Source: Bolinopsis microptera (Eukaryota; Ctenophora; Tentaculata; Lobata; Bolinopsidae). Taken from it: a stretch of DNA of 64,000 bases. The notes below the pieces were generated by a model. The model had not been told where the DNA came from. It made no database searches and saw nothing but the letters and a program-made list of their open reading frames with translations. This document shows, in pieces, positions 1-64,000 of the stretch; the first letter of the stretch is position 1; every line of letters starts with the position of its first letter. Both the position numbers and the translations under genes were made by a program. The stretch is taken from assembly GCF_026151205.1 (NCBI RefSeq), contig NC_087083.1:7933460-7997459 (forward strand). Reading direction: 5' to 3'.

Positions 1-56
1 GTCATTGTCTGCAAAGAAAGCTCAAATTGTTTTATTGTTACTCATAGTCCTAGTCT
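1..56 (+). pseudogene. Truncated GPCR fragment at the window edge
   Basis: The first 32 bases are identical to 2026-2057, which code the intracellular loop 2/TM4 start of the GPCR gene at 1637. The same reading frame (SLSAKKAQIV) continues as a short hydrophobic stretch and stops at about 55-57. The Cys-Gly-Val-Ile-Trp of the intact gene is missing. This is either the broken end of a tandem paralogue lying left of the window or a small copied piece. Only the edge is visible, so the extent is unknown. Confidence 0.55.
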
Positions 57-317
57 GAGAAATATCTACGGTTTTCCCACTATAGCACTATGCAGCCGCA
101 GGAGTCATGTCGCGTATTTTGATATAATTAGTACTATACTGACACACAATAAAAAAACTGTTATAAGTGATTAACATCCCGTTGACTGTTCATCGATTCG
201 GTTGATGGATAATACTATAATACCAAAAGACGCATTAGCACGCCACGTCTATTTTCTCTCCTTAACGACAATAAGGCTAACTTAAAGATTACTAGAAAGA
301 TGACTAGAACGACATGT

Positions 318-500
318 GGGGTGGGCGACAATTGACCCCCGACAATTGACCCCCGACAATTGACCCCCCGACAATTGACCCCCCGACAATTGACCCCCCG
401 ACAATTGACCCCCGACAATTAACCCCCCGACAATTGACCCCCCGACAATTGACCCCCCCGACAATTGACCCCCGACAATTGACCCCCCGACAATTGACCT
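318..500. repeat. 15-16 bp minisatellite (CCCCCGACAATTGAC)n
   Basis: About twelve head-to-tail copies of a unit with a CAATTG core followed by a run of 5-7 C. Length variation sits in the C run. It directly abuts the telomere-like array. Confidence 0.9.
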
Positions 501-504
501 CCCG

Positions 505-770
505 GCTGACCCTGACCCTGACCCTGACCCTGACCCTGACCCTGACCCTAAACCTAACCCTAACCCTAACCCTAACCCTAACCCTAACCCTAACCCTAAC
601 CCTAACCCTAACCCTAACCCTAAACCTAACCCTAACCCGAAACCCTAACCCTAACCCTAACCCTAACCCTAACCCTAACCCTGATCCAGGACCCTAACCT
701 TAACCATGATCCAGGACCCTAACCTTAACCCTAACCCTAACGGCTAACCCTGACCCAAGACCCTGACCCG
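505..770. repeat. Interstitial telomere-type array (CCCTGA)n then (CCCTAA)n
   Basis: About seven CCCTGA hexamers (505-549) pass into about twenty CCCTAA hexamers (about 546-690), then decay into mixed units with ATGATCCAGGACCCTAACCTTAAC insertions up to about 770. CCCTAA is the complement of the animal telomere repeat TTAGGG. Unique sequence on both sides shows it is internal in this assembly. Confidence 0.9.
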
Positions 771-1636
771 TCTGCTGCGTCAAGATCCAATCAATGCTTC
801 TTTGTCTTCATAATTTTGATGAAAAGAATGCTCCAAAAATAACAAACAATGGAATGGTGGACTATTATACTTATATTTGTATTTAAGGGATGGTTCTTTG
901 AACACAAGTCACCTGCATAGTCTCCGTATCACGTATCGCCCACTATTTGATAATACGGGCAACAGGCAACTCCATTTGAACTCCAAGCCCAACAGCTTAA
1001 CAGTTATGGTTTTGACTGATGGTTTTGACTAATGATTTTATAGGGCAAAGCCTTGATCCGTGGGAACCATTAAGATGTAGTGTCAGTGACATAAATATGG
1101 TGTACGTGTCTTGTAATAGTTAAAGTTTAATAGTTTAGGCCCCAAATATTTGAGCAGTGTGGGAATTTGTGACTTTTTGTGTTCGTATAGTTTGTGGTGT
1201 GTTTAATTTCAGTTTAAGATACTACATTAAGTTCTCATGTCATCTGCACACGAGCTGCATGAGCAGCAGCCCTACCGGACACAAAAATAAAATATATGTC
1301 CGGGCTATATCGCTATATCGCCCGCTGGTATAGTTGGTAGCCCGCTATCTCAGCGGGCTGTGACAGCGGGCCGGGATATATCAGGTCTTCTTACTATCGG
1401 GCTGCGTGGGCCTGCTGGCGCAAATATAGCCCGCTGGTGGATATAAGTTTAACGTGTTTTGCCAGCCTTTTTAACCAGACCTTCCTTTTTCTTTCTGTTG
1501 CTCAATATCAATACAAAAACAAAACCTTAGGGCTGCAACAATTCATTAAACTAAACAGCTGATATATTTTAAAAATCTTAAAACTCTTAAATTCCTGATT
1601 GCTACTCCTCACACTCAACTCCACCCTGCAGCTGTC
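771..1636. other. Non-coding stretch upstream of the GPCR gene
   Basis: No supported gene. The one structure seen is a perfect 8-bp stem with a 5-base loop at 1339-1359 (AGCCCGCT, loop ATCTC, AGCGGGCT) inside a GC-rich patch (1285-1440) that repeats GCCCGCTGGT-like words. The promoter of the GPCR gene presumably lies in 1440-1636; no clear core element was recognised. Confidence 0.5.
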
Positions 1637-3161
1637 ATGTCTCCAAAGAACTACGCCAACAAATCTCTATACGGGATGGAGGACGCACCAAAGTACGCTT
1701 TGACAAGCTACTACCTCTTCGTACTGCTCTCCTGTGTAGTAGGTGACACCATTATCCTAGTAGCCAGTATAAAGTACAGAGCTCTCAGACTCCACCCTTT
1801 CATTACTCATGTTATTCAGAATATCGCTGTGAGTGATCTGATGGTTGCACTTGTTTACGTGCTTCCTAAGGTTATAGCAAAGATAGCTGATGGGTGGGTA
1901 TTAGGGTATGGGCTGTGCTATTTTACTGCGTATGGAACTTATTATTTCAGTTTAGCAGGTCTTCTTTTTATCTGTGTGTTGACTTCTAGTAAGCTGATTA
2001 TATTGAAAAGTTCTCATGGAAGAAGGTCATTGTCTGCAAAGAAAGCTCAAATTGTTTGCGGAGTTATATGGGTTGTATCTCTAACTATTCCAGTAATGTT
2101 CTTTTTAGTTGACAAAACTGATGTGAAATTTGACTACAGAACTAATGTGTGCAGCTACCATTTCTCATCCTCCCGCTGGAAGTTACTCAAGCCTATACAA
2201 GCTCTTGTCTTTATGATTATTCCTAATTTGCTGGTGGTTGCGTGTACCGTACTTCTTGTGATACACCTGATAAAAGCAAGGAGAAGTGCTAAAAGATGCG
2301 GGGGAACGCAGCGATGGCAGGGCATAATGACTACAATCCTAACAGCTACAGTCTACTGTTTCTCCGTTCTCCCGTACGCAATATACCGCATCGCGGAGTC
2401 CAGCTCCACCGACCGCCAAGCATTCTTCCACAATGAATACCTACGGTTATCAGGGGTGTGCCTGTCCCTCAATACTATCAGCAACTTTTACATTTACTGT
2501 CTGACTGTTTCTAGTTTTAGAGAGTTTCTGTGGTTGCAGTTACATTACAGTGCTTCGTATGTGTACAATTCCAGTTCTAGTAGAGGTTCTTCCAGCGATG
2601 GCCGTTGCAGTAGATATGTTACTACTAGTAAGTTATTTGTTATGGGTAATTAAGAATCCTGATACTTTTTGCAGTAGATATGTTACAACTAGTAAGTTAT
2701 TTGTTATGGGTAATTAAGAATCCTGATACTTTTTGAATCGATTGCACTTGCAGGGAGGAAATATATGTGTCTCCAATTTCAATTATACCATGCATATACC
2801 AGAGGAATTTGCTGATAGACAGTCATAAATTATTTAACATACGTTACTTTTCTAGTAGCAGTAAAATTATCTATAAGGTATTAAATATTTCCATTTTCCA
2901 GGAGCTGATACCACAAAACGTTGCCAGCCACAGCCAGAACCATCATGTCATTGGACGCGGGATATTAGAGGGGGGTCACGGCGCGAAGCTGTTCTGGCTC
3001 TGCAAACAGTACGTCATACAGAACAAAGTCAGGGTAATGTGGGAGAGATAGGGGGAAACGAGGATACAGACTCGAAGGAAGAGAGTGCTCAAGAAAGTGA
3101 TTTTAATTTGACGTCAGTAACTTTTAATATAATTCATAATCCTGTTGCAGTAAGTATTTAG
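1637..3161 (+). CDS. Class A (rhodopsin-like) GPCR, two exons
   Basis: Exon 1 is 1637-2627 and exon 2 is 2902-3161, joined at A|GTAAGT and TTTTCCAG|GA in phase 1. The product is 416 aa. Exon 1 alone reads to a stop at 2653 (338 aa) if the intron is retained. Seven hydrophobic segments are visible. Family marks include the TM2 Asp (NIAVSDLMVA), the TM3 Cys (GLCYF) paired with an ECL2 Cys (NVCSYHF), the TM4 Trp, the TM5 Pro (MIIPNLL), FSVLP in TM6, and a helix 8 FREF. Deviations: TM1 has GD where GN is usual; the DRY motif is replaced by SSK; NPxxY is NFYIY. Exon 2 adds a polar, Glu/Gln-rich tail ending in ...NPVAVSI, possibly a PDZ-binding end. The ligand cannot be told. It faces the AHNAK-like gene tail to tail. 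Confidence 0.85.
2606..2733 (+). repeat. 64-bp tandem duplication carrying the GPCR splice donor
   Basis: Two near-identical copies with a 64-base period (GCAGTAGATATGTTAC...ACTTTTT) differ at one or two bases. Each copy contains CTAGTAAGTTATTT, so the exon 1 donor exists twice (2628 and 2692). Use of the second donor would include the stop codon at 2651-2653. Confidence 0.9.
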
Positions 3162-3199
3162 TGGATTACCACACACCGCTTATTTTAGCTGTTCTTAAG

Positions 3200-3205
3200 A
3201 ATAAA
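3200..3205 (+). promoter_or_regulatory. Possible polyadenylation signal of the GPCR gene
   Basis: AATAAA lies 39 bases after the exon 2 stop codon, a fitting place for the 3' end signal. A short 3' UTR would result. Confidence 0.45.
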
Positions 3206-4231
3206 ATGCATATAATTATATGCGTATGTCAGTTTTTGGTGTACAAACCGTACATATATTACATTTTTGTAATTTGTTTTATTTTATACTGCAGAAGTAT
3301 TCTGTATTAATAATAACGAAGTACTATTGTAGCTAATTTGAAATTTCTGAGTGTATTGCTGTTCATCATACTTACTATCGAACGAATCTAATCATAATTC
3401 TAAGTGTAAAGGCATTCTGCAAAGCAATTGGCCTTGATAAATTTATATTGAAGACATAAAATTTCGAGAGAAATGTGAAATGAAATTATTTTAATTTTGT
3501 TAGATACCTTTCGGCAAGGTGCCATAAGTACATATAATTAAAACGCGGGATATCACTATAACATATTCAGAATTAAAAGTATAAAATCTCTGTAATATAT
3601 CACTATCTTTCGTCTAACAATTGAAACTCAAAACAAAATAACTCAACAATAAAGCAGAATTACACACGTAGCACGTCGCCTTTCTGCCGCCAGTGAATTT
3701 TTAGCTTAGCAAAAATCTCTCAACTAAAAACCCGAAACATTGTATCCTGGTTAAAATACGTCTGTGGCGGCAAAAATGAATTTTCTTGTCGCATTTTTAA
3801 ATTAAAAAATTTGAAATCAAAATAAAGCAGCCCCTTCGAAGCGGAAAACTGATTTGGTTAACAAATTTAACAAAAATGCTCCACTTTCTTCAATCGCTAT
3901 ACAAACAGATCGTTGTAAATAAGTCATAAATGAAACAATGCGTATTTACAGTTTCCTGTCCAGGTCTCCTAGTAAAATGTATCGAGTGTTTGAGTGTTGA
4001 GCTGAATAGATTAAAATCGTGAAAAACTGCACGTTATGGGGAGCCGCGCACATTTCTCATGTGATTATCACGTGATGGACACGTGAGTTATGAATTGATG
4101 TTTGTCAGCCGCAGTCCTAGTTTGTCGGCTAATGTAACCGAATCTCATGGCCCCTTTCTTTTGATTCTGTTCTGGGTCGCAACACTACCCCGAAATGCTG
4201 AGAAATGCATGCAATCTAACTAGTCGAGTCG
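3206..4231. other. AT-rich spacer between convergent genes
   Basis: The spacer contains the 3' UTRs of the GPCR (+) and the AHNAK-like gene (-), and no reading frame with protein character. No clear AATAAA on the minus strand could be assigned as the 3' end of the giant gene. Confidence 0.5.
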
Positions 4232-6961
4232 CTAGTCTTTCTTTGAGTCGCTGTCGGATGAACTTGACGACGATGATGAACTCGATGAGGAAGAGCTCGA
4301 TGAGCTCGATGATGATTTTGATGATTTTGAACCCTTCTTTCTCCTCTTCGTCTTCTTCTTCTTCTTTTTGCCGAAACCGAGGGCGCCTAACAAACCGCCG
4401 CCGCCTCCTAAACTGATATCAGCACTAGCATCTCCACCAGCACCTCCACCGATTTCTAATCCCGCTCCGCCACCTGCACCGACATCTACATCAGCACCAG
4501 CGCCAGCACCAGCACCTAGGTCAGCACCTCCACCAATACCTCCACCAAGGCTCAGACCTCCACCGAGACCACTTCTGATATCAGCATCAGCTTTAACCTC
4601 AGGGGCAGCGACAGTAATGTCAGCATCAAGATCAGCACCTCCACCAAGGCTCAGACCACCACCGAATCCACTTCCGATATCGGCATCAGCTTTGACCTCA
4701 GGGGCTGCAACAGCAACGTCAGCATCAAGGTCGGCACCCCCACCGAAACCTCCACCAAGGCTCAGACCTCCACCAAATCCACTTCCAATGTCAGCATCAG
4801 CTTTGACCTCAGGGGCTGCAACAGCAACATCAGCATCAAGGTCGGCACCGCCGCCAAGATCAATGTCACCGCCAAAACCTCCACCAAGGCTCAGACCACC
4901 GCCGAATCCACTTCCAATGTCAGCATCAGCTTTAACCTCAGGGGCTGCAACAGCAACATCAGCATCAAGGTCGGCACCGCCGCCAAGATCAATGCCACCG
5001 CCAAGATCTCCACCAAGGCTCAGACCACCACCGAAACCACTTCCGATATCGGCATCAGCTTTGACCTCAGGGGCTGCAACAGCAACATCAGCATCAAGAT
5101 CAACACCACCGCCAAGATCAATGTCACCGCCAAGACCTCCACCAATACTTGCATCTGGAGCATCAGCGCTGGCTCCTAGATTTACGTCTACATCTGGAAC
5201 ACTAGCACCGAATCCGAATCCGAAGCCTCCTTTCTTCTTCTTTTTCTTCGAATCGTCACTGGATGATGATGACGATGACTTAGATCCTTTGACTTTGATA
5301 CCACCACCAAGACCGCCTCCGAAACTAAGGTCTGGTCCGCTAACATCGGCTCCACCTTTTCCAAACAAATCAGCCTCTAAACTAGCGCCGGTGTCTACGT
5401 CTACACTAGAGTTAACTTCTGGTGCTGCGACCTTGACATCAGTATCTAATCCTCCTCCGATTCCTCCACCAATTCCTCCTCCAAATCCTCCACCGATATC
5501 ACCTCCACCAGAGACTTTTACGTCAGGTGCAGATACATCAACTTCTGGGCCTTTCACATCTACTCCACCACCCAAATTTAAGTCAACATCAGGTCCACTG
5601 GCTTTGCCACCTAATCCGAATCCGAATCCACCTTTCTTCTTTTTCTTAGAGTCATCGCTAGAGGATGAAGATGATGATTTTGATCCTTTTCCATTGATTT
5701 TGATTCCACCACCGAGGCCACCACCGATGTCTCCACCGATACCACCGCCGATTCCACCGCCGATGCCACCACCTACCTTCAGATCAGCATCAACATCTCC
5801 GCCGATTGATCCGCCTTTCTTGGCGTCAGCATCCATTTTGATATTAAGGTCAGGGGAAGCTTTTTGGACGTTGAGGTCGAGTCCACCCAGCTTCTTGGAT
5901 TTTTTGCTTCCTTTCACCTTCTTCTTTCCTTTCTTTGATGGAACGCAAAGTCCTCCACCGTTCACAGAGTCATCTGAGAAGTTGGCATCAACATTACCGT
6001 CAACTGCTGCACCGACTGTTATGTTAGCATCAGGCTGGGGTCCCTTTGCTTTGCCCCTGAATTTGGGCCATTTGAAACCACCCTTAGCTTTGGGTTTCTT
6101 CACATCCAGATCAACGTCAGCTTTTGGACCATTAACATCAATGTCGGCACCGCCACCAATCTTCAGGTCAAGATCAACATCTCCTTTCGGTGCTTCTACT
6201 TTAGGTCCTTCTATTTTGACGTCGGGACCACTGATATCACCATTAAGACTACCGTCTATACTACCCTTAAGTTTAGCATCAGCATTGAGATCTATATCAG
6301 GGCTTTTGGCTTTTCCACCGAATCCGAAATTGGGGAATTTGAAACCTCCCTTTCCTTTAGGTTTCTTCATATCCAGATCAAGGTCTGCTTTGGGACCTTT
6401 AATGTCAATATCTGCATCACCTCCTATGTTCAGGTCAGCGTCTAGGTCTGCCTTTGGTGCTTTAACGTCGAGATCAGCTCCTCCACCTAGATTCAAATCA
6501 ACATCGACATCTCCTTTAGGTGCTTTAACTTTCGGTCCTTTGACCTTGATATCTGGTCCACTGCCACTGAGGCTTCCACTGATGCTACCATCAATCTTTG
6601 GTCCCTTGACCTTTCCTCCTCCTGATCCTCCGAACCCGAAGGATGGGAATTTGAAACCACCACCACCGCCACCACCGATATTCACGTCTGCGTCTGGTGC
6701 TTTAACATCGACATCAACATCAGGTCCTTTAACGTCGAGATCAGCTCCTCCACCTAGATTCAAATCAACATCGACATCTCCTTTAGGTGCTTTAACTTTC
6801 GGTCCTTTGACCTTGATATCTGGTCCACTGCCACTGAGGCTTCCACTGATGCTACCATCAATCTTTGGTCCCTTGACCTTTCCTCCTCCTGATCCTCCGA
6901 ACCCGAAGGATGGGAATTTGAGTTTGGGGCCTCTGATATCTGCGTCTAAATCAGCATCCAC
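4232..6961 (-). CDS. AHNAK-like exon 19: last exon with C-terminus
   Basis: 2,730 nt including the TAG at 4234-4232. In order: two AHNAK-type repeats; diverged units (KGGFKWPKFRGKAKGP); a Lys-rich VPSKKGKKKVKGSKKSKKL stretch; IGGGIGGG linkers with KGSKSSSSSSSDDSKKKKK; about five copies of GGADLDADVAVAAPEVKADA plus DIGSGFGGGLSLGG; then FGKKKKKKTKRRKKGSKSSK, about twenty Ser and DSDSKKD. The charged end mirrors exons 3-5. Confidence 0.86.
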   Translation of the reverse strand: MDADLDADIRGPKLKFPSFGFGGSGGGKVKGPKIDGSISGSLSGSGPDIKVKGPKVKAPKGDVDVDLNLGGGADLDVKGPDVDVDVKAPDADVNIGGGGGGGFKFPSFGFGGSGGGKVKGPKIDGSISGSLSGSGPDIKVKGPKVKAPKGDVDVDLNLGGGADLDVKAPKADLDADLNIGGDADIDIKGPKADLDLDMKKPKGKGGFKFPNFGFGGKAKSPDIDLNADAKLKGSIDGSLNGDISGPDVKIEGPKVEAPKGDVDLDLKIGGGADIDVNGPKADVDLDVKKPKAKGGFKWPKFRGKAKGPQPDANITVGAAVDGNVDANFSDDSVNGGGLCVPSKKGKKKVKGSKKSKKLGGLDLNVQKASPDLNIKMDADAKKGGSIGGDVDADLKVGGGIGGGIGGGIGGDIGGGLGGGIKINGKGSKSSSSSSSDDSKKKKKGGFGFGLGGKASGPDVDLNLGGGVDVKGPEVDVSAPDVKVSGGGDIGGGFGGGIGGGIGGGLDTDVKVAAPEVNSSVDVDTGASLEADLFGKGGADVSGPDLSFGGGLGGGIKVKGSKSSSSSSSDDSKKKKKKGGFGFGFGASVPDVDVNLGASADAPDASIGGGLGGDIDLGGGVDLDADVAVAAPEVKADADIGSGFGGGLSLGGDLGGGIDLGGGADLDADVAVAAPEVKADADIGSGFGGGLSLGGGFGGDIDLGGGADLDADVAVAAPEVKADADIGSGFGGGLSLGGGFGGGADLDADVAVAAPEVKADADIGSGFGGGLSLGGGADLDADITVAAPEVKADADIRSGLGGGLSLGGGIGGGADLGAGAGAGADVDVGAGGGAGLEIGGGAGGDASADISLGGGGGLLGALGFGKKKKKKTKRRKKGSKSSKSSSSSSSSSSSSSSSSSSSSDSDSKKD

Positions 6962-9900
6962 CTGAAAAGGGAATCGTTATAAAAATCAAGTAAATAGGTG
7001 ATAAATTAACATGGAACTTCCTTAAGTAAGTTATAAATCGTAAACTGAGTGGCCGAGTTTGCTGATTGCACTGCATTAGTTTGCTACATAACCAAGTCTT
7101 TGAAGCTAAGCCCAGGGTGGGATCGAAGCTACCGGTCGTAATGACCATTATGTACGAAAAAAGTTTAAAAATTGTAATACATAAACAAAAACTTTTTAAA
7201 TCTATATTTATAACAATTGTTGTTATGTTAAAATAAAACTTACGTCTACTTTAGGACCATTAATATCAACATCGGGTCCTTTAACGTCAAGATCAGCTCC
7301 TCCACCAAGATTCAAATCAACATCAACATCTCCTTTAGGTGCTTTAACTTTCGGTCCTTTGACCTTGATATCTGGTCCACTGCCACTGAGGCTTCCACTG
7401 ATGCTACCATCAATCTTTGGTCCCTTGACCTTTCCTCCTCCTGATCCTCCAAACCCGAAGGATGGTAATTTAAAGGATGATTTTCCCTTTACTTTAGGTG
7501 CCTTTATGTCTGCATCTATGTCGGCCTGAAATTTTACCAATTAAAATCGAGATATTGCCTTCACAAACAATTTCATCATTGACATTTAAAAAATTAATGT
7601 GAACAAAATGTGCAACCAATGGTAATTAATTAATGAAAAGTTGGATGAATAACAAACAATATCACGCTGTCACGATATTTACATGCGATTTGTCATCACA
7701 ATGGTTGCCGTGTTAGAATAAAACTTACGTCTACTTTAGGGCCATTTATATCAACATCGGGTCCTTTAACGTCGAGATCAGCTCCTCCACCAAGATTCAA
7801 ATCAACATCGACATCTCCTTTAGGTGCTTTAACTTTTGGTCCTTTGACCTTGATATCTGGTCCACTGCCACTGAGGCTTCCACTGATGCTACCATCAATC
7901 TTTGGTCCCTTGACCTTTCCTCCTCCTGATCCTCCGAACCCGAAGGATGGGAATTTGAAACCACCACCACCACCGATATCCACGTCTGCGTCTGGTGCTT
8001 TAACATCGACATCAACATCAGGTCCTTTAACGTCGAGATCAGCTCCTCCACCTAGATTCAAATCAACATCGACATCTCCTTTAGGTGCTTTAACTTTCGG
8101 TCCTTTGACCTTGATATCTGGTCCACTGCCACTGAGGCTTCCACTGATGTTACCGTCAATCTTTGGTCCCTTGACCTTTCCTCCTCCTGATCCTCCGAAC
8201 CCGAAGGATGGGAATTTGAAACCACCACCACCACCGATATCCACGTCTGCGTCTGGTGCTTTAACATCAACATCAACATCGGGTCCTTTAACGTCGAGAT
8301 CAGCTCCTCCACCTAGATTCAAATCGACATCGACATCTCCTTTAGGTGCTTTAACTTTAGGTCCTTTGACCTTGATATCTGGTCCACTGCCACTGAGGCT
8401 TCCACTGATGCTACCATCAATCTTTGGTCCCTTGACCTTTCCTCCTCCTGATCCTCCGAACCCGAAGGATGGGAATTTGAAACTACCACCACCACCACCA
8501 CCGATATCCACGTCTGCGTCTGGTGCTTTAACATCGACATCAACATCAGGTCCTTTAACGTCGAGATCAGCTCCTCCACCTAGATTCAAATCAACATCGA
8601 CATCTCCTTTAGGTGCTTTAACTTTAGGTCCTTTGACCTTGATATCTGGTCCACTGCCACTGAGGCTTCCACTGATGTTACCGTCAATCTTGGGTCCCTT
8701 GACCTTTCCTCCTCCTGATCCTCCAAACCCGAAGGATGGGAATTTAAAGGACGATTTCTTTCCCTTGACTTTAGGTCCCTTAACGTTTGCTTCTAGGTCG
8801 GCCTGAAGACAATATCGTAAAAAGGGAAATCTTAATTTTACAATTTAGAATATAAAAATATTTAAGGACAGCCCCTTAAAGCGGCAAAATGAAAACTCGC
8901 TTTTGGAGCATGTTGATGAGTAAAGTGCCTAATTTAAAGGATTATTTTCGTATCTTGAAGACAGATCGATCGTTGAATAAACAACTATTTTGAACAAATA
9001 ATCCAGCTATTGGAATTACGTATGAATTTAGTTAAATCCAGCAATTTTTGCGCTAAACTACAGTAATAACTTGGTGTAGTGTAAAAACTAAAACTTACAT
9101 CTACTTTAGGACCACTGATATCAATATCGGCTCCACCACCGATGTCCAAGTCTGCTTTTGGTGCTTTGACGTCAACGTCAACGTCAGGTCCTTTAACGTC
9201 GAGATCAGCTCCTCCACCAAGATTCAAATCAACATCGACATCTCCTTTAGGTGCTTTAACTTTCGGTCCTTTGACCTTGATATCTGGTCCACTGCCACTG
9301 AGGCTTCCACTGATGTTACCGTCAATCTTTGGTCCCTTGACCTTTCCTCCTCCTGATCCTCCGAACCCGAAGGATGGGAATTTAAAGGATGATTTTCCCT
9401 TTAATTTAGGTCCTTTAACGTTTGCATCCAAGTCTACGTCCGCTTTTGGAGCATCAATGTCGGCCTGAACGTTATTTCTTTGGTAAAATAACCGTCGAAT
9501 TTGAAGCATAAAAAGAGCTTGCAAATTTAAATTTCTTGATCAGTGAGTTGACACGTTAAAAAAACAAATTACCTTAATCTTAGGAGCGCTTACATCTGCG
9601 TCGAGATCACCACCTGGGAAAAGTGAAACGTTATAAAAGAGTTTAGATTCTAGGGTTAAATTAATATAAAGAACAATGTGCTTTGGAAACAATTAACTAA
9701 TTAACGATCAAGGAAAATGTGCTCAACTAATGTATTTAGATAAGACATGTGGGTCGAAAAATTGATGTTGTCTTTAGTAGAATATTGCCAGAAAAGGCTT
9801 TTCTTGAAATTTTTTCCCGAGGGAAAACAGTGATAAACCTTAATTTATGGTGCAAATGGAGATATACCACGCCGAATATTATGAGTTTATACTATTAGTA

Positions 9901-12900
9901 TTACAGTCCTTTAGTACAGACTTGATGTTTATATCAAGTGTTTCTTAATTGTGTATCGAGGTTATACCGGTAAAAAGGAGTGCTTGATTATGCTTATTTA
10001 AGGAAAATTGTTTATAAAATAACATCCACAAACACAGTTATATTTCCAGCTTATGTATATTACGTAATGATAGGATAGCTTTGATGTCATCAGATCTTTG
10101 TCGAAATAGAAATTTCAACAATAGCAGATAGCAATTAAATGGGCTCCCAATCGCATGCCACATTAAAATATATTGAATCGACTAGTTCATAACTTCATGA
10201 GGAGCAAGTCAATAACGTTATGATTTACAAAAAATAATAATCGTAAACAATCACAAACAGAACAATCACCGAAATCAGCAACAAAGACATGCAGTGCTAT
10301 ACTTACCAACTGGAATATCTACATCGGCATCACCCTTCAATGTTAGATCAACATCAGCATCGCCTTTTCCACCGAATCCAAACCCGAAGCCCCTTTTCTT
10401 TTTCTTTTCGTCATTACTAGAGCTACTTGAACTACTTGAGCCGCTTTTCTTTCTGCCGAATCCAAATCCAAAGCCACCTTTACCTTCAAGATGGGGCTTC
10501 TCTATATCTACATCTCCCTTTACTTTAGGAGTTTTAACCTTGATATCAGCATCTGGTTTGTCGGCCTTCACCTTGATTTTAGGATCTGGGATATCAATGT
10601 CAGCGTCTCCTTTAAGCTTGAGATCAATATCGGCATCACCTTTGCCGCCGAGACCAAACTTGAAGCTTCCTTTCTTTTTCTTCTTTTTCTTGTCGTCATC
10701 ACTTGAACTACTGGAGCCACTTTTCTTGCCACCAAATCCTATACCAAAACCTCCTTTGCCTTTAGGTTTTTTGATATCTACATCCACATCTCCCTTTACT
10801 TTAGGAGTTTTAACCTCAATATCAGCATCTGGTTTGTCAGCCTTCACCTTGATTTTAGGATCTGGAATATCAATATCTGCGTCTCCTTTCAGTTTCAGGT
10901 CAACATCAGCATCACCACTGCCGCCGAGACCAAATTTGAAACCTCCCTTCTTCTTTTTCTTGCCGTCATCACTTGAACTACTAGAGCCACTTTTTTTGCC
11001 ACCAAATCCAATACCAAAACCTCCTTTGCCTTTAGGTTTTTTGATATCTACATCCACATCTCCCTTTACTTTAGGAGTTTTAATCTTAATATCAGCATCT
11101 GGTTTGTCGGCTTCGACCTTGATTTTAGGATCTGGAATATCAATGTCAGCGTCTCCTTTAAGCTTGAGATCAACATCGGCATCACCTTTGCCGCCGAGGC
11201 CAAACTTGAAGCTTCCTCTCTTTTTCTTCTTTTTCTTGTCATCATCACTTGAACTACTAGAGCCACTTTTCTTGCCGCCAAATCCTATACCAAAACCTCC
11301 TTTGCCTTTCGGTTTTTTGATATCTACATCCACATCTCCCTTTACATTAGGAGTTTTAACCTTGATATCGGCATCTGGTTTGTCAGCCTTGACCTTGATT
11401 TTAGGATCTGGGATATCAATATCTGCTTCTCCTTTTAGTTTGAGGTCAACATCGGCATCACCACTGCCGCCGAGACTAAATTTGAAACCTCCCTTCTTCT
11501 TTTTCTTGCCGTCATCACTTGAACTACTGGAGCCACTTTTTTTGCCACCAAATCCAATACCAAAACCTCCTTTGCCCTTAGGTTTTTTGATATCTACATC
11601 CACATCTCCCTTTACTTTAGGAGTTTTAATCTTAATATCAGCATCTGGTTTGTCGGCTTTGACCTTGATTTTAGGATCTGGAATATCAATGTCAGCGTCT
11701 CCTTTAAGCTTGAAATCAATATCGGCATCACCTTTGCCGCCGAGGCCAAACTTGAAGCTTCCTCTCTTTTTTTTCTTTTTCTTGTCATCATCACTTGAAC
11801 TACTAGAGCCACTTTTCTTGCCGCCAAATCCTATACCAAAACCTCCTTTGCCTTTCGGTTTTTTGATATCTACATCCACATCTCCCTTTACTTTAGGAGT
11901 TTTAACCTTGATATCGGCATCTGGTTTGTCAGCCTTGACCTTGATTTTAGGATCTGGGATATCAATATCTGCGTCTCCTTTTAGTTTGAGGTCAACATCG
12001 GCATCACCACTGCCGCCGAGACCAAATTTGAAACCTCCCTTCTTCTTTTTCTTGCCGTCATCGCTTGAACTACTAGAGCCACTTTTCTTGCCACCAAATC
12101 CAATACCAAAACCTCCTTTGCCCTTAGGTTTTTTGATATCTACATCCACATCTCCCTTTACTTTAGGAGTTTTAATCTTAATATCAGCATCTGGTTTGTC
12201 GGCTTTGACCTTGATTTTAGGATCTGGAATATCAATGTCAGCGTCTCCTTTAAGCTTGAGATCAATATCGGCATCACCTTTGCCGCCGAGGCCAAACTTG
12301 AAGCTTCCTTTCTTTTTCTTCTTTTTCTTGTCATCATCACTTGAACTACTAGAGCCACTTTTCTTGCCGCCAAATCCTATACCAAAACCTCCTTTGCCTT
12401 TAGGTTTTTTGATATCTACATCCACATCTCCCTTTACTTTAGGAGTTTTAACCTTGATATCGGCATCTGGTTTGTCAGCCTTGACCTTGATTTTAGGATC
12501 TGGGATATCAATATCTGCGTCTCCTTTCAGTTTGAGGTCAACATCGGCATCACCACTACCACCGAGACCAAATTTGAAACCTCCCTTCTTCTTTTTCTTG
12601 CCGTCATCACTTGAACTACTAGAGCCACTTTTCTTGCCACCAAATCCAATACCAAAACCTCCTTTGCCTTTAGGTTTTTTGATATCTACATCCACATCTC
12701 CCTTTACTTTAGGAGTTTTAATCTTAATATCAGCATCTGGTTTGTCGGCTTTGACCTTGATTTTAGGATCTGGGATATCAATGTCAGCGTCTCCTTTAAG
12801 CTTGAGATCAATATCGGCATCACCTTTGCCGCCGAGGCCAAACTTAAAGCTTCCTCTCTTTTTTTTCTTTTTCTTGTCATCATCACTTGAACTACTAGAG

Positions 12901-15900
12901 CCACTTTTCTTGCCGCCAAATCCTATACCAAAACCTCCTTTGCCTTTAGGTTTTTTGATATCTACATCCACATCTCCCTTTACTTTAGGAGTTTTAACCT
13001 TGATATCAGCATCGGGTTTGTCAGCCTTGACCTTGATTTTAGGATCTGGGATATCAATATCTGCGTCTCCTTTCAGTTTGAGGTCAACATCGGCATCACC
13101 ACTGCCGCCGAGACCAAATTTGAAACCTCCCTTCTTCTTTTTCTTGTCGTCATCACTTGAACTACAAGAGCCACTTTTCTTGCCACCAAATCCAATACCA
13201 AAACCTCCTTTGCCTTTCGGTTTTTTGATATCTACATCCACATCTCCCTTTACTTTAGGAGTTTTAACCTTGATATCGGCATCTGGTTTGTCAGCCTTGA
13301 CCTTGATTTTAGGATCTGGGATATCAATATCTGCGTCACCTTTCAGTTTGAGGTCAACATCGGCATCACCACTGCCGCCGAGACCAAATTTGAAACCTCC
13401 CTTCTTCTTTTTCTTGCCGTCATCACTTGAACTACTAGAGCCACTTTTCTTGCCACCAAATCCAATACCAAAGCCTCCTTTGCCTTTAGGTTTTTTGAAA
13501 TCTACATCCACATCTCCCTTTACTTTAGGAGTTTTAATTTTAATATCAGCATCTGCTTTGTCGGCTTTGACCTTGATTTTAGGATCTGGAATATCAATGT
13601 CAGCGTCTCCTTTAAGCTTGAGATCAATATCGGCATCACCTTTGCCGCCGAGGCCAAACTTGAAGCTTCCTTTCTTTTTCTTCTTTTTCTTGTCATCATC
13701 ACTTGAACTACTAGAGCCACTTTTCTTGCCGCCAAATCCTATACCAAAACCTCCTTTGCCTTTCGGTTTTTTGATATCTACATCCACATCTCCCTTTACT
13801 TTAGGAGTTTTAACCTTGATATCGGCATCTGGTTTGTCAGCCTTGACCTTGATTTTAGGATCTGGGATATCAATATCTGCGTCACCTTTCAGTTTGAGAT
13901 CAACATCGGCATCACCACTGCCGCCGAGACCAAATTTGAAACCTCCCTTCTTCTTTTTCTTGTCGTCATCACTTGAACTACAAGAGCCACTTTTCTTGCC
14001 ACCAAATCCAATACCAAAACCTCCTTTGCCTTTAGGTTTTTTGATATCTACATCAACATCTCCCTTTACTTTAGGAGTTTTAATCTTAATATCAGCATCT
14101 GGTTTGTCGGCCTTGACCTTGATTTTAGGATCTGGGATATCAATATCTGCGTCTCCTTTCAGTTTCAGTTCAACATCGGCATCACCACTGCCGCCGAGAC
14201 CAAATTTGAAACCTCCCTTCTTTTTTTTCTTGCCGTCATCACTTGAACTACTAGAGCCACTTTTCTTGCCACCAAATCCAATACCAAAACCTCCTTTGCC
14301 TTTAGGTTTTTTGATATCTACATCCACATCTCCCTTTACTTTAGGAGTTTTATTCTTAATATCAGCATCTGGTTTGTCGGCCTTAACCTTGATTTTAGGA
14401 TCAGGGATATCAATGTCAGCGTCTCCTTTAAGCTTGATATCAATATCAGCATCACCTTTGCCCCCGAGGCCAAACTTGAAGCTTCCTCTCTTTTTCTTCT
14501 TTTTCTTGTCATCATCACTTGAACTACTAGAGCCACTTTTCTTGCCGCCAAATCCTATACCAAAACCTCCTTTGCCTTTCGGTTTTTTGATATCTACATC
14601 CACATCTCCCTTTACTTTAGGAGTTTTAACCTTGATATCGGCATCTGGTTTGTCAGCCTTGACCTTGATTTTAGGATCTGGGATATCAATATCTGCGTCT
14701 CCTTTCAGTTTGAGTTCAACATCGGCATCACCACTGCCGCCGAGACCAAATTTGAAACCTCCCTTCTTCTTTTTCTTGCCGTCATCACTTGAACTACTAG
14801 AGCCACTTTTCTTGCCACCAAATCCAATACCAAAACCTCCTTTGCCTTTAGGTTTTTTGATATCTACATCCACATCTCCCTTTACTTTAGGAGTTTTTAT
14901 CTTAATATCAGCATCTGGTTTGTCGGCCTTAACCTTGATTTTAGGATCAGGGATATCAATGTCAGCGTCTCCTTTAAGCTTGATATCAATATCGGCATCA
15001 CCTTTGCCCCCGAGGCCAAACTTGAAGCTTCCTCTCTTTTTCTTCTTTTTCTTGTCATCATCACTTGAACTACTAGAGCCACTTTTCTTGCCGCCAAATC
15101 CTATACCAAAACCTCCTTTGCCTTTCGGTTTTTTGATATCTACATCCACATCTCCCTTTACTTTAGGAGTTTTAACCTTGATATCGGCATCTGGTTTGTC
15201 AGCCTTGACCTTGATTTTAGGATCTGGGATATCAATATCTGCGTCTCCTTTCAGTTTGAGTTCAACATCGGCATCACCACTGCCGCCGAGACCAAATTTG
15301 AAACCTCCCTTCTTCTTTTTCTTGCCGTCATCACTTGAACTACTAGAGCCACTTTTCTTGCCACCAAATCCAATACCAAAACCTCCTTTGCCTTTAGGTT
15401 TTTTGATATCTACATCCACATCTCCCTTTACTTTAGGAGTTTTTATCTTAATATCGGCATCTGGTTTGTCGGCCTTGACCTTGATTTTAGGATCTTGGAT
15501 ATCAATGTCAGCGTCTCCTTTAAGCTTGAGATCAATATCGGCATCACCTTTGCCGCCGAGGCCAAACTTGAAGCTTCCTTTCTTTTTCTTCTTTTTCTTG
15601 TCATCATCACTTGAACTACTAGAGCCACTTCTCTTGCCGCCAAACCCTATACCAAAACCTCCTTTGCCTTTAGGTTTTTTAAGGTCGATATCAACATCGC
15701 CACTCACATCTACATCTCCCTTTACTTTAGGAGTTTTAACCTTAATATCGGCATCAGGTGTGTCAGCCTTGACCTTGATTTTAGGATCTTGGATGTCAAT
15801 GTCTGCATCTCCTTTAAGCTTGAGGTCAATATCAGCATCACCTTTGCCGCCGAGACCAAACTTGAAGCTCCCCTTCTTCTTTTTCTTTCCGTCATCACTT

Positions 15901-18900
15901 GAGCTACTCCCTCCAAACCCAAATCCGAAGCCGCCCTTGCCTTCAACTTTGGGTTTCTTTACATCAACGTCCCCACTAACGTTGGGACCTTTAACATGGA
16001 TATCCCCGCTCGGTTTTGCAGGATTAACATCAATATCAATATCAGCAATATTCACATCAGCATTCGGAGATGGTAGTTTACCTCCTGATCCTCCTGTAAA
16101 GATGGTAGACTGCTAGAATTCCTCCTAATATTCAGCAAAAACGCATCATTCATTGAATGTAGTGAATGTAGTGAATGAAAGGATGGAATGTAGTGAATGT
16201 TGGACATTAAGGATGGAATATAGTGAATGTTGGACATTAAGGATGGAATGTTGTGGGTAGTCAGCTAGAAACCCTTCTATTATCTGGTAAAAACGTGTAA
16301 TTGATGGATGGAATGTTGTGAACATTGTGAATGATGTGAATGTTGTGAATGTTGTTATATAACTCTCGAAGGGTATGTGAACATAATTTGACTATTGATG
16401 AAGCTGTGTAATAATTTGGCAAGCTTATCAGAGATTGGAATAGAATTGTCAGTGTATAACATGCCTTTGTACCTGTGAGCCACAATCTCACATGTGAATC
16501 TTCCTATTGAGTATTGGCATGGGTGAATGATGACTTTTCAATAAAAATAACCTCAGTTATAATAAATACCAGCATTAACAAGCAATATCATTTTCATTTG
16601 ATTGAACACAGAAGATTGTTGTTCATCGGCGTACTCGCAAACTTTTCATAGCAAAGATGCAGTTAAGAATGGTAATAAGTTTTATGCAATTTCATCATCA
16701 CAGCATCATAAAATATGCGGAACTGAAACGTTACATGCAAACTACACTTACCAAGATCAGCATCTGCCTTCACGTTGAGATCAACGTCGGGAGTATCAAT
16801 ACCACCCTTTGCTTTACCACCGAATCCGAAGCCAAAGCCTCCCTTCTTCTTCTTCTTCTTGCCATCATCACTGGATGATGAAGAAGAGTCTCCCTTCTTC
16901 TTTCCGCCGAATCCAAAACCAAATCCTCCTCCAATTTTTGGTTTGTCAACGTCAATATCACCTCCTAATAATGTTACAGGTGTTATAACTTAATACAAAC
17001 ATGATAACCAATCAGGAGATACCGAGTAAATCGAAAAATTCATGATTACAAATGCGCCACAAATTTCAGGTAGCATTTTTGGATTTGTTAGCTTCTAACT
17101 AGGGAAGCTACCGATTAAAAATATACTGTTGCTCAACGCTAAAAACGTTTTAGAACTTTGTGGCAAATTAAATTCTTTTAAGACTAAATTTAAATCCCAG
17201 GTCTTCTAACCTATATAATATTATTATAAAATACTATAATATATATATTATATCGCTATATGTAAAAATACTGTACCTATATCGATATCTGCTCCACCAC
17301 CAATATCTACGTCTGCACCTCCACCAATATCAATATCGGGAGCGTCAGCTTTAACCTTGATTTCTGGCTCAGGAACATCAATATCGGCATCTGCTTTGAC
17401 GTTGAGGTCAACATCAGGTGTGTCAATACCACCTTTAGCTTTTCCTCCCATGCCAAATTTAAAGCTAGACTTCTTCTTCTTCTTTTTCTTCTTATCATCA
17501 TCACTGGACCCTGATCCCTTTCCACTAAACCCGAAGCCGAATCCTCCTTTTGGCTTCTTTACGTCTAGATCAACGTCTGCTCCACCGCCAATATCGATAT
17601 CAGCACCTCCACCAATATCAACATCAGGAGCATCAGCCTTGACCTTGATTTCTGGCTCAGGAACATCAATGTCGGCATCTGCTTTGACGTTCAAGTCAAC
17701 ATCTGGAACATCGACGCCACCCTTGGCTTTGCCGCCGAATCCGAATCCAAATCCTCCCTTCTTCTTCTTTTTCTTGTCATCATCACTGGATGATGAAGAA
17801 GAGTCTCCCTTCTTCTTTCCGCCGAATCCGAAGCCAAATCCACCTTTTGGCTTTTTGACATCTAGATCAACGTCTGCTCCACCGCCAATATCAATATCAG
17901 CACCTCCACCAATATCAACATCAGGAGCATCAGCCTTAACCTTGATTTCTGGCTCAGGAACATCAATGTCGGCATCTGCTTTGACGTTCAAGTCAACATC
18001 TGGAACATCGACACCACCCTTGGCTTTGCCACCGAATCCAAATCCAAATCCTCCCTTCTTCTTCTTCTTCTTGTCATCATCACTGGATGATGAAGAAGAG
18101 TCTCCCTTCTTCTTTCCGCCGAATCCAAAACCAAATCCTCCTCCAATTTTTGGTTTGTCAACGTCAATATCACCTCCTGATAATATTACAGGTGTTATAA
18201 CTTAATACAAACATGGTAAACAATCAGGGGATACCGAGTAAATCGAAAAATTCATGATAACAAATGCGCCACAAATTTCAGGTAGCATTTTTGGATTTGT
18301 TAGATTCTAACTAGGAAAGCTACCGATTAAAAATATACTGTTGCTCAACTTTAAAAACGTTTTAGAACTTTGTGGCAAATTAAATTCTTTTAAGACTAAA
18401 TTTAAATCCCAGGTCTTCTAACCTATATAATATTATTATATCGCTATATGTAACAAATACTGTACCTATATCGATATCTGCTCCACCACCAATATCTACG
18501 TCAGCACCTCCACCAATGTCAATATCAGGAGCGTCAGCTTTAACCTTGATTTCTGGCTCAGGAACATCAATATCGGCATCTGCTTTGACGTTGAGGTCAA
18601 CATCAGGTGTGTCAATACCACCTTTAGCTTTTCCTCCCATGCCAAATTTAAAGCTAGACTTCTTCTTCTTCTTTTTCTTCTTATCATCATCACTGGACCC
18701 TGATCCCTTTCCACTAAACCCGAAGCCGAATCCTCCTTTTGGCTTCTTTACGTCTAGATCAACGTCTGCTCCACCGCCAATATCGATATCAGCACCTCCA
18801 CCAATATCGACATCAGGAGCATCAGCCTTGACCTTGATTTCTGGCTCAGGAACATCAATGTCGGCATCTGCTTTGACGTTCAAGTCAACATCTGGAACAT

Positions 18901-21900
18901 CGACGCCACCCTTGGCTTTGCCGCCGAATCCAAATCCAAATCCTCCCTTCTTCTTCTTCTTCTTGTCATCATCACTGGATGATGAAGAAGAGTCTCTTTT
19001 CTTCTTTCCGCCGAATCCGAAGCCAAATCCACCTTTTGGTTTCTTGACATCTAGATCAACGTCTGCTCCACCGCCGATATCAATATCAGCACCTCCACCA
19101 ATATCAACATCAGGAGCATCGGCTTTAACCTTGATTTCTGGCTCAGGAACATCAATATCAGCATCTGCTTTGACGTTCAAGTCAACATCTGGAACATCGA
19201 CGCCACCCTTGGCTTTGCCGCCGAACCCAAATCCAAATCCTCCCTTCTTCTTCTTCTTCTTGTCATCATCACTGGATGATGAAGAAGAGTCTCCCTTCTT
19301 CTTTCCGCCGAATCCGAAGCCAAATCCACCTTTTGGTTTCTTGACATCTAGATCAACGTCTGCTCCACCGCCAATATCAATATCAGCACCTCCACCAATA
19401 TCAACATCAGGAGCATCAGCCTTAACCTTGATTTCTGGCTCAGGAACATCAATGTCGGCATCTGCTTTGACGTTCAAGTCAACATCTGGAACATCGACAC
19501 CACCCTTGGCTTTGCCACCGAATCCAAATCCAAATCCTCCCTTCTTCTTCTTCTTCTTGTCATCATCACTGGATGATGAAGAAGAGTCTCCCTTCTTCTT
19601 TCCGCCGAATCCGAAGCCAAATCCACCTTTTGGTTTCTTGACATCTAGATCAACGTCTGCTCCACCGCCAATATCAATATCAGCACCTCCACCAATATCA
19701 ACATCAGGAGCATCAGCCTTGACCTTGATTTCTGGCTCAGGAACATCAATATCGGCATCTGCTTTGACGTTCAAGTCAACATCTGGAACATCGACGCCAC
19801 CCTTGCCTTTGCCGCCGAATCCAAATCCAAATCCTCCCTTCTTCTTCTTCTTCTTACCATCGTCACTCGAACTTGAACTGTCCTTCTTCTTTCCGCCGAA
19901 TCCGAAGCCAAATCCACCTTTTGGTTTCTTAACATCTAGATCAACGTCTGCTCCACCGCCAATATCAATATCAGCACCTCCACCAATATCAACATCAGGA
20001 GCATCAGCCTTAACCTTGATTTCTGGCTCAGGAACATCGATATCAGCATCTGCTTTGACGTTCAAGTCAACATCTGGAACATCAACATCGGCTTTACCAC
20101 CGAATCCAAATCCAAATCCTCCCTTCTTCTTCTTCTTCTTGCTGTCATCACTTGATGAAGAACTTCCAGACTTCTTTTTCTTCTTGCCTCCAAAGCCGAA
20201 GCCGAAACCACCTCCACCGCCAATATCAATATCAGCACCTCCACCAATATCAACATCAGGAGCATCGGCTTTAACCTTGATTTCTGGCTCAGGAACATCG
20301 ATATCAGCATCTGCTTTGACGTTTAAGTCAACATCTGGAACATCAACATCGGCTTTACCACCGAAACCAAATCCAAATCCTCCCTTCTTCTTCTTCTTCT
20401 TGCTGTCATCACTTGAAGAAGAACTTCCAGACTTCTTTTTCTTCTTGCCTCCAAAGCCGAAGCCGAAACCACCTCCAACGTCAACATCTGGCTTCTTTAC
20501 GTCTAGATCAACATCAGCTCCACCGCCAATATCAATATCAGCACCTCCACCAATATCAATATCAGGAGCATCGGCTTTAACCTTGATTTCAGGCTCAGGA
20601 ACATCAATATCAGCATCTGCTTTGACGTTCAAGTCAACATCTGGAACATCTACATCAGCTTTACCGCCGAATCCAAATCCAAATCCTCCCTTCTTTTTCT
20701 TCTTACCACCGTCACTCGAACTTGAAGAAGAACTGCCGCCTGACTTCTTTTTCTTCTTTCCTCCGAAGCCAAAGCCGAAACCACCTCCAACTTTTGGTTT
20801 GTCCACATCAATATCTGCATCGACTGAACCTCCTGAGGATAAATATATTGATAAAAAATATCTTATATCAAAAATGATTAAATTTTCGACTATAGCTCAC
20901 AGAGATGACGTAACATTTTGAGATTCATTTTTTTCCCTCGAAATACCATGGCTTATGAAATTATTCGAAAAGATAATTTTAAAACACATTCAGTTTTTAT
21001 GATATATTGAAAGAATGCTCAGCACACAAGCATATACTGATTTGAAGAATAAGCTCTACTAGTAAAGAGCAACGGAATACCTACCAATATTCGGCAAATT
21101 AGCATCAACACTCCCACCGATGTCAAGACCACCACCGATGCCACCACCGATATCAACATCAGGAGCATCAGCCTTGACTTTGATTTCTGGCTCAGGAACA
21201 TCGATATCAGCATCTGCTTTGACGTTCAAGTCAACATCTGGAACATCAACATCGGCTTTACCGCCGAATCCAAATCCAAATCCTCCCTTCTTCTTCTTCT
21301 TCTTGCTGTCATCACTTGAAGAAGAACTTCCAGACTTCTTTTTCTTCTTGCCTCCAAAGCCGAAGCCGAAACCACCTCCAACGTCAACATCAGGCGCATC
21401 AGCTTTAACTTTGATTTCTGGCTCAGGAACATCGATATCAGCATCTGCTTTGACGTTCAAGTCAACATCTGGAACATCAACATCGGCTTTACCGCCGAAT
21501 CCGAATCCAAATCCTCCCTTCTTCTTCTTCTTCTTGCTGTCATCACTCGAAGAAGAACTTCCAGACTTCTTTTTCTTCTTGCCTCCAAAGCCGAAGCCGA
21601 AACCACCTCCAACGTCAACATCAGGCGCATCAGCTTTAACTTTGATTTCTGGCTCAGGAACATCAATATCAGCATCCGCTTTGACGTTCAAGTCAACATC
21701 TGGAACATCAACATCGGCTTTACCGCCGAATCCGAATCCAAATCCTCCCTTCTTCTTCTTCTTCTTGCTGTCATCACTCGAAGAAGAACTTCCAGACTTC
21801 TTTTTCTTCTTGCCTCCAAAGCCGAAGCCGAAACCACCTCCAACGTCAACATCAGGCGCATCAGCTTTAACCTTGATTTCTGGCTCAGGAACATCAATAT

Positions 21901-24900
21901 CAGCATCTGCTTTGACGTTCAAGTCAACATCTGGAACATCAACATCGGCTTTACCGCCAAATCCAAATCCAAATCCTCCCTTCTTCTTCTTCTTCTTGCT
22001 GTCATCACTTGAAGAAGAACTTCCAGACTTCTTTTTCTTCTTGCCTCCAAAGCCGAAGCCGAAACCACCTCCAACGTCAACATCAGGCGCATCAGCTTTA
22101 ACCTTGATTTCTGGCTCAGGAACATCAATATCAGCATCTGCTTTGACGTTCAAGTCAACATCTGGAACATCAACATCGGCTTTACCGCCGAATCCAAATC
22201 CAAATCCTCCCTTCTTCTTCTTCTTCTTGCTGTCATCACTTGAAGAAGAACTTCCAGACTTCTTTTTCTTCTTGCCTCCAAAGCCGAAGCCGAAACCACC
22301 GCCAACGTCAATATCTGGCTTCTTTACGTCTAGATCAACATTTGCTCCACCGCCAATATCAATATCAGCACCTCCACCAATATCAACATCAGGAGCATTG
22401 GCTTTAACCTTGATTTCTGGCTCAGGAACATCTATATCAGCATCTGCTTTGACTTTCAAGTCAACATCTGGAACAGCAACATCGGCTTTACCGCCGAAAC
22501 CAAATCCAAATCCTCCCTTCTTCTTCTTCTTCTTGCTGTCATCACTTGAAGAAGAACTTCCAGACTTCTTTTTCTTCTTGCCTCCGAAGCCGAAGCCGAA
22601 ACCTCCGCCTATATCAACATCAGGTGCAGAAACGTCGATATCAGCATCTCCTCCAATACCACCGCCTGGAATATAACATAACGATAGAATACACGTTACT
22701 TTCCGGCACACACTTGTGGTAAATGGACATGCGATAAGTGTACGTTAAAAAGAGTGTCGTACGCAATTAATTTTATGATCTTCAGGGTTTTCTATTAAAA
22801 GAAATTTTACTTAGCAATCGTCACAGTATATACATTTTAGAGTGTTATGTATATTGAATGTTGTTAGTAATTACATTTTTACGATGCATTTTTGTTGCTC
22901 ATGCCACTATAGTATACGGATTTTAATGACTTACCGAACCCACCACCAATTCCTCCCCCGATATCTAGATCAGGTGCTTCAATTTCTACTTCAGGCGCAC
23001 TTACATCAGCATCTGTAAATTGACAATACGATAACAGCGTACAACACTACACATAATAATATATTGATTCGATGAAATACATTTTAATTTACAACACATC
23101 GCATATAAATTCAGCACACTTTACAACATTGCCTGTTTGTAATAAATTTAAATCCGTTATAATAACTTACCAATGCCCCCACCTAGGCCACCTCCAAAAC
23201 CACCTCCGAAACCTCCTCCAATACCGCCTCCGATATCAACATCTGGTACCTCAGCCTTAACTTCGACTGCTGGTTCCGGTACATCCACATCTATGTCGGC
23301 TCCTCCTCCGACACCGAAACCTCCACCAAAACCGCCTCCAATACCGCCTCCGATATCTAGATCAGGTGCTTCAACTTCAATTTCTACTTCAGGTGTAGGT
23401 ACATCTACATCTATGTCGGCTCCTCCTCCGACACCGAAACCTCCACCAAATCCACCTCCGATACCGCCTCCGATATCTAGATCAGGTGCTTCAGCTTCAA
23501 TTTCTACTTCAGGTGTAGGTACATCTACATCTATGTCGGCTCCTCCTCCGAGGTCCAGACTTCCACCAAATCCACCACCAATTCCTCCTCCGATATCTAG
23601 ATCAGGTGCTTCAGCTTCAATTTCTACTTCAGGTGCACTTACATCAGCATCTGTAAATTGACAATACGATAACAGCGTACAACACTACACATAATAATAT
23701 ATTGATTCAATAAAATACATTTTAATTTACAACACATCGCATATAATTCAGCACACTTTACAGCATTGCCTGTTTGTGATAAATTTAAATCCGTTATAAT
23801 AACTTACCAATGCCTCCACCTAGGCCTCCTCCAAAACCTCCTCCGAAACCTCCTCCAATACCGCCTCCGATATCAACATCTGGTACATCAGCCTTAACTT
23901 CGACTGCTGGTTCCGGTACATCTACATCTATGTCGGCCCCTCCTCCGAGACCGAAACCTCCTCCGAAACCTCCTCCAATACCGCCTCCAATATCAACATC
24001 TGGTACATCAGCCTTAACTTCGACTGCTGGTTCCGGTACATCTAAATCTATATCGGCTCCTCCTCCGAGACCGAAACCTCCTCCAATACCTCCTCCAATG
24101 CCACCTCCTGCAATGAAATATTTGTAATATTTGTAACAAATTATTAAAATCAGTACTAACACGAGGAAAAAAAATTCATTCGCCGTTAAAATCGAAAGTT
24201 GCATTCCTTAAAAGTTTTCCGTTTGGTTCTTACCGATGTCAACATCTGGTGCTTCAGCTTTCACTTTTATTTCAGGTTCTGGCACATCTACATCTAGGTC
24301 GGCTCCTCCTCCGAGATCCAGACCTCCACCAAGACCTCCACCAAGACCTCCACCGAGACCTCCACCGAAACCTCCTCCAAGACCTCCACCGAGGTTAACA
24401 TCTGGGGCTTCTGCTTCAACTTCAACACTGGGAGCGGCAATATCAGCACCTCCGCTCAGGTCTAAACCTCCTCCAAGACCACCTCCGATGTCTCCACCAG
24501 CGTCTCCACCAACGTCAATACCTCCACCGAGGCCACCACCGAGACTCAATCCTCCACCTCCTCCGAGGTCAAGTCCTCCGTTAGCTTCACCTCCAGCTCC
24601 GGCATCTGCATCAGCTCCACCACCAAAGCTGAATCCAACTGAGAGAGTACGAAACTTAGATAGTTTGTAAAATTGGGCTATATAATGTCATCAGATTTTA
24701 AAAATTCTATCAAGAAACTTGAATTTTTTTGATTGAGCGAGTTCACTTGTATTTCGACTTTATAGATCTACACTACTTACATCCGGACTTCTTCTTCTTC
24801 TTCTTCTTCTTTTTCTTCTTTTTCTTTGAGTCATCCGATCCAGAACTACTCGAAGATGAAGAACTGGAACTGTAAAATAAAGACTAAGTTAGCATACCGA

Positions 24901-27900
24901 TGGATAGAAACGTTTTATTTGATTACATTTACAGCGTTAGACTTTATAAAATTTATAATATATGCCTTATTAGCCTAATAAATGTGTGATAATTATTGCA
25001 AAACTGATTATAATTACGTTTCGAGTCAGTCTGTACTGGTTTAGGGTGTACCAAGCATTCCTAATCGGTTTATAGCATAGGCACATATAACACAATTTAC
25101 AAAGTACAAAAAATAACACCGGCACACCACTTTCACTACATTAAGTGGAAATGATCGTAATCAGACCTAGAGGATGAACTAGAGGATGAACTAGAGGATG
25201 AGCTCGAAGAAGAACTGAAAATTTCTTCAATCAGTTTCAGTTTAACTCTTGTAAGATTTCTGTGTTTTTATTAGTAATGATGCAACTCCATCGCGTCAGT
25301 TGTTATTTCTTGCTCATTGTGAATAAGATAATACGCTTAGGAAAACCAAGCGTCAGAAATTCAATTTTTCAACATTAACAAATAGTAAAACACATACCTG
25401 CTGCTGGAACTGCTGCTACTGGACGATGATTTAGAAGATTTGGAAGACTTCTTCTTACGCTTCTTCTTTTTCTTCTTTCTGCAGAATCCAGGTTAGTTAC
25501 GGAGGGGTTTACACAAGTTATTATATTATTTTTCAAGTTATTATATTCATGTTTTAAAGGAAATAAAACGGTGTCTGACTCTATGTTATCGAATTTACAC
25601 CCCCTCTTATTGTTTTATAAATTGTATAATCCAAACAACGGTCCACCAGCCTCCCAATTACACACACTCCAGATCCTCAATATTCTACACACTTTACAAA
25701 CCCTCATGAAACCAGAGCGGGGACTCTACACGTTTAACATTAAAACATTACATACTTTAATAGGTAGCCAGCTGTGCTGACAAGAAACAAACAGTAGACA
25801 CGTCTAATTTTAAATGTAAACTACTCGAAATTGAAAAAGCTGATTTGAAATTAGAATTAGATTAGGAAAGCTTGAAACAGTAGACACGTTTAAATGTTAA
25901 CTAATCCAGTCTGTTTTCAAGTGGAATTTTAGGTTTAATCTAAAGCTGTGCAGCTTGAGTTTTAACTGTAATTCTACTGCTTCAAACACTAGTAGACACG
26001 TTTAAATGAAAACTATCCGAAATTTGAAAAGTTCTTTTGAAATTAGATGCTCAACTTAATAATTTTGTCGCCAATTAGAAAATAATTAAGGTCTTAACCT
26101 GGTCCTGTCTGTTTCCAAGTAGAATTTAAATCTGTACGGCTTGTAAGTAACTCCATTACTACATGTGCACTATCATCATGGTAACATGTACACTATTTTA
26201 AAAGTGAACCAGCCTCCGGAATATTGCTCATTTTCACTACTATATGAATAATAATATGTATTTTCCTGTCAATACCGGCAGTGACATGAGTTTTGACAAC
26301 CGGCGGTGTTCAGTCAATACCGGGGGTGTTTAGACTGAATGTAATAGAGGGGTGAGAGGTGAGAGGTGAGGGTGAGAGGTGTCGACAAGCTGGCTAAGCC
26401 GGGCAGTATGTAAATAAACCCTCAACAGTCAACACGGTGAAATCCAAATATACCCTCTCAATTCTCACACACACTCGACTAAGCACCGCGTACACACTTA
26501 GTTATATCAACTACCTACTCTATTTATAGTTCACTACCTTCTCTCAAAGTATTAATCTCACTAAGTACATTACCGGTAATAACACCGGCCGGCTTACAGC
26601 CACCTGTAAAGCTGTAAGGGACCAGACTATTAACCTCTGAGAGTACTATTACAGTTAACAGTATTTCCTCTGATAACCCTCTGTAATAACCATGATAACC
26701 CTTATAAGCCGGCCTTACAACAATGCCAGGTTAAAATGAAACAGTGAACTACCAGAAAACCCCGTTATGCCAGAAAAACCCGAACCAAAAAACCCCGTAC
26801 TGATTATCAATAACCCTATATCTCTATACAACCCCTACAACATGGCCCGTTAACCTGGACTCAATGGATTAGTCTATTACAGGGTACCCTTGGTACCCCT
26901 GGTCTATTACGCTACAAAGTGTTGATGTTAATTAGCCAGGATGTTAACTGTGGACTTTACACTCCGAACAAGATGCTATATGTTATAATGCAGCTTATTC
27001 ACTGTAGTTGATAGGTCACGTGGTTACTCCTTTATAATGTATGTCAGAGGTCACGTGGTTACTCCTTATTAAAGATACAAGCTGACTGTAAGTCTCAACA
27101 TTCCATTAAGTGAGCTGTAGAGAGCTGAGTGTGGTCAAAACACGTACATAAGACAAACTGGCTGTAGTCCACGTTACATTAAACTAAAACAATGCCAGGT
27201 TAAAGTGAGACATTGAAAAATGCCAGGTTAAAGTGAGACATTGAACAATTCCCATTTAAAGTGAGACATTGAACAATTCCCGGTTAAAGTGAGACATTGA
27301 ACAATTCCCGGTTAAAGTGAGACATTGAATAATTCCAGGTTAAAGTGAGACATTGAACAATTCCCGGTTAAAGTGAGACATTGAACAGTGCCAGGTTAAA
27401 GTGAGACATTGAACAATTCCCGGTTAAAGTGAGACATTGAATAATTCCAGGTTAAAGTGAGACATTGAACAATGCCCGGTTAAAGTGAGACATTGAACAA
27501 TGCCCGGTTAAAGTGAGACATTGAACAATGCCAGGTTAAAGTGAGACATTGAACAATTCCCGGTTAAAGTGAGACATTGAACAGTGCCAGGTTAAAGTGA
27601 GACATTGAACAATGCCAGGTTAAAGTGATACATTGAACAATTCCCGGTTAAAGTGAGACATTGAACAATGCCAGGTTAAAGTGAGACATTGAACAATGCC
27701 AGGTTAAAGTGAGACATTGAACAATGCCAGGTTAAAGTGAGACATTGAACAATTCCCGGTTAAAGTGAGACATTGAACAATTCCCGGTTAAAGTGAGACA
27801 TTGAACAATTCCCGGTTAAAGTGAGACATTGAACAATGCCAGGTTAAAGAGAGACATTGAACAATTCCCGGTTAAAGTGACACATTGAACAATTCCCGGT

Positions 27901-30441
27901 TAAAGTGAGACATTGAACAATATCAAAAAACCCCGGACCAAAAAACCACATACTAATTTATAATAACCGTTGCATGTTAATCCAATTACACCGAGCTTAC
28001 AATTTCGTGCCTACTTATGTCCGGCTCTTTTCGATTGTGCTGTGGTATAAATTGTAATATCACAAGCAAGGTATCTTCACAAGCAAGGTATCTCCTCTTA
28101 GTTATCTGTCCCAAGTTATACTTATATACATGTATTTGTGTAGTAGTATAGTAGTATGTAACTCATACATATAGCCTTCTACCTAAACCCCACACCATTC
28201 TATTCTTTTCAAACACGCAGTCCTATAATTTAATTTATAATTTAATAACCAACATAACTTAATTTTAAAACGATTACGACTCATCACACGAACTTTAAGT
28301 TGTTCAGTTTAGATCAACCACACAGATATTTGCAAACTTCTCCCGCTCCCCATTTCAAAGGTCTATCTAACAGTTTAGACGGCAGTATATTTAAATTAAA
28401 TTGAATATTTAATTTTAATTTTCTAATTTGTTACTGCAGGAAGGTGTAATGATCAATTTACAAAAAAGATTAACTTTTTAATATTCAACAGGAGTGCCCG
28501 TTATAGCTAAAGAAATTTAAAAACTAAAAGACAACATTTTGCTGTTATTGAACCATCCCGCGAAATAATAAATTGTAAATAAGAAAGTGACTTACTCTGA
28601 AGATTTACTGGATCTTGATTTGGAAGAGGAGGAGGAAGAGCTAGTGGAAGAACTCCTACTGTCACTATGAGACTTATTGCGTGACTTTCTATCTTTCTTT
28701 GCGTCAGAATCGGAAGAAGAAGACCTCTTCTTTTCCGCGCTGAGGATTGTTTGATTAGTCAAGTAATTAACTATATTTATTATTTATGAATTGTGAATCA
28801 GAATGTTGTGAAGTGTGAAGCTGCCCATGAGACAACCAATTCAGAAAACACGTTTTCCTGATGGGCATAGATCAACTGAACGCTTAAACCATAATACAGC
28901 TTGCTTTCAGTCGCCAACAATGACCAGTCCAATACCCGGACAAGTCCCATACCCGGACCAGTCCCATACCCGGACCAGTTCCATACCCGGACCAGTCCCA
29001 TACCCGGACCAGTCCCATACCCGGACCAGTCCCATACCCGGACCAGTCCCATACCCGGACCAGTCCCATACCCGGACCAGTCCCATACCCGGACCAGTCC
29101 CATACCCGGACCAGTCCCATAACTGGACCAGTCTCATAGCCGGACCAGTCCTAAATCCCCTATCCCAGATGTAAGAGTAAAGTACGTGACTATAACTCAT
29201 TGACACGCATGACGCATTCTGTCATGAAGAGTAAAGTGTTTATAAACTCAAGCATTCCGTCAAAAAAAATTTTAAACTTGCATGTTTTTGCTTGTGAATA
29301 TTACTGTAATAAATATTTCCCGCTCTGTTCATTGTTTCACACAACAAAAGTCAGTGTCACAGTGCATGTTACGTGTGCATGTGTGTGTGTTTGTGTGTGT
29401 TTGTGTGTCTTGGCTCGCCGAGTTGTTTACGAAATGTACTTCACTCATTCTCACGTACTATCTGCGTGTCAATGTGTGCTGTCGAGCACTACAATGAAGA
29501 ATCTACAATACGTGTGTTACTGTTTGTAGTCACGTGGCTGATAATGTCACGTGGTAAAGACTGTGAGCACAAGGCAGTCTGTCAGAATGTTAGATTCGCC
29601 GCAAATATTATACGAAATCCTAAAAACTATAAGGTTGTCGGAATTTTTTCAAATGACGGTCAATGCTTTGTCAGAGAACAGTAAATAAATATTTAACACT
29701 AGTGATATAAGCAGTGAGATCAGCAGTGCTATAGTAGTAGTACTAGCAGTGAGATCAGCAGGCCGGGTTACACTAGCAGTGACTCTGTGAATTTCACAAA
29801 CAGTGATCTAACTTTACGCGTACTCTCAGGCTAAAGAATGTGCAGCTTTCAAGTGAACAATTCAAGTTTCCCTTTTCTTTATAGTCTTACTTGAAAAGTG
29901 TTCGGTATTTTTCATGGAATAAATAAAGTATTGTTGTAAAAGGTGTATCAAAAACCTTCACCAATTTTCGGTGTTCAAAATATAAGGCTCCTACTATATA
30001 AGCACACATAAGGTAGATCCCGTCTTCAAATCCTGTCGTTTCAACAGTAAGATAATCATACATAGAATGAAGACAAGAACTGAAGACGAACTATGGTAGT
30101 CGAAAAATATAAGATAAAGTGATGCTGACCATGAAGAATTACCTAACGGGTAGCGGGACAGGGGGTTTGAAAACTGGTAGTTTCACTGCTGCATCCCCGG
30201 ATACTCCAGCATCCCCGGATACCCCAGCTTTAGAAGACGCTGCTGCTGCTACTGATGCTGATGGTTTCATCTGAACTTTACCACCCTTCCCAACTTTCAC
30301 ATCAATTACTCTAGCTGGTGCTTTTTTGGTCCCGCCGAACATCGCGATCATAGACGACACCCTCTTTGAAGAGTCCCAGTTGCCTTTAGCATCCACCCTA
30401 ACATCACCACTAGCGGAGACCTCGACTTCAGGATCTGCCAT
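4232..30441 (-). CDS. Giant AHNAK-like repeat protein, 19 exons, 5,754 aa (main reading)
   Basis: Exons, 5' to 3' on the minus strand: 30441-30143, 28739-28596, 25478-25398, 25214-25167, 24869-24781, 24638-24234, 24107-23808, 23650-23171, 23012-22935, 22665-21085, 20832-18466, 18176-17277, 16964-16752, 16093-10307, 9613-9573, 9464-9099, 8802-7729, 7525-7244, 6961-4232. All junctions are GT-AG and phase-compatible, and the total is exactly divisible by three. The repeats (GPDIKVKGPKVKAPKGDVDV, DVDLNVKADADIDVPEPEIK, DIDIPDPKIKVKADKPDADI) have the alternating Asp/Val/Leu/Lys/Pro pattern and the total length typical of AHNAK/desmoyokin, a giant scaffold at membranes and the actin cortex in vertebrates. 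That role is inferred, not shown. No PDZ domain, signal peptide or membrane segment was recognised. True orthology versus convergence of low-complexity repeats is open. Confidence 0.82.
7244..7525 (-). CDS. AHNAK-like exon 18: one AHNAK-type repeat
   Basis: 282 nt, phase 0 to 0, ADIDADIKAPKVKGKSSFKL at the start and NGPKVD at the end. It is a single-unit relative of exons 16 and 17, sharing their acceptor (CAG|GCCGA) and donor (GTAGAC|GTAAGT) bases, so these exons arose by duplication. Confidence 0.84.
7729..8802 (-). CDS. AHNAK-like exon 17: 87-residue AHNAK-type repeats
   Basis: 1,074 nt, phase 0 to 0. It holds four 261-bp units: FKFPSFGFGGSGGGKVKGPK, IDGSISGSLSGSGPDIKVKG, PKVKAPKGDVDVDLNLGGGA, DLDVKGPDVDVDVKAPDADV. 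It starts ADLEANVKGPKVKGKKSSFK and ends NGPKVD. Confidence 0.85.
9099..9464 (-). CDS. AHNAK-like exon 16: canonical AHNAK-type repeat
   Basis: 366 nt, phase 0 to 0. It starts ADIDAPKADVDLDANVKGPK and contains GPDIKVKGPKVKAPKGDVDV, ending SGPKVD|GTAAGT. The KVKGPK / DVKGPDVDVDVKAP pattern is the closest in the window to vertebrate AHNAK repeats. Confidence 0.84.
9573..9613 (-). CDS. AHNAK-like exon 15: 41-nt adaptor exon
   Basis: Enters in phase 1 and leaves in phase 0 (ATTAAG|GTAATT), coding GGDLDADVSAPKIK. It links the phase-1 block to the phase-0 block. Confidence 0.75.
10307..16093 (-). CDS. AHNAK-like exon 14: 5.8 kb exon of about 20 91-residue repeats
   Basis: 5,787 nt, phase 1 to 1, acceptor TTTACAG, donor GTTG|GTAAGT. 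The monomer is about 273 bp: SSSSSDD(D/G)KKKKK, (G)SFKFGLGG.GDAD, DLKLKGDADIDIPDPKIKVK, ADKPDADIK(I/V)KTPKVKG, DVDVDIKKPKGKGGFGIGFG, GKKSG. Two monomer types alternate (KKKKKKRGSFKFGLGGKGDADI and KKKKKGGFKFGLGGSGDADV), giving a 546-bp dimer period. Sequence identity between copies is very high. The antisense strand is also open across the exon, but with no independent protein character. Confidence 0.87.
16150..16355. repeat. Intronic GAATGTAGT / GGATGGAATGT repeats
   Basis: Degenerate copies of a GGATGGAATGTAGTGAATGT unit with TTGGACATTAA spacers, about 33 bp apart, in the intron between exons 13 and 14. It passes into GAATGTTGTGAA words. No coding sense. Confidence 0.75.
16752..16964 (-). 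CDS. AHNAK-like exon 13: single repeat unit
   Basis: 213 nt, phase 1 to 1. It starts with the same 40 bases as exon 12 (GDIDVDKPKIGGGFGFGFGG) and ends DVDLNVKADADL. It looks like a truncated third copy of the exon 12 start. The acceptor is ATTAG, less usual but functional by consensus. Confidence 0.78.
16965..19380 (-). repeat. About 1.2-kb tandem segmental duplication inside the AHNAK-like gene
   Basis: The intron 16965-17276 and the intron 18177-18465 are near-identical (shared TGTTATAACTTAATACAAAC, then AAATGCGCCACAAATTTCAG, then a shared AT-rich tail with a short length difference), and the adjoining exon sequence is alike too. Recent duplication of intron plus exon is the simplest reading. 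The far end at about 19.38 kb is approximate. Confidence 0.8.
17277..18176 (-). CDS. AHNAK-like exon 12: duplicate of the exon 11 3' part
   Basis: 900 nt, phase 1 to 1. It starts GDIDVDKPKIGGGFGFGFGG and ends DVDIGGGADIDI. The unit (S/K)GKGSGSSDDDKKKKKKKK with SSFKFGMGGKAKGGIDTPDV near the 3' end is the same as in exon 11. Confidence 0.85.
18466..20832 (-). CDS. AHNAK-like exon 11: GFGFGGKKK / PEPEIKVKADAPDVDI repeats
   Basis: 2,367 nt, phase 1 to 1, about nine repeats of the exon 10 kind with added DIDIGGGADVDLDVKKP linkers. The 3' part of this exon plus the following intron is duplicated as exon 12 and its intron. Confidence 0.85.
21085..22665 (-). CDS. AHNAK-like exon 10: 77-residue repeats
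   Basis: 1,581 nt, phase 1 to 1. It is built of 231-bp units: GGGFGFGFGGKKKKKSG, SSSSSDDSKKKKKK, GGFGFGFGGKADVDVP, then DVDLNVKADADIDVPEPEIK and VKADAPDVDV. Four central copies are almost identical at DNA level, pointing to recent unequal exchange or gene conversion. Confidence 0.85.
22935..23012 (-). CDS. AHNAK-like exon 9: short copy of the exon 8 start
   Basis: 78 nt, phase 1 to 1, ADVSAPEVEIEAPDLDIGGG then IGGGF. It lacks the rest of the exon 8 repeats. Confidence 0.78.
23013..23807 (-). repeat. Duplicated intron sequence around exons 8 and 9
   Basis: The stretch after the exon 9 acceptor (23015-23170) and that after the exon 8 acceptor (23653-23807) share long runs (ACGATAACAGCGTACAACAC, then TAATAATATATTGATTC, then TTTGT.ATAAATTTAAATCC). 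Exon 9 or 8 arose with its intron from the other. Confidence 0.85.
23171..23650 (-). CDS. AHNAK-like exon 8: PTPEVEIEAEAPDLDI repeats
   Basis: 480 nt, phase 1 to 1. It starts ADVSAPEVEIEAEAPDLDI and carries four Gly-rich/acidic units. Its flanking intron bases are nearly the same as those of exon 9, a mark of exon duplication. Confidence 0.82.
23808..24107 (-). CDS. AHNAK-like exon 7: IGGGFGGG / PEPAVEVKADVPDVDI repeats
   Basis: 300 nt, phase 1 to 1, two copies of a unit of Gly-rich linker plus LDVPEPAVEVKADVPDVDI. Confidence 0.82.
24234..24638 (-). CDS. AHNAK-like exon 6: Gly-rich LGGGLGGG segment
   Basis: 405 nt, phase 1 to 1. It codes FSFGGGADADAGAGGEANG, then long LGGG/FGGG runs with short AAPSVEVEAEAPDVNL and DVDVPEPEIKVKAEAPDVDI strands. 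This is the first appearance of the PEPEIKVKAEAPDVDI motif used in the later repeats. Confidence 0.82.
24781..24869 (-). CDS. AHNAK-like exon 5: Ser run, SDDS, then eleven Lys
   Basis: 89 nt, enters in phase 2 and leaves in phase 1 (GGAT|GTAAGT). It codes nine Ser, GSDDS, eleven Lys and SG. It is the adaptor exon between the phase-2 and phase-1 blocks, so it is predicted to be constitutive. Confidence 0.78.
25167..25214 (-). CDS. AHNAK-like exon 4: micro-exon coding only serine
   Basis: 48 nt, phase 2 to 2, donor CTAG|GTCTGA, acceptor TTTTCAG. All 15 whole codons are Ser, and both split codons are Ser too. It contains three 12-bp units (TCATCCTCTAGT). Inclusion or skipping only changes the length of the Ser run. 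Confidence 0.75.
25398..25478 (-). CDS. AHNAK-like exon 3: poly-Lys then poly-Ser
   Basis: 81 nt, phase 2 to 2. It codes KKKKKKRKKKSSKSSK followed by ten Ser. This block is nearly repeated at the very C-terminus of the protein (KKKKKKTKRRKKGSKSSK then poly-Ser at about 4240-4370). Confidence 0.8.
25790..26170. repeat. Degenerate tandem repeat in intron 2
   Basis: Three diverged copies, 110-190 bp apart, start with AGTAGACACGT.TAAATG and contain GAAATTAGA and CTGTCTGTTTTCAAGT-like words. Non-coding. Confidence 0.6.
27188..27922. repeat. 28-bp minisatellite in intron 2
   Basis: About 26 head-to-tail copies of GGTTAAAGTGAGACATTGAA followed by an 8-base variable part, either CAATTCCC or CAATGCCA. 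The two unit types are interspersed. Single diverged units occur at about 26720. The sequences on both sides (AAAAACCCCG..CCAAAAAACC at about 26780 and 27930) are themselves alike. Confidence 0.93.
28596..28739 (-). CDS. AHNAK-like exon 2: Lys/Arg/Ser/Asp-rich
   Basis: 144 nt, phase 2 to 2, between CCTCAG and GTAAGT. It reads AEKKRSSSSDSDAKKDRKSR then ends in SSSSKSRSSKSSE. It is the common acceptor for all four first-exon options and resembles phosphorylation-prone RS/KS linkers. Confidence 0.8.
28928..29145. repeat. 17-bp minisatellite (CCCATACCCGGACCAGT)n in intron 1
   Basis: About twelve copies. Because 17 is not a multiple of three and the unit lacks stops, several frames on both strands stay open. 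These are not genes. Confidence 0.92.
29146..30142. other. Rest of intron 1 (exon 1a to exon 2)
   Basis: A short GT-rich tract lies at 29370-29410. No exon could be supported. CAGTGAGATCAGCAG words repeat at about 29715-29785. Confidence 0.5.
30143..30441 (-). CDS. First exon 1a (MADPEVEVSASG...) of the AHNAK-like gene
   Basis: 299 nt, phase 2 exit at GTTAG|GTAATT. It codes a small conserved block (G.WDSSKRVSSMIAMFGG), a basic VKVGKGGKVQMK stretch, an Ala/Ser linker and PVFKPPVPLPV. The block shared with exon 1b is the only non-repetitive, globular-looking part of the whole protein, and is a candidate interaction motif. Domain unknown to me. Confidence 0.82.
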
Positions 30442-30711
30442 TCTCAGTTTGTCTGATAAACGTGTAACTATCTAATATCCTAAACCTATATTAGCTATAC
30501 AAATGATATGAAGTTAGAAAGTTTCCTTATTTATGGTTGTGAAACCAAATATTAACTCATCAGAATTCCAGTGCCAAACAGCAATTGACCGACAAAGAAT
30601 ATAAAAATAGGATTAAGGTGGGCTAAAAAAATGAAATTCGCCACTTCTAACCATCTTTACTTTTTTACAAAAAGGTGGATGGAAAAATATAAAAATAACT
30701 GCACGAAACTA

Positions 30712-30818
30712 CGAGTTCTGCACGAAACAACGAGTTCTGCACGAAACTACGAGTTCTGCACGAAACTACGAGTTCTGCTCGAAACTACGAGTTCTTCACT
30801 AAACTACGAGTTCTGTAC
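30712..30818. repeat. 19-bp tandem repeat (CTGCACGAAACTACGAGTT)n
   Basis: About six copies with few changes, upstream of exon 1a. Confidence 0.88.
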
Positions 30819-31685
30819 GAGTTGGTGGACCTACAAAGCAACGGGAATTAAGTAAGACTGCGGCAATAGATGACGATCAGCTATCAGCAGTGACCAGGTA
30901 ACACAAACGGCAAATCCGACAACCGCTCAACACCCGACTATAAAGGCTGGTGTATTCTTTATACTCTCACACACTCACAGCCTCGCAGTGTGTTTTCATC
31001 GTTTTTACACGAAAAGTTGGTGCAACGTAAGTCCGCAAAGTGTCAGCGGCAGTCTGGAGAACGTACTATAACGGCGCCTGTATCACACTATGAACTGCAA
31101 GTCACTTGGTTACTTACAGTTAACAGTTACTGAGTAACCAAAAAAGTTACTAAGTTACCAAAAGGTAGCACAAAGCCGACATAAGAACCTGCAGGTAGGA
31201 CGGACTAACGAGGCTTTTATCACACTATCAACTTAAGTCACCTAGTTACTAGCAGATATGAGTAAGCACCGGCTAAACCTGTGACTATTTTAAACCCTGG
31301 TACCGTGGTGTAAACAAGCACAAAAAGTAGGCGCCAACCCACTTCACTATCATAAATGGTAACGTTACCATAGTAACACTACCATATAAGGCGCCAACTC
31401 ACTTCACTACAACAGTTAAAAAGCTTTGTGTGCAAAGCACAACCTCTTTATCAACTAAAGAATGTGACACTCAACACTATTACACACGCAAACTGACTAA
31501 ATTATTCAACAGGAGGGTTTTCACGCGTGAAAATTTATTCCTTGGCTACGGATAAAACCTCAAGTTCATGAGTAATGTTGATACCCAAAGTTAGCGACCG
31601 GCATTCTATATGCTCGTAAAGTCAGGACAGCGTAGACTTTGTCCCATGACGAAGATCACTTCCCAGACTAATTGTACACGTTAAC

Positions 31686-31711
31686 AAATATCCTAGTTAA
31701 CTAGGATATTT
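31686..31711. other. Perfect 26-bp palindrome
   Basis: AAATATCCTAGTT is followed directly by its exact reverse complement AACTAGGATATTT with no loop. It could form a cruciform or be a dimeric protein site. Function unknown. Confidence 0.7.
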
Positions 31712-33537
31712 TTCACGTGTAAACTAGGATTTTAAATAAATCTACGCGATCCTACATACGAAAATCAAAGTTGTGTCCATGATGATTTACATGATGATTT
31801 ATGATTACATAAACATATCATGACGACTGGAGAGTACACCGAGAGGTGGTCACCTAGAACACACCGCTGATATCTAAACTTTCTCTAAAAAACAGAATCA
31901 TAAGGCATTCTGCGCCAATTTTCTCTGTCAAAAGTAATATTCCTAAGAAACTTTAAACATCCAAACAATGACTGTAAATATATGTACAACATGTGTGTCT
32001 CGCACCAGACTGTGACTAATAAATAGGAACTTATAAATAGAAGCTTAATATGCGATATATTATTTTATTCAGATATTATTTTAGACAAGCTATACGCGCA
32101 AGAAGCTGAGATAATGTAATATATTATGTAAGGCATGAGTTGATGGGTATATAACTATTCAAGTAAAGAATGTTCCCACAACAGCACAGAAAACTTTACC
32201 TGGGGACCCCAGGCTATTATGTTCATAAACATAGAGACTCGGCGGAATGACCGGCGGAATGACCGGCTGAGCGCCGCTCAGTAAAGAAATCTCCACATAG
32301 TATAATATTGTATGTGTACCCATGGCTTAACAATAACAAACCTAACGAGCTCCCCACATTGAAGAGTCACTTTTCTAAATTATACTATGTACAATTATAC
32401 GAGATGAAACCAATCAGGCAGGATGACGTGGTTTTTAATGAGGAAAGATGAGGGAATGAGAATTGAGGAGTTCCAGTAGTGTAGTTGAGTATAAGTGTAA
32501 TTCTACAATCTACATGCTCCATATCTACCATCCTTTCTATTATACGTGTGGAACCTACATACAGTCTTTATATTGTTCTCATCATATTCATCGTCATTTT
32601 TTGAAAAAAATAACGTTACCTACGTATGCAGTTCTGTTAAGTGAAAAAAAAGTTACCAAACTGCAGTTCTGAAGTTGAACAACAACATTACCTACAGTTA
32701 ATCTGAAGTTCTTAAGCCCTGTCAATATATTAACATGCTGGCTGCTGCTGACAACTAAAACTTCGCTGCAGTTGACAGGCAGTTCCAGTGTTCCACACCT
32801 TCAACCAAACTTCAACACAATTAGTCAGCACAATGTGCGATCACGTGACCCCATTACGGAACATTAAGCCCAAACTTTCATGTCTAACAGTTAAAACAGA
32901 GCAAAAGATGCGCAGCGTGTTAAAAAGATGTGCAGCTGGTAACAGTCTTCTGTCTGGATAGCTTTATCATACCAGGTCTAGATATAGTAATAAAGTCACT
33001 GTTATAGCTCTATAGAAACCGAACAAAACACCAACCAGGTGAACCACACACAAACCGTCGGGATCATCTTTCCTGGGCCACTCTCTCCACTATTAGCTTA
33101 ATTCAATCTATCTACGGAAACATAGCTCAAATTCTCTTGTGAAGCGATCCGCCTGGAAGATGTTCAATGGACCAGCTGGTATATTTAACAAATTTGTTGA
33201 TGAAGGAGCATAGCTTACATTCACGTGTATGAGGCAACATTCCAGAATATTATATCCTCCGACTTTATGTCACATAAAATAGTTTTATATAAATTAATCG
33301 CACACTCTAAGTTGGCGGAGAGATGATCAAATACCGGCCCTAGTTCTCGGGATCTAATTATCAGGGAAACTAAATCTAATTGCTGAGATGAGGGCGCCTA
33401 ACTTGGAATTCGGCTGTATATTATCCTGCAGATTCCTAAAATACCGGTTAAAGACAATAAATAGGATCTAATCCAGCGAAGGAAGAAGAGCTTGGAACGG
33501 CGCGTGTAAGGAAAGAATGCGATGTTTCAGGCCGCTC

Positions 33538-33567
33538 TCTCTCTCTCTCTCTCTCGATCTCTCTCTC
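33538..33567. repeat. (CT)n microsatellite
   Basis: About 15 CT units with one GAT interruption. Confidence 0.85.
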
Positions 33568-34440
33568 TTTAAAGCTGAGCCACAGAATAAAGCCCGCGTG
33601 ATTTGATGTTTTGTGCTTGCGAAGTCTATTACTCTACTCTTTTCTGGATTTTAGCCACGAGAAGAAAGAGTAAGAAGGATCATGAAGCGTAGTAACTTTA
33701 GAAGTTGGCGCTATTTTCCAGACTACACTCAGAGTGTGACTGAGAAAGAGTGTGGCCGGGCATGATCTGTGGAAGAGGCGGCTGAAATCTAATTCTAGCG
33801 GGCCGGGAAATGTTTTAGTCTTAGGTAATAGTGAACGTAGCTTTACTCCGAGTGCGTGATTAGTGCGGAATAGTCTAGAATAATAAGCCGTCTATTCAGA
33901 AAGCCTGTAACATTCTCATAGGATTATTCCATCAAAACTATTTATTAAATCGATCTTGAATAAACGCGATATTTCTAGAATCACCATTTTAACATGAACA
34001 TTGAACAACCATTCGTAATCTACCATTTTTAACTTTTTACAAAAAGGTGGATAGAAAAAATAAAATATATTTGCCTCGTTATATTCTATTGTGCACGAAA
34101 TTAAGAGCGGGCTTTTTCATCCAGACTATAAAATTACATTTTTGAATGAAATGGTAAGGAAAAAGGGGCAAAGTTAAGTTTTATAACGGAGTTATAGAGG
34201 AGGTCGAAGCAGGGTAAGGTTTTGGAACTGGGGTAGGAGCTAGAAGTTATGTTTCAAATATTATCGTATTATGAATTATCCGGAATGTCGTGATAATTGA
34301 TAATACGAGGAAGAGGAGTGGACAATACTTGCATATCTTCAAAATAATAACCCGTCACCACAAACTATTGCCTTTTTAAGTTACAAAAATGTCTCCTGAT
34401 TATAGCAACAAAACATTCTGATAGAAGGTTAGCTAATTGC

Positions 34441-34560
34441 TAGAGAGAGGGAGAGAGAGAGAGAGAGGTCTAAAGAAACTGCAGTTGAAACACAGGTGGA
34501 TAGAGAGAGAGGGAGAGAGAGAGAGAGGTCTAAAGAAACTGCAGTTGAAACACAGGTGGA
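34441..34560. repeat. 60-bp exact-period tandem duplication
   Basis: Two copies begin TAGAGAGAG and end AAGAAACTGCAGTTGAAACA plus CAGGTGGA, differing only within the GA run. Confidence 0.92.
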
Positions 34561-34939
34561 TAGAGTAACTCAACTCACTCAGACCAACTCACTCGACTTG
34601 GTGACAGATTCCTGCTGTGGCCGAGTTGCTACCAATGGGTGCTTGCTCTATCACACGATGACAGTGTACACAGTAGGCTTGTCGGATGAACGTACTGGAC
34701 AGCTGATGATGAGGCAGGGAGGAGGAGGAGGGGAGGAGGGTACCGGAGAGAAACTAAGAACTCATCCGACACCCGTCATATAACATATTGTAAGATACCA
34801 TGGAGAGAAGTAGCAAGGTAGGTTACAGGGAAACAAAGCTGTGGGTGAGCTGCTGAAACACTGTCCACGAGTATATATATGCTCGGGCCGTGAACAGTGT
34901 ACAATTTGCAGGCAGTCAAATTCACGCTCAGACATGCCT

Positions 34940-35026
34940 TGTAGTACCGTGTCTTGCGGAGGTGCCGTGTAGTACCGTGTCTTGCGGAGGTGCTGTGTAG
35001 TACCGTGTCTTGCGGAGGTGCCGTGC
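34940..35026. repeat. 28-bp tandem repeat, three copies
   Basis: Unit GTAGTACCGTGTCTTGCGGA plus GGTGCCGT, three copies with one C/T change. Confidence 0.9.
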
Positions 35027-36114
35027 TGTAACTGTAAATACCTTCTGGTCTAAAGGATCCCTCACATTCTTCACCTCGGGGAATTCCTTCTTCAAACCTT
35101 GGCGGCATAGATGGTGCGTGGATATCAACTTGATCTATCTAATATCTTGATGATTTAATGAAGCTCGATGAGTTTTAGGCACATTTTTTTGAAATCCCAT
35201 AACAACGTCAAAACGAGCCATCTAGCTACACGTTACAAACATAACGAACGACTTTTCAAAATACAGAAACCATGACGAGGACTACAATGAAAGCTCTCAG
35301 TCACGCAGTGAAAAGCAAATACAAGATATATTAATGTGACGGATTGCACTAACGACCCTGCCTCTGTAACCACTACAAATCACTCTTTTAGCGGTAGACC
35401 TGTCCGAACATACCTCCCACATTAGGAGTTAGAACCTCCAAATAGTTGGGATACCGCACGTGTTTGCAATATCCGAGGAGGAGATGGTCGTGAGATGTGG
35501 CCCGGGATGTGGCATTGTGGCCTCATTTAAGATGTAAGGCCTCTCCAATTAATAATTAGTAGCAATTAGTACTGCAGTAACATGAAGTTACTGTTCTTAA
35601 GGGATCGTTACAGGTTACATCAGCCTGTATAAACGGTGATAACAGATTCAGCTGCTAGACAGACAAAGTGAACAAGCATTCTATAGCATCATGGATCATC
35701 CTAATTTCATAGCAAGTATCATATACTAGTCCAGGGCATGTTTCATACATGTTAGCAATTCAGGGCAAGTACATGTCAGTAACATGCAGCTTTAATAGGC
35801 TATAAACGGAGATTTAAATGGAAATTTTTTGTCCAACTAAATGGACCGCTGGCAACTAATTTTCGCTGATGTAAAATTTAGATTTCCAATTATGAACACG
35901 ATCATGAGCTATTTATAGTTAAGATAAAATATTGCTTACGAAGATTTTTTTGATAACGAGTTCGAGCAACCTGTGTCACAATTAATTATCAAATTAGTCA
36001 ATTATCTCTTCGATCTTGTTCGTAAACGTAACAGCTTGATCAAACAAATGAAAACAAGAAGAAAAATGTGGTTGCAAAAAATTAAATAAAGTAATGTTAA
36101 CCACAATTAATTAC

Positions 36115-36329
36115 CTAACTGGAAGCTTAACAGGGGGTTTGTGAAATGACATTCTCGGGCTTTTCACCCCAGCACTTCCGGATACCCCAGCACTCCCGGA
36201 TACCTCATGTCCGTGATTGGACCCACCCCCGAACACCTCGATCATGGACAAGACTCTTTTAGGAGAGGACCATTGCCCTTTATCATCCACCCGGATGTCT
36301 CCGGAGACTTTAATTTTAGGATCCGCCAT
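36115..36329 (-). CDS. Alternative first exon 1b (MADPKIKVSG...), paralogue of exon 1a
   Basis: 215 nt, starting MADPKIKV and ending ...PPVKLPV with donor TTAG|GTAATT, the same donor and phase as exon 1a. Shared features with exon 1a: MADP start, GDIRVD/GDVRVD, KG.W.S.KRV.SMI..FGG, GVSG repeats and the KPPV.LPV end. Upstream bases are also alike (GTGCCAACAG...TTGA..GACAAAGAAT then GTGGGCTAAAA), so promoter and exon were duplicated together. Splicing to exon 2 would give 5,726 aa. Confidence 0.8.
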
Positions 36330-37462
36330 ACTCTGATTGTATGGTTAACGTGGAGGTATTTAATAAACTGACCTTATAATAGCTGCACAAATGTTGCGTA
36401 GTTAGAGGTGAAGCCAAACGTTAAATTTAGCAGAAATCAAGTGCCAACAGAAATTGATTGACAAAGAATTTAAGTGGGCTAAAATATGAATAGCAAGATT
36501 TAAGTGAGAGTGCGACAGAAATTGAACGAGTTGATTCAATCAATCAGCTGCAAGTTTCAAATTGACTACAGAAAAATCCATAAAAATTTATGGCCAACCA
36601 ATAATAACGTACGACAATAAATAATGAACGGGCTTTTAGAAAAGCAACTCTTCTAACGGCCAGCGCACAAAGAAACAGACCACAAACTCTCAAGGTATGT
36701 AAGATTTCACCACTGCCAGTAAAGTCTTTCTTCAGAGCATTCACTTCCTTTAGTTTTATAATACACTTATATCTAATTTAATAATACTAATAATGGTAAG
36801 CAGGATATATTCACGGAGCCGTATCGTGTGGAGGCCCCGCAATAGAGGGAGATTTCATTGTCAATTTTCTAATTATTTGTTTCTTTTAGATACCGCAACT
36901 TCAGAATTGAAAGATGGGATTAGAACAAAACCCTCTTCCACCCTGCCACACTGAAGATGGTGCACACTGGAAATGGTGCCAGATGAAAGTTTACAGCAAG
37001 TGTGGCTCACACAGTCAGGTACCCGATAACCAGAATAAACCAGTGCCTCATATAGTCCTGGGTATAATTATGGTGCCAAATTTCCACTGAGCTTCTGTGT
37101 CCACCTGCTACACTCTACAGGACACGTTACGTATCATGATTTATTGCTCGTGAGTTCTTAAATATAGAAAATAGTTATTGAAGGAGTTATCAGGGAGCAC
37201 TCAGAAGGAGCAATCTGCTATATTGGGGGCCCTTATTTGCTTTTCACATCGGTCACAATTTTGTAACTACCAGTCAAAATATAAATTTTAAAACTTTGGC
37301 GTTTTCTTCGAAATTTCGCATATTTTGCTATAACTATCCTTAAATATGCTATATATAGCATATATATGCTATATATGGTATATATATAGCATATATATAT
37401 GTAATAGTATCACTTTTACTACTCATCAAATTCAAATTAAGGGTATATTGATTATGGCTTAC

Positions 37463-37506
37463 CTCGTCCCAAACTTTTCGGGGTCAAACTTTGCAATAAA
37501 GTCCAT
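37463..37506 (-). CDS. Candidate alternative first exon 1c (MDFIAKFDPEKFGT)
   Basis: An ATG in good context (AAAGATGG) opens 14 codons plus two bases and ends at ACGAG|GTAAGC, again phase 2, so it can splice to exon 2 (28739) to give 5,669 aa. It sits about 400-550 bp downstream (in gene direction) of a CRE/E-box repeat array. No protein family was recognised in the 14 residues. Confidence 0.5.
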
Positions 37507-37904
37507 CTTTTTAAATATACTGAACACTACAAAAACGCACGAAACATTAAGACTACTAATGAAATAACGCTCGACTTGATGTTTAATTGCAAAAGAATTC
37601 CAATTATTTATCCCCCGTGCCACATTAAAACTACTGTAAAATGTAATGTGAACTGTTGTACTGTACTTGAAGGTAACTCAAAAACGGAATTTTAAGCTTA
37701 TAAGATCTACACAAAATTTGGTCGAGATTAGTGGCTACAATATAATATATTGTATAATTATATATATAATATATTATAAGGTAAGTGTTTTAAATAGCTT
37801 TGAGTACATGTTATTTAGTGCTTATCATGTATCTAGGTAACTTTCATTCCCGGTATGGATTGTAGACGCAATTTCATAATGACGTGGCATTACACACTTA
37901 AACT

Positions 37905-38060
37905 ACATTAACACCACGTGTTATGACGTCACACCACGTGTTATGACGTCACACCACGTGGCATTACACACTTATACTACATTAACACCACGTGTTATGA
38001 CGTCACACCACGTGTTATGAAGTCACACCACGTGTTATGACGTCACACCACGTGGCATAT
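37905..38060. promoter_or_regulatory. CRE plus E-box repeat array upstream of exon 1c
   Basis: A 20-bp unit ACCACGTGTTATGACGTCAC is repeated inside a larger duplicated block (GCATTACACACTTA.ACTAC). It holds seven CACGTG E-boxes (37915, 37935, 37955, 37989, 38009, 38029, 38049) and four perfect TGACGTCA CRE palindromes (37924, 37944, 37998, 38038), with a fifth mutated to TGAAGTCA (38018). The spacing is exactly one unit. It lies 400-550 bp upstream of the exon 1c ATG. CREB/ATF and bHLH-type binding is inferred from the motifs only. Confidence 0.6.
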
Positions 38061-38414
38061 TACACACTTACTACCACTACCAGCCGACTTCATCCTCAAC
38101 TCTCCTCAATGTCATTAAAAGGCTAAACAAAACCCTCAAAATGTCATAAAACTAGTCGACCAATTCCCAAAATTTCACATCATCCCTAATCTTTGGTGCC
38201 ACCCAAGATACCCCCAAATAAATTTTCGAAGGATCTCGAGCAGTGAATTTGTGATTTGTAAACACGGAATATCTTGTGGATGTGTTGTGGTGAATAATAA
38301 TATGAGTGGTGTCTCAATTCTCAGTTGGGAAATTTCATTATTTAGTATAGAATTGATACTTATCTTGAGCATAAAACATTATCTAAAATATTGATAAAAT
38401 TTGTAATTGCTTAC

Positions 38415-38447
38415 CTTTTTGATCTAGATCGCGACCGACTGTTCGAC
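38415..38447 (-). CDS. Arg-Ser mini-exon following exon 1d
   Basis: 33 nt between ATTCCAG and GTAAGC; enters and leaves in phase 2. It codes (R)SNSRSRSRSK, which extends the RS repeat of exon 1d. It is symmetric, so it can be included or skipped without changing frame. Confidence 0.5.
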
Positions 38448-38629
38448 CTGGAATATCGTTATCAGCAAAATTGCAATGACTCATCAATCATCAAGCATGA
38501 TTTTACTGCAAAAATTCAAACATCTGATAACAGCATATAAACTTAATTGATGTTTTAAATTCATTATTTCATAAATTGCTTATATTTTAAATGATAACTG
38601 TTCAAAAAAATAATTAATTATCAAATTAC

Positions 38630-38649
38630 CTGCTTCGTGAACGGCCCAT
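38630..38649 (-). CDS. Candidate alternative first exon 1d (MGRSRS)
   Basis: ATG GGC CGT TCA CGA AGC AG is followed by GTAATT, a 20-nt coding piece ending in phase 2. Joined to the mini-exon 38447-38415 and then to exon 2 it gives an Arg-Ser-rich N-terminus running straight into the Lys/Ser exons, and a 5,672-aa product. The fit of composition and phase supports it, but the exon is very short. Confidence 0.5.
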
Positions 38650-40484
38650 GATGACCTTTTAGGTGGCGATTCTGATCACACGATCTTTCTAATAACAAGA
38701 ACTTTGTAAGTACACAAAAATATAATGATATGTAAAACATAACAAAACTACAACAGCTATACATTCATAGTTTATAATGGTATTATAATCAAATTATAAT
38801 ATAAAGCTGTGACCGTTATTATAAGTGGTCATCAGTCTAAAACACAACTAGTAGTATCCGGAAAGATTATCCCTTCCTACAGCAACAATCACAAACTAAA
38901 AAACCTAGAAAAACACAACAAAATTAAAGATCTAAAAAGAAGGGGAACAAACAAAGGACCAACTTCACATTCCCTGTCCGGTACCACAACTGAAAAGAAG
39001 AAACACGACTAAAAGAACACTGAGACTAATTAAAAGTTAGCAAACAAAGCGACACCACACCGAAAACAGCTAGCTTGTTAAAGACACACTCAGCTTTAAA
39101 CACTGAGAGGGTTAATTTGAGCCCCTTTTACACCAGAGCTCAATTGTGCGGGGGAATTCCCGGTCTACACCGCCAATTCGGCGTGTATCAATTGTGCGGG
39201 GGTTTGTGGAGCGGTAACAATAGTTGATGGAATGTAACAATGCGATCCTATAGTTAAGTAGTTATACACGCTTTAGCGGTTATTGGAGTTTGGAGGATTG
39301 GATGGATCTTAAAGTCTTGGGTAAAGATATCTTATCGGACCTTAAGTTTGACCGGACACTAAATTAACGGACATTACTATAAACGGACATTAAAACATTA
39401 AAATGAACGCTCGAAGGCATTCAAAACCATAAAAAATCCAAATTTTGGCGTTTCTAGCAGATAAATCAATTTTTCATACAATAAGCAAAAAAAGCATATC
39501 ACAGGTCATTTTCGTCAATGGGTTATTGTGCATTAAATATTCCATAATCCATGCTTACAGCATCAGTATTCAGTAATACCCTCTTTTTGAAAACCATTTA
39601 TACCACCTCAGACCTGCATTTCAGTGCAAAATTTTACAAGATGTGGAGGTAGATACTAGATAGTAACTCCGACGAAGTGAACGAGGGAGGAAGCCAAAAA
39701 ATAAAGAAAATGATTATGCCATAATGTGGTACCGTCAGAAAAAGATAGACTATAAAGCAAAGTTGCTTTATTTCAAGGTGGTAATACTAAAACAATCCCT
39801 ACATTCCTAGGAAATATTGAAAAAAAACGTCGGAAACTCGACCAAGGCTAGTCACCAATCAATCTTACATTCATAAGAAATACGGCTAAAATGAAAGAAA
39901 AACGCAGGGAACACGACCAAGATAAATATGTAAAATCCCAACTCGGACACATCATCATGATCCCGGGAGAGAGAGTAACGGAGTAGGAATTTTAACCTCA
40001 TCAAGGGATCTGATAAGGTAAACACACCAGCACAATTGCATTACAGATAGCTATCCGACATTCCTGCCCGCTACCAAAACAAGTGACACGTGCAAAACAA
40101 GCGACACGTGGCACCAGATACGGTGAGTTATTGGTGGAGTGGGATGTCACGTGGGCGGTAACGTGGTACCCACCTGAACCACTAAACTGGATCAATCCTA
40201 GATGGAATACTTCGTCCGTGTACCCTGGACAATATAACCAGACTAATGTCCAGCTCAGTGCTGAACACCAATCACAGTAGAGTATTCAGAGTCATCTGAC
40301 CAATCACAAGCCATTATTCAGAGTCACGTGACCAATCACAGGGGGTTAAAATAACACAGTGTCATTGGTTGGGAATTGCATGTACAGCGTTGAATTGTTT
40401 ATTTAGCCCCACTTCCGCTGTATTAGATTGTTACACTGTTTTGTGGTCAATGAGTGGAATGTATAACAGCCTTCAAACAGTTAA

Positions 40485-40590
40485 ACCTCTTTAAACCTTA
40501 TATTTTGGGCGGAATATAATAAACTGGAATATCGTAAAACTGCTTTCAAGACAACAATCTTGTTCTCAACTAACTCGCCAAGCAAATATA
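40485..40590. repeat. Dispersed repeat, copy 1
   Basis: Shares TATATTTTGGGCGGAATATA, then ATCGTAAAACTGCTTTCAAG and TTGTTCTCAACTAACTCGC, with 43018-43148 in the same orientation. The second copy holds an extra GTAACGTTACGCCACTGCTGG segment. Confidence 0.8.
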
Positions 40591-41144
40591 ATTCTTGTGG
40601 TCAATGAGAGGAATGTATAAAGAATGTATATGGTATGCTTGGAATTCGTGTCCGTTACCCTTTGCGGGCCCGGAAACTAAAGCTGCAAATGCACACCACA
40701 GAGGGAACTAGATATTTCAATTCTTTCCAAAATTGTCGATTTCGAAATATCACCTTTACGAAACACAAGAAAATATTTCGCACCTCTTATATCTCTTACG
40801 TTCAATGGTAGAGGATATATGAAATCAAACGGAGCAATTAAATGTTTTAAATCTTCTGAAACCACACATGAATGAGGAACCAGCCTGAATAACAAATTTA
40901 TAACTTTATAAGTCAGAGCTTATCAATTCAGATTCCGTCGAGGCCCATTTTCAATAATTAAATAACGGCCGATTTCATTAGTAACCCTCAAATTATGGTT
41001 TAAGTTAACAAGATCACTATGAGACTGTTGGTGACTGAATTACTGACTATATTAAAAGTGTTCTCTTACAGAGTTGTGAAAGATAGGGGAAGATAATCAT
41101 CTCCAACTACATATAGTGCAGAATCTGCACAGCAGATCTTCAGT

Positions 41145-41475
41145 CATTCCAGCAAATTCTCAGGATGATTTAACGTTTTATTGGAGGAATTGCAGCAATT
41201 TCTGAGGATGATTTAACGTTCCTCATGGTGATGTTTTTATTGAAGCTAGTTATTAAAATGTAACGGAACATGATGTCCCATCTGTGCTCCAGGAATTTTA
41301 ATATTGTGACCCAATTATACCCCAACTGTGCCTAGCTCCATTACCAAATTCCTGATTCAAGGTTTGTATTGGAGAAATTCCAGCAATTTCAAAAGATGAG
41401 TTAACGTTTTGTTATAGGAGCTGGTTACTATAAATCTATAATGTAACGGAACTATGTCCCAGCATATCTTTACAC
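41145..41475. repeat. Degenerate tandem duplication
   Basis: Repeated words: TTCCAGCAAATT, GATGATTTAACGTT, TAATGTAACGGAAC and TGTCCCA, in about three copies. Non-coding. Confidence 0.6.
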
Positions 41476-43017
41476 CGCAACTACCTATCAAGTCTGCATT
41501 CCTTATCACATTCCAGGAAGAAAGCTTCTTATAGTCTCAAAGGGTTGAAAAATCGAAAAATCGATTATAGAGATTAGTCTCAAGTTATGATCGACCCTTT
41601 AGAGGTATATCAGTCTTAGATTTTCATTATACTTCCTGCTAATATTTTCATACTAGCATTACACTTTATACTTTTATAGTAGCTGTTGCTTACTGATTTA
41701 TTAGTTTGGATGCAAATTAAAATTAAAGTGTTTAGAACCACAAGCACACATTTCAAGGTAACAATTTAAGATAACGCCTCAAACTTATTCTACGATGCCA
41801 GCTGGCGAATTTAACATGAAAGAATTACGAACGCACAAGTTCAAGTCAGGAAAGTTGAAGCATAATTGTAAGAACCCCCGGATCTGACGTTATCCAAGAC
41901 CGGACCTTACCCAGATAGTTCTTGCCTGGACCAGCGTACATCGGTTGTCATGGTAACATCGGTTGCCATGGTTACAGAAACCCGACCTGACGGCCAACCC
42001 AGCCAGGAGCTGAAGTGTCGATAATTAGGACGGGCACTGAACTCGCCAAGATCCACCGCCAATTGGGTGTTAAGATACCACAATGGTAATTGGTCTGATA
42101 ACGAACCAAGCGCGGCAAGCCTCGGTAGGTTACACAGAAGTGCCGCCGAGACTGTCGCTCTCAAGCCACCGCTAGCGACCTGTGAACCACGTGTCACGTC
42201 GCATCACTTCTCTTGGACCGATCCAGAATACGTTACGCTTTTCCGCTCGTGACTTAAGATGGAAGTATCCGGAAGGACTTGACCACCTTGATGAACTCTG
42301 CCGATCTCTCTGGACCTCACTCTCGAGCGGCTGATGATGATACGCCACTGTCGCAGTACTTCCCGGAGTAGCCACCACGTCGAACCTTGTCGGATTCTAC
42401 GCCTCCAAGCTTCACCAGAGATCTAACGACCACCGGAGTGAGTACTCCTAGAAGGCTTTAGGATTAGAACTTAAGTTAAATTATTATGACTATATTACGA
42501 TTATATATATCCATTGCTTGGTATAATTACCTTGATGTCAGAAGCTATATTCTGGCCCCCTAAATAGGCGTACCTTACTGGTGTTATTATATAAATCAGT
42601 GACAACAAGGGTCACCAGCCAGGAGCAATCCTGTGCTGCAAATTGTCATTGAAATTACGTTAAAATAACAACACTACTAATACGGAATGATGCCGTGTCT
42701 CTCGGAGGCTTTCGAGTGCCACTAAATTAGTGGAACGTTACGAACCCGAGACCCTGGTGGGACCTGAAGGAGGACATGATGCAGGTAAGTATTGACCCGC
42801 TTGCCCGGGCTATCCAGGTTTGATCATGTTTGGGAGCTATAGGAAAGCTTCTATGGAGCCTTAAATAAACTCTCCGCCCTAGGTTGTTTGACATATTATT
42901 CCAGGCCACCTTTTGTAGTTCACAGCCAGTTTAACGACGGCTGGGCTCTTACAATAATACTGTAAGCAGCAAGTGGCAGTATTTTTCATATTTTTCTATG
43001 AATGATCGGGAGTTGTC

Positions 43018-43148
43018 TAAACCCTATATTTTAGGCGGAATATAATACACTGGAATACTGTGTAACGTTACGCCACTGCTGGAATTATACGTATCGTAAA
43101 ACTGCTTTCAAGACAAAAATGCTGTTCTCAACTAACTCGCGGCCAAGC
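43018..43148. repeat. Dispersed repeat, copy 2
   Basis: Direct repeat of 40485-40590, with a 35-40 base insertion. The two copies bound about 2.4 kb that includes the GC-rich patch, as could be expected for terminal repeats of a decayed element. Confidence 0.8.
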
Positions 43149-44024
43149 AGGAACGTCAATCATGATATTTGAAACACTGCATATTATGTTATGTTACATA
43201 ACTTATGAAGGAATTATGTTCTGTTGGAATTTCGTATCAGTTCATTTCTATAACTACAGGCGGGCTAATACGTGTTGATTACCGGCAGTTACTGAAAGTG
43301 ACTAAGTTTGTTTGATAATAATAAGTTTGTATAAGTTTTATTATTAAGTAGCACATCTTCTAGAATTTCACTTAAATTTACCCTCGGACATGTTTTACTG
43401 CAGGTTCTAGAACGTTCTGCTTGCTACATAATAAAACGTGTTGATTACTTGTAGTAACCACTAACCAGTTGTTGCTAATACTATACTACATTACTACTAG
43501 TAGTTACTTGAGAGTAACGTGAGAGTAACTCTCACCTTCACTTGTATAAGTGACCTCATATCAAAGGAGATCCCAGGATCAGTGATTTTACTCATCAGCT
43601 ACCTTCATGTAACCAGGTCACATTTAATGGGGTCACAATTTGTCAGGTCACACAAAAATGTGTGGTAAATTACGTGTAATAGCTATTGGATACTGATTTA
43701 AAGGGAACACTCGATTACCAAACCATTTTCAGAGGAATTCATTACCCAGATCTTAAGATCCTAATCGTCCTCGCTCCTTGGCCTAAGATCAAAGATCAAA
43801 GGTTGTGTCTTATATATTATATTCAAGATGAAACACCAATTCCACCACAATTACATCGCGATGCAGAGCTGTGCTAGTGCAGATTCCAAGAAATAAAGAC
43901 ATTTGCCGAGAATTTGCCGAGAATTTGCCAACTATTTTCTCGATTCCTCATTACAAGGGACACGTTTATATCCCTCACAGAGACTTGGAGCGGGCTACAC
44001 ACAAATTCCAAACACCCACATTTC

Positions 44025-44340
44025 CTTGTAACAACACACCAGGATATACCCCGGTACCAAGGTTAACTATTCTCCTTACAGCACTCCTGCACAAACTTGG
44101 AGATGGAGAAGCACTGATGAAATTAATCGTGTTCGCTTCCTAAAATGGCAGTTCTCTTGTCTCATATAATAGATTTTAAGATTATAAACTAGGTTACAAT
44201 TAATCACGATGAGCAGCGCCACTCCAAGATATACGCCGGCACCAAGTTTATCTAATTTCTTTACAAGAGCTGCACAAACTTAGACTTTTGGAGAGATCGG
44301 GATCGCTAACGAACTTGCCAGAAATCAGATTAGCTGTATA
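44025..44340. repeat. Repeat family flanking the hAT element (left copies)
   Basis: CCGG.ACCAAG.TT...CTGCACAAACTTGGAG words at 44060-44105 and 44240-44275, then CGCTAACGAACTTGCCAG.AATC at 44296, recur at 48690-48795 right of the transposon. The element therefore sits among copies of an older low-copy repeat. Confidence 0.65.
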
Positions 44341-45007
44341 CTAGACATTACATGACAACGTTTCAGACTAAGTTATCCCTGGATTACATATTATAATAGT
44401 TTATAATTATTCATGGGCTACATCACCGGGGGGGCAGGGGGGGCAGCTGCCCCCCCTGGGATTTGGGGGACAAGTTTACAAAAACATGAAAATTTATTCT
44501 TCAACATAACATTAAACCAGACGGCTATGGTATACAGATTTGTTTTCGCACCCACTGCTCTGTAGCCCCACTGCACTGTAGCCCCCCCCCCCTACATTGT
44601 GTTATTTTTAAATACCATACCAGTTACCACGAACGATGGATGAATTCCGTCCAGGGGGTTGAAGAGAAAGGGAGGGAGGGAGGGGGGAGAGTGGGAGCAC
44701 AGCATGGTTGCGTGTTAAGTTGATCTCGCGCTGCCTATTTTACCGTTACACAAACAAAAGATTCCAATCAGTGTCAGGGTCACCCTGACACTGACTGGCC
44801 GGGCATATTTAAGTGTGAAAACGGAATGTCATGTAACCGAATTTCTGTGACCAAATTACTGTGAACTGCAGAAGATGGAAAAGAAAACAAAGGTCACAAT
44901 TCAAATTTCCCGCTCCCGCTCCCGTGCCGTCCTGTTCTTGCGTCCTCGACATATTTTTAACCTTCGTTTCATTGATATCAGGGTTCCGTACTTGTTGGGA
45001 CCAAACT

Positions 45008-48000
45008 ATGTCTTTGTACAAATTTTTTAAGGTGAGTCAATAAATTGTTTTTATTTTTGATAGCCGCTTCTTGATAGATTCTAATTCATCCCGTTTAAGA
45101 TAAATACCAAACGCCACTTTTCAATTGTATGCTTTATCAATATCTAAGTGATTTGAATAAATTGAAGCTATAGGAACATCTGACCCACGATTGAAAATTG
45201 TCAATTCATCGCTCTTTAACAAATAGTCGGAAAACTTCTAAACTTTTACCCTGATTTTTGGTTTTTAGTTTCTTGGTCGCAAATTAGATATTTTTAGAAG
45301 AAAGAAGATGTGTCAACAGTTCTTGGACAAGAAGAGGATAACTCCGACTCAGAAAATCCTATAAACCCAAATTCGAGGTGATTAATCTGATGCAGCTTTT
45401 TGACGCGTTTGTTTCCCTTTGGGATCTATTGCTTGTATCTAAGTCTAACTCTAATAGTGACCTATCACCTTTAATTTTTTTCTCACGGCTCCTATTTCTT
45501 AACAGTGCTGATGTGGACGTAGTGGATGAGTCAAGTTTAGACCTTGGACAAGTAGAAAAAGTAACAAATGTACATGAAAACACTCCTAAACTCAACGTTT
45601 TGCATTCATCTAGAGAGTTAAGGTACACAATCGTTATTTTATTTTTTTGGGAAATTCTATTGATGTAGTTGAGACTTAACTTTTTACGTTGTCATGTAGT
45701 GTGTTTTTGACAAATTGTTGTTGAACTTGTTCGATAGTAAACTATACCTAAACTGAAACATGCTTAATTTGCTCAGCGTATTAGACCGAAACGTGACTAT
45801 AGAAGACGACAACGAGCAGCCTTCATGTAGCTCTACATCGTCAATGTGCACAACTGATCCCGTAATTGATGTTCCCGAAGATCAACAACCAACTTTGAGG
45901 ACGGAGTTGGCAGTGTCTACGATTAAACAACATACCCCAAAAGACTCGTTTATTTTCCCCAAATCGACTTCTAACAGCGGTAATCGGTCGTGCCAGCATC
46001 AGTACTTTAAAGAATTCCCCTGGCTTCATTATGATGTGAAGACTGATAGCGTTTTCTGCACTATCTGTGCAAATGCTAAGAGAACTGGATGTTTGTCTGT
46101 AAACTGGGGAAAGGTGGAGGAGGCATACACATCCCGTGGATTTCGAAACTGGAAGAAGGCACCCAAGTGCTTTCGTGATCATCAAAATTCGGTTACCCAC
46201 AGGTTTGTGATATCGCAATCAAAACTCCCTGACGTAGCTGAGCAACTAGTTAAAAGTCTAACGGAGACAAGAAGCATTGAACGACACTACTTGCGGAGGA
46301 TTATTACAACAGTCAGATACCTTGCGAGGCAGGGCATTCCACTATCCGGCAAGAACGGTGAAGATAACTTTAGTCAATTGCTAAAACTCCGAGCTGAAGA
46401 CGACAGCATTTTAAAGGAGAGACTAAACCGAGAAGCGGACGACCGTAAGCAAGGAGGCAATAAAGTGTTCTTTAGCTACCGACACCCTACAATACAGAAC
46501 GAGATTCTCGATATTATGGGGCAAGAAGTTGTCAGAACTTTACTGCGGAGTAAAATTCAAAAGTGTCGCTTCTTTTCCCTTATTTGCGATGAAGGGACAG
46601 ATGTTGCAAATAACACATTTGTGACAATATGCCTGCGTACCATTGATGAGAACCTTAAAGTTTCAGAGGATTTTATGGGTTTCTATCACGTAGCAAATAT
46701 CAAATCGGATTCAATCGTCGCCGTGATCAAAGACGCCTTAAAGAGGTTTGCTCTAAAGCTCAGTGATTGTCGGGGTCAAACCTACGACGGGGCCTCTAAC
46801 ATGCTTGGACCAAAATCTGGAGTGTCAACGAGGATTTTGAAGGAGAATCCCTTAGCTCTTGCTAATCACTGTCTGGGACACGCTTTAAACCTCGAGGTTA
46901 AAGCTGTTAATAAGAACTGTAAACCCTTGTCTTTGACAACTGACACGACAGAAGAAATTGTTAAGTTGGTAAGGTACTCTCCTAAGCGTGAAAATATGTT
47001 ATCTGTAATACAAAGTGATATTATTGTGGCAGCAGATGACGAAGAAGATATTCCTGTTCAACAGAAGATCCTCGGTTTGTCATCTACCCGATGGACAGTG
47101 AGATCCCAGTGCTTCCGAAGGATACTAGAAAATTATCCAGCCCTCCAAGAGCTTTGGAAAGCATCCCTCTTTGAAGGTGGTTTAAACAGTGAGGTTAAGG
47201 CTCGGATAATTGGTGTTCAGAGTCAAATGAAGACATTTAGATACTTTTTTGGACTGTTTCTCTGTGAAAGGTTATACCGAATGTCAGACAACGTATCAAA
47301 GTCTCTGCAAGGACGACGGCTTTCAGCACTTGAGGGAAAAGCTCGTGTTGATAACCTTCTAACAACGCTCAAGTCCATAAGGAACGAGACATCGTTTGCT
47401 CCTTTGTGGAACAGTTGCATGACACAAGCAGCGAAGACCCCTTCAGTTGAAGAACCACAGCTCCCTAGAAAAAGGCGACGACCTAACTACAGTACATTGG
47501 TTGTTGTGGATGGTCACACATCACTTTCGAGGGAAGAACATCCGCAGACACCGGAGGAGTTTTACAGGACTGAGCAGTTCTATCCGGCCATCGATTCGAT
47601 GGTTACTGGTCTAGAGGCTAGGTTTCAAGAAAAGGCCTATAAAACATACTCTATCCTTGAAAGTTTTCTCTTGAGCCTAGCCAATGCTCACCCAGGTGTA
47701 TACCCCCCGACCCCACATGAGGCCTTACAATATCCAGAGGTGTCCCTGGAAGTTGCTGAGTATGACGCCTTCCGGACCTCGATGGAAGGGAAGATTTAAG
47801 ATGTCTTAGAGACATTCATGAAGCATGCCAAAAACACTTGGAAGATGCTAGCCTATTCCCTGGAATTTTGACTTTGCTTAAGGTGATGCTTCTACTGCCA
47901 GCTACAAGCGCAGAAGCAGAACGAACCTTTTCCCTCATGAGACGGACGAAAACGTGGTTGAGATCAACGATGAACGATAAAAGGTTTAACAATCTGGCTG

Positions 48001-48164
48001 TGTTGAATTACCACCGTAATATCACGGACTCCCTTGACATAGAGAACATTGGCAACCAGTTTATCGCTTTTACCCCAGCAGAGAATCACACTTTGGAAAG
48101 TTTTGATATCAGAACCGCACGAAGCTCGAGTATTATTCAGATTTCAAGGTCAGTAGTTGTTTGA
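45008..48164 (+). CDS. hAT transposase (ZMYM/52-kDa-repressor-like), four exons, frameshifted
   Basis: Exons: 45008-45031 (MSLYKFFK), 45298-45377, 45506-45622, and 45777 to the end, all GT-AG with matching phases. The last exon codes a TTF-type zinc finger (FPWLHYDVKTDSVFCTIC ... GFRNWKKAPKCFRDHQNSVTH) and an RNase H-like core (LICDEGTDVANN, CRGQTYDGASNM, LANHCLGHALNL, STRWTVR). The frame stops at 47799, and the hAT dimerisation end (TSAEAERTFSLMRRTKTWLR) continues one frame over to 48164, so there is a one-base loss (or two-base gain) near 47785-47799. Unless repaired or read through, the enzyme would lack its dimerisation region. The transposase is likely inactive. Confidence 0.85.
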
Positions 48165-48371
48165 AGTTTGTCTATATTATCATCATTGTGTGTATGTATA
48201 GTAAAGTGTAGTACTAATGTGTAGTTAAAAGAGATTGTGAAGTATGTACTGTCAAGCTTAAATTCGGAGTACTTACATTAATTTACTTTTTCTTTTAGTT
48301 GCTGCTAACGTAAATTCGTGTCCCTCAAGTACTGGAAAATGCGTCAAAATTGTCTAATTTCCTTAAAAATT

Positions 48372-48605
48372 TTCCGGGGGGCTTCGCCCCCTATCCCCCC
48401 GACAAGGGGCTCCGCCCCTTGACCCCACTGGGGGCTGCGCCCCCAGACCCCTGCTATTGCGGGGGGCTTCGCCCCCCTACCCCCCCCACAAGGGGCTCCG
48501 CCCCTTGACCCCACTGGGGGCTGCGCCCCCAGACCCCTGCTATTGAAGGGGGGCTTCGCCACCCTACCCCCCCACCGGGGGCTTCGCCCCCTTGCCCCCC
48601 CTGGG
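48372..48605. repeat. GC-rich hairpin-forming tandem repeats at the right end of the hAT element
   Basis: Units of GGGGGCTTCGCCCCC, AGGGGCTCCGCCCCT and TGGGGGCTGCGCCCCCA, each a short perfect stem with a 3-5 base loop, are arrayed twice with about an 88-90 bp period. Such subterminal arrays are seen in hAT elements. Several foldback arms lie in a row. Confidence 0.85.
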
Positions 48606-48683
48606 TTGAAGACGTGATGTAGCCCCTGTTATTTTCAGTATTATGCCATCTTTCTTTTTTGAAATCACTGCCAAATAACTGTA

Positions 48684-48800
48684 AATACCGGTACCAAGTT
48701 GACCTATTTTGCTGCACAAACTTGGAGTGATGAGGAGTGCTAACCTAAAGAGCGAAGAGCGCGGCGCTAACGAACTTGCCAGTAATCGTATTACAGCACT
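48684..48800. repeat. Repeat family flanking the hAT element (right copy)
   Basis: ATACCGGTACCAAGTTGACC, GCTGCACAAACTTGGAGTGA and GCGCTAACGAACTTGCCAGT are shared with 44231-44340. Confidence 0.65.
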
Positions 48801-49352
48801 GTTTCTGGAAGCAACGCTCTCCAGTCACTGTAATATATAGTTTATGGGATTAGGGTAAATTGAGGTTGGGAGAATTGAGGGAGGATGATGAGATTACCAT
48901 TCGTCTGCATTTTATATTTTATATTATATTCGATCGTACTTTTATCAGAGATTAAGCTTAGTCCAGGTGTGAACATAGAGCTGATTATATAAATATGATT
49001 TATTATAGTTTGCTTTGCTATTGTAGAATGAGATTATGGCAATCATATATTCTGTCCTAATAATATTGGTATACGAGAACGGGAAAATACTGGGGAAGCT
49101 AGTTTTCGTAAACGGGGAGAATAAATTATAATGTTGTTTGTAACGTCAGGAGATTGTCTGTAATTCTAAGCATGATTTCATGAGCTGGTTCACAATATGG
49201 ATTTAAATAATTTACCCGATTAAATCAATTTTACATCCTTTATCTGCCTATAAACAAACATATTAAGTAAAAATAAATAAAAATCTTTACAAACATCACC
49301 CACATTTACGCACTAACATAACTTTCCATTAACTCCGCCCACTGACACTGAA

Positions 49353-49478
49353 CCATGTCAACCCGGTAACCAGCCCGGTAACCATGTCAACCCGGTAACC
49401 AGCCCGGTAACCATGTCAACCCGGTAACCAGCCCGGTAACCATGTCAACCCGGTAACCAGCCCGGTAACCATGTCAAC
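49353..49478. repeat. 29-bp minisatellite
   Basis: Just over four copies of CCATGTCAACCCGGTAACCA plus GCCCGGTAA. Confidence 0.92.
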
Positions 49479-50569
49479 CCACTCTCACCTACAGCTAATA
49501 TACTTGATGATAGCTTGGTAATACACTGCCACAGTGTGTCTGGGCACGTCTCCTTGACCAGACTCATAATGCCCTTATAAGGACATAGCACGACCCTTAT
49601 AAAGACACGTCTCTCCTGACCAGACTAAGTTCTCCCATGGTATTACATATAATATAGGGGAACTTTACATGTAATATAGCTGTAAACAAGGCAAGTTTTA
49701 TCCGCATTAGCTAACACTTGCTGAAAGCTGCAATGTCAGGTACCAATGTGGTCCGTGTTTAACTTCAGACTGTACAACTTTTAAAATTGACATTTTGCGG
49801 GAAGCAGCTTTGAAATTCTTAAATGATTTTAAAAGAATTATGACTTATGAACTTGTTCAATAAGATACTTGCCTCGTGAAGTATTCACTTTTCAATACTT
49901 AGATTATTACTTCAATCTTACTATATATAAAGCGAGACGATATATATATAGGTATATCCGTACCATTTTACTGACACCACTGCATCAACTTTAACAAGAC
50001 GATCCGAAAAAACCATAATGATAAAAGATAAAACTGCATTTTATAAAAAACAGAATTTTTTTCAGGGATTTAAAAAAATTATCATTCAGCAGCACGATGG
50101 TTGAAACTAATGGTTGAAACTAATTAACTTTATAATTTCTAATTAACAAATTGATTGATGAAACTAATTAACGTTGCATATTAAGCTCCCGAATAACGCT
50201 AGTGCTTATCTAATTCGTTGGTTCAAGTCCCTTAGCTAATTAGCTATTTTGATATCACTACGTTACAATCAAAACTGAAGACGATGATAACTTAGTTGAT
50301 CAATTTATATTTAAACAAAAAGAATTGTTCGATCAAATAATTCATTAGACATAAGAGTTAAAACAAAGGTTACCTAACGAAAATATTGGTAATTTATCGA
50401 AATAAAAACAAACGTTATAACAGTAATCACAACTAAAAGTAATGAAAATAGTATAAGTAAGCTTGTACTGTATTGGTCTGTTTTAAAATACGCAAAAAAT
50501 AACAAAAAATATCACGAGTAACTTTACGTTAGAATCAAAACAATGGGGTAATGAAATAAGAAACTAAAC

Positions 50570-50868
50570 TACCAGTACCAGTACCAGTACCAGTACCAGT
50601 ACCAGTACCAGTACCAGTACCAGTACCAGTACCAGTACCAGTACCAGTACCAGTACCAGTACCAGTACCAGTACCAGTACCAGTACCAGTACCAGTACCA
50701 GTACCAGTACCAGTACCAGTACCAGTACCAGTACCAGTACCAGTACCAGTACCAGTACCAGTACCAGTACCAGTACCAGTACCAGTACCAGTACCAGTAC
50801 CAGTACCAGTACCAGTACCAGTACCAGTACCAGTACCAGTACCAGTACCAGTACCAGTACCAGTACCA
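50570..50868. repeat. (TACCAG)n hexamer microsatellite
   Basis: About 50 perfect copies. Open in all frames by composition (Gly-Thr on the minus strand), not a gene. Confidence 0.97.
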
Positions 50869-51020
50869 GCCATCAGGCCGTAGGTTGTAAGTTCGAATCC
50901 CACCACGGACTGTTCCGAAAGATAAAGCCGGATAGTAAGCCCCGTGATGGGAAGAGTATAGACTATAGGGCTACTTCTGGAGCTCTACGGGAACTATAGC
51001 GGTGACATGTTGGTATAGGT
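50869..51020 (+). mobile_element. Possible tRNA-derived SINE fragment
   Basis: CCGTAGGTTGTAAGTTCGAATCCCACC contains a match to the RNA polymerase III B box (GTTCGAATCC) in a tRNA-like setting. The part where an A box would lie is replaced by the hexamer array, so no full tRNA is possible. Tail and target duplication were not identified. Confidence 0.35.
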
Positions 51021-51854
51021 GTGAAGTTATTACAATTACATGTCATAGGGCGATATGTGTGCGGTACTGGTGGAGGCAGTAAAATGCCGGCCAGTAACTC
51101 AACAGGTTATAACTATAAGATAAGAAGGCACGTGATAGCTTAGTAACCTTAGTAAGTCACGTGATAGCTAAGTATAATAGTTTCAGGTTTCAGGTCGGCT
51201 GGACTATGAGCGTGCAGTCTAAGAGTACTATAGATTGTTGATGGGCAAGATTCTTCCACTATAAATGATCTTATCCGACATATACTTTTTTTTTCAAATA
51301 CTGAAATAAAAAGCAAACTTATCACGCAGCAAAGTGAAACAAAATTCTCCGCAATCGATGAAATGTTTGATAAATACCACTTATAACCCGTGATAACTAT
51401 AACAGAAAGGCAGGGATTTCTGGTGACAACGTTATAACGTGCTCACAGTAAATAACGAGTATACTCGACTGTCATTAAAACGTAGCAGTGCATTCAGTAT
51501 ATAACGTTAATAATGATAATTTATCGAAATAAAAGCAATGGTTATGAAAATAATCACAAATAAAAGTAAATCAAACCGTCAAATAGTAAGCTTATACTGT
51601 ATTATAATTCAAAGAATTGTCTGACTACCAAAAAATACTATTAGCTTCCTCCCTGTGACCTTGGGCTTTCTAGTACTGTATAAAATACACAGAAAATAAC
51701 GAATACGCAGAAAATAACGTACTAAATAAAACATAGCGCACTTCTTCGGGAACATGCTCAGTATACAAAACGGGGGAGAACAGATCATTTTAAATTTCAT
51801 TACTAAATTATATTACCGACTCTAACTCAATCGGGGCAGACTAAGGAGCTGGCC

Positions 51855-52085
51855 TGATCTTTGACGAAAAGAGAAAATAATGTGAGAAAAAGCGGAGAGG
51901 AGAGAACTCTACAAATCTATTACATTTACTGAGAGCATGAATAAGATGTAGTGACATTGAAACGTCAACCAATTTCCTTCACGTAAAATATTATTTTCTC
52001 TGTGTCGCAATACATGCAGAATCAACAGAAATCTGTGACGACGAGAGAAAATAATGTGAGAACACGAGGAGAAGAGAGAGAGAGG
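51855..52085. repeat. Short direct repeat AGAGAAAATAATGTGAGAA
   Basis: GACGAAAAGAGAAAATAATG at 51862 and GACGAGAGAAAATAATGTGA at 52038 begin similar purine-rich stretches. Likely part of one duplicated unit. Confidence 0.5.
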
Positions 52086-52546
52086 AGGCGGGAGCTATGT
52101 TACTCTTTTAACAAGCATAAATAACAATAAATGTGCGTGTTTATGTACAGCGTGTCATGGTTTGCGGAGTAGTATGGTTGCAGTTAAGACGCGTGTTTCT
52201 GATAGGTTTAGAGTTGATCTCATGACAAGCAGGGATTATTCAGGACAATAGCCCTGATCTCAAAACATTGCTGTCACGTGACTAGTTGACACGTGAAGCT
52301 GCTGTGAAGTCTGCACATTCTTCTCTGAGGGAAGAAGAATGTTCTTTTTATTATGAGAGGGGGGCTGTTAGACATTAGTCACTTTTAGAGGACAGCGTGC
52401 ATTGTGAACAGGGGAATAGATCTTTCGTTCTGATGGTTTAATCACATCAACAAACTGTGGTTTTCATAAAGTTAAATGTGTAATAAATTAAAGCAAGGAG
52501 TGATCGATGATACAAATAAAACGGACGAAGCTTGCCACACAATTAA

Positions 52547-52858
<312 letters not shown>

Positions 52859-52944
52859 TTCACAAAAACACGTAAGATTCTAGAATAAATTAAGAGTGCG
52901 GAGAGAAAAACACGAACACCAAAAAAACTACGGAGAGTCTAAGA

Positions 52945-53540
52945 ACTTAAGAACTAATCACTGCTGACGTTATGTTTCAACACGGGCATGTCAACATTAT
53001 AACTTTCTCCGGGTAGTACGATAAGTATGAACGACTAATGTTACTACCCTAAATCGCAATTAAAAGTAAATTTCTCCTAAAATGTTTCCTTGTGTTTGAA
53101 TAATTATTAAGAATTTAAAACTAAGGTGCAGGTTTCACTAACTAATCACTGATGACGTTAAGTTTCAACACAGTCAACATTAAAACTTTATACGTGTAGT
53201 ACGCTAAGTATGACGTTTACAAGTTTTAGTCGTTCACGTTTTACAAAAACAGATCTATATTACAATCAGGCACGTAGCCAGGATTAAAATGTAGGTGATG
53301 TCAGATCAGCAGTGCTAAAATTAAATCAGACATCCAAATAAGCAAAGAGACATTTGTTACCAGTGAATGTGTTCAAACCAAAAAGGATGACGTTATGAAT
53401 GACTAATACAATTCAACACGACTAGCCTAAAACGCGATTTAAAAAATATCATTTCTTATGAAATGTTTCCTTATGAAATGTTTCCTTGTGTTTAAATAAT
53501 TATAAAGAATTTCAAAACTCAGGTGCAGGTTTCTTCGTTT
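52945..53540. repeat. Degenerate tandem repeat, period near 190 bp
   Basis: Three copies with words ACTAATCACTG.TGACGTTA.GTTTCAACAC, AAATGTTTCCTTGTGTTT.AATAATTAT and AAGGTGCAGGTTTC. The middle copy is shortened. Confidence 0.7.
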
Positions 53541-56500
53541 GAATGTATTATTGATTCACTCATAATAAAACGCGGAAATGTCGAACAAAATACAACACGC
53601 CCACTACCCAGCCACACCCCGGCCGGACCTACCAACGTTAATAAACACATGCAATAAATAAAAAACACCTGCAATTGGGGCTAAAAGCAGTACAAACGTT
53701 AAAACAACTATCAAGCTGATCATTTATTGCTAAATACACGTACTTTCCAGGATGTTTGTCTACCAGGACACATTAGATTAAAGATCACGTGACTTATTAG
53801 ATCACGTGACTTAGTGGGCTACTGTTAGTTTACATACATCAGTGCTATTACCACAAGAGTGTTATAAACAGTGTTACGAACATTACTCGAATGTATTTAA
53901 TAGTTTTTGGAACTAATGCTTCCAATGACTCTTATTGCGCCCCCAATACATTTGGTCGACGAGAAAGCTGGCCTTTATCAGTTCGAAAATTATCACCTCA
54001 AATTGACTCTTCGAGAGCCCTAAGAACACGTGTCATGTCCTCATATCTTTACCAAAGCGAGCCTGTGCGAACCCTTGGACGTTCTACCGTGAAGACTTCC
54101 TAATTCCATCCTGCTCTAATTATTTGTGATTTCAAGATAATCTTAAGGCGGAGGTTAGTCTTAGGGTTTAGCTATCGAGAAACTAAAAGAAGAATACAAT
54201 TTTAATCAATTTAGATATTCTAGTAGTCTCTAACCACGAAGATACGTATCTTGATAGTATCACTGATACAAGAACAGAAGAGGAGATATACCACTGTATT
54301 TACGTTGTGTAACACACGTCATTAGATCTTTAAACGATGTGGACAACATGAAACAGACTGATAATTCGCCGGAAAGGGGAAGGGTTAGGGAACCAATTGT
54401 CTTGTAACTCGATGTGGAATTGCACGTGGTATCACTAATTGATAGTTAAGTGGTTTAGGGGGAATGATGAGACATTGTGCTAAGATATCTATTGACTTAA
54501 GGGCTTTATCATAGAGTATTAAGATATTAAATTCGTAACATTCCTTTTAGATGCTTTATGAACACTCTTGCAAGTACAACCCGTATTTTATTCAACCCTT
54601 GAGTTGGATCATTTCCTGATGCGAGAGTGGGGATGGGTATTATAAACAAACAAACAATCAACATTCCTTGCTGTAAAATGTATTATATAACGTTTTCAAA
54701 CCCAGTGTAAACAAGTAAAGAAGAAGATTCAGGCATGTCACGTGACATTACAGTTACTAACTACCTTATCCATGACCAAATCACGGGAAACAAGAAACAC
54801 GATTCTTATTCAGAAATACACTATATATTTAGTGGGAAAGTGGGAGTAACGACGATGTGGTCATAGAAACATTCCGTATTTGGGCATCACGGGACATATG
54901 GTCATAGGGGAGTGTTGAAGTTTTGCCTGTGTGCCGTAAATATCTGTCTACGTCGACAAATTGTCTCATTTCCTGACGCTCATATAGTTTTACTTCACGT
55001 TAGAGGTATGAACCATAAACATGATCAATCTGGAAACTGTGACGAGTTCAAGGCACAGTCACAGTCACAGTAACTGTCACTGTCACATGAAGACACCAAA
55101 CATTGTATAAAAGAAAGTGTATTGCTGTTCAACATGTGACATTACTAATAATTTAGCTGTCTGTAACTGGTTGATATGCTGACTACTCCTATAATGTGTG
55201 ATTGAAGCTGCGTGACTATTACTAATGAGTAATGTATACATTATCAGTCGCATGTACTTGCATATTGAAAGCTTAGGATTCTTATAAATATTATAAATAA
55301 AAAAATGTCATAAGCATGATGAAACGAAAATCAAATCCAGAAACTGAGATTAGGACAGAACGTGGAGTAATGTGACTCAACTATCGGACACTATTAGGCT
55401 ACATTATATATATATTACAAATTAAGGGGCTTTTATAAATTCAACCCTGATTTTAAAATTTTGGTTACTGTTTTATTAAATTTATTGTATTGGTTTACAT
55501 ATTGCTAGATGGGTGTCTACTCTTATAAAATTATAAACTTACAGCTGGACAATGAATTAGAATATTGCTGTGTTATTATTGGACACGTCACATTATAATT
55601 TCTCAGCGGGATAGGTAGTATAGGAACTCAATACATTATAAAAACAGCACTTATTTGAACAATCATTCGTGCACTGTGCAATAGTATAAGAATCCTGGAG
55701 GGAAAGCGAAATGTAACTGTGATCGGACTTATTTCTTAATCACATACAGGTAAGTTTACTAAGTTAACTAAGTTAACCAAGCTATCTTTTACCAAGAAAA
55801 AGAAAATTAAAGTACCGTTAGATAGGTCATTAGATAAATCGAGTTAAATCATATTAAAGAAGGGACATATTATAAAAGCCAGAAATTAGTGCTGTCCCTT
55901 GAAAAGCACGAACTATTTTAATTTCAGTGCGATAATAATCGCGATTACATTCTCATATACACCTCTTTATCACCAAGGAGCTAAGTAAAAAGATAAAGTC
56001 CCTACATACACCGATACAAAAGTTTATATCGGTAACAAATATTTATAAAGATTTGCAAAGGAAAAGAATAAAAGTGAGTGAGCAAGATATACTCATGAAC
56101 CGTAAAGAAGTATCATTAATATACGTGGCAGATACAGTGCAGAGATAGGCCGGAAATGAGGTAAGATAATCACAGTATGCCACGGCGACGAATAGGGAGG
56201 CTGACTGGGATTAAGGAACTGGGAATTGTGTTAAGGTAACGCTAAACCGGTTAACGGGGGAACGTCCTACACAAACAAATATGAACTAAAACCTGCGATC
56301 ATCACGGAAGAGGAATGATAGAATTGCAATTTAGCGCGCATGAGAAAGTACGACGTCCCGAGTGGTCGGCGCGTGTCACGTGACGGACATACAGCGTCCT
56401 GATTGGCTGGTATGTGGGTGCATCACTTGTTTAGCTATCCAGTGGTCCCTCTTTACGGATTGCATCAAGTCAGTCACGTGATGCAGAAGAGAGAAACTGG

Positions 56501-58739
56501 TTGGGCTACAGCGAACAAGCAATAAAATTATTCAATTTTATTGTAGGTAAGTTTGGAGAGAAGGTTGAAGTGCAGGGAGCCGAGAATGTAACATTCCTTT
56601 TGGAGAGATCTATAGTCTTACACTTACAGTGTAGTAATTCAATTCTATTCAAAAAGCATTGGTTCACAGTTTGTTTATGCAGGTGCCCCGCATTCTTACT
56701 AACATTGTTACGATCAAATACTCCGTCAGAGTTATTTTTTCTGCCAACTTAAACTAGAGAAACGTATCACAAATAACACAAAATAGTTCTAGATGGTTTC
56801 ACAAATTTGCTTCAAGAGGTTGATTAAGTGGGTCCCTTGGTTGCCCCTTACGGTCGTCTTCGTCAAATAGTTGATTATCAACAATTGGTATAAACAGCTT
56901 AAAACTAAGATTGGCCACTAAAATAGTCGTACAGTGGAGTGCCATATCTTTTCACTGCAGTACATACGGCGTAACTGATAAGTTAAATCAACCTTCAATC
57001 AGCTGAACAAGCTGTGTACCTAATTGTGACATTTCCACAATTTTACCACATTGGTAGAGACTCTCTCTCCCCTCCTTCTAATAACGCTTGTCAAACACAT
57101 CAAACACCTTAGTTATAGTCTAGAGCTATATAGTCGAGTGTAAAGTGTCACTAGTCTGGATTGTTAACTTTCTCAAGTTCAGCAGCTTGTGCTCTAGTGA
57201 AGCTAGTGAAGCTAGTGAAGCCTGTCAGATATCATTGTGTTGACGGCACCAGAAGGTTTGTAGTTTCATATCCTCAGGAAAGGATGTACGAGTATTTGGT
57301 ATCTGTTATTATACACTGCAGATTGTTCTGGAAAGATGGAGAATAAACATCATGAAACACGTTGGCACTTTACAACACTTGTCAACAGCACAACACCTCT
57401 TTGATACTTTAATACACAGGTAATTCAAGTCAAATTTGTCTAATCGTTCAGTCTCGAGACTTAAGGACTTGACTTGTGGACTATTTGGATAGTTTTATAA
57501 AATACAAATAAATGGGATAAGTATCAGCAAAAGGGGGTAATAAAAAAAATAAATATCGCGTGCAAAAATTTAAGGAGAAATAAACATCAATCAGAAATAC
57601 CAAACCTAGTTTTGGATTTTTAGAACTATAAAATCATAATATAGACTCATATATTCGTTTTAACTCTTAGAGCTTAAGTGTGAAAGGACGAAAAGTGTTA
57701 TGGGACTAATAAATCTTACAATATTCCGGCAGATCAAATTGCAAGTTGAGTCAGAAGAAATCCCGCACCTGTTAGTTACTTACTTGACTCATAAACCTGT
57801 TACTTGACTTATATACTGCGAAAATTTGAATTTTGGCGGTTAAAATTATTGTGGTCATGATCCCGTTTTTATGCTTATTTCGAGTTTATAATTATAAACA
57901 GAATTAAAATTATTCTTCTTGTGATATTATGTTAAACGTATTACTTACAGTACCATGAAAGCATAAACAACAGTAAAATACCAACAACAGTAAAATACCA
58001 ATTTAACACGATATTGTTGCATGATACAAAGCGCAATTATTTGAAACGAAAGTTTTAGCTAGACATTTAACTATCCTCCCGGCCCCGTGAGAAAACACGA
58101 TTATTGTTTTAAAATTAAAGCTGTGGCTTATGCGTAATCAAGTGATTTGGCTAGTTATCAATTATCGCCGAATCAGCTAGGAATGATTATTTCGGGGAAT
58201 GGCTTGAACCAGAATACGTTTGATTATTTTGGGGAACAACTTGAAGTTGAATCAGAATACGTAATTGAAAAAAAGGATGAATGAGGAAACGAAACGAAAA
58301 TACTTTAAGAATAAAAATTCATCCAAAGTCCGCCTTAAAGTCATTTATCAGTCAAACGATACATATAGTCATATAGACATATAATTGAGGTGTAATTATT
58401 TATTATACTTATAGGCTATATTCCAACGTTTACTGTTAGTGTTATGTGTTACGATCGCAGCATGTAGAATATTACTATTTGTAAAAAGATAAACTTTGAA
58501 CTACATTTATGTTGTCATCTTGCTTATCAATATTTACTGGGCCGCACTCAGCCTGTCATTCCGCCAAATCTCTATTCGTTAATGAACATGATAGCCTGAG
58601 GTCCCCAGGTAAAACAATATTTAATTTTAATAATTTATTATAAAAAAGCGGAGTGAATCTTCGTTATGTTCGTAAGAAAAGCTTTAGGAAGCACATTATA
58701 ATTATATAATTATTATTTAATTGCTACACGTTGTATACC

Positions 58740-58840
58740 TATTATGTGCACGCGAAGCGTTCACTCCGGCCGCGGCCGGCCGCCTCCGGCCTCGCGCGCG
58801 CTCTTCGCGATAAGCTTGACGCTGCAACTTGCAGCGTATG
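58740..58840. other. Isolated GC-rich patch with palindromes
   Basis: CGCGAAGCG...GGCCGCGGCCGGCCGCC...CGCGCGCGCTCTTCGCGA in an otherwise very AT-rich area, followed by the 19-bp near-palindrome ACGCTGCAACTTGCAGCGT (58819-58837). It could be an end of a foldback/MITE-type element or a small CpG patch. Neither can be shown. Confidence 0.5.
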
Positions 58841-60269
58841 TTTAATTTCATCGTGGCCGCAGCGAGAATAAATACCGTCATACCGAGTTTGAAGTTTCAA
58901 TGAGTGATTTGCCCTTATGCCGGGAATTTAATATTGTTTCACGTTCTCTCGATTAGGATCGGAGGGGTAATATTAAATAGAATTTGACATCACGATTTCT
59001 TTTCGAACAAACTTTCATCATTTTATTTTAATACGTAATGATTTATCGAAATTATAACAGTCAAATATTAAACTGATTTGTTTAAGCTTAAATGAATTCG
59101 TTTAATCTTTAGCTGATAATGATATGATCATAACGCCGTTACTTTAATTTTAACCGTAATTATTAACGGTTAAAATTACAGTAAACGTTCTAATTCAAAT
59201 TGGTTTATAACCTATTATAAAACGCGCGCGCCTTGTTGCTTCAATTCGCAACTCATCAATGTTGGTTTATATTTCAAATAAATATAATGATAATGCGGGT
59301 AATACATTAACACCCGTTTAAAAAGTACTGAGCATCCAGAACATTTTTTTAAAAGTTTGCAGCGCAATATTATTGGCCACATTTGAATTCAGTTCTAAAA
59401 ATTTAAGTAACGTTTAAACATATTTTAGTGAATGATATTGATATGTGCGATAGCTGATAAGCATGAATCACGTACGAATACGATACAAAAAATGGTGGAT
59501 TACAAAACGTGTACATATTAATGATAATCAGATTATTACGGAAATGGATTCTTTTGATACATCTCGACACACTTTGCATTTTACTTGTCGCGCTCCGGCG
59601 AGCCCCGACTGCAGCAGCCGACTGGTAATCGGTATGCGTGCACGCCTCGAGTGCACAGTGCACATGCAGGGTTTGCAACGTGTAACAAGCAATGGTCGAA
59701 TATAAAACCGTTTTTATTAAAGTATGAATGAGATAAGAAATAACGAGCTTATCTTATCATTATCTATACATAAATGTTAGCTTGTATCAATTTTATTCAC
59801 AAATCAGTTATTTCTTTTAAATTCGTTTGATCATGACCCCACTGCATGTATTGAATAAATTTAAAACTTTACTAAAGTACTAATACTAGTGGGAGGAAGC
59901 TTAGTTAAATAATCACATTAAAATAATTTACATTTCGAAGTGAATTTTTTGATTTTACTATCACATTAGTAGGCATCAAAACTAGGCTGCTATAATCGTC
60001 ACCTCAGGCTGCATGCATGGCAACATCAAATATACTAACTCTGTTACATTGGCACATTGCTTCCTCAGATTATTTGTTATATATATGATATATTAGTTCA
60101 AAATATTAAAATATATGTGTTTACAGCTTAGTTTCATATTTTTTAATTTTCTTTTAAAACGCGTCAGTTTTGATTCGACCATATTGTGTTAAATTGTAAA
60201 TTTCTTTTTAATTTATAATTTCATAATTTATAATTACTTAATTCATCACTTTATAAAGCAGGGTAAGCT

Positions 60270-62364
60270 ATGGTTGTTTTTAGTTCATTAGACGGTTCCC
60301 CGTCTATGAACATTTGTAGTCACGTGTACGTTGAGGTCGCTACCCAGAAGTGGATTTGTCAGAGTCACCCATCTTATCATGGCATGGAGGTTTGTTTGTC
60401 TGTCCGTCCATCCATCACTCCATTCTGTCTGTCTGTCTGTAGGTCTGTCTGTTTGTTCTTAAAAACATTTTAGCGTGCCACTGTTTTAGCCGACCAAATT
60501 ATATCAAATAAAATAATGAAATTAATTACGTTTCTTGTTAATTATTAATTTGTTAATTGCTTACTTGTGCTGCAGGATTTACATCGAATACAAGATGAAG
60601 TAACAGCGGTACTGGAAGGTGCTGAACTATGGACCCAGCTCAAACAGTTCCAGAATGAAATGGTAGTCGGCCCTCAGGGCAGGTACTTATTTAAGTTATC
60701 TTTCCAAAGATTATTGTCATGGTTACTATTTTCACAGAATTATATTAATGCTTTCGTTTACGAGGAAGTAAATTTAATGGCACTGAATAATTCTAATTAT
60801 AAAATGTTTGATCAGGTTTAATCTAATTATCACTATAATTAATAAAAATAATATAATTATAAATGATAAATAATCGAATTTTATAATTCTTATCTCCAAC
60901 CTAGGCGCATGTTCCCGAACTTCAACGTGAGACTATCAGGACTATCGCCCACCAAGTTTTACCACGTTTTCATTGAAGCACGGCCAACAGACCAAAACAA
61001 ATTCACTTTCAACTACCAAACCACCAGGTATCAACTGTTTGTAACTAAATTGATTAAATTATTAAATTAATTTCTTACTAACCTAAAATAATGAACGAAG
61101 CATCGAACAAATATTTCACTGAAGCCCTTACAATTCCTGTTTAACTTAATTAATAAATAAATTAATAATTTAATTAATTATCTAATTGTTATTAGTTGGA
61201 TAGTATCTGGACCCGCAGAGACAGAGAGCAACAAAAGAATCTATTATCACCCTGAAACTCCTCTCCAAGGTTACTCGCATTTTTTGAAACCTTTTCTTAC
61301 ATAATTATGTATTAATATGAGCTCAATAATGCTGTTTGTCAAGTGATAAACCTTCAAAATAAATTACCCTCATACTGTGTTAAGAATACAATGAATGTTG
61401 TATTTAACTTATATCTTGTTAAAAATCTATCACTAGTATCAATTCTTAAAAATGTATTAGTTTAAATAACGGTTTGACAAAATGTCTTAAACAGGGTCAG
61501 GCTGGATGCGAAAGCCGATTTCTTTCAAAACTCCCAAATTCACTACTGGTCAGCAGGAAGGAAACATGGTAAATTATTTTTTTCTATTATAACAATCAAA
61601 AGGTGAATTTTATTGTGAAAGCTGAATCTTTCAAATACATGATTAAAACATTGACAAATCTTTTGAGTTCTTTCTACCTCTGTCAAATGCTATCGTCAAT
61701 AAAGTCTAATGTATAAGTTTCTGCTGTCCTAATTCTAATCGCTTTGATATTATATTCATCATCTCAAACTACAATGGTTCGTTAAGTATCAACCAACACT
61801 ACCCTTCAGATCGAGATAAAGAAAGGACAGAAGTACCTGCTATCTCTGCACCTTGTTGAAGTATCAGATGATCGCAACATCCCTAATAAGTGTTTAGACT
61901 TCGTGTTCGACGAAACGGAGTTCGTTACAGTCAGCTGCCATCAAAATCAGGTTAGTTAATTAATTAACAATTAATTAATTGATTATTAATCAGGTTAATT
62001 CAGGTATCTAGTTACCTGGGGATTGTAATTATAATATCATCTGAAACATCTCATCTGAGAGGAAGTAGAGTTGTTATTTTAAATCGGAAAATTAAGTTAA
62101 CCTGAAGTTAATCCTGGGTCTCCCTTGGTATCATACAAATGTTTATTTGGACCTTTTTACAAAAAGAGTCAATAAAATGCTTTGTATGGTTGCCGAAAGT
62201 TGGTATAGAATCGGTACCTTTCGAATAAAACACCATTCCAAAATGTTGGTTCGATCGAAATCTTTTTTATTTCATGATTGATTAATAATTGAATTTAATC
62301 ATTTCAGGTAGTCGCAGCTACGAAAATGAACCGTAATGGTCGAATTACCTCTGTCTGCCACTAG
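60270..62364 (+). CDS. Divergent T-box protein, seven exons, 231 aa
   Basis: Exons: 60270-60389, 60576-60682, 60905-61027, 61196-61269, 61495-61568, 61810-61950, 62308-62364 (TAG). All are GT-AG, phases match, total 696 nt. T-box landmarks in order: LEGAELWTQLKQFQNEMVV (res 53-71), GRRMFPNFNVRLSGLSPTKF (75-94), a DQNKFTF strand, WIVSGPAE (118), RIYYHPETPLQGSGWMRKPI (131-150), SFKTPKF, IEIKKGQKYLLSLHLVEV (167-184), EFVTVSCHQNQ (about 203-213), then ...GRITSVCH and stop. Known T-box proteins bind DNA as transcription factors. Here the usual NSMHKYQPR is KKGQKYLLS, and the LKI..NPFAKGF end is missing. No domain follows the T-box. Another upstream exon is possible. Function as a normal activator or repressor is doubtful; it could be a dominant or orphan form. 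Confidence 0.75.
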
Positions 62365-63219
62365 TTGTTATACTGGAGAGATTACCGTAGAAACTGTTAT
62401 CTTCGACGTTATCTGGTGCCGACTCCGTTATTCCCTGTTATCCAATAACAGATATGTTCTCTGACACCAAATCTACCATATCGTTAGTATTACCAGATTC
62501 AGAACAGTTCGTCCAATTTACGATAACATGGATATTGCTTAGTGCTTACCCTGGCAACCGATATGCCATCGGCGTCCTAATCTTTTTGTTTTGAAATGTA
62601 ACTTTAAAAGCACTTTGAAAGGAGCTGAGTTGATTAAATTTTTTAACTGTAATTTTAAGTGCACTTTTTAAAAAAGGGGCTGAGTTGATTAAAGTATTCC
62701 CAGTTGAAATTGGCTCGTGAAATAACTGAACATAACATCTTTTTAATATTCTATTCCTTATTTATTACGCACCTTTTCGTGGAGCCGATTTAAACTAACC
62801 ACACTTTAATTGATTAAATTTACACGTTTTTAATTTCTTGTACATCACATGTTTTGATTGGTTATTTTTGATTGAATTCTTTTGCTCAAAAACTTACAAA
62901 ATGTGTTTTCTTTGTCTTTACGAATGAGCACTGTATGAGAGCTGTAGTAAAAACTTTTTAAGATTTTACCATAAATCTACATTCCCATAATACTATAACT
63001 CTATAATATATAACACTAACACTTTGTTACTTATAATATATATATATATTATAATGTATACCTTTGTCGCAATACACAGAATCATCAAAACCTTTCATCA
63101 CAAACAATAATGCGATTAATAACCAATAACTAATAAACTAATAACTAATAAACAATGTACCGATCCGGGTATTACACATACCTGCCAATCATAGATGGTA
63201 GGAGCGAACAAGCAGTTCT
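62365..63219. other. AT-rich spacer after the T-box gene
   Basis: 3' UTR and intergenic sequence. Two related stretches, TTTAA..G.ACTTT..AAA.GGGCTGAGTTGATTAAA-like, at 62600-62640 and 62655-62695 form a short duplication. No gene seen. Confidence 0.5.
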
Positions 63220-63805
63220 CTGGTTACCTGGTTACCTGGTTACCTGGTTACCTGGTTACCTGGTTACCTGGTTACCTGGTTACCTGGTTACCTGGTTACC
63301 TGGTTACCTGGTTACCTGGTTACCTGGTTACCTGGTTACCTGGTTACCTGGTTACCTGGTTACCTGGTTACCTGGTTACCTGGTTACCTGGTTACCTGGT
63401 TACCTGGTTACCTGGTTACCTGGTTACCTGGTTACCTGGTTACCTGGTTACCTGGTTACCTGGTTACCTGGTTACCTGGTTACCTGGTTACCTGGTTACC
63501 TGGTTACCTGGTTACCTGGTTACCTGGTTACCTGGTTACCTGGTTACCTGGTTACCTGGTTACCTGGTTACCTGGTTACCTGGTTACCTGGTTACCTGGT
63601 TACCTGGTTACCTGGTTACCTGGTTACCTGGTTACCTGGTTACCTGGTTACCTGGTTACCTGGTTACCTGGTTACCTGGTTACCTGGTTACCTGGTTACC
63701 TGGTTACCTGGTTACCTGGTTACCTGGTTACCTGGTTACCTGGTTACCTGGTTACCTGGTTACCTGGTTACCTGGTTACCTGGTTACCTGGTTACCTGGT
63801 TACCT
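63220..63805. repeat. (GGTTACCT)n octamer array
   Basis: About 73 near-perfect head-to-tail copies. The array is open in more than one frame on the plus strand (Leu-Pro-Gly-Tyr-Leu-Val-Thr-Trp) by composition only. The unit contains no AG dinucleotide. Confidence 0.97.
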
Positions 63806-63810
63806 TCAAG

Positions 63811-63993
63811 TTGAGGTGTTTGGATAATACAACGCGGGAGGAGGCGTGTCCGTATAATTACTACATCCAGGCGTGTACCGTGGAGACGTGTAAAGATGAT
63901 CATTGTAACAGGGGGATAATGGAGAGAGCTAACAAGAATTGCGCCCGTTGTTTCGTTTTGGCGGACGCTAGATTTCCATTTCACTATAACTAG
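63811..63993 (+). CDS. Probable last exon of a Cys-rich, Ly6/three-finger-like protein (partial)
   Basis: Starts after TACCTTCAAG, the first AG after the octamer array, and reads 60 codons to TAG at 63991. The sequence LRCLDNTTREEACPYNYYIQ continues ACTVETCKDDHCNRG, then NCARC, and ends FHYN. The CxDDxCN ending resembles the close of the Ly6/uPAR domain. Seven Cys lie in about 50 residues. Upstream exons (signal peptide, first Cys) were not found, so family and start are uncertain. Confidence 0.4.
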   Translation: MRCLDNTTREEACPYNYYIQACTVETCKDDHCNRGIMERANKNCARCFVLADARFPFHYN

Positions 63994-64000
63994 TAATATA

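Follow-up and report, generated by a model that had tools for sequence, protein, structure and literature searches.

At least two, and probably three, interchangeable first coding exons appear from the sequence to precede a single giant repetitive body on the reverse strand of the DNA analysed here, a 64,000-nucleotide stretch of contig NC_087083.1 from the ctenophore Bolinopsis microptera (hereafter the window, within which all positions are counted). We consider it reasonably probable that these exons, or heads, are the mutually exclusive first coding exons of one ctenophore gene, in which each used head would have its own promoter and outron. The product is probably a giant repetitive protein of about 5,650-5,740 aa with a cytoskeletal or scaffold role. 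The features of the locus are collected in Table 1.

Table 1. Features of the locus (window coordinates)
Feature	Position	Strand	Description
Body downstream of exon 2	4232..25478	-	16 model exons; AG/GT junctions; Gly/Asp/Lys/Ser-rich repeats
Candidate alternative terminal exon, short isoform	25136..25214	-	Ser run + RSDYDHFHLM stop
Common exon 2	28596..28739	-	Arg/Ser/Lys-rich; all four heads join in frame
Head A, putative MADP-type alternative first coding exon	30143..30441	-	99 codons; leaves in phase 2
5′ flank of head A, homologous to B flank	30442..30605	-	Candidate promoter/5′ UTR/outron acceptor
Head B, putative MADP-type alternative first coding exon	36115..36329	-	71 codons; leaves in phase 2
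5′ flank of head B, homologous to A flank	36330..36475	-	
Head C (doubtful)	37463..37506	-	44 nt; encodes MDFIAKFDPEKFGT
Head D, putative, two mini-exons (38649-38630 + 38447-38415)	38415..38649	-	Encodes MGRSRSRSNSRSRSRSK

The common body and its candidate heads

The original prediction had placed four ATG-bearing 5′ exon options upstream of a shared exon 2. All four are present, with confirmed donors (GTAATT for A and B, GTAAGC for C, and GTAATT and GTAAGC for the two exons of D), and all leave in phase 2 and can be joined in frame to position 28739; these joins are predicted junctions. The body was curated by hand as 17 exons running from 28739 to a stop ending at 4232, with an AG acceptor and a GT donor at every junction; this model was used instead of an automatic exon chain, whose exons at 26680, 26393, 25776 and 25135 were judged spurious. 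Alone, the body encodes about 5,640 aa. It carries tandem repeat arrays (the single repeat type tested gave ten matches, reported at this locus only) and lies in one open frame with each head, giving 5,738 (A), 5,710 (B), 5,653 (C) and 5,656 aa (D) plus a stop. Complete frames with all four heads had been foreseen correctly, but the lengths then given, 5,670-5,754 aa, are 16 aa above the curated model. The excess is consistent with an extra 48-nt exon (25214-25167), left out of the curated model; the donor of this exon, TAGGTCTGA, scores only 1.77. The region containing it may be an alternative terminal exon or harbour this 48-nt cassette. An AATAAA occurs at 24919, near the candidate terminal exon.

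Within 10.24 kb there are three one-exon phase-2 heads of at least 40 nt and an equally good or better donor (A, B and C), together with one one-exon head in phase 0 and two in phase 1. Five control stretches totalling 42,245 bases contain eight phase-2 one-exon heads, or 1.94 per 10.24 kb. Since three is near the control value, an open frame, a donor and a phase are weak evidence on their own. Several ATG-bearing first exons of one phase do precede a common exon 2; the case is strong for heads A and B, whereas D reaches a moderate level and C only chance level. Exchangeable heads on a giant body, as originally proposed, explain A, B and probably D best, C being doubtful.

The duplicated pair A and B

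Judged by their sequences, heads A and B are paralogues showing purifying selection. Their homology spans the 5′ flank, the exon and the donor side, with 67% amino acid identity over residues 1-38 (E 3.2e-6), and head B shares the phase and the last residues of head A. A genome-wide search with head A as query (264.65 Mb, E up to 10; three rows, and three candidates past the initial filter) reported A and B as the only exons; at the DNA level, head A retrieved itself and missed B. Among solved structures, head A has no relatives beyond two matches at E 0.61. The dN/dS ratio is 0.24 over 62 codons chosen once the alignment had been seen (dS 0.97, dN 0.23; pS > pN in 1000 of 1000 bootstraps) and 0.30 over all 68 aligned codons, a pairwise measure that is silent on whether both copies stayed constrained throughout. 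In simulations of neutral evolution at 0.5 substitutions per site, survival of head B with its ATG, open frame and GT donor was 0.8%.

The 5′ flanks, whose boundaries were likewise picked after the alignment had been seen, are identical in 108 of 144 aligned columns (75%), and identity at synonymous sites is lower, at about 46% (pS 0.54; Fisher p 0.0005 for flank versus synonymous sites, p 0.03 versus third codon positions). The first 80 intron bases after the two heads are 55% identical, within the null range (maximum 0.625). Because the pair shows purifying selection and flanks more conserved than synonymous sites, both A and B are probably used. The conserved flank could be a promoter, a 5′ UTR or an acceptor, and within the gene itself the pair allows two regulatory flanks to be compared.

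Both heads have an acceptor-like AG with an exon start 53 nt upstream of the ATG (30494 for A, score 1.92; 36382 for B, score 3.34). These shared sites are mediocre, 7.8-11.8% of AGs being equally good, and both are outscored by a nearby site, for A at 30452 (11 nt upstream of the ATG, score 3.36) and for B at 36478 (149 nt upstream, score 5.98). Joins through the −53 sites from B, C or D to A and from C or D to B all run into stops, in a test confined to the shared sites.

Heads C and D and the search for known domains

As a first exon, head C is at chance level, with no support besides its open frame, donor and phase; it is not established as a genuine head and must be considered doubtful. 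An acceptor at 37633 scores 9.85 (0.6% of the AGs in the window are equally good), and the resulting 171-nt exon, 37633-37463, is open in frame when entered from head D, so that the region of head C may be part of an internal exon with a strong acceptor. Head D has an Arg plus Ser fraction of 0.76, and this composition runs on into the Arg/Ser-rich exon 2. No two-exon phase-2 head was found in the same five control stretches. The second acceptor of D is weak (score 1.07). By its composition head D stands above chance with moderate confidence, and it is probably a third head, of Arg-Ser type. A transposon origin of C or D was set aside, as neither region matches anything in the genome but itself in a search that skips simple repeats.

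A search of the head region for a concealed gene with a PDZ or other domain was negative. No PDZ domain was detected in heads A and B, in the 10 of 17 body exons scanned, the other seven being short, or in any minus frame of 28741-43142. The three minus frames of that interval also gave no Pfam match at E up to 0.5, and the plus frames of 28741-38642 gave a single weak row, Lectin_N (E 0.32). This row, Dapper (E 0.0044, under its cut-off) and several weak family rows on the body repeats were dismissed as low-complexity or chance matches; one of the rows on the repeats, PF17496 (DUF5431), scored 33.9 against a cut-off of 27 bits, yet was put aside on the same grounds. Plectin domains were absent from the pieces scanned.

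AHNAK, AHNAK2 and periaxin have a very large repeat body with short Asp/Val/Pro/Lys-like motifs. The present gene shares the very large repeat body; it differs in that its body is split over many exons and has Arg/Ser exons and Gly-rich and Ser-Asp-Lys repeats. An N-terminal PDZ domain is stated for periaxin and AHNAK2 (PMC7072810). The label AHNAK-like, under which the gene was first described, can be kept as a resemblance, but family membership is unsupported because PDZ is absent from the pieces scanned. The accompanying remark that no such design had been described for AHNAK genes needs softening: human AHNAK has, according to PMC5481333, a hypoxia-induced alternative first exon, also described there as a lncRNA isoform, as well as a short isoform that has the first four exons in common. 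In literature other than subscription journals and preprints, searches for AHNAK with ctenophore gave nothing apparently related at the level of titles and abstracts, AHNAK with Mnemiopsis gave no match, and no title on this gene was among the matches listed for alternative promoters or first exons in ctenophores.

Head choice and comparison with known designs

The genome carries a spliced-leader/5S rRNA array, a repeat on C13 in which the leader is followed by GTAAG or a near variant. A longer leader pattern gave 19 matches versus 0; a short one gave 114 forward and 77 reverse matches versus 71 and 74 with the pattern reversed as control, which is uninformative by count alone. The 64-kb window contains no leader copy, and the model does not need one. 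In another ctenophore the leader is found on 56% of Iso-Seq reads (PMC8527503). Given the array, leader trans-splicing probably shapes mRNA 5′ ends in this animal, and promoter choice, to which the design had been ascribed, is not the sole possible route.

In the model that we favour, A and B derive from duplication of a unit that comprised the ATG exon, its donor and roughly 150 bp of 5′ flank, both copies having been retained by selection. Each used head would most likely have its own promoter and outron; a spliced leader would replace the outron and cap the head, which would then cis-splice to 28739, skipping every head in between. Where, or with what, the common body assembles may depend on the head. 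If confirmed, this would be a clean case for how promoter choice and leader trans-splicing divide the selection of an N terminus.

A single upstream promoter could instead produce a long pre-mRNA in which the choice of trans- or cis-splice acceptor picks the head. The genome does have spliced-leader genes, acceptor-like AGs lie upstream of both A and B, and alternative trans-splicing of C. elegans sma-9 gives a transcript with a tissue-specific role (PMC2904332); however, with a donor upstream of it, the acceptor of a downstream head would tend to be used in cis, the five −53 joins hit stops, and a conserved flank of about 150 bp exceeds the needs of an acceptor alone, so that we regard this scheme as unlikely. 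It is possible, though doubtful, that just two heads are genuine (A and B, or D and one of them) and that the rest are chance frames or relics, as the standing of C and the near-control number of one-exon heads would allow; against this, A and B form a constrained paralogous pair, and D resembles exon 2 in its Arg-Ser composition and is without counterpart in the controls. Exons B, C and D might also come from another gene on this strand, separate or nested, intronic nested genes being common in a related genome (PMC8527503), but B is a copy of A with the same phase and last residues, and the minus frames searched lack a Pfam match, which makes this quite improbable.

Our preferred model of mutually exclusive heads can be extended, tentatively and with rather low confidence, to a plectin-like head-switching scaffold that the ctenophore would have evolved on its own, with a promoter and a leader acceptor for each head, the Arg-Ser head taking the body to speckle-like sites in the nucleus and the MADP heads taking it to the cortex or cytoskeleton. 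Such compartment-specific heads would let one giant body serve several compartments.

Clustered protocadherins and UGT1A, to which the gene was initially likened, also combine variable 5′ exons with a shared 3′ part. There the variable exon encodes most of a functional domain, and in clustered protocadherins the whole ectodomain, whereas the heads here add only 14-99 aa to the roughly 5,640 aa of the body. That likeness holds for the arrangement of exons, but plectin is closer, and by analogy it is the closest known design, in design rather than descent. Plectin has about a dozen transcripts in which variable first exons with differing heads join one common exon 2 (PMC8391331). Both are giant cytoskeletal proteins, in the present case putatively so, with variable first exons leading into a common exon 2; the ctenophore gene has fewer heads, no plectin domain in the pieces scanned, putative head targeting and, probably, leader trans-splicing in its host. 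Swappable heads are thus already known from plectin and do not make this a new kind of gene. If confirmed, the locus would nevertheless provide exchangeable first exons on a giant scaffold in a very early-branching animal lineage, independent of plectin. The C. elegans ryanodine receptor gene unc-68 likewise encodes a large protein with mutually exclusive first exons (1.1 and 1.2), driven by alternative promoters (PMC7644089); that protein is unrelated and has two heads, and their tissue use is experimentally demonstrated.

Heads A and B and their duplication

The comparisons below lead us to regard heads A and B, alternative ATG-bearing 5' exons of the giant minus-strand gene, as a selected pair of exchangeable heads on the giant ctenophore protein. 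Head D, two mini-exons encoding an Arg-Ser peptide, is probably a third head, and head C is doubtful as a fourth. When the whole assembly (264,652,675 bases, 232 contigs) was searched with the head A protein, three rows appeared at E <=10, namely A itself and two pieces of B: residues 1-38 matched B at 67% identity (E 3.2e-6) and residues 73-99 at E 3.94. Local DNA similarity between 30604-30066 and 36473-36047 falls into a stretch of 274 at 67.5% and one of 170 at 71.2%.

Over 62 chosen well-aligned codons, A and B gave a dN/dS of 0.241 (pS 0.544, pN 0.201), with pS above pN in 1000/1000 bootstraps; over all 68 aligned codons the ratio was 0.301. Of the 144 columns aligned between the 5' flanks (A -164 to -1, B -146 to -1), 108 are identical; the null has a median identity of 0.44 and a maximum of 1.0, the latter probably due to overlapping picks or simple repeats. 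In the intron, identity over the first 80 bases (44/80) does not exceed that of the null. Flank differences (36/144) were fewer than those at synonymous sites (~25/46, p 0.0005) and somewhat fewer than at third codon positions (25/62, p 0.03), comparisons biased toward a conserved flank because its ends were picked from the A/B alignment. When neutral drift was simulated to 0.5 substitutions per site, the ATG, open frame and GT survived in only 0.8% of B and 0.3% of A copies. Taken with the dN/dS and the flank identity, this makes both heads and both 5' flanks look maintained.

Gene model and chance expectation

The four heads and exon 2 lie where originally predicted, each head having an ATG, an open frame and a GT donor in phase 2. 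Our hand-curated body has 17 exons, in which every acceptor is AG and every donor GT. Every head gives a complete frame, as had been claimed, of 5738 (A), 5710 (B), 5653 (C) and 5656 aa (D); the predicted lengths were 16 aa longer, which fits their inclusion of a 48-nt exon (25214-25167). Its donor is poor (score 1.77; 17% of window GTs are equal or better), and it may rather be part of a terminal exon ending RSDYDHFHLM. The candidate short isoform is reminiscent of those of AHNAK and periaxin.

Using site models trained on the gene itself (16 donors, 17 acceptors), we counted one-exon heads of at least 40 nt in the 10.24-kb head region: three in phase 2 (A, B and C), one in phase 0 and two in phase 1. 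Five control stretches (42,245 bases), one of which overlaps the T-box gene region and so makes the control strict, held eight in phase 2, or 1.94 per 10.24 kb; at 200 nt or more the figures were 2 versus 0.48. Since the control count at 40 nt or more is near that of the head region, donor, open frame and phase together are weak evidence for a head, and nothing else speaks for the doubtful head C. Head C could instead be a piece of an internal exon, 37633-37463, whose acceptor scores 9.85 (0.6% of window AGs are as good) and whose frame stays open when joined after head D. Two-exon phase-2 heads numbered eight combinations versus none in the controls: D, two joining its first mini-exon to C, two short ones ending at 30835 and three inside A. 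Among them D alone is rich in Arg and Ser (R+S fraction 0.76).

Head choice and the spliced leader

An acceptor-like AG lies exactly 53 nt 5' of the ATG in both A (score 1.92) and B (3.34); the best-scoring AGs lie elsewhere, at 11 nt in A (3.36) and 149 nt in B (5.98). Cis-splicing an upstream head into A or B was modelled at the -53 acceptors, and all five joins (B-A, C-A, D-A, C-B and D-B) ran into stops. On these joins, the heads would have to exclude one another. This fits a scheme in which each used head would have its own transcription start and its own outron, the 5' stretch that a spliced leader would replace in capping that head's RNA. One common promoter, with the head picked by choice of acceptor, is also possible.

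In another ctenophore, Hormiphora californensis, 56% of Iso-Seq reads carry a leader, according to PMC8527503. In the present genome, a leader-like sequence and 5S rRNA share a ~880-bp repeat on another contig (C13), whose copies vary by many small indels; 7/8 5S rRNA rows at two of its loci (L025 and L026) are at or above the Rfam gathering score. The leader ends in AATTTGAG, the motif given for ctenophore leaders in PMC8527503. The assembly also has 32 rows of matches to iGluR-like ligand-binding domains; the frame at one of these loci (L018) was compared with solved structures, and its best match is ML032222a iGluR of Mnemiopsis leidyi (E 9.1e-121; 209 bits across a single 131-residue stretch). 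On these two grounds we treat the genome as that of a ctenophore. A 27-base leader pattern (<=3 mismatches) matched the genome 19 times, versus 0 for the reversed control; the C13 array accounts for seven of these matches, the other 12 are dispersed, and none lies within the 64-kb window. GTAAG directly follows three array leaders, and near variants follow the other four. None of the 12 dispersed copies has GTAAG after it and several have an ATG shortly downstream, as expected of retrocopies of trans-spliced RNAs, which they possibly are. Some of them run into the same downstream sequence and may instead belong to one repeat family.

Related genes and other features

C. elegans uses spliced leaders. 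In that animal unc-68 has alternative first exons, as the ctenophore gene probably does, and they are tissue-specific, according to passages of PMC7644089; plectin, in passages of PMC8391331, matches the giant ctenophore gene in its layout of variable first exons. Exchangeable first exons are an already known design, of which this gene appears to be a further case. The original prediction had likened it to the AHNAK family, which is a resemblance only: scans of heads A and B, of 10/17 body exons and of all three minus-strand frames across 28741-43142 gave no PDZ match. One type of body repeat was searched, and its 10 reported matches lie only at the giant-gene locus.

Features of the window and of the leader loci
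Feature	Position	Strand	Remarks
Head A	30441-30143	-	
Head B	36329-36115	-	
Head C	37506-37463	-	
Head D	38649-38630 + 38447-38415	-	
Common body	28739 to stop at 4232	-	
Candidate alternative terminal exon, short isoform	25214-25136	-	AATAAA at 24919
Minisatellite, 28 bp unit	27188-27921		giant-gene intron near exon 2
Minisatellite, 17 bp unit	28922-29151		giant-gene intron near exon 2
Spliced-leader RNA gene array with 5S rRNA	C13:12796631-12894454		loci L025-L027, L039, L046-L048, L055-L057
Twelve dispersed leader copies, joined to other sequence	other contigs		loci L040-L045, L049-L054
45-bp element pair, 88.9% similar	34065-34022 (between A and B); 30694-30650 (upstream of A)	-	perhaps a relic of the A/B duplication
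Rhodopsin-family GPCR-like frame	1550-2653	+	Pfam 7tm_1, E 3.2e-20
Transposase-like frame, then second frame fragment	45757-48164	+	DUF4371, E 1.6e-18; presumably hAT-type
T-box gene in two pieces	~60549-61016	+	one above family cut-off, one below
Long short-period arrays	50570-50869; 52548-52857; 63220-63805		TACCAG, GT, CTGGTTAC
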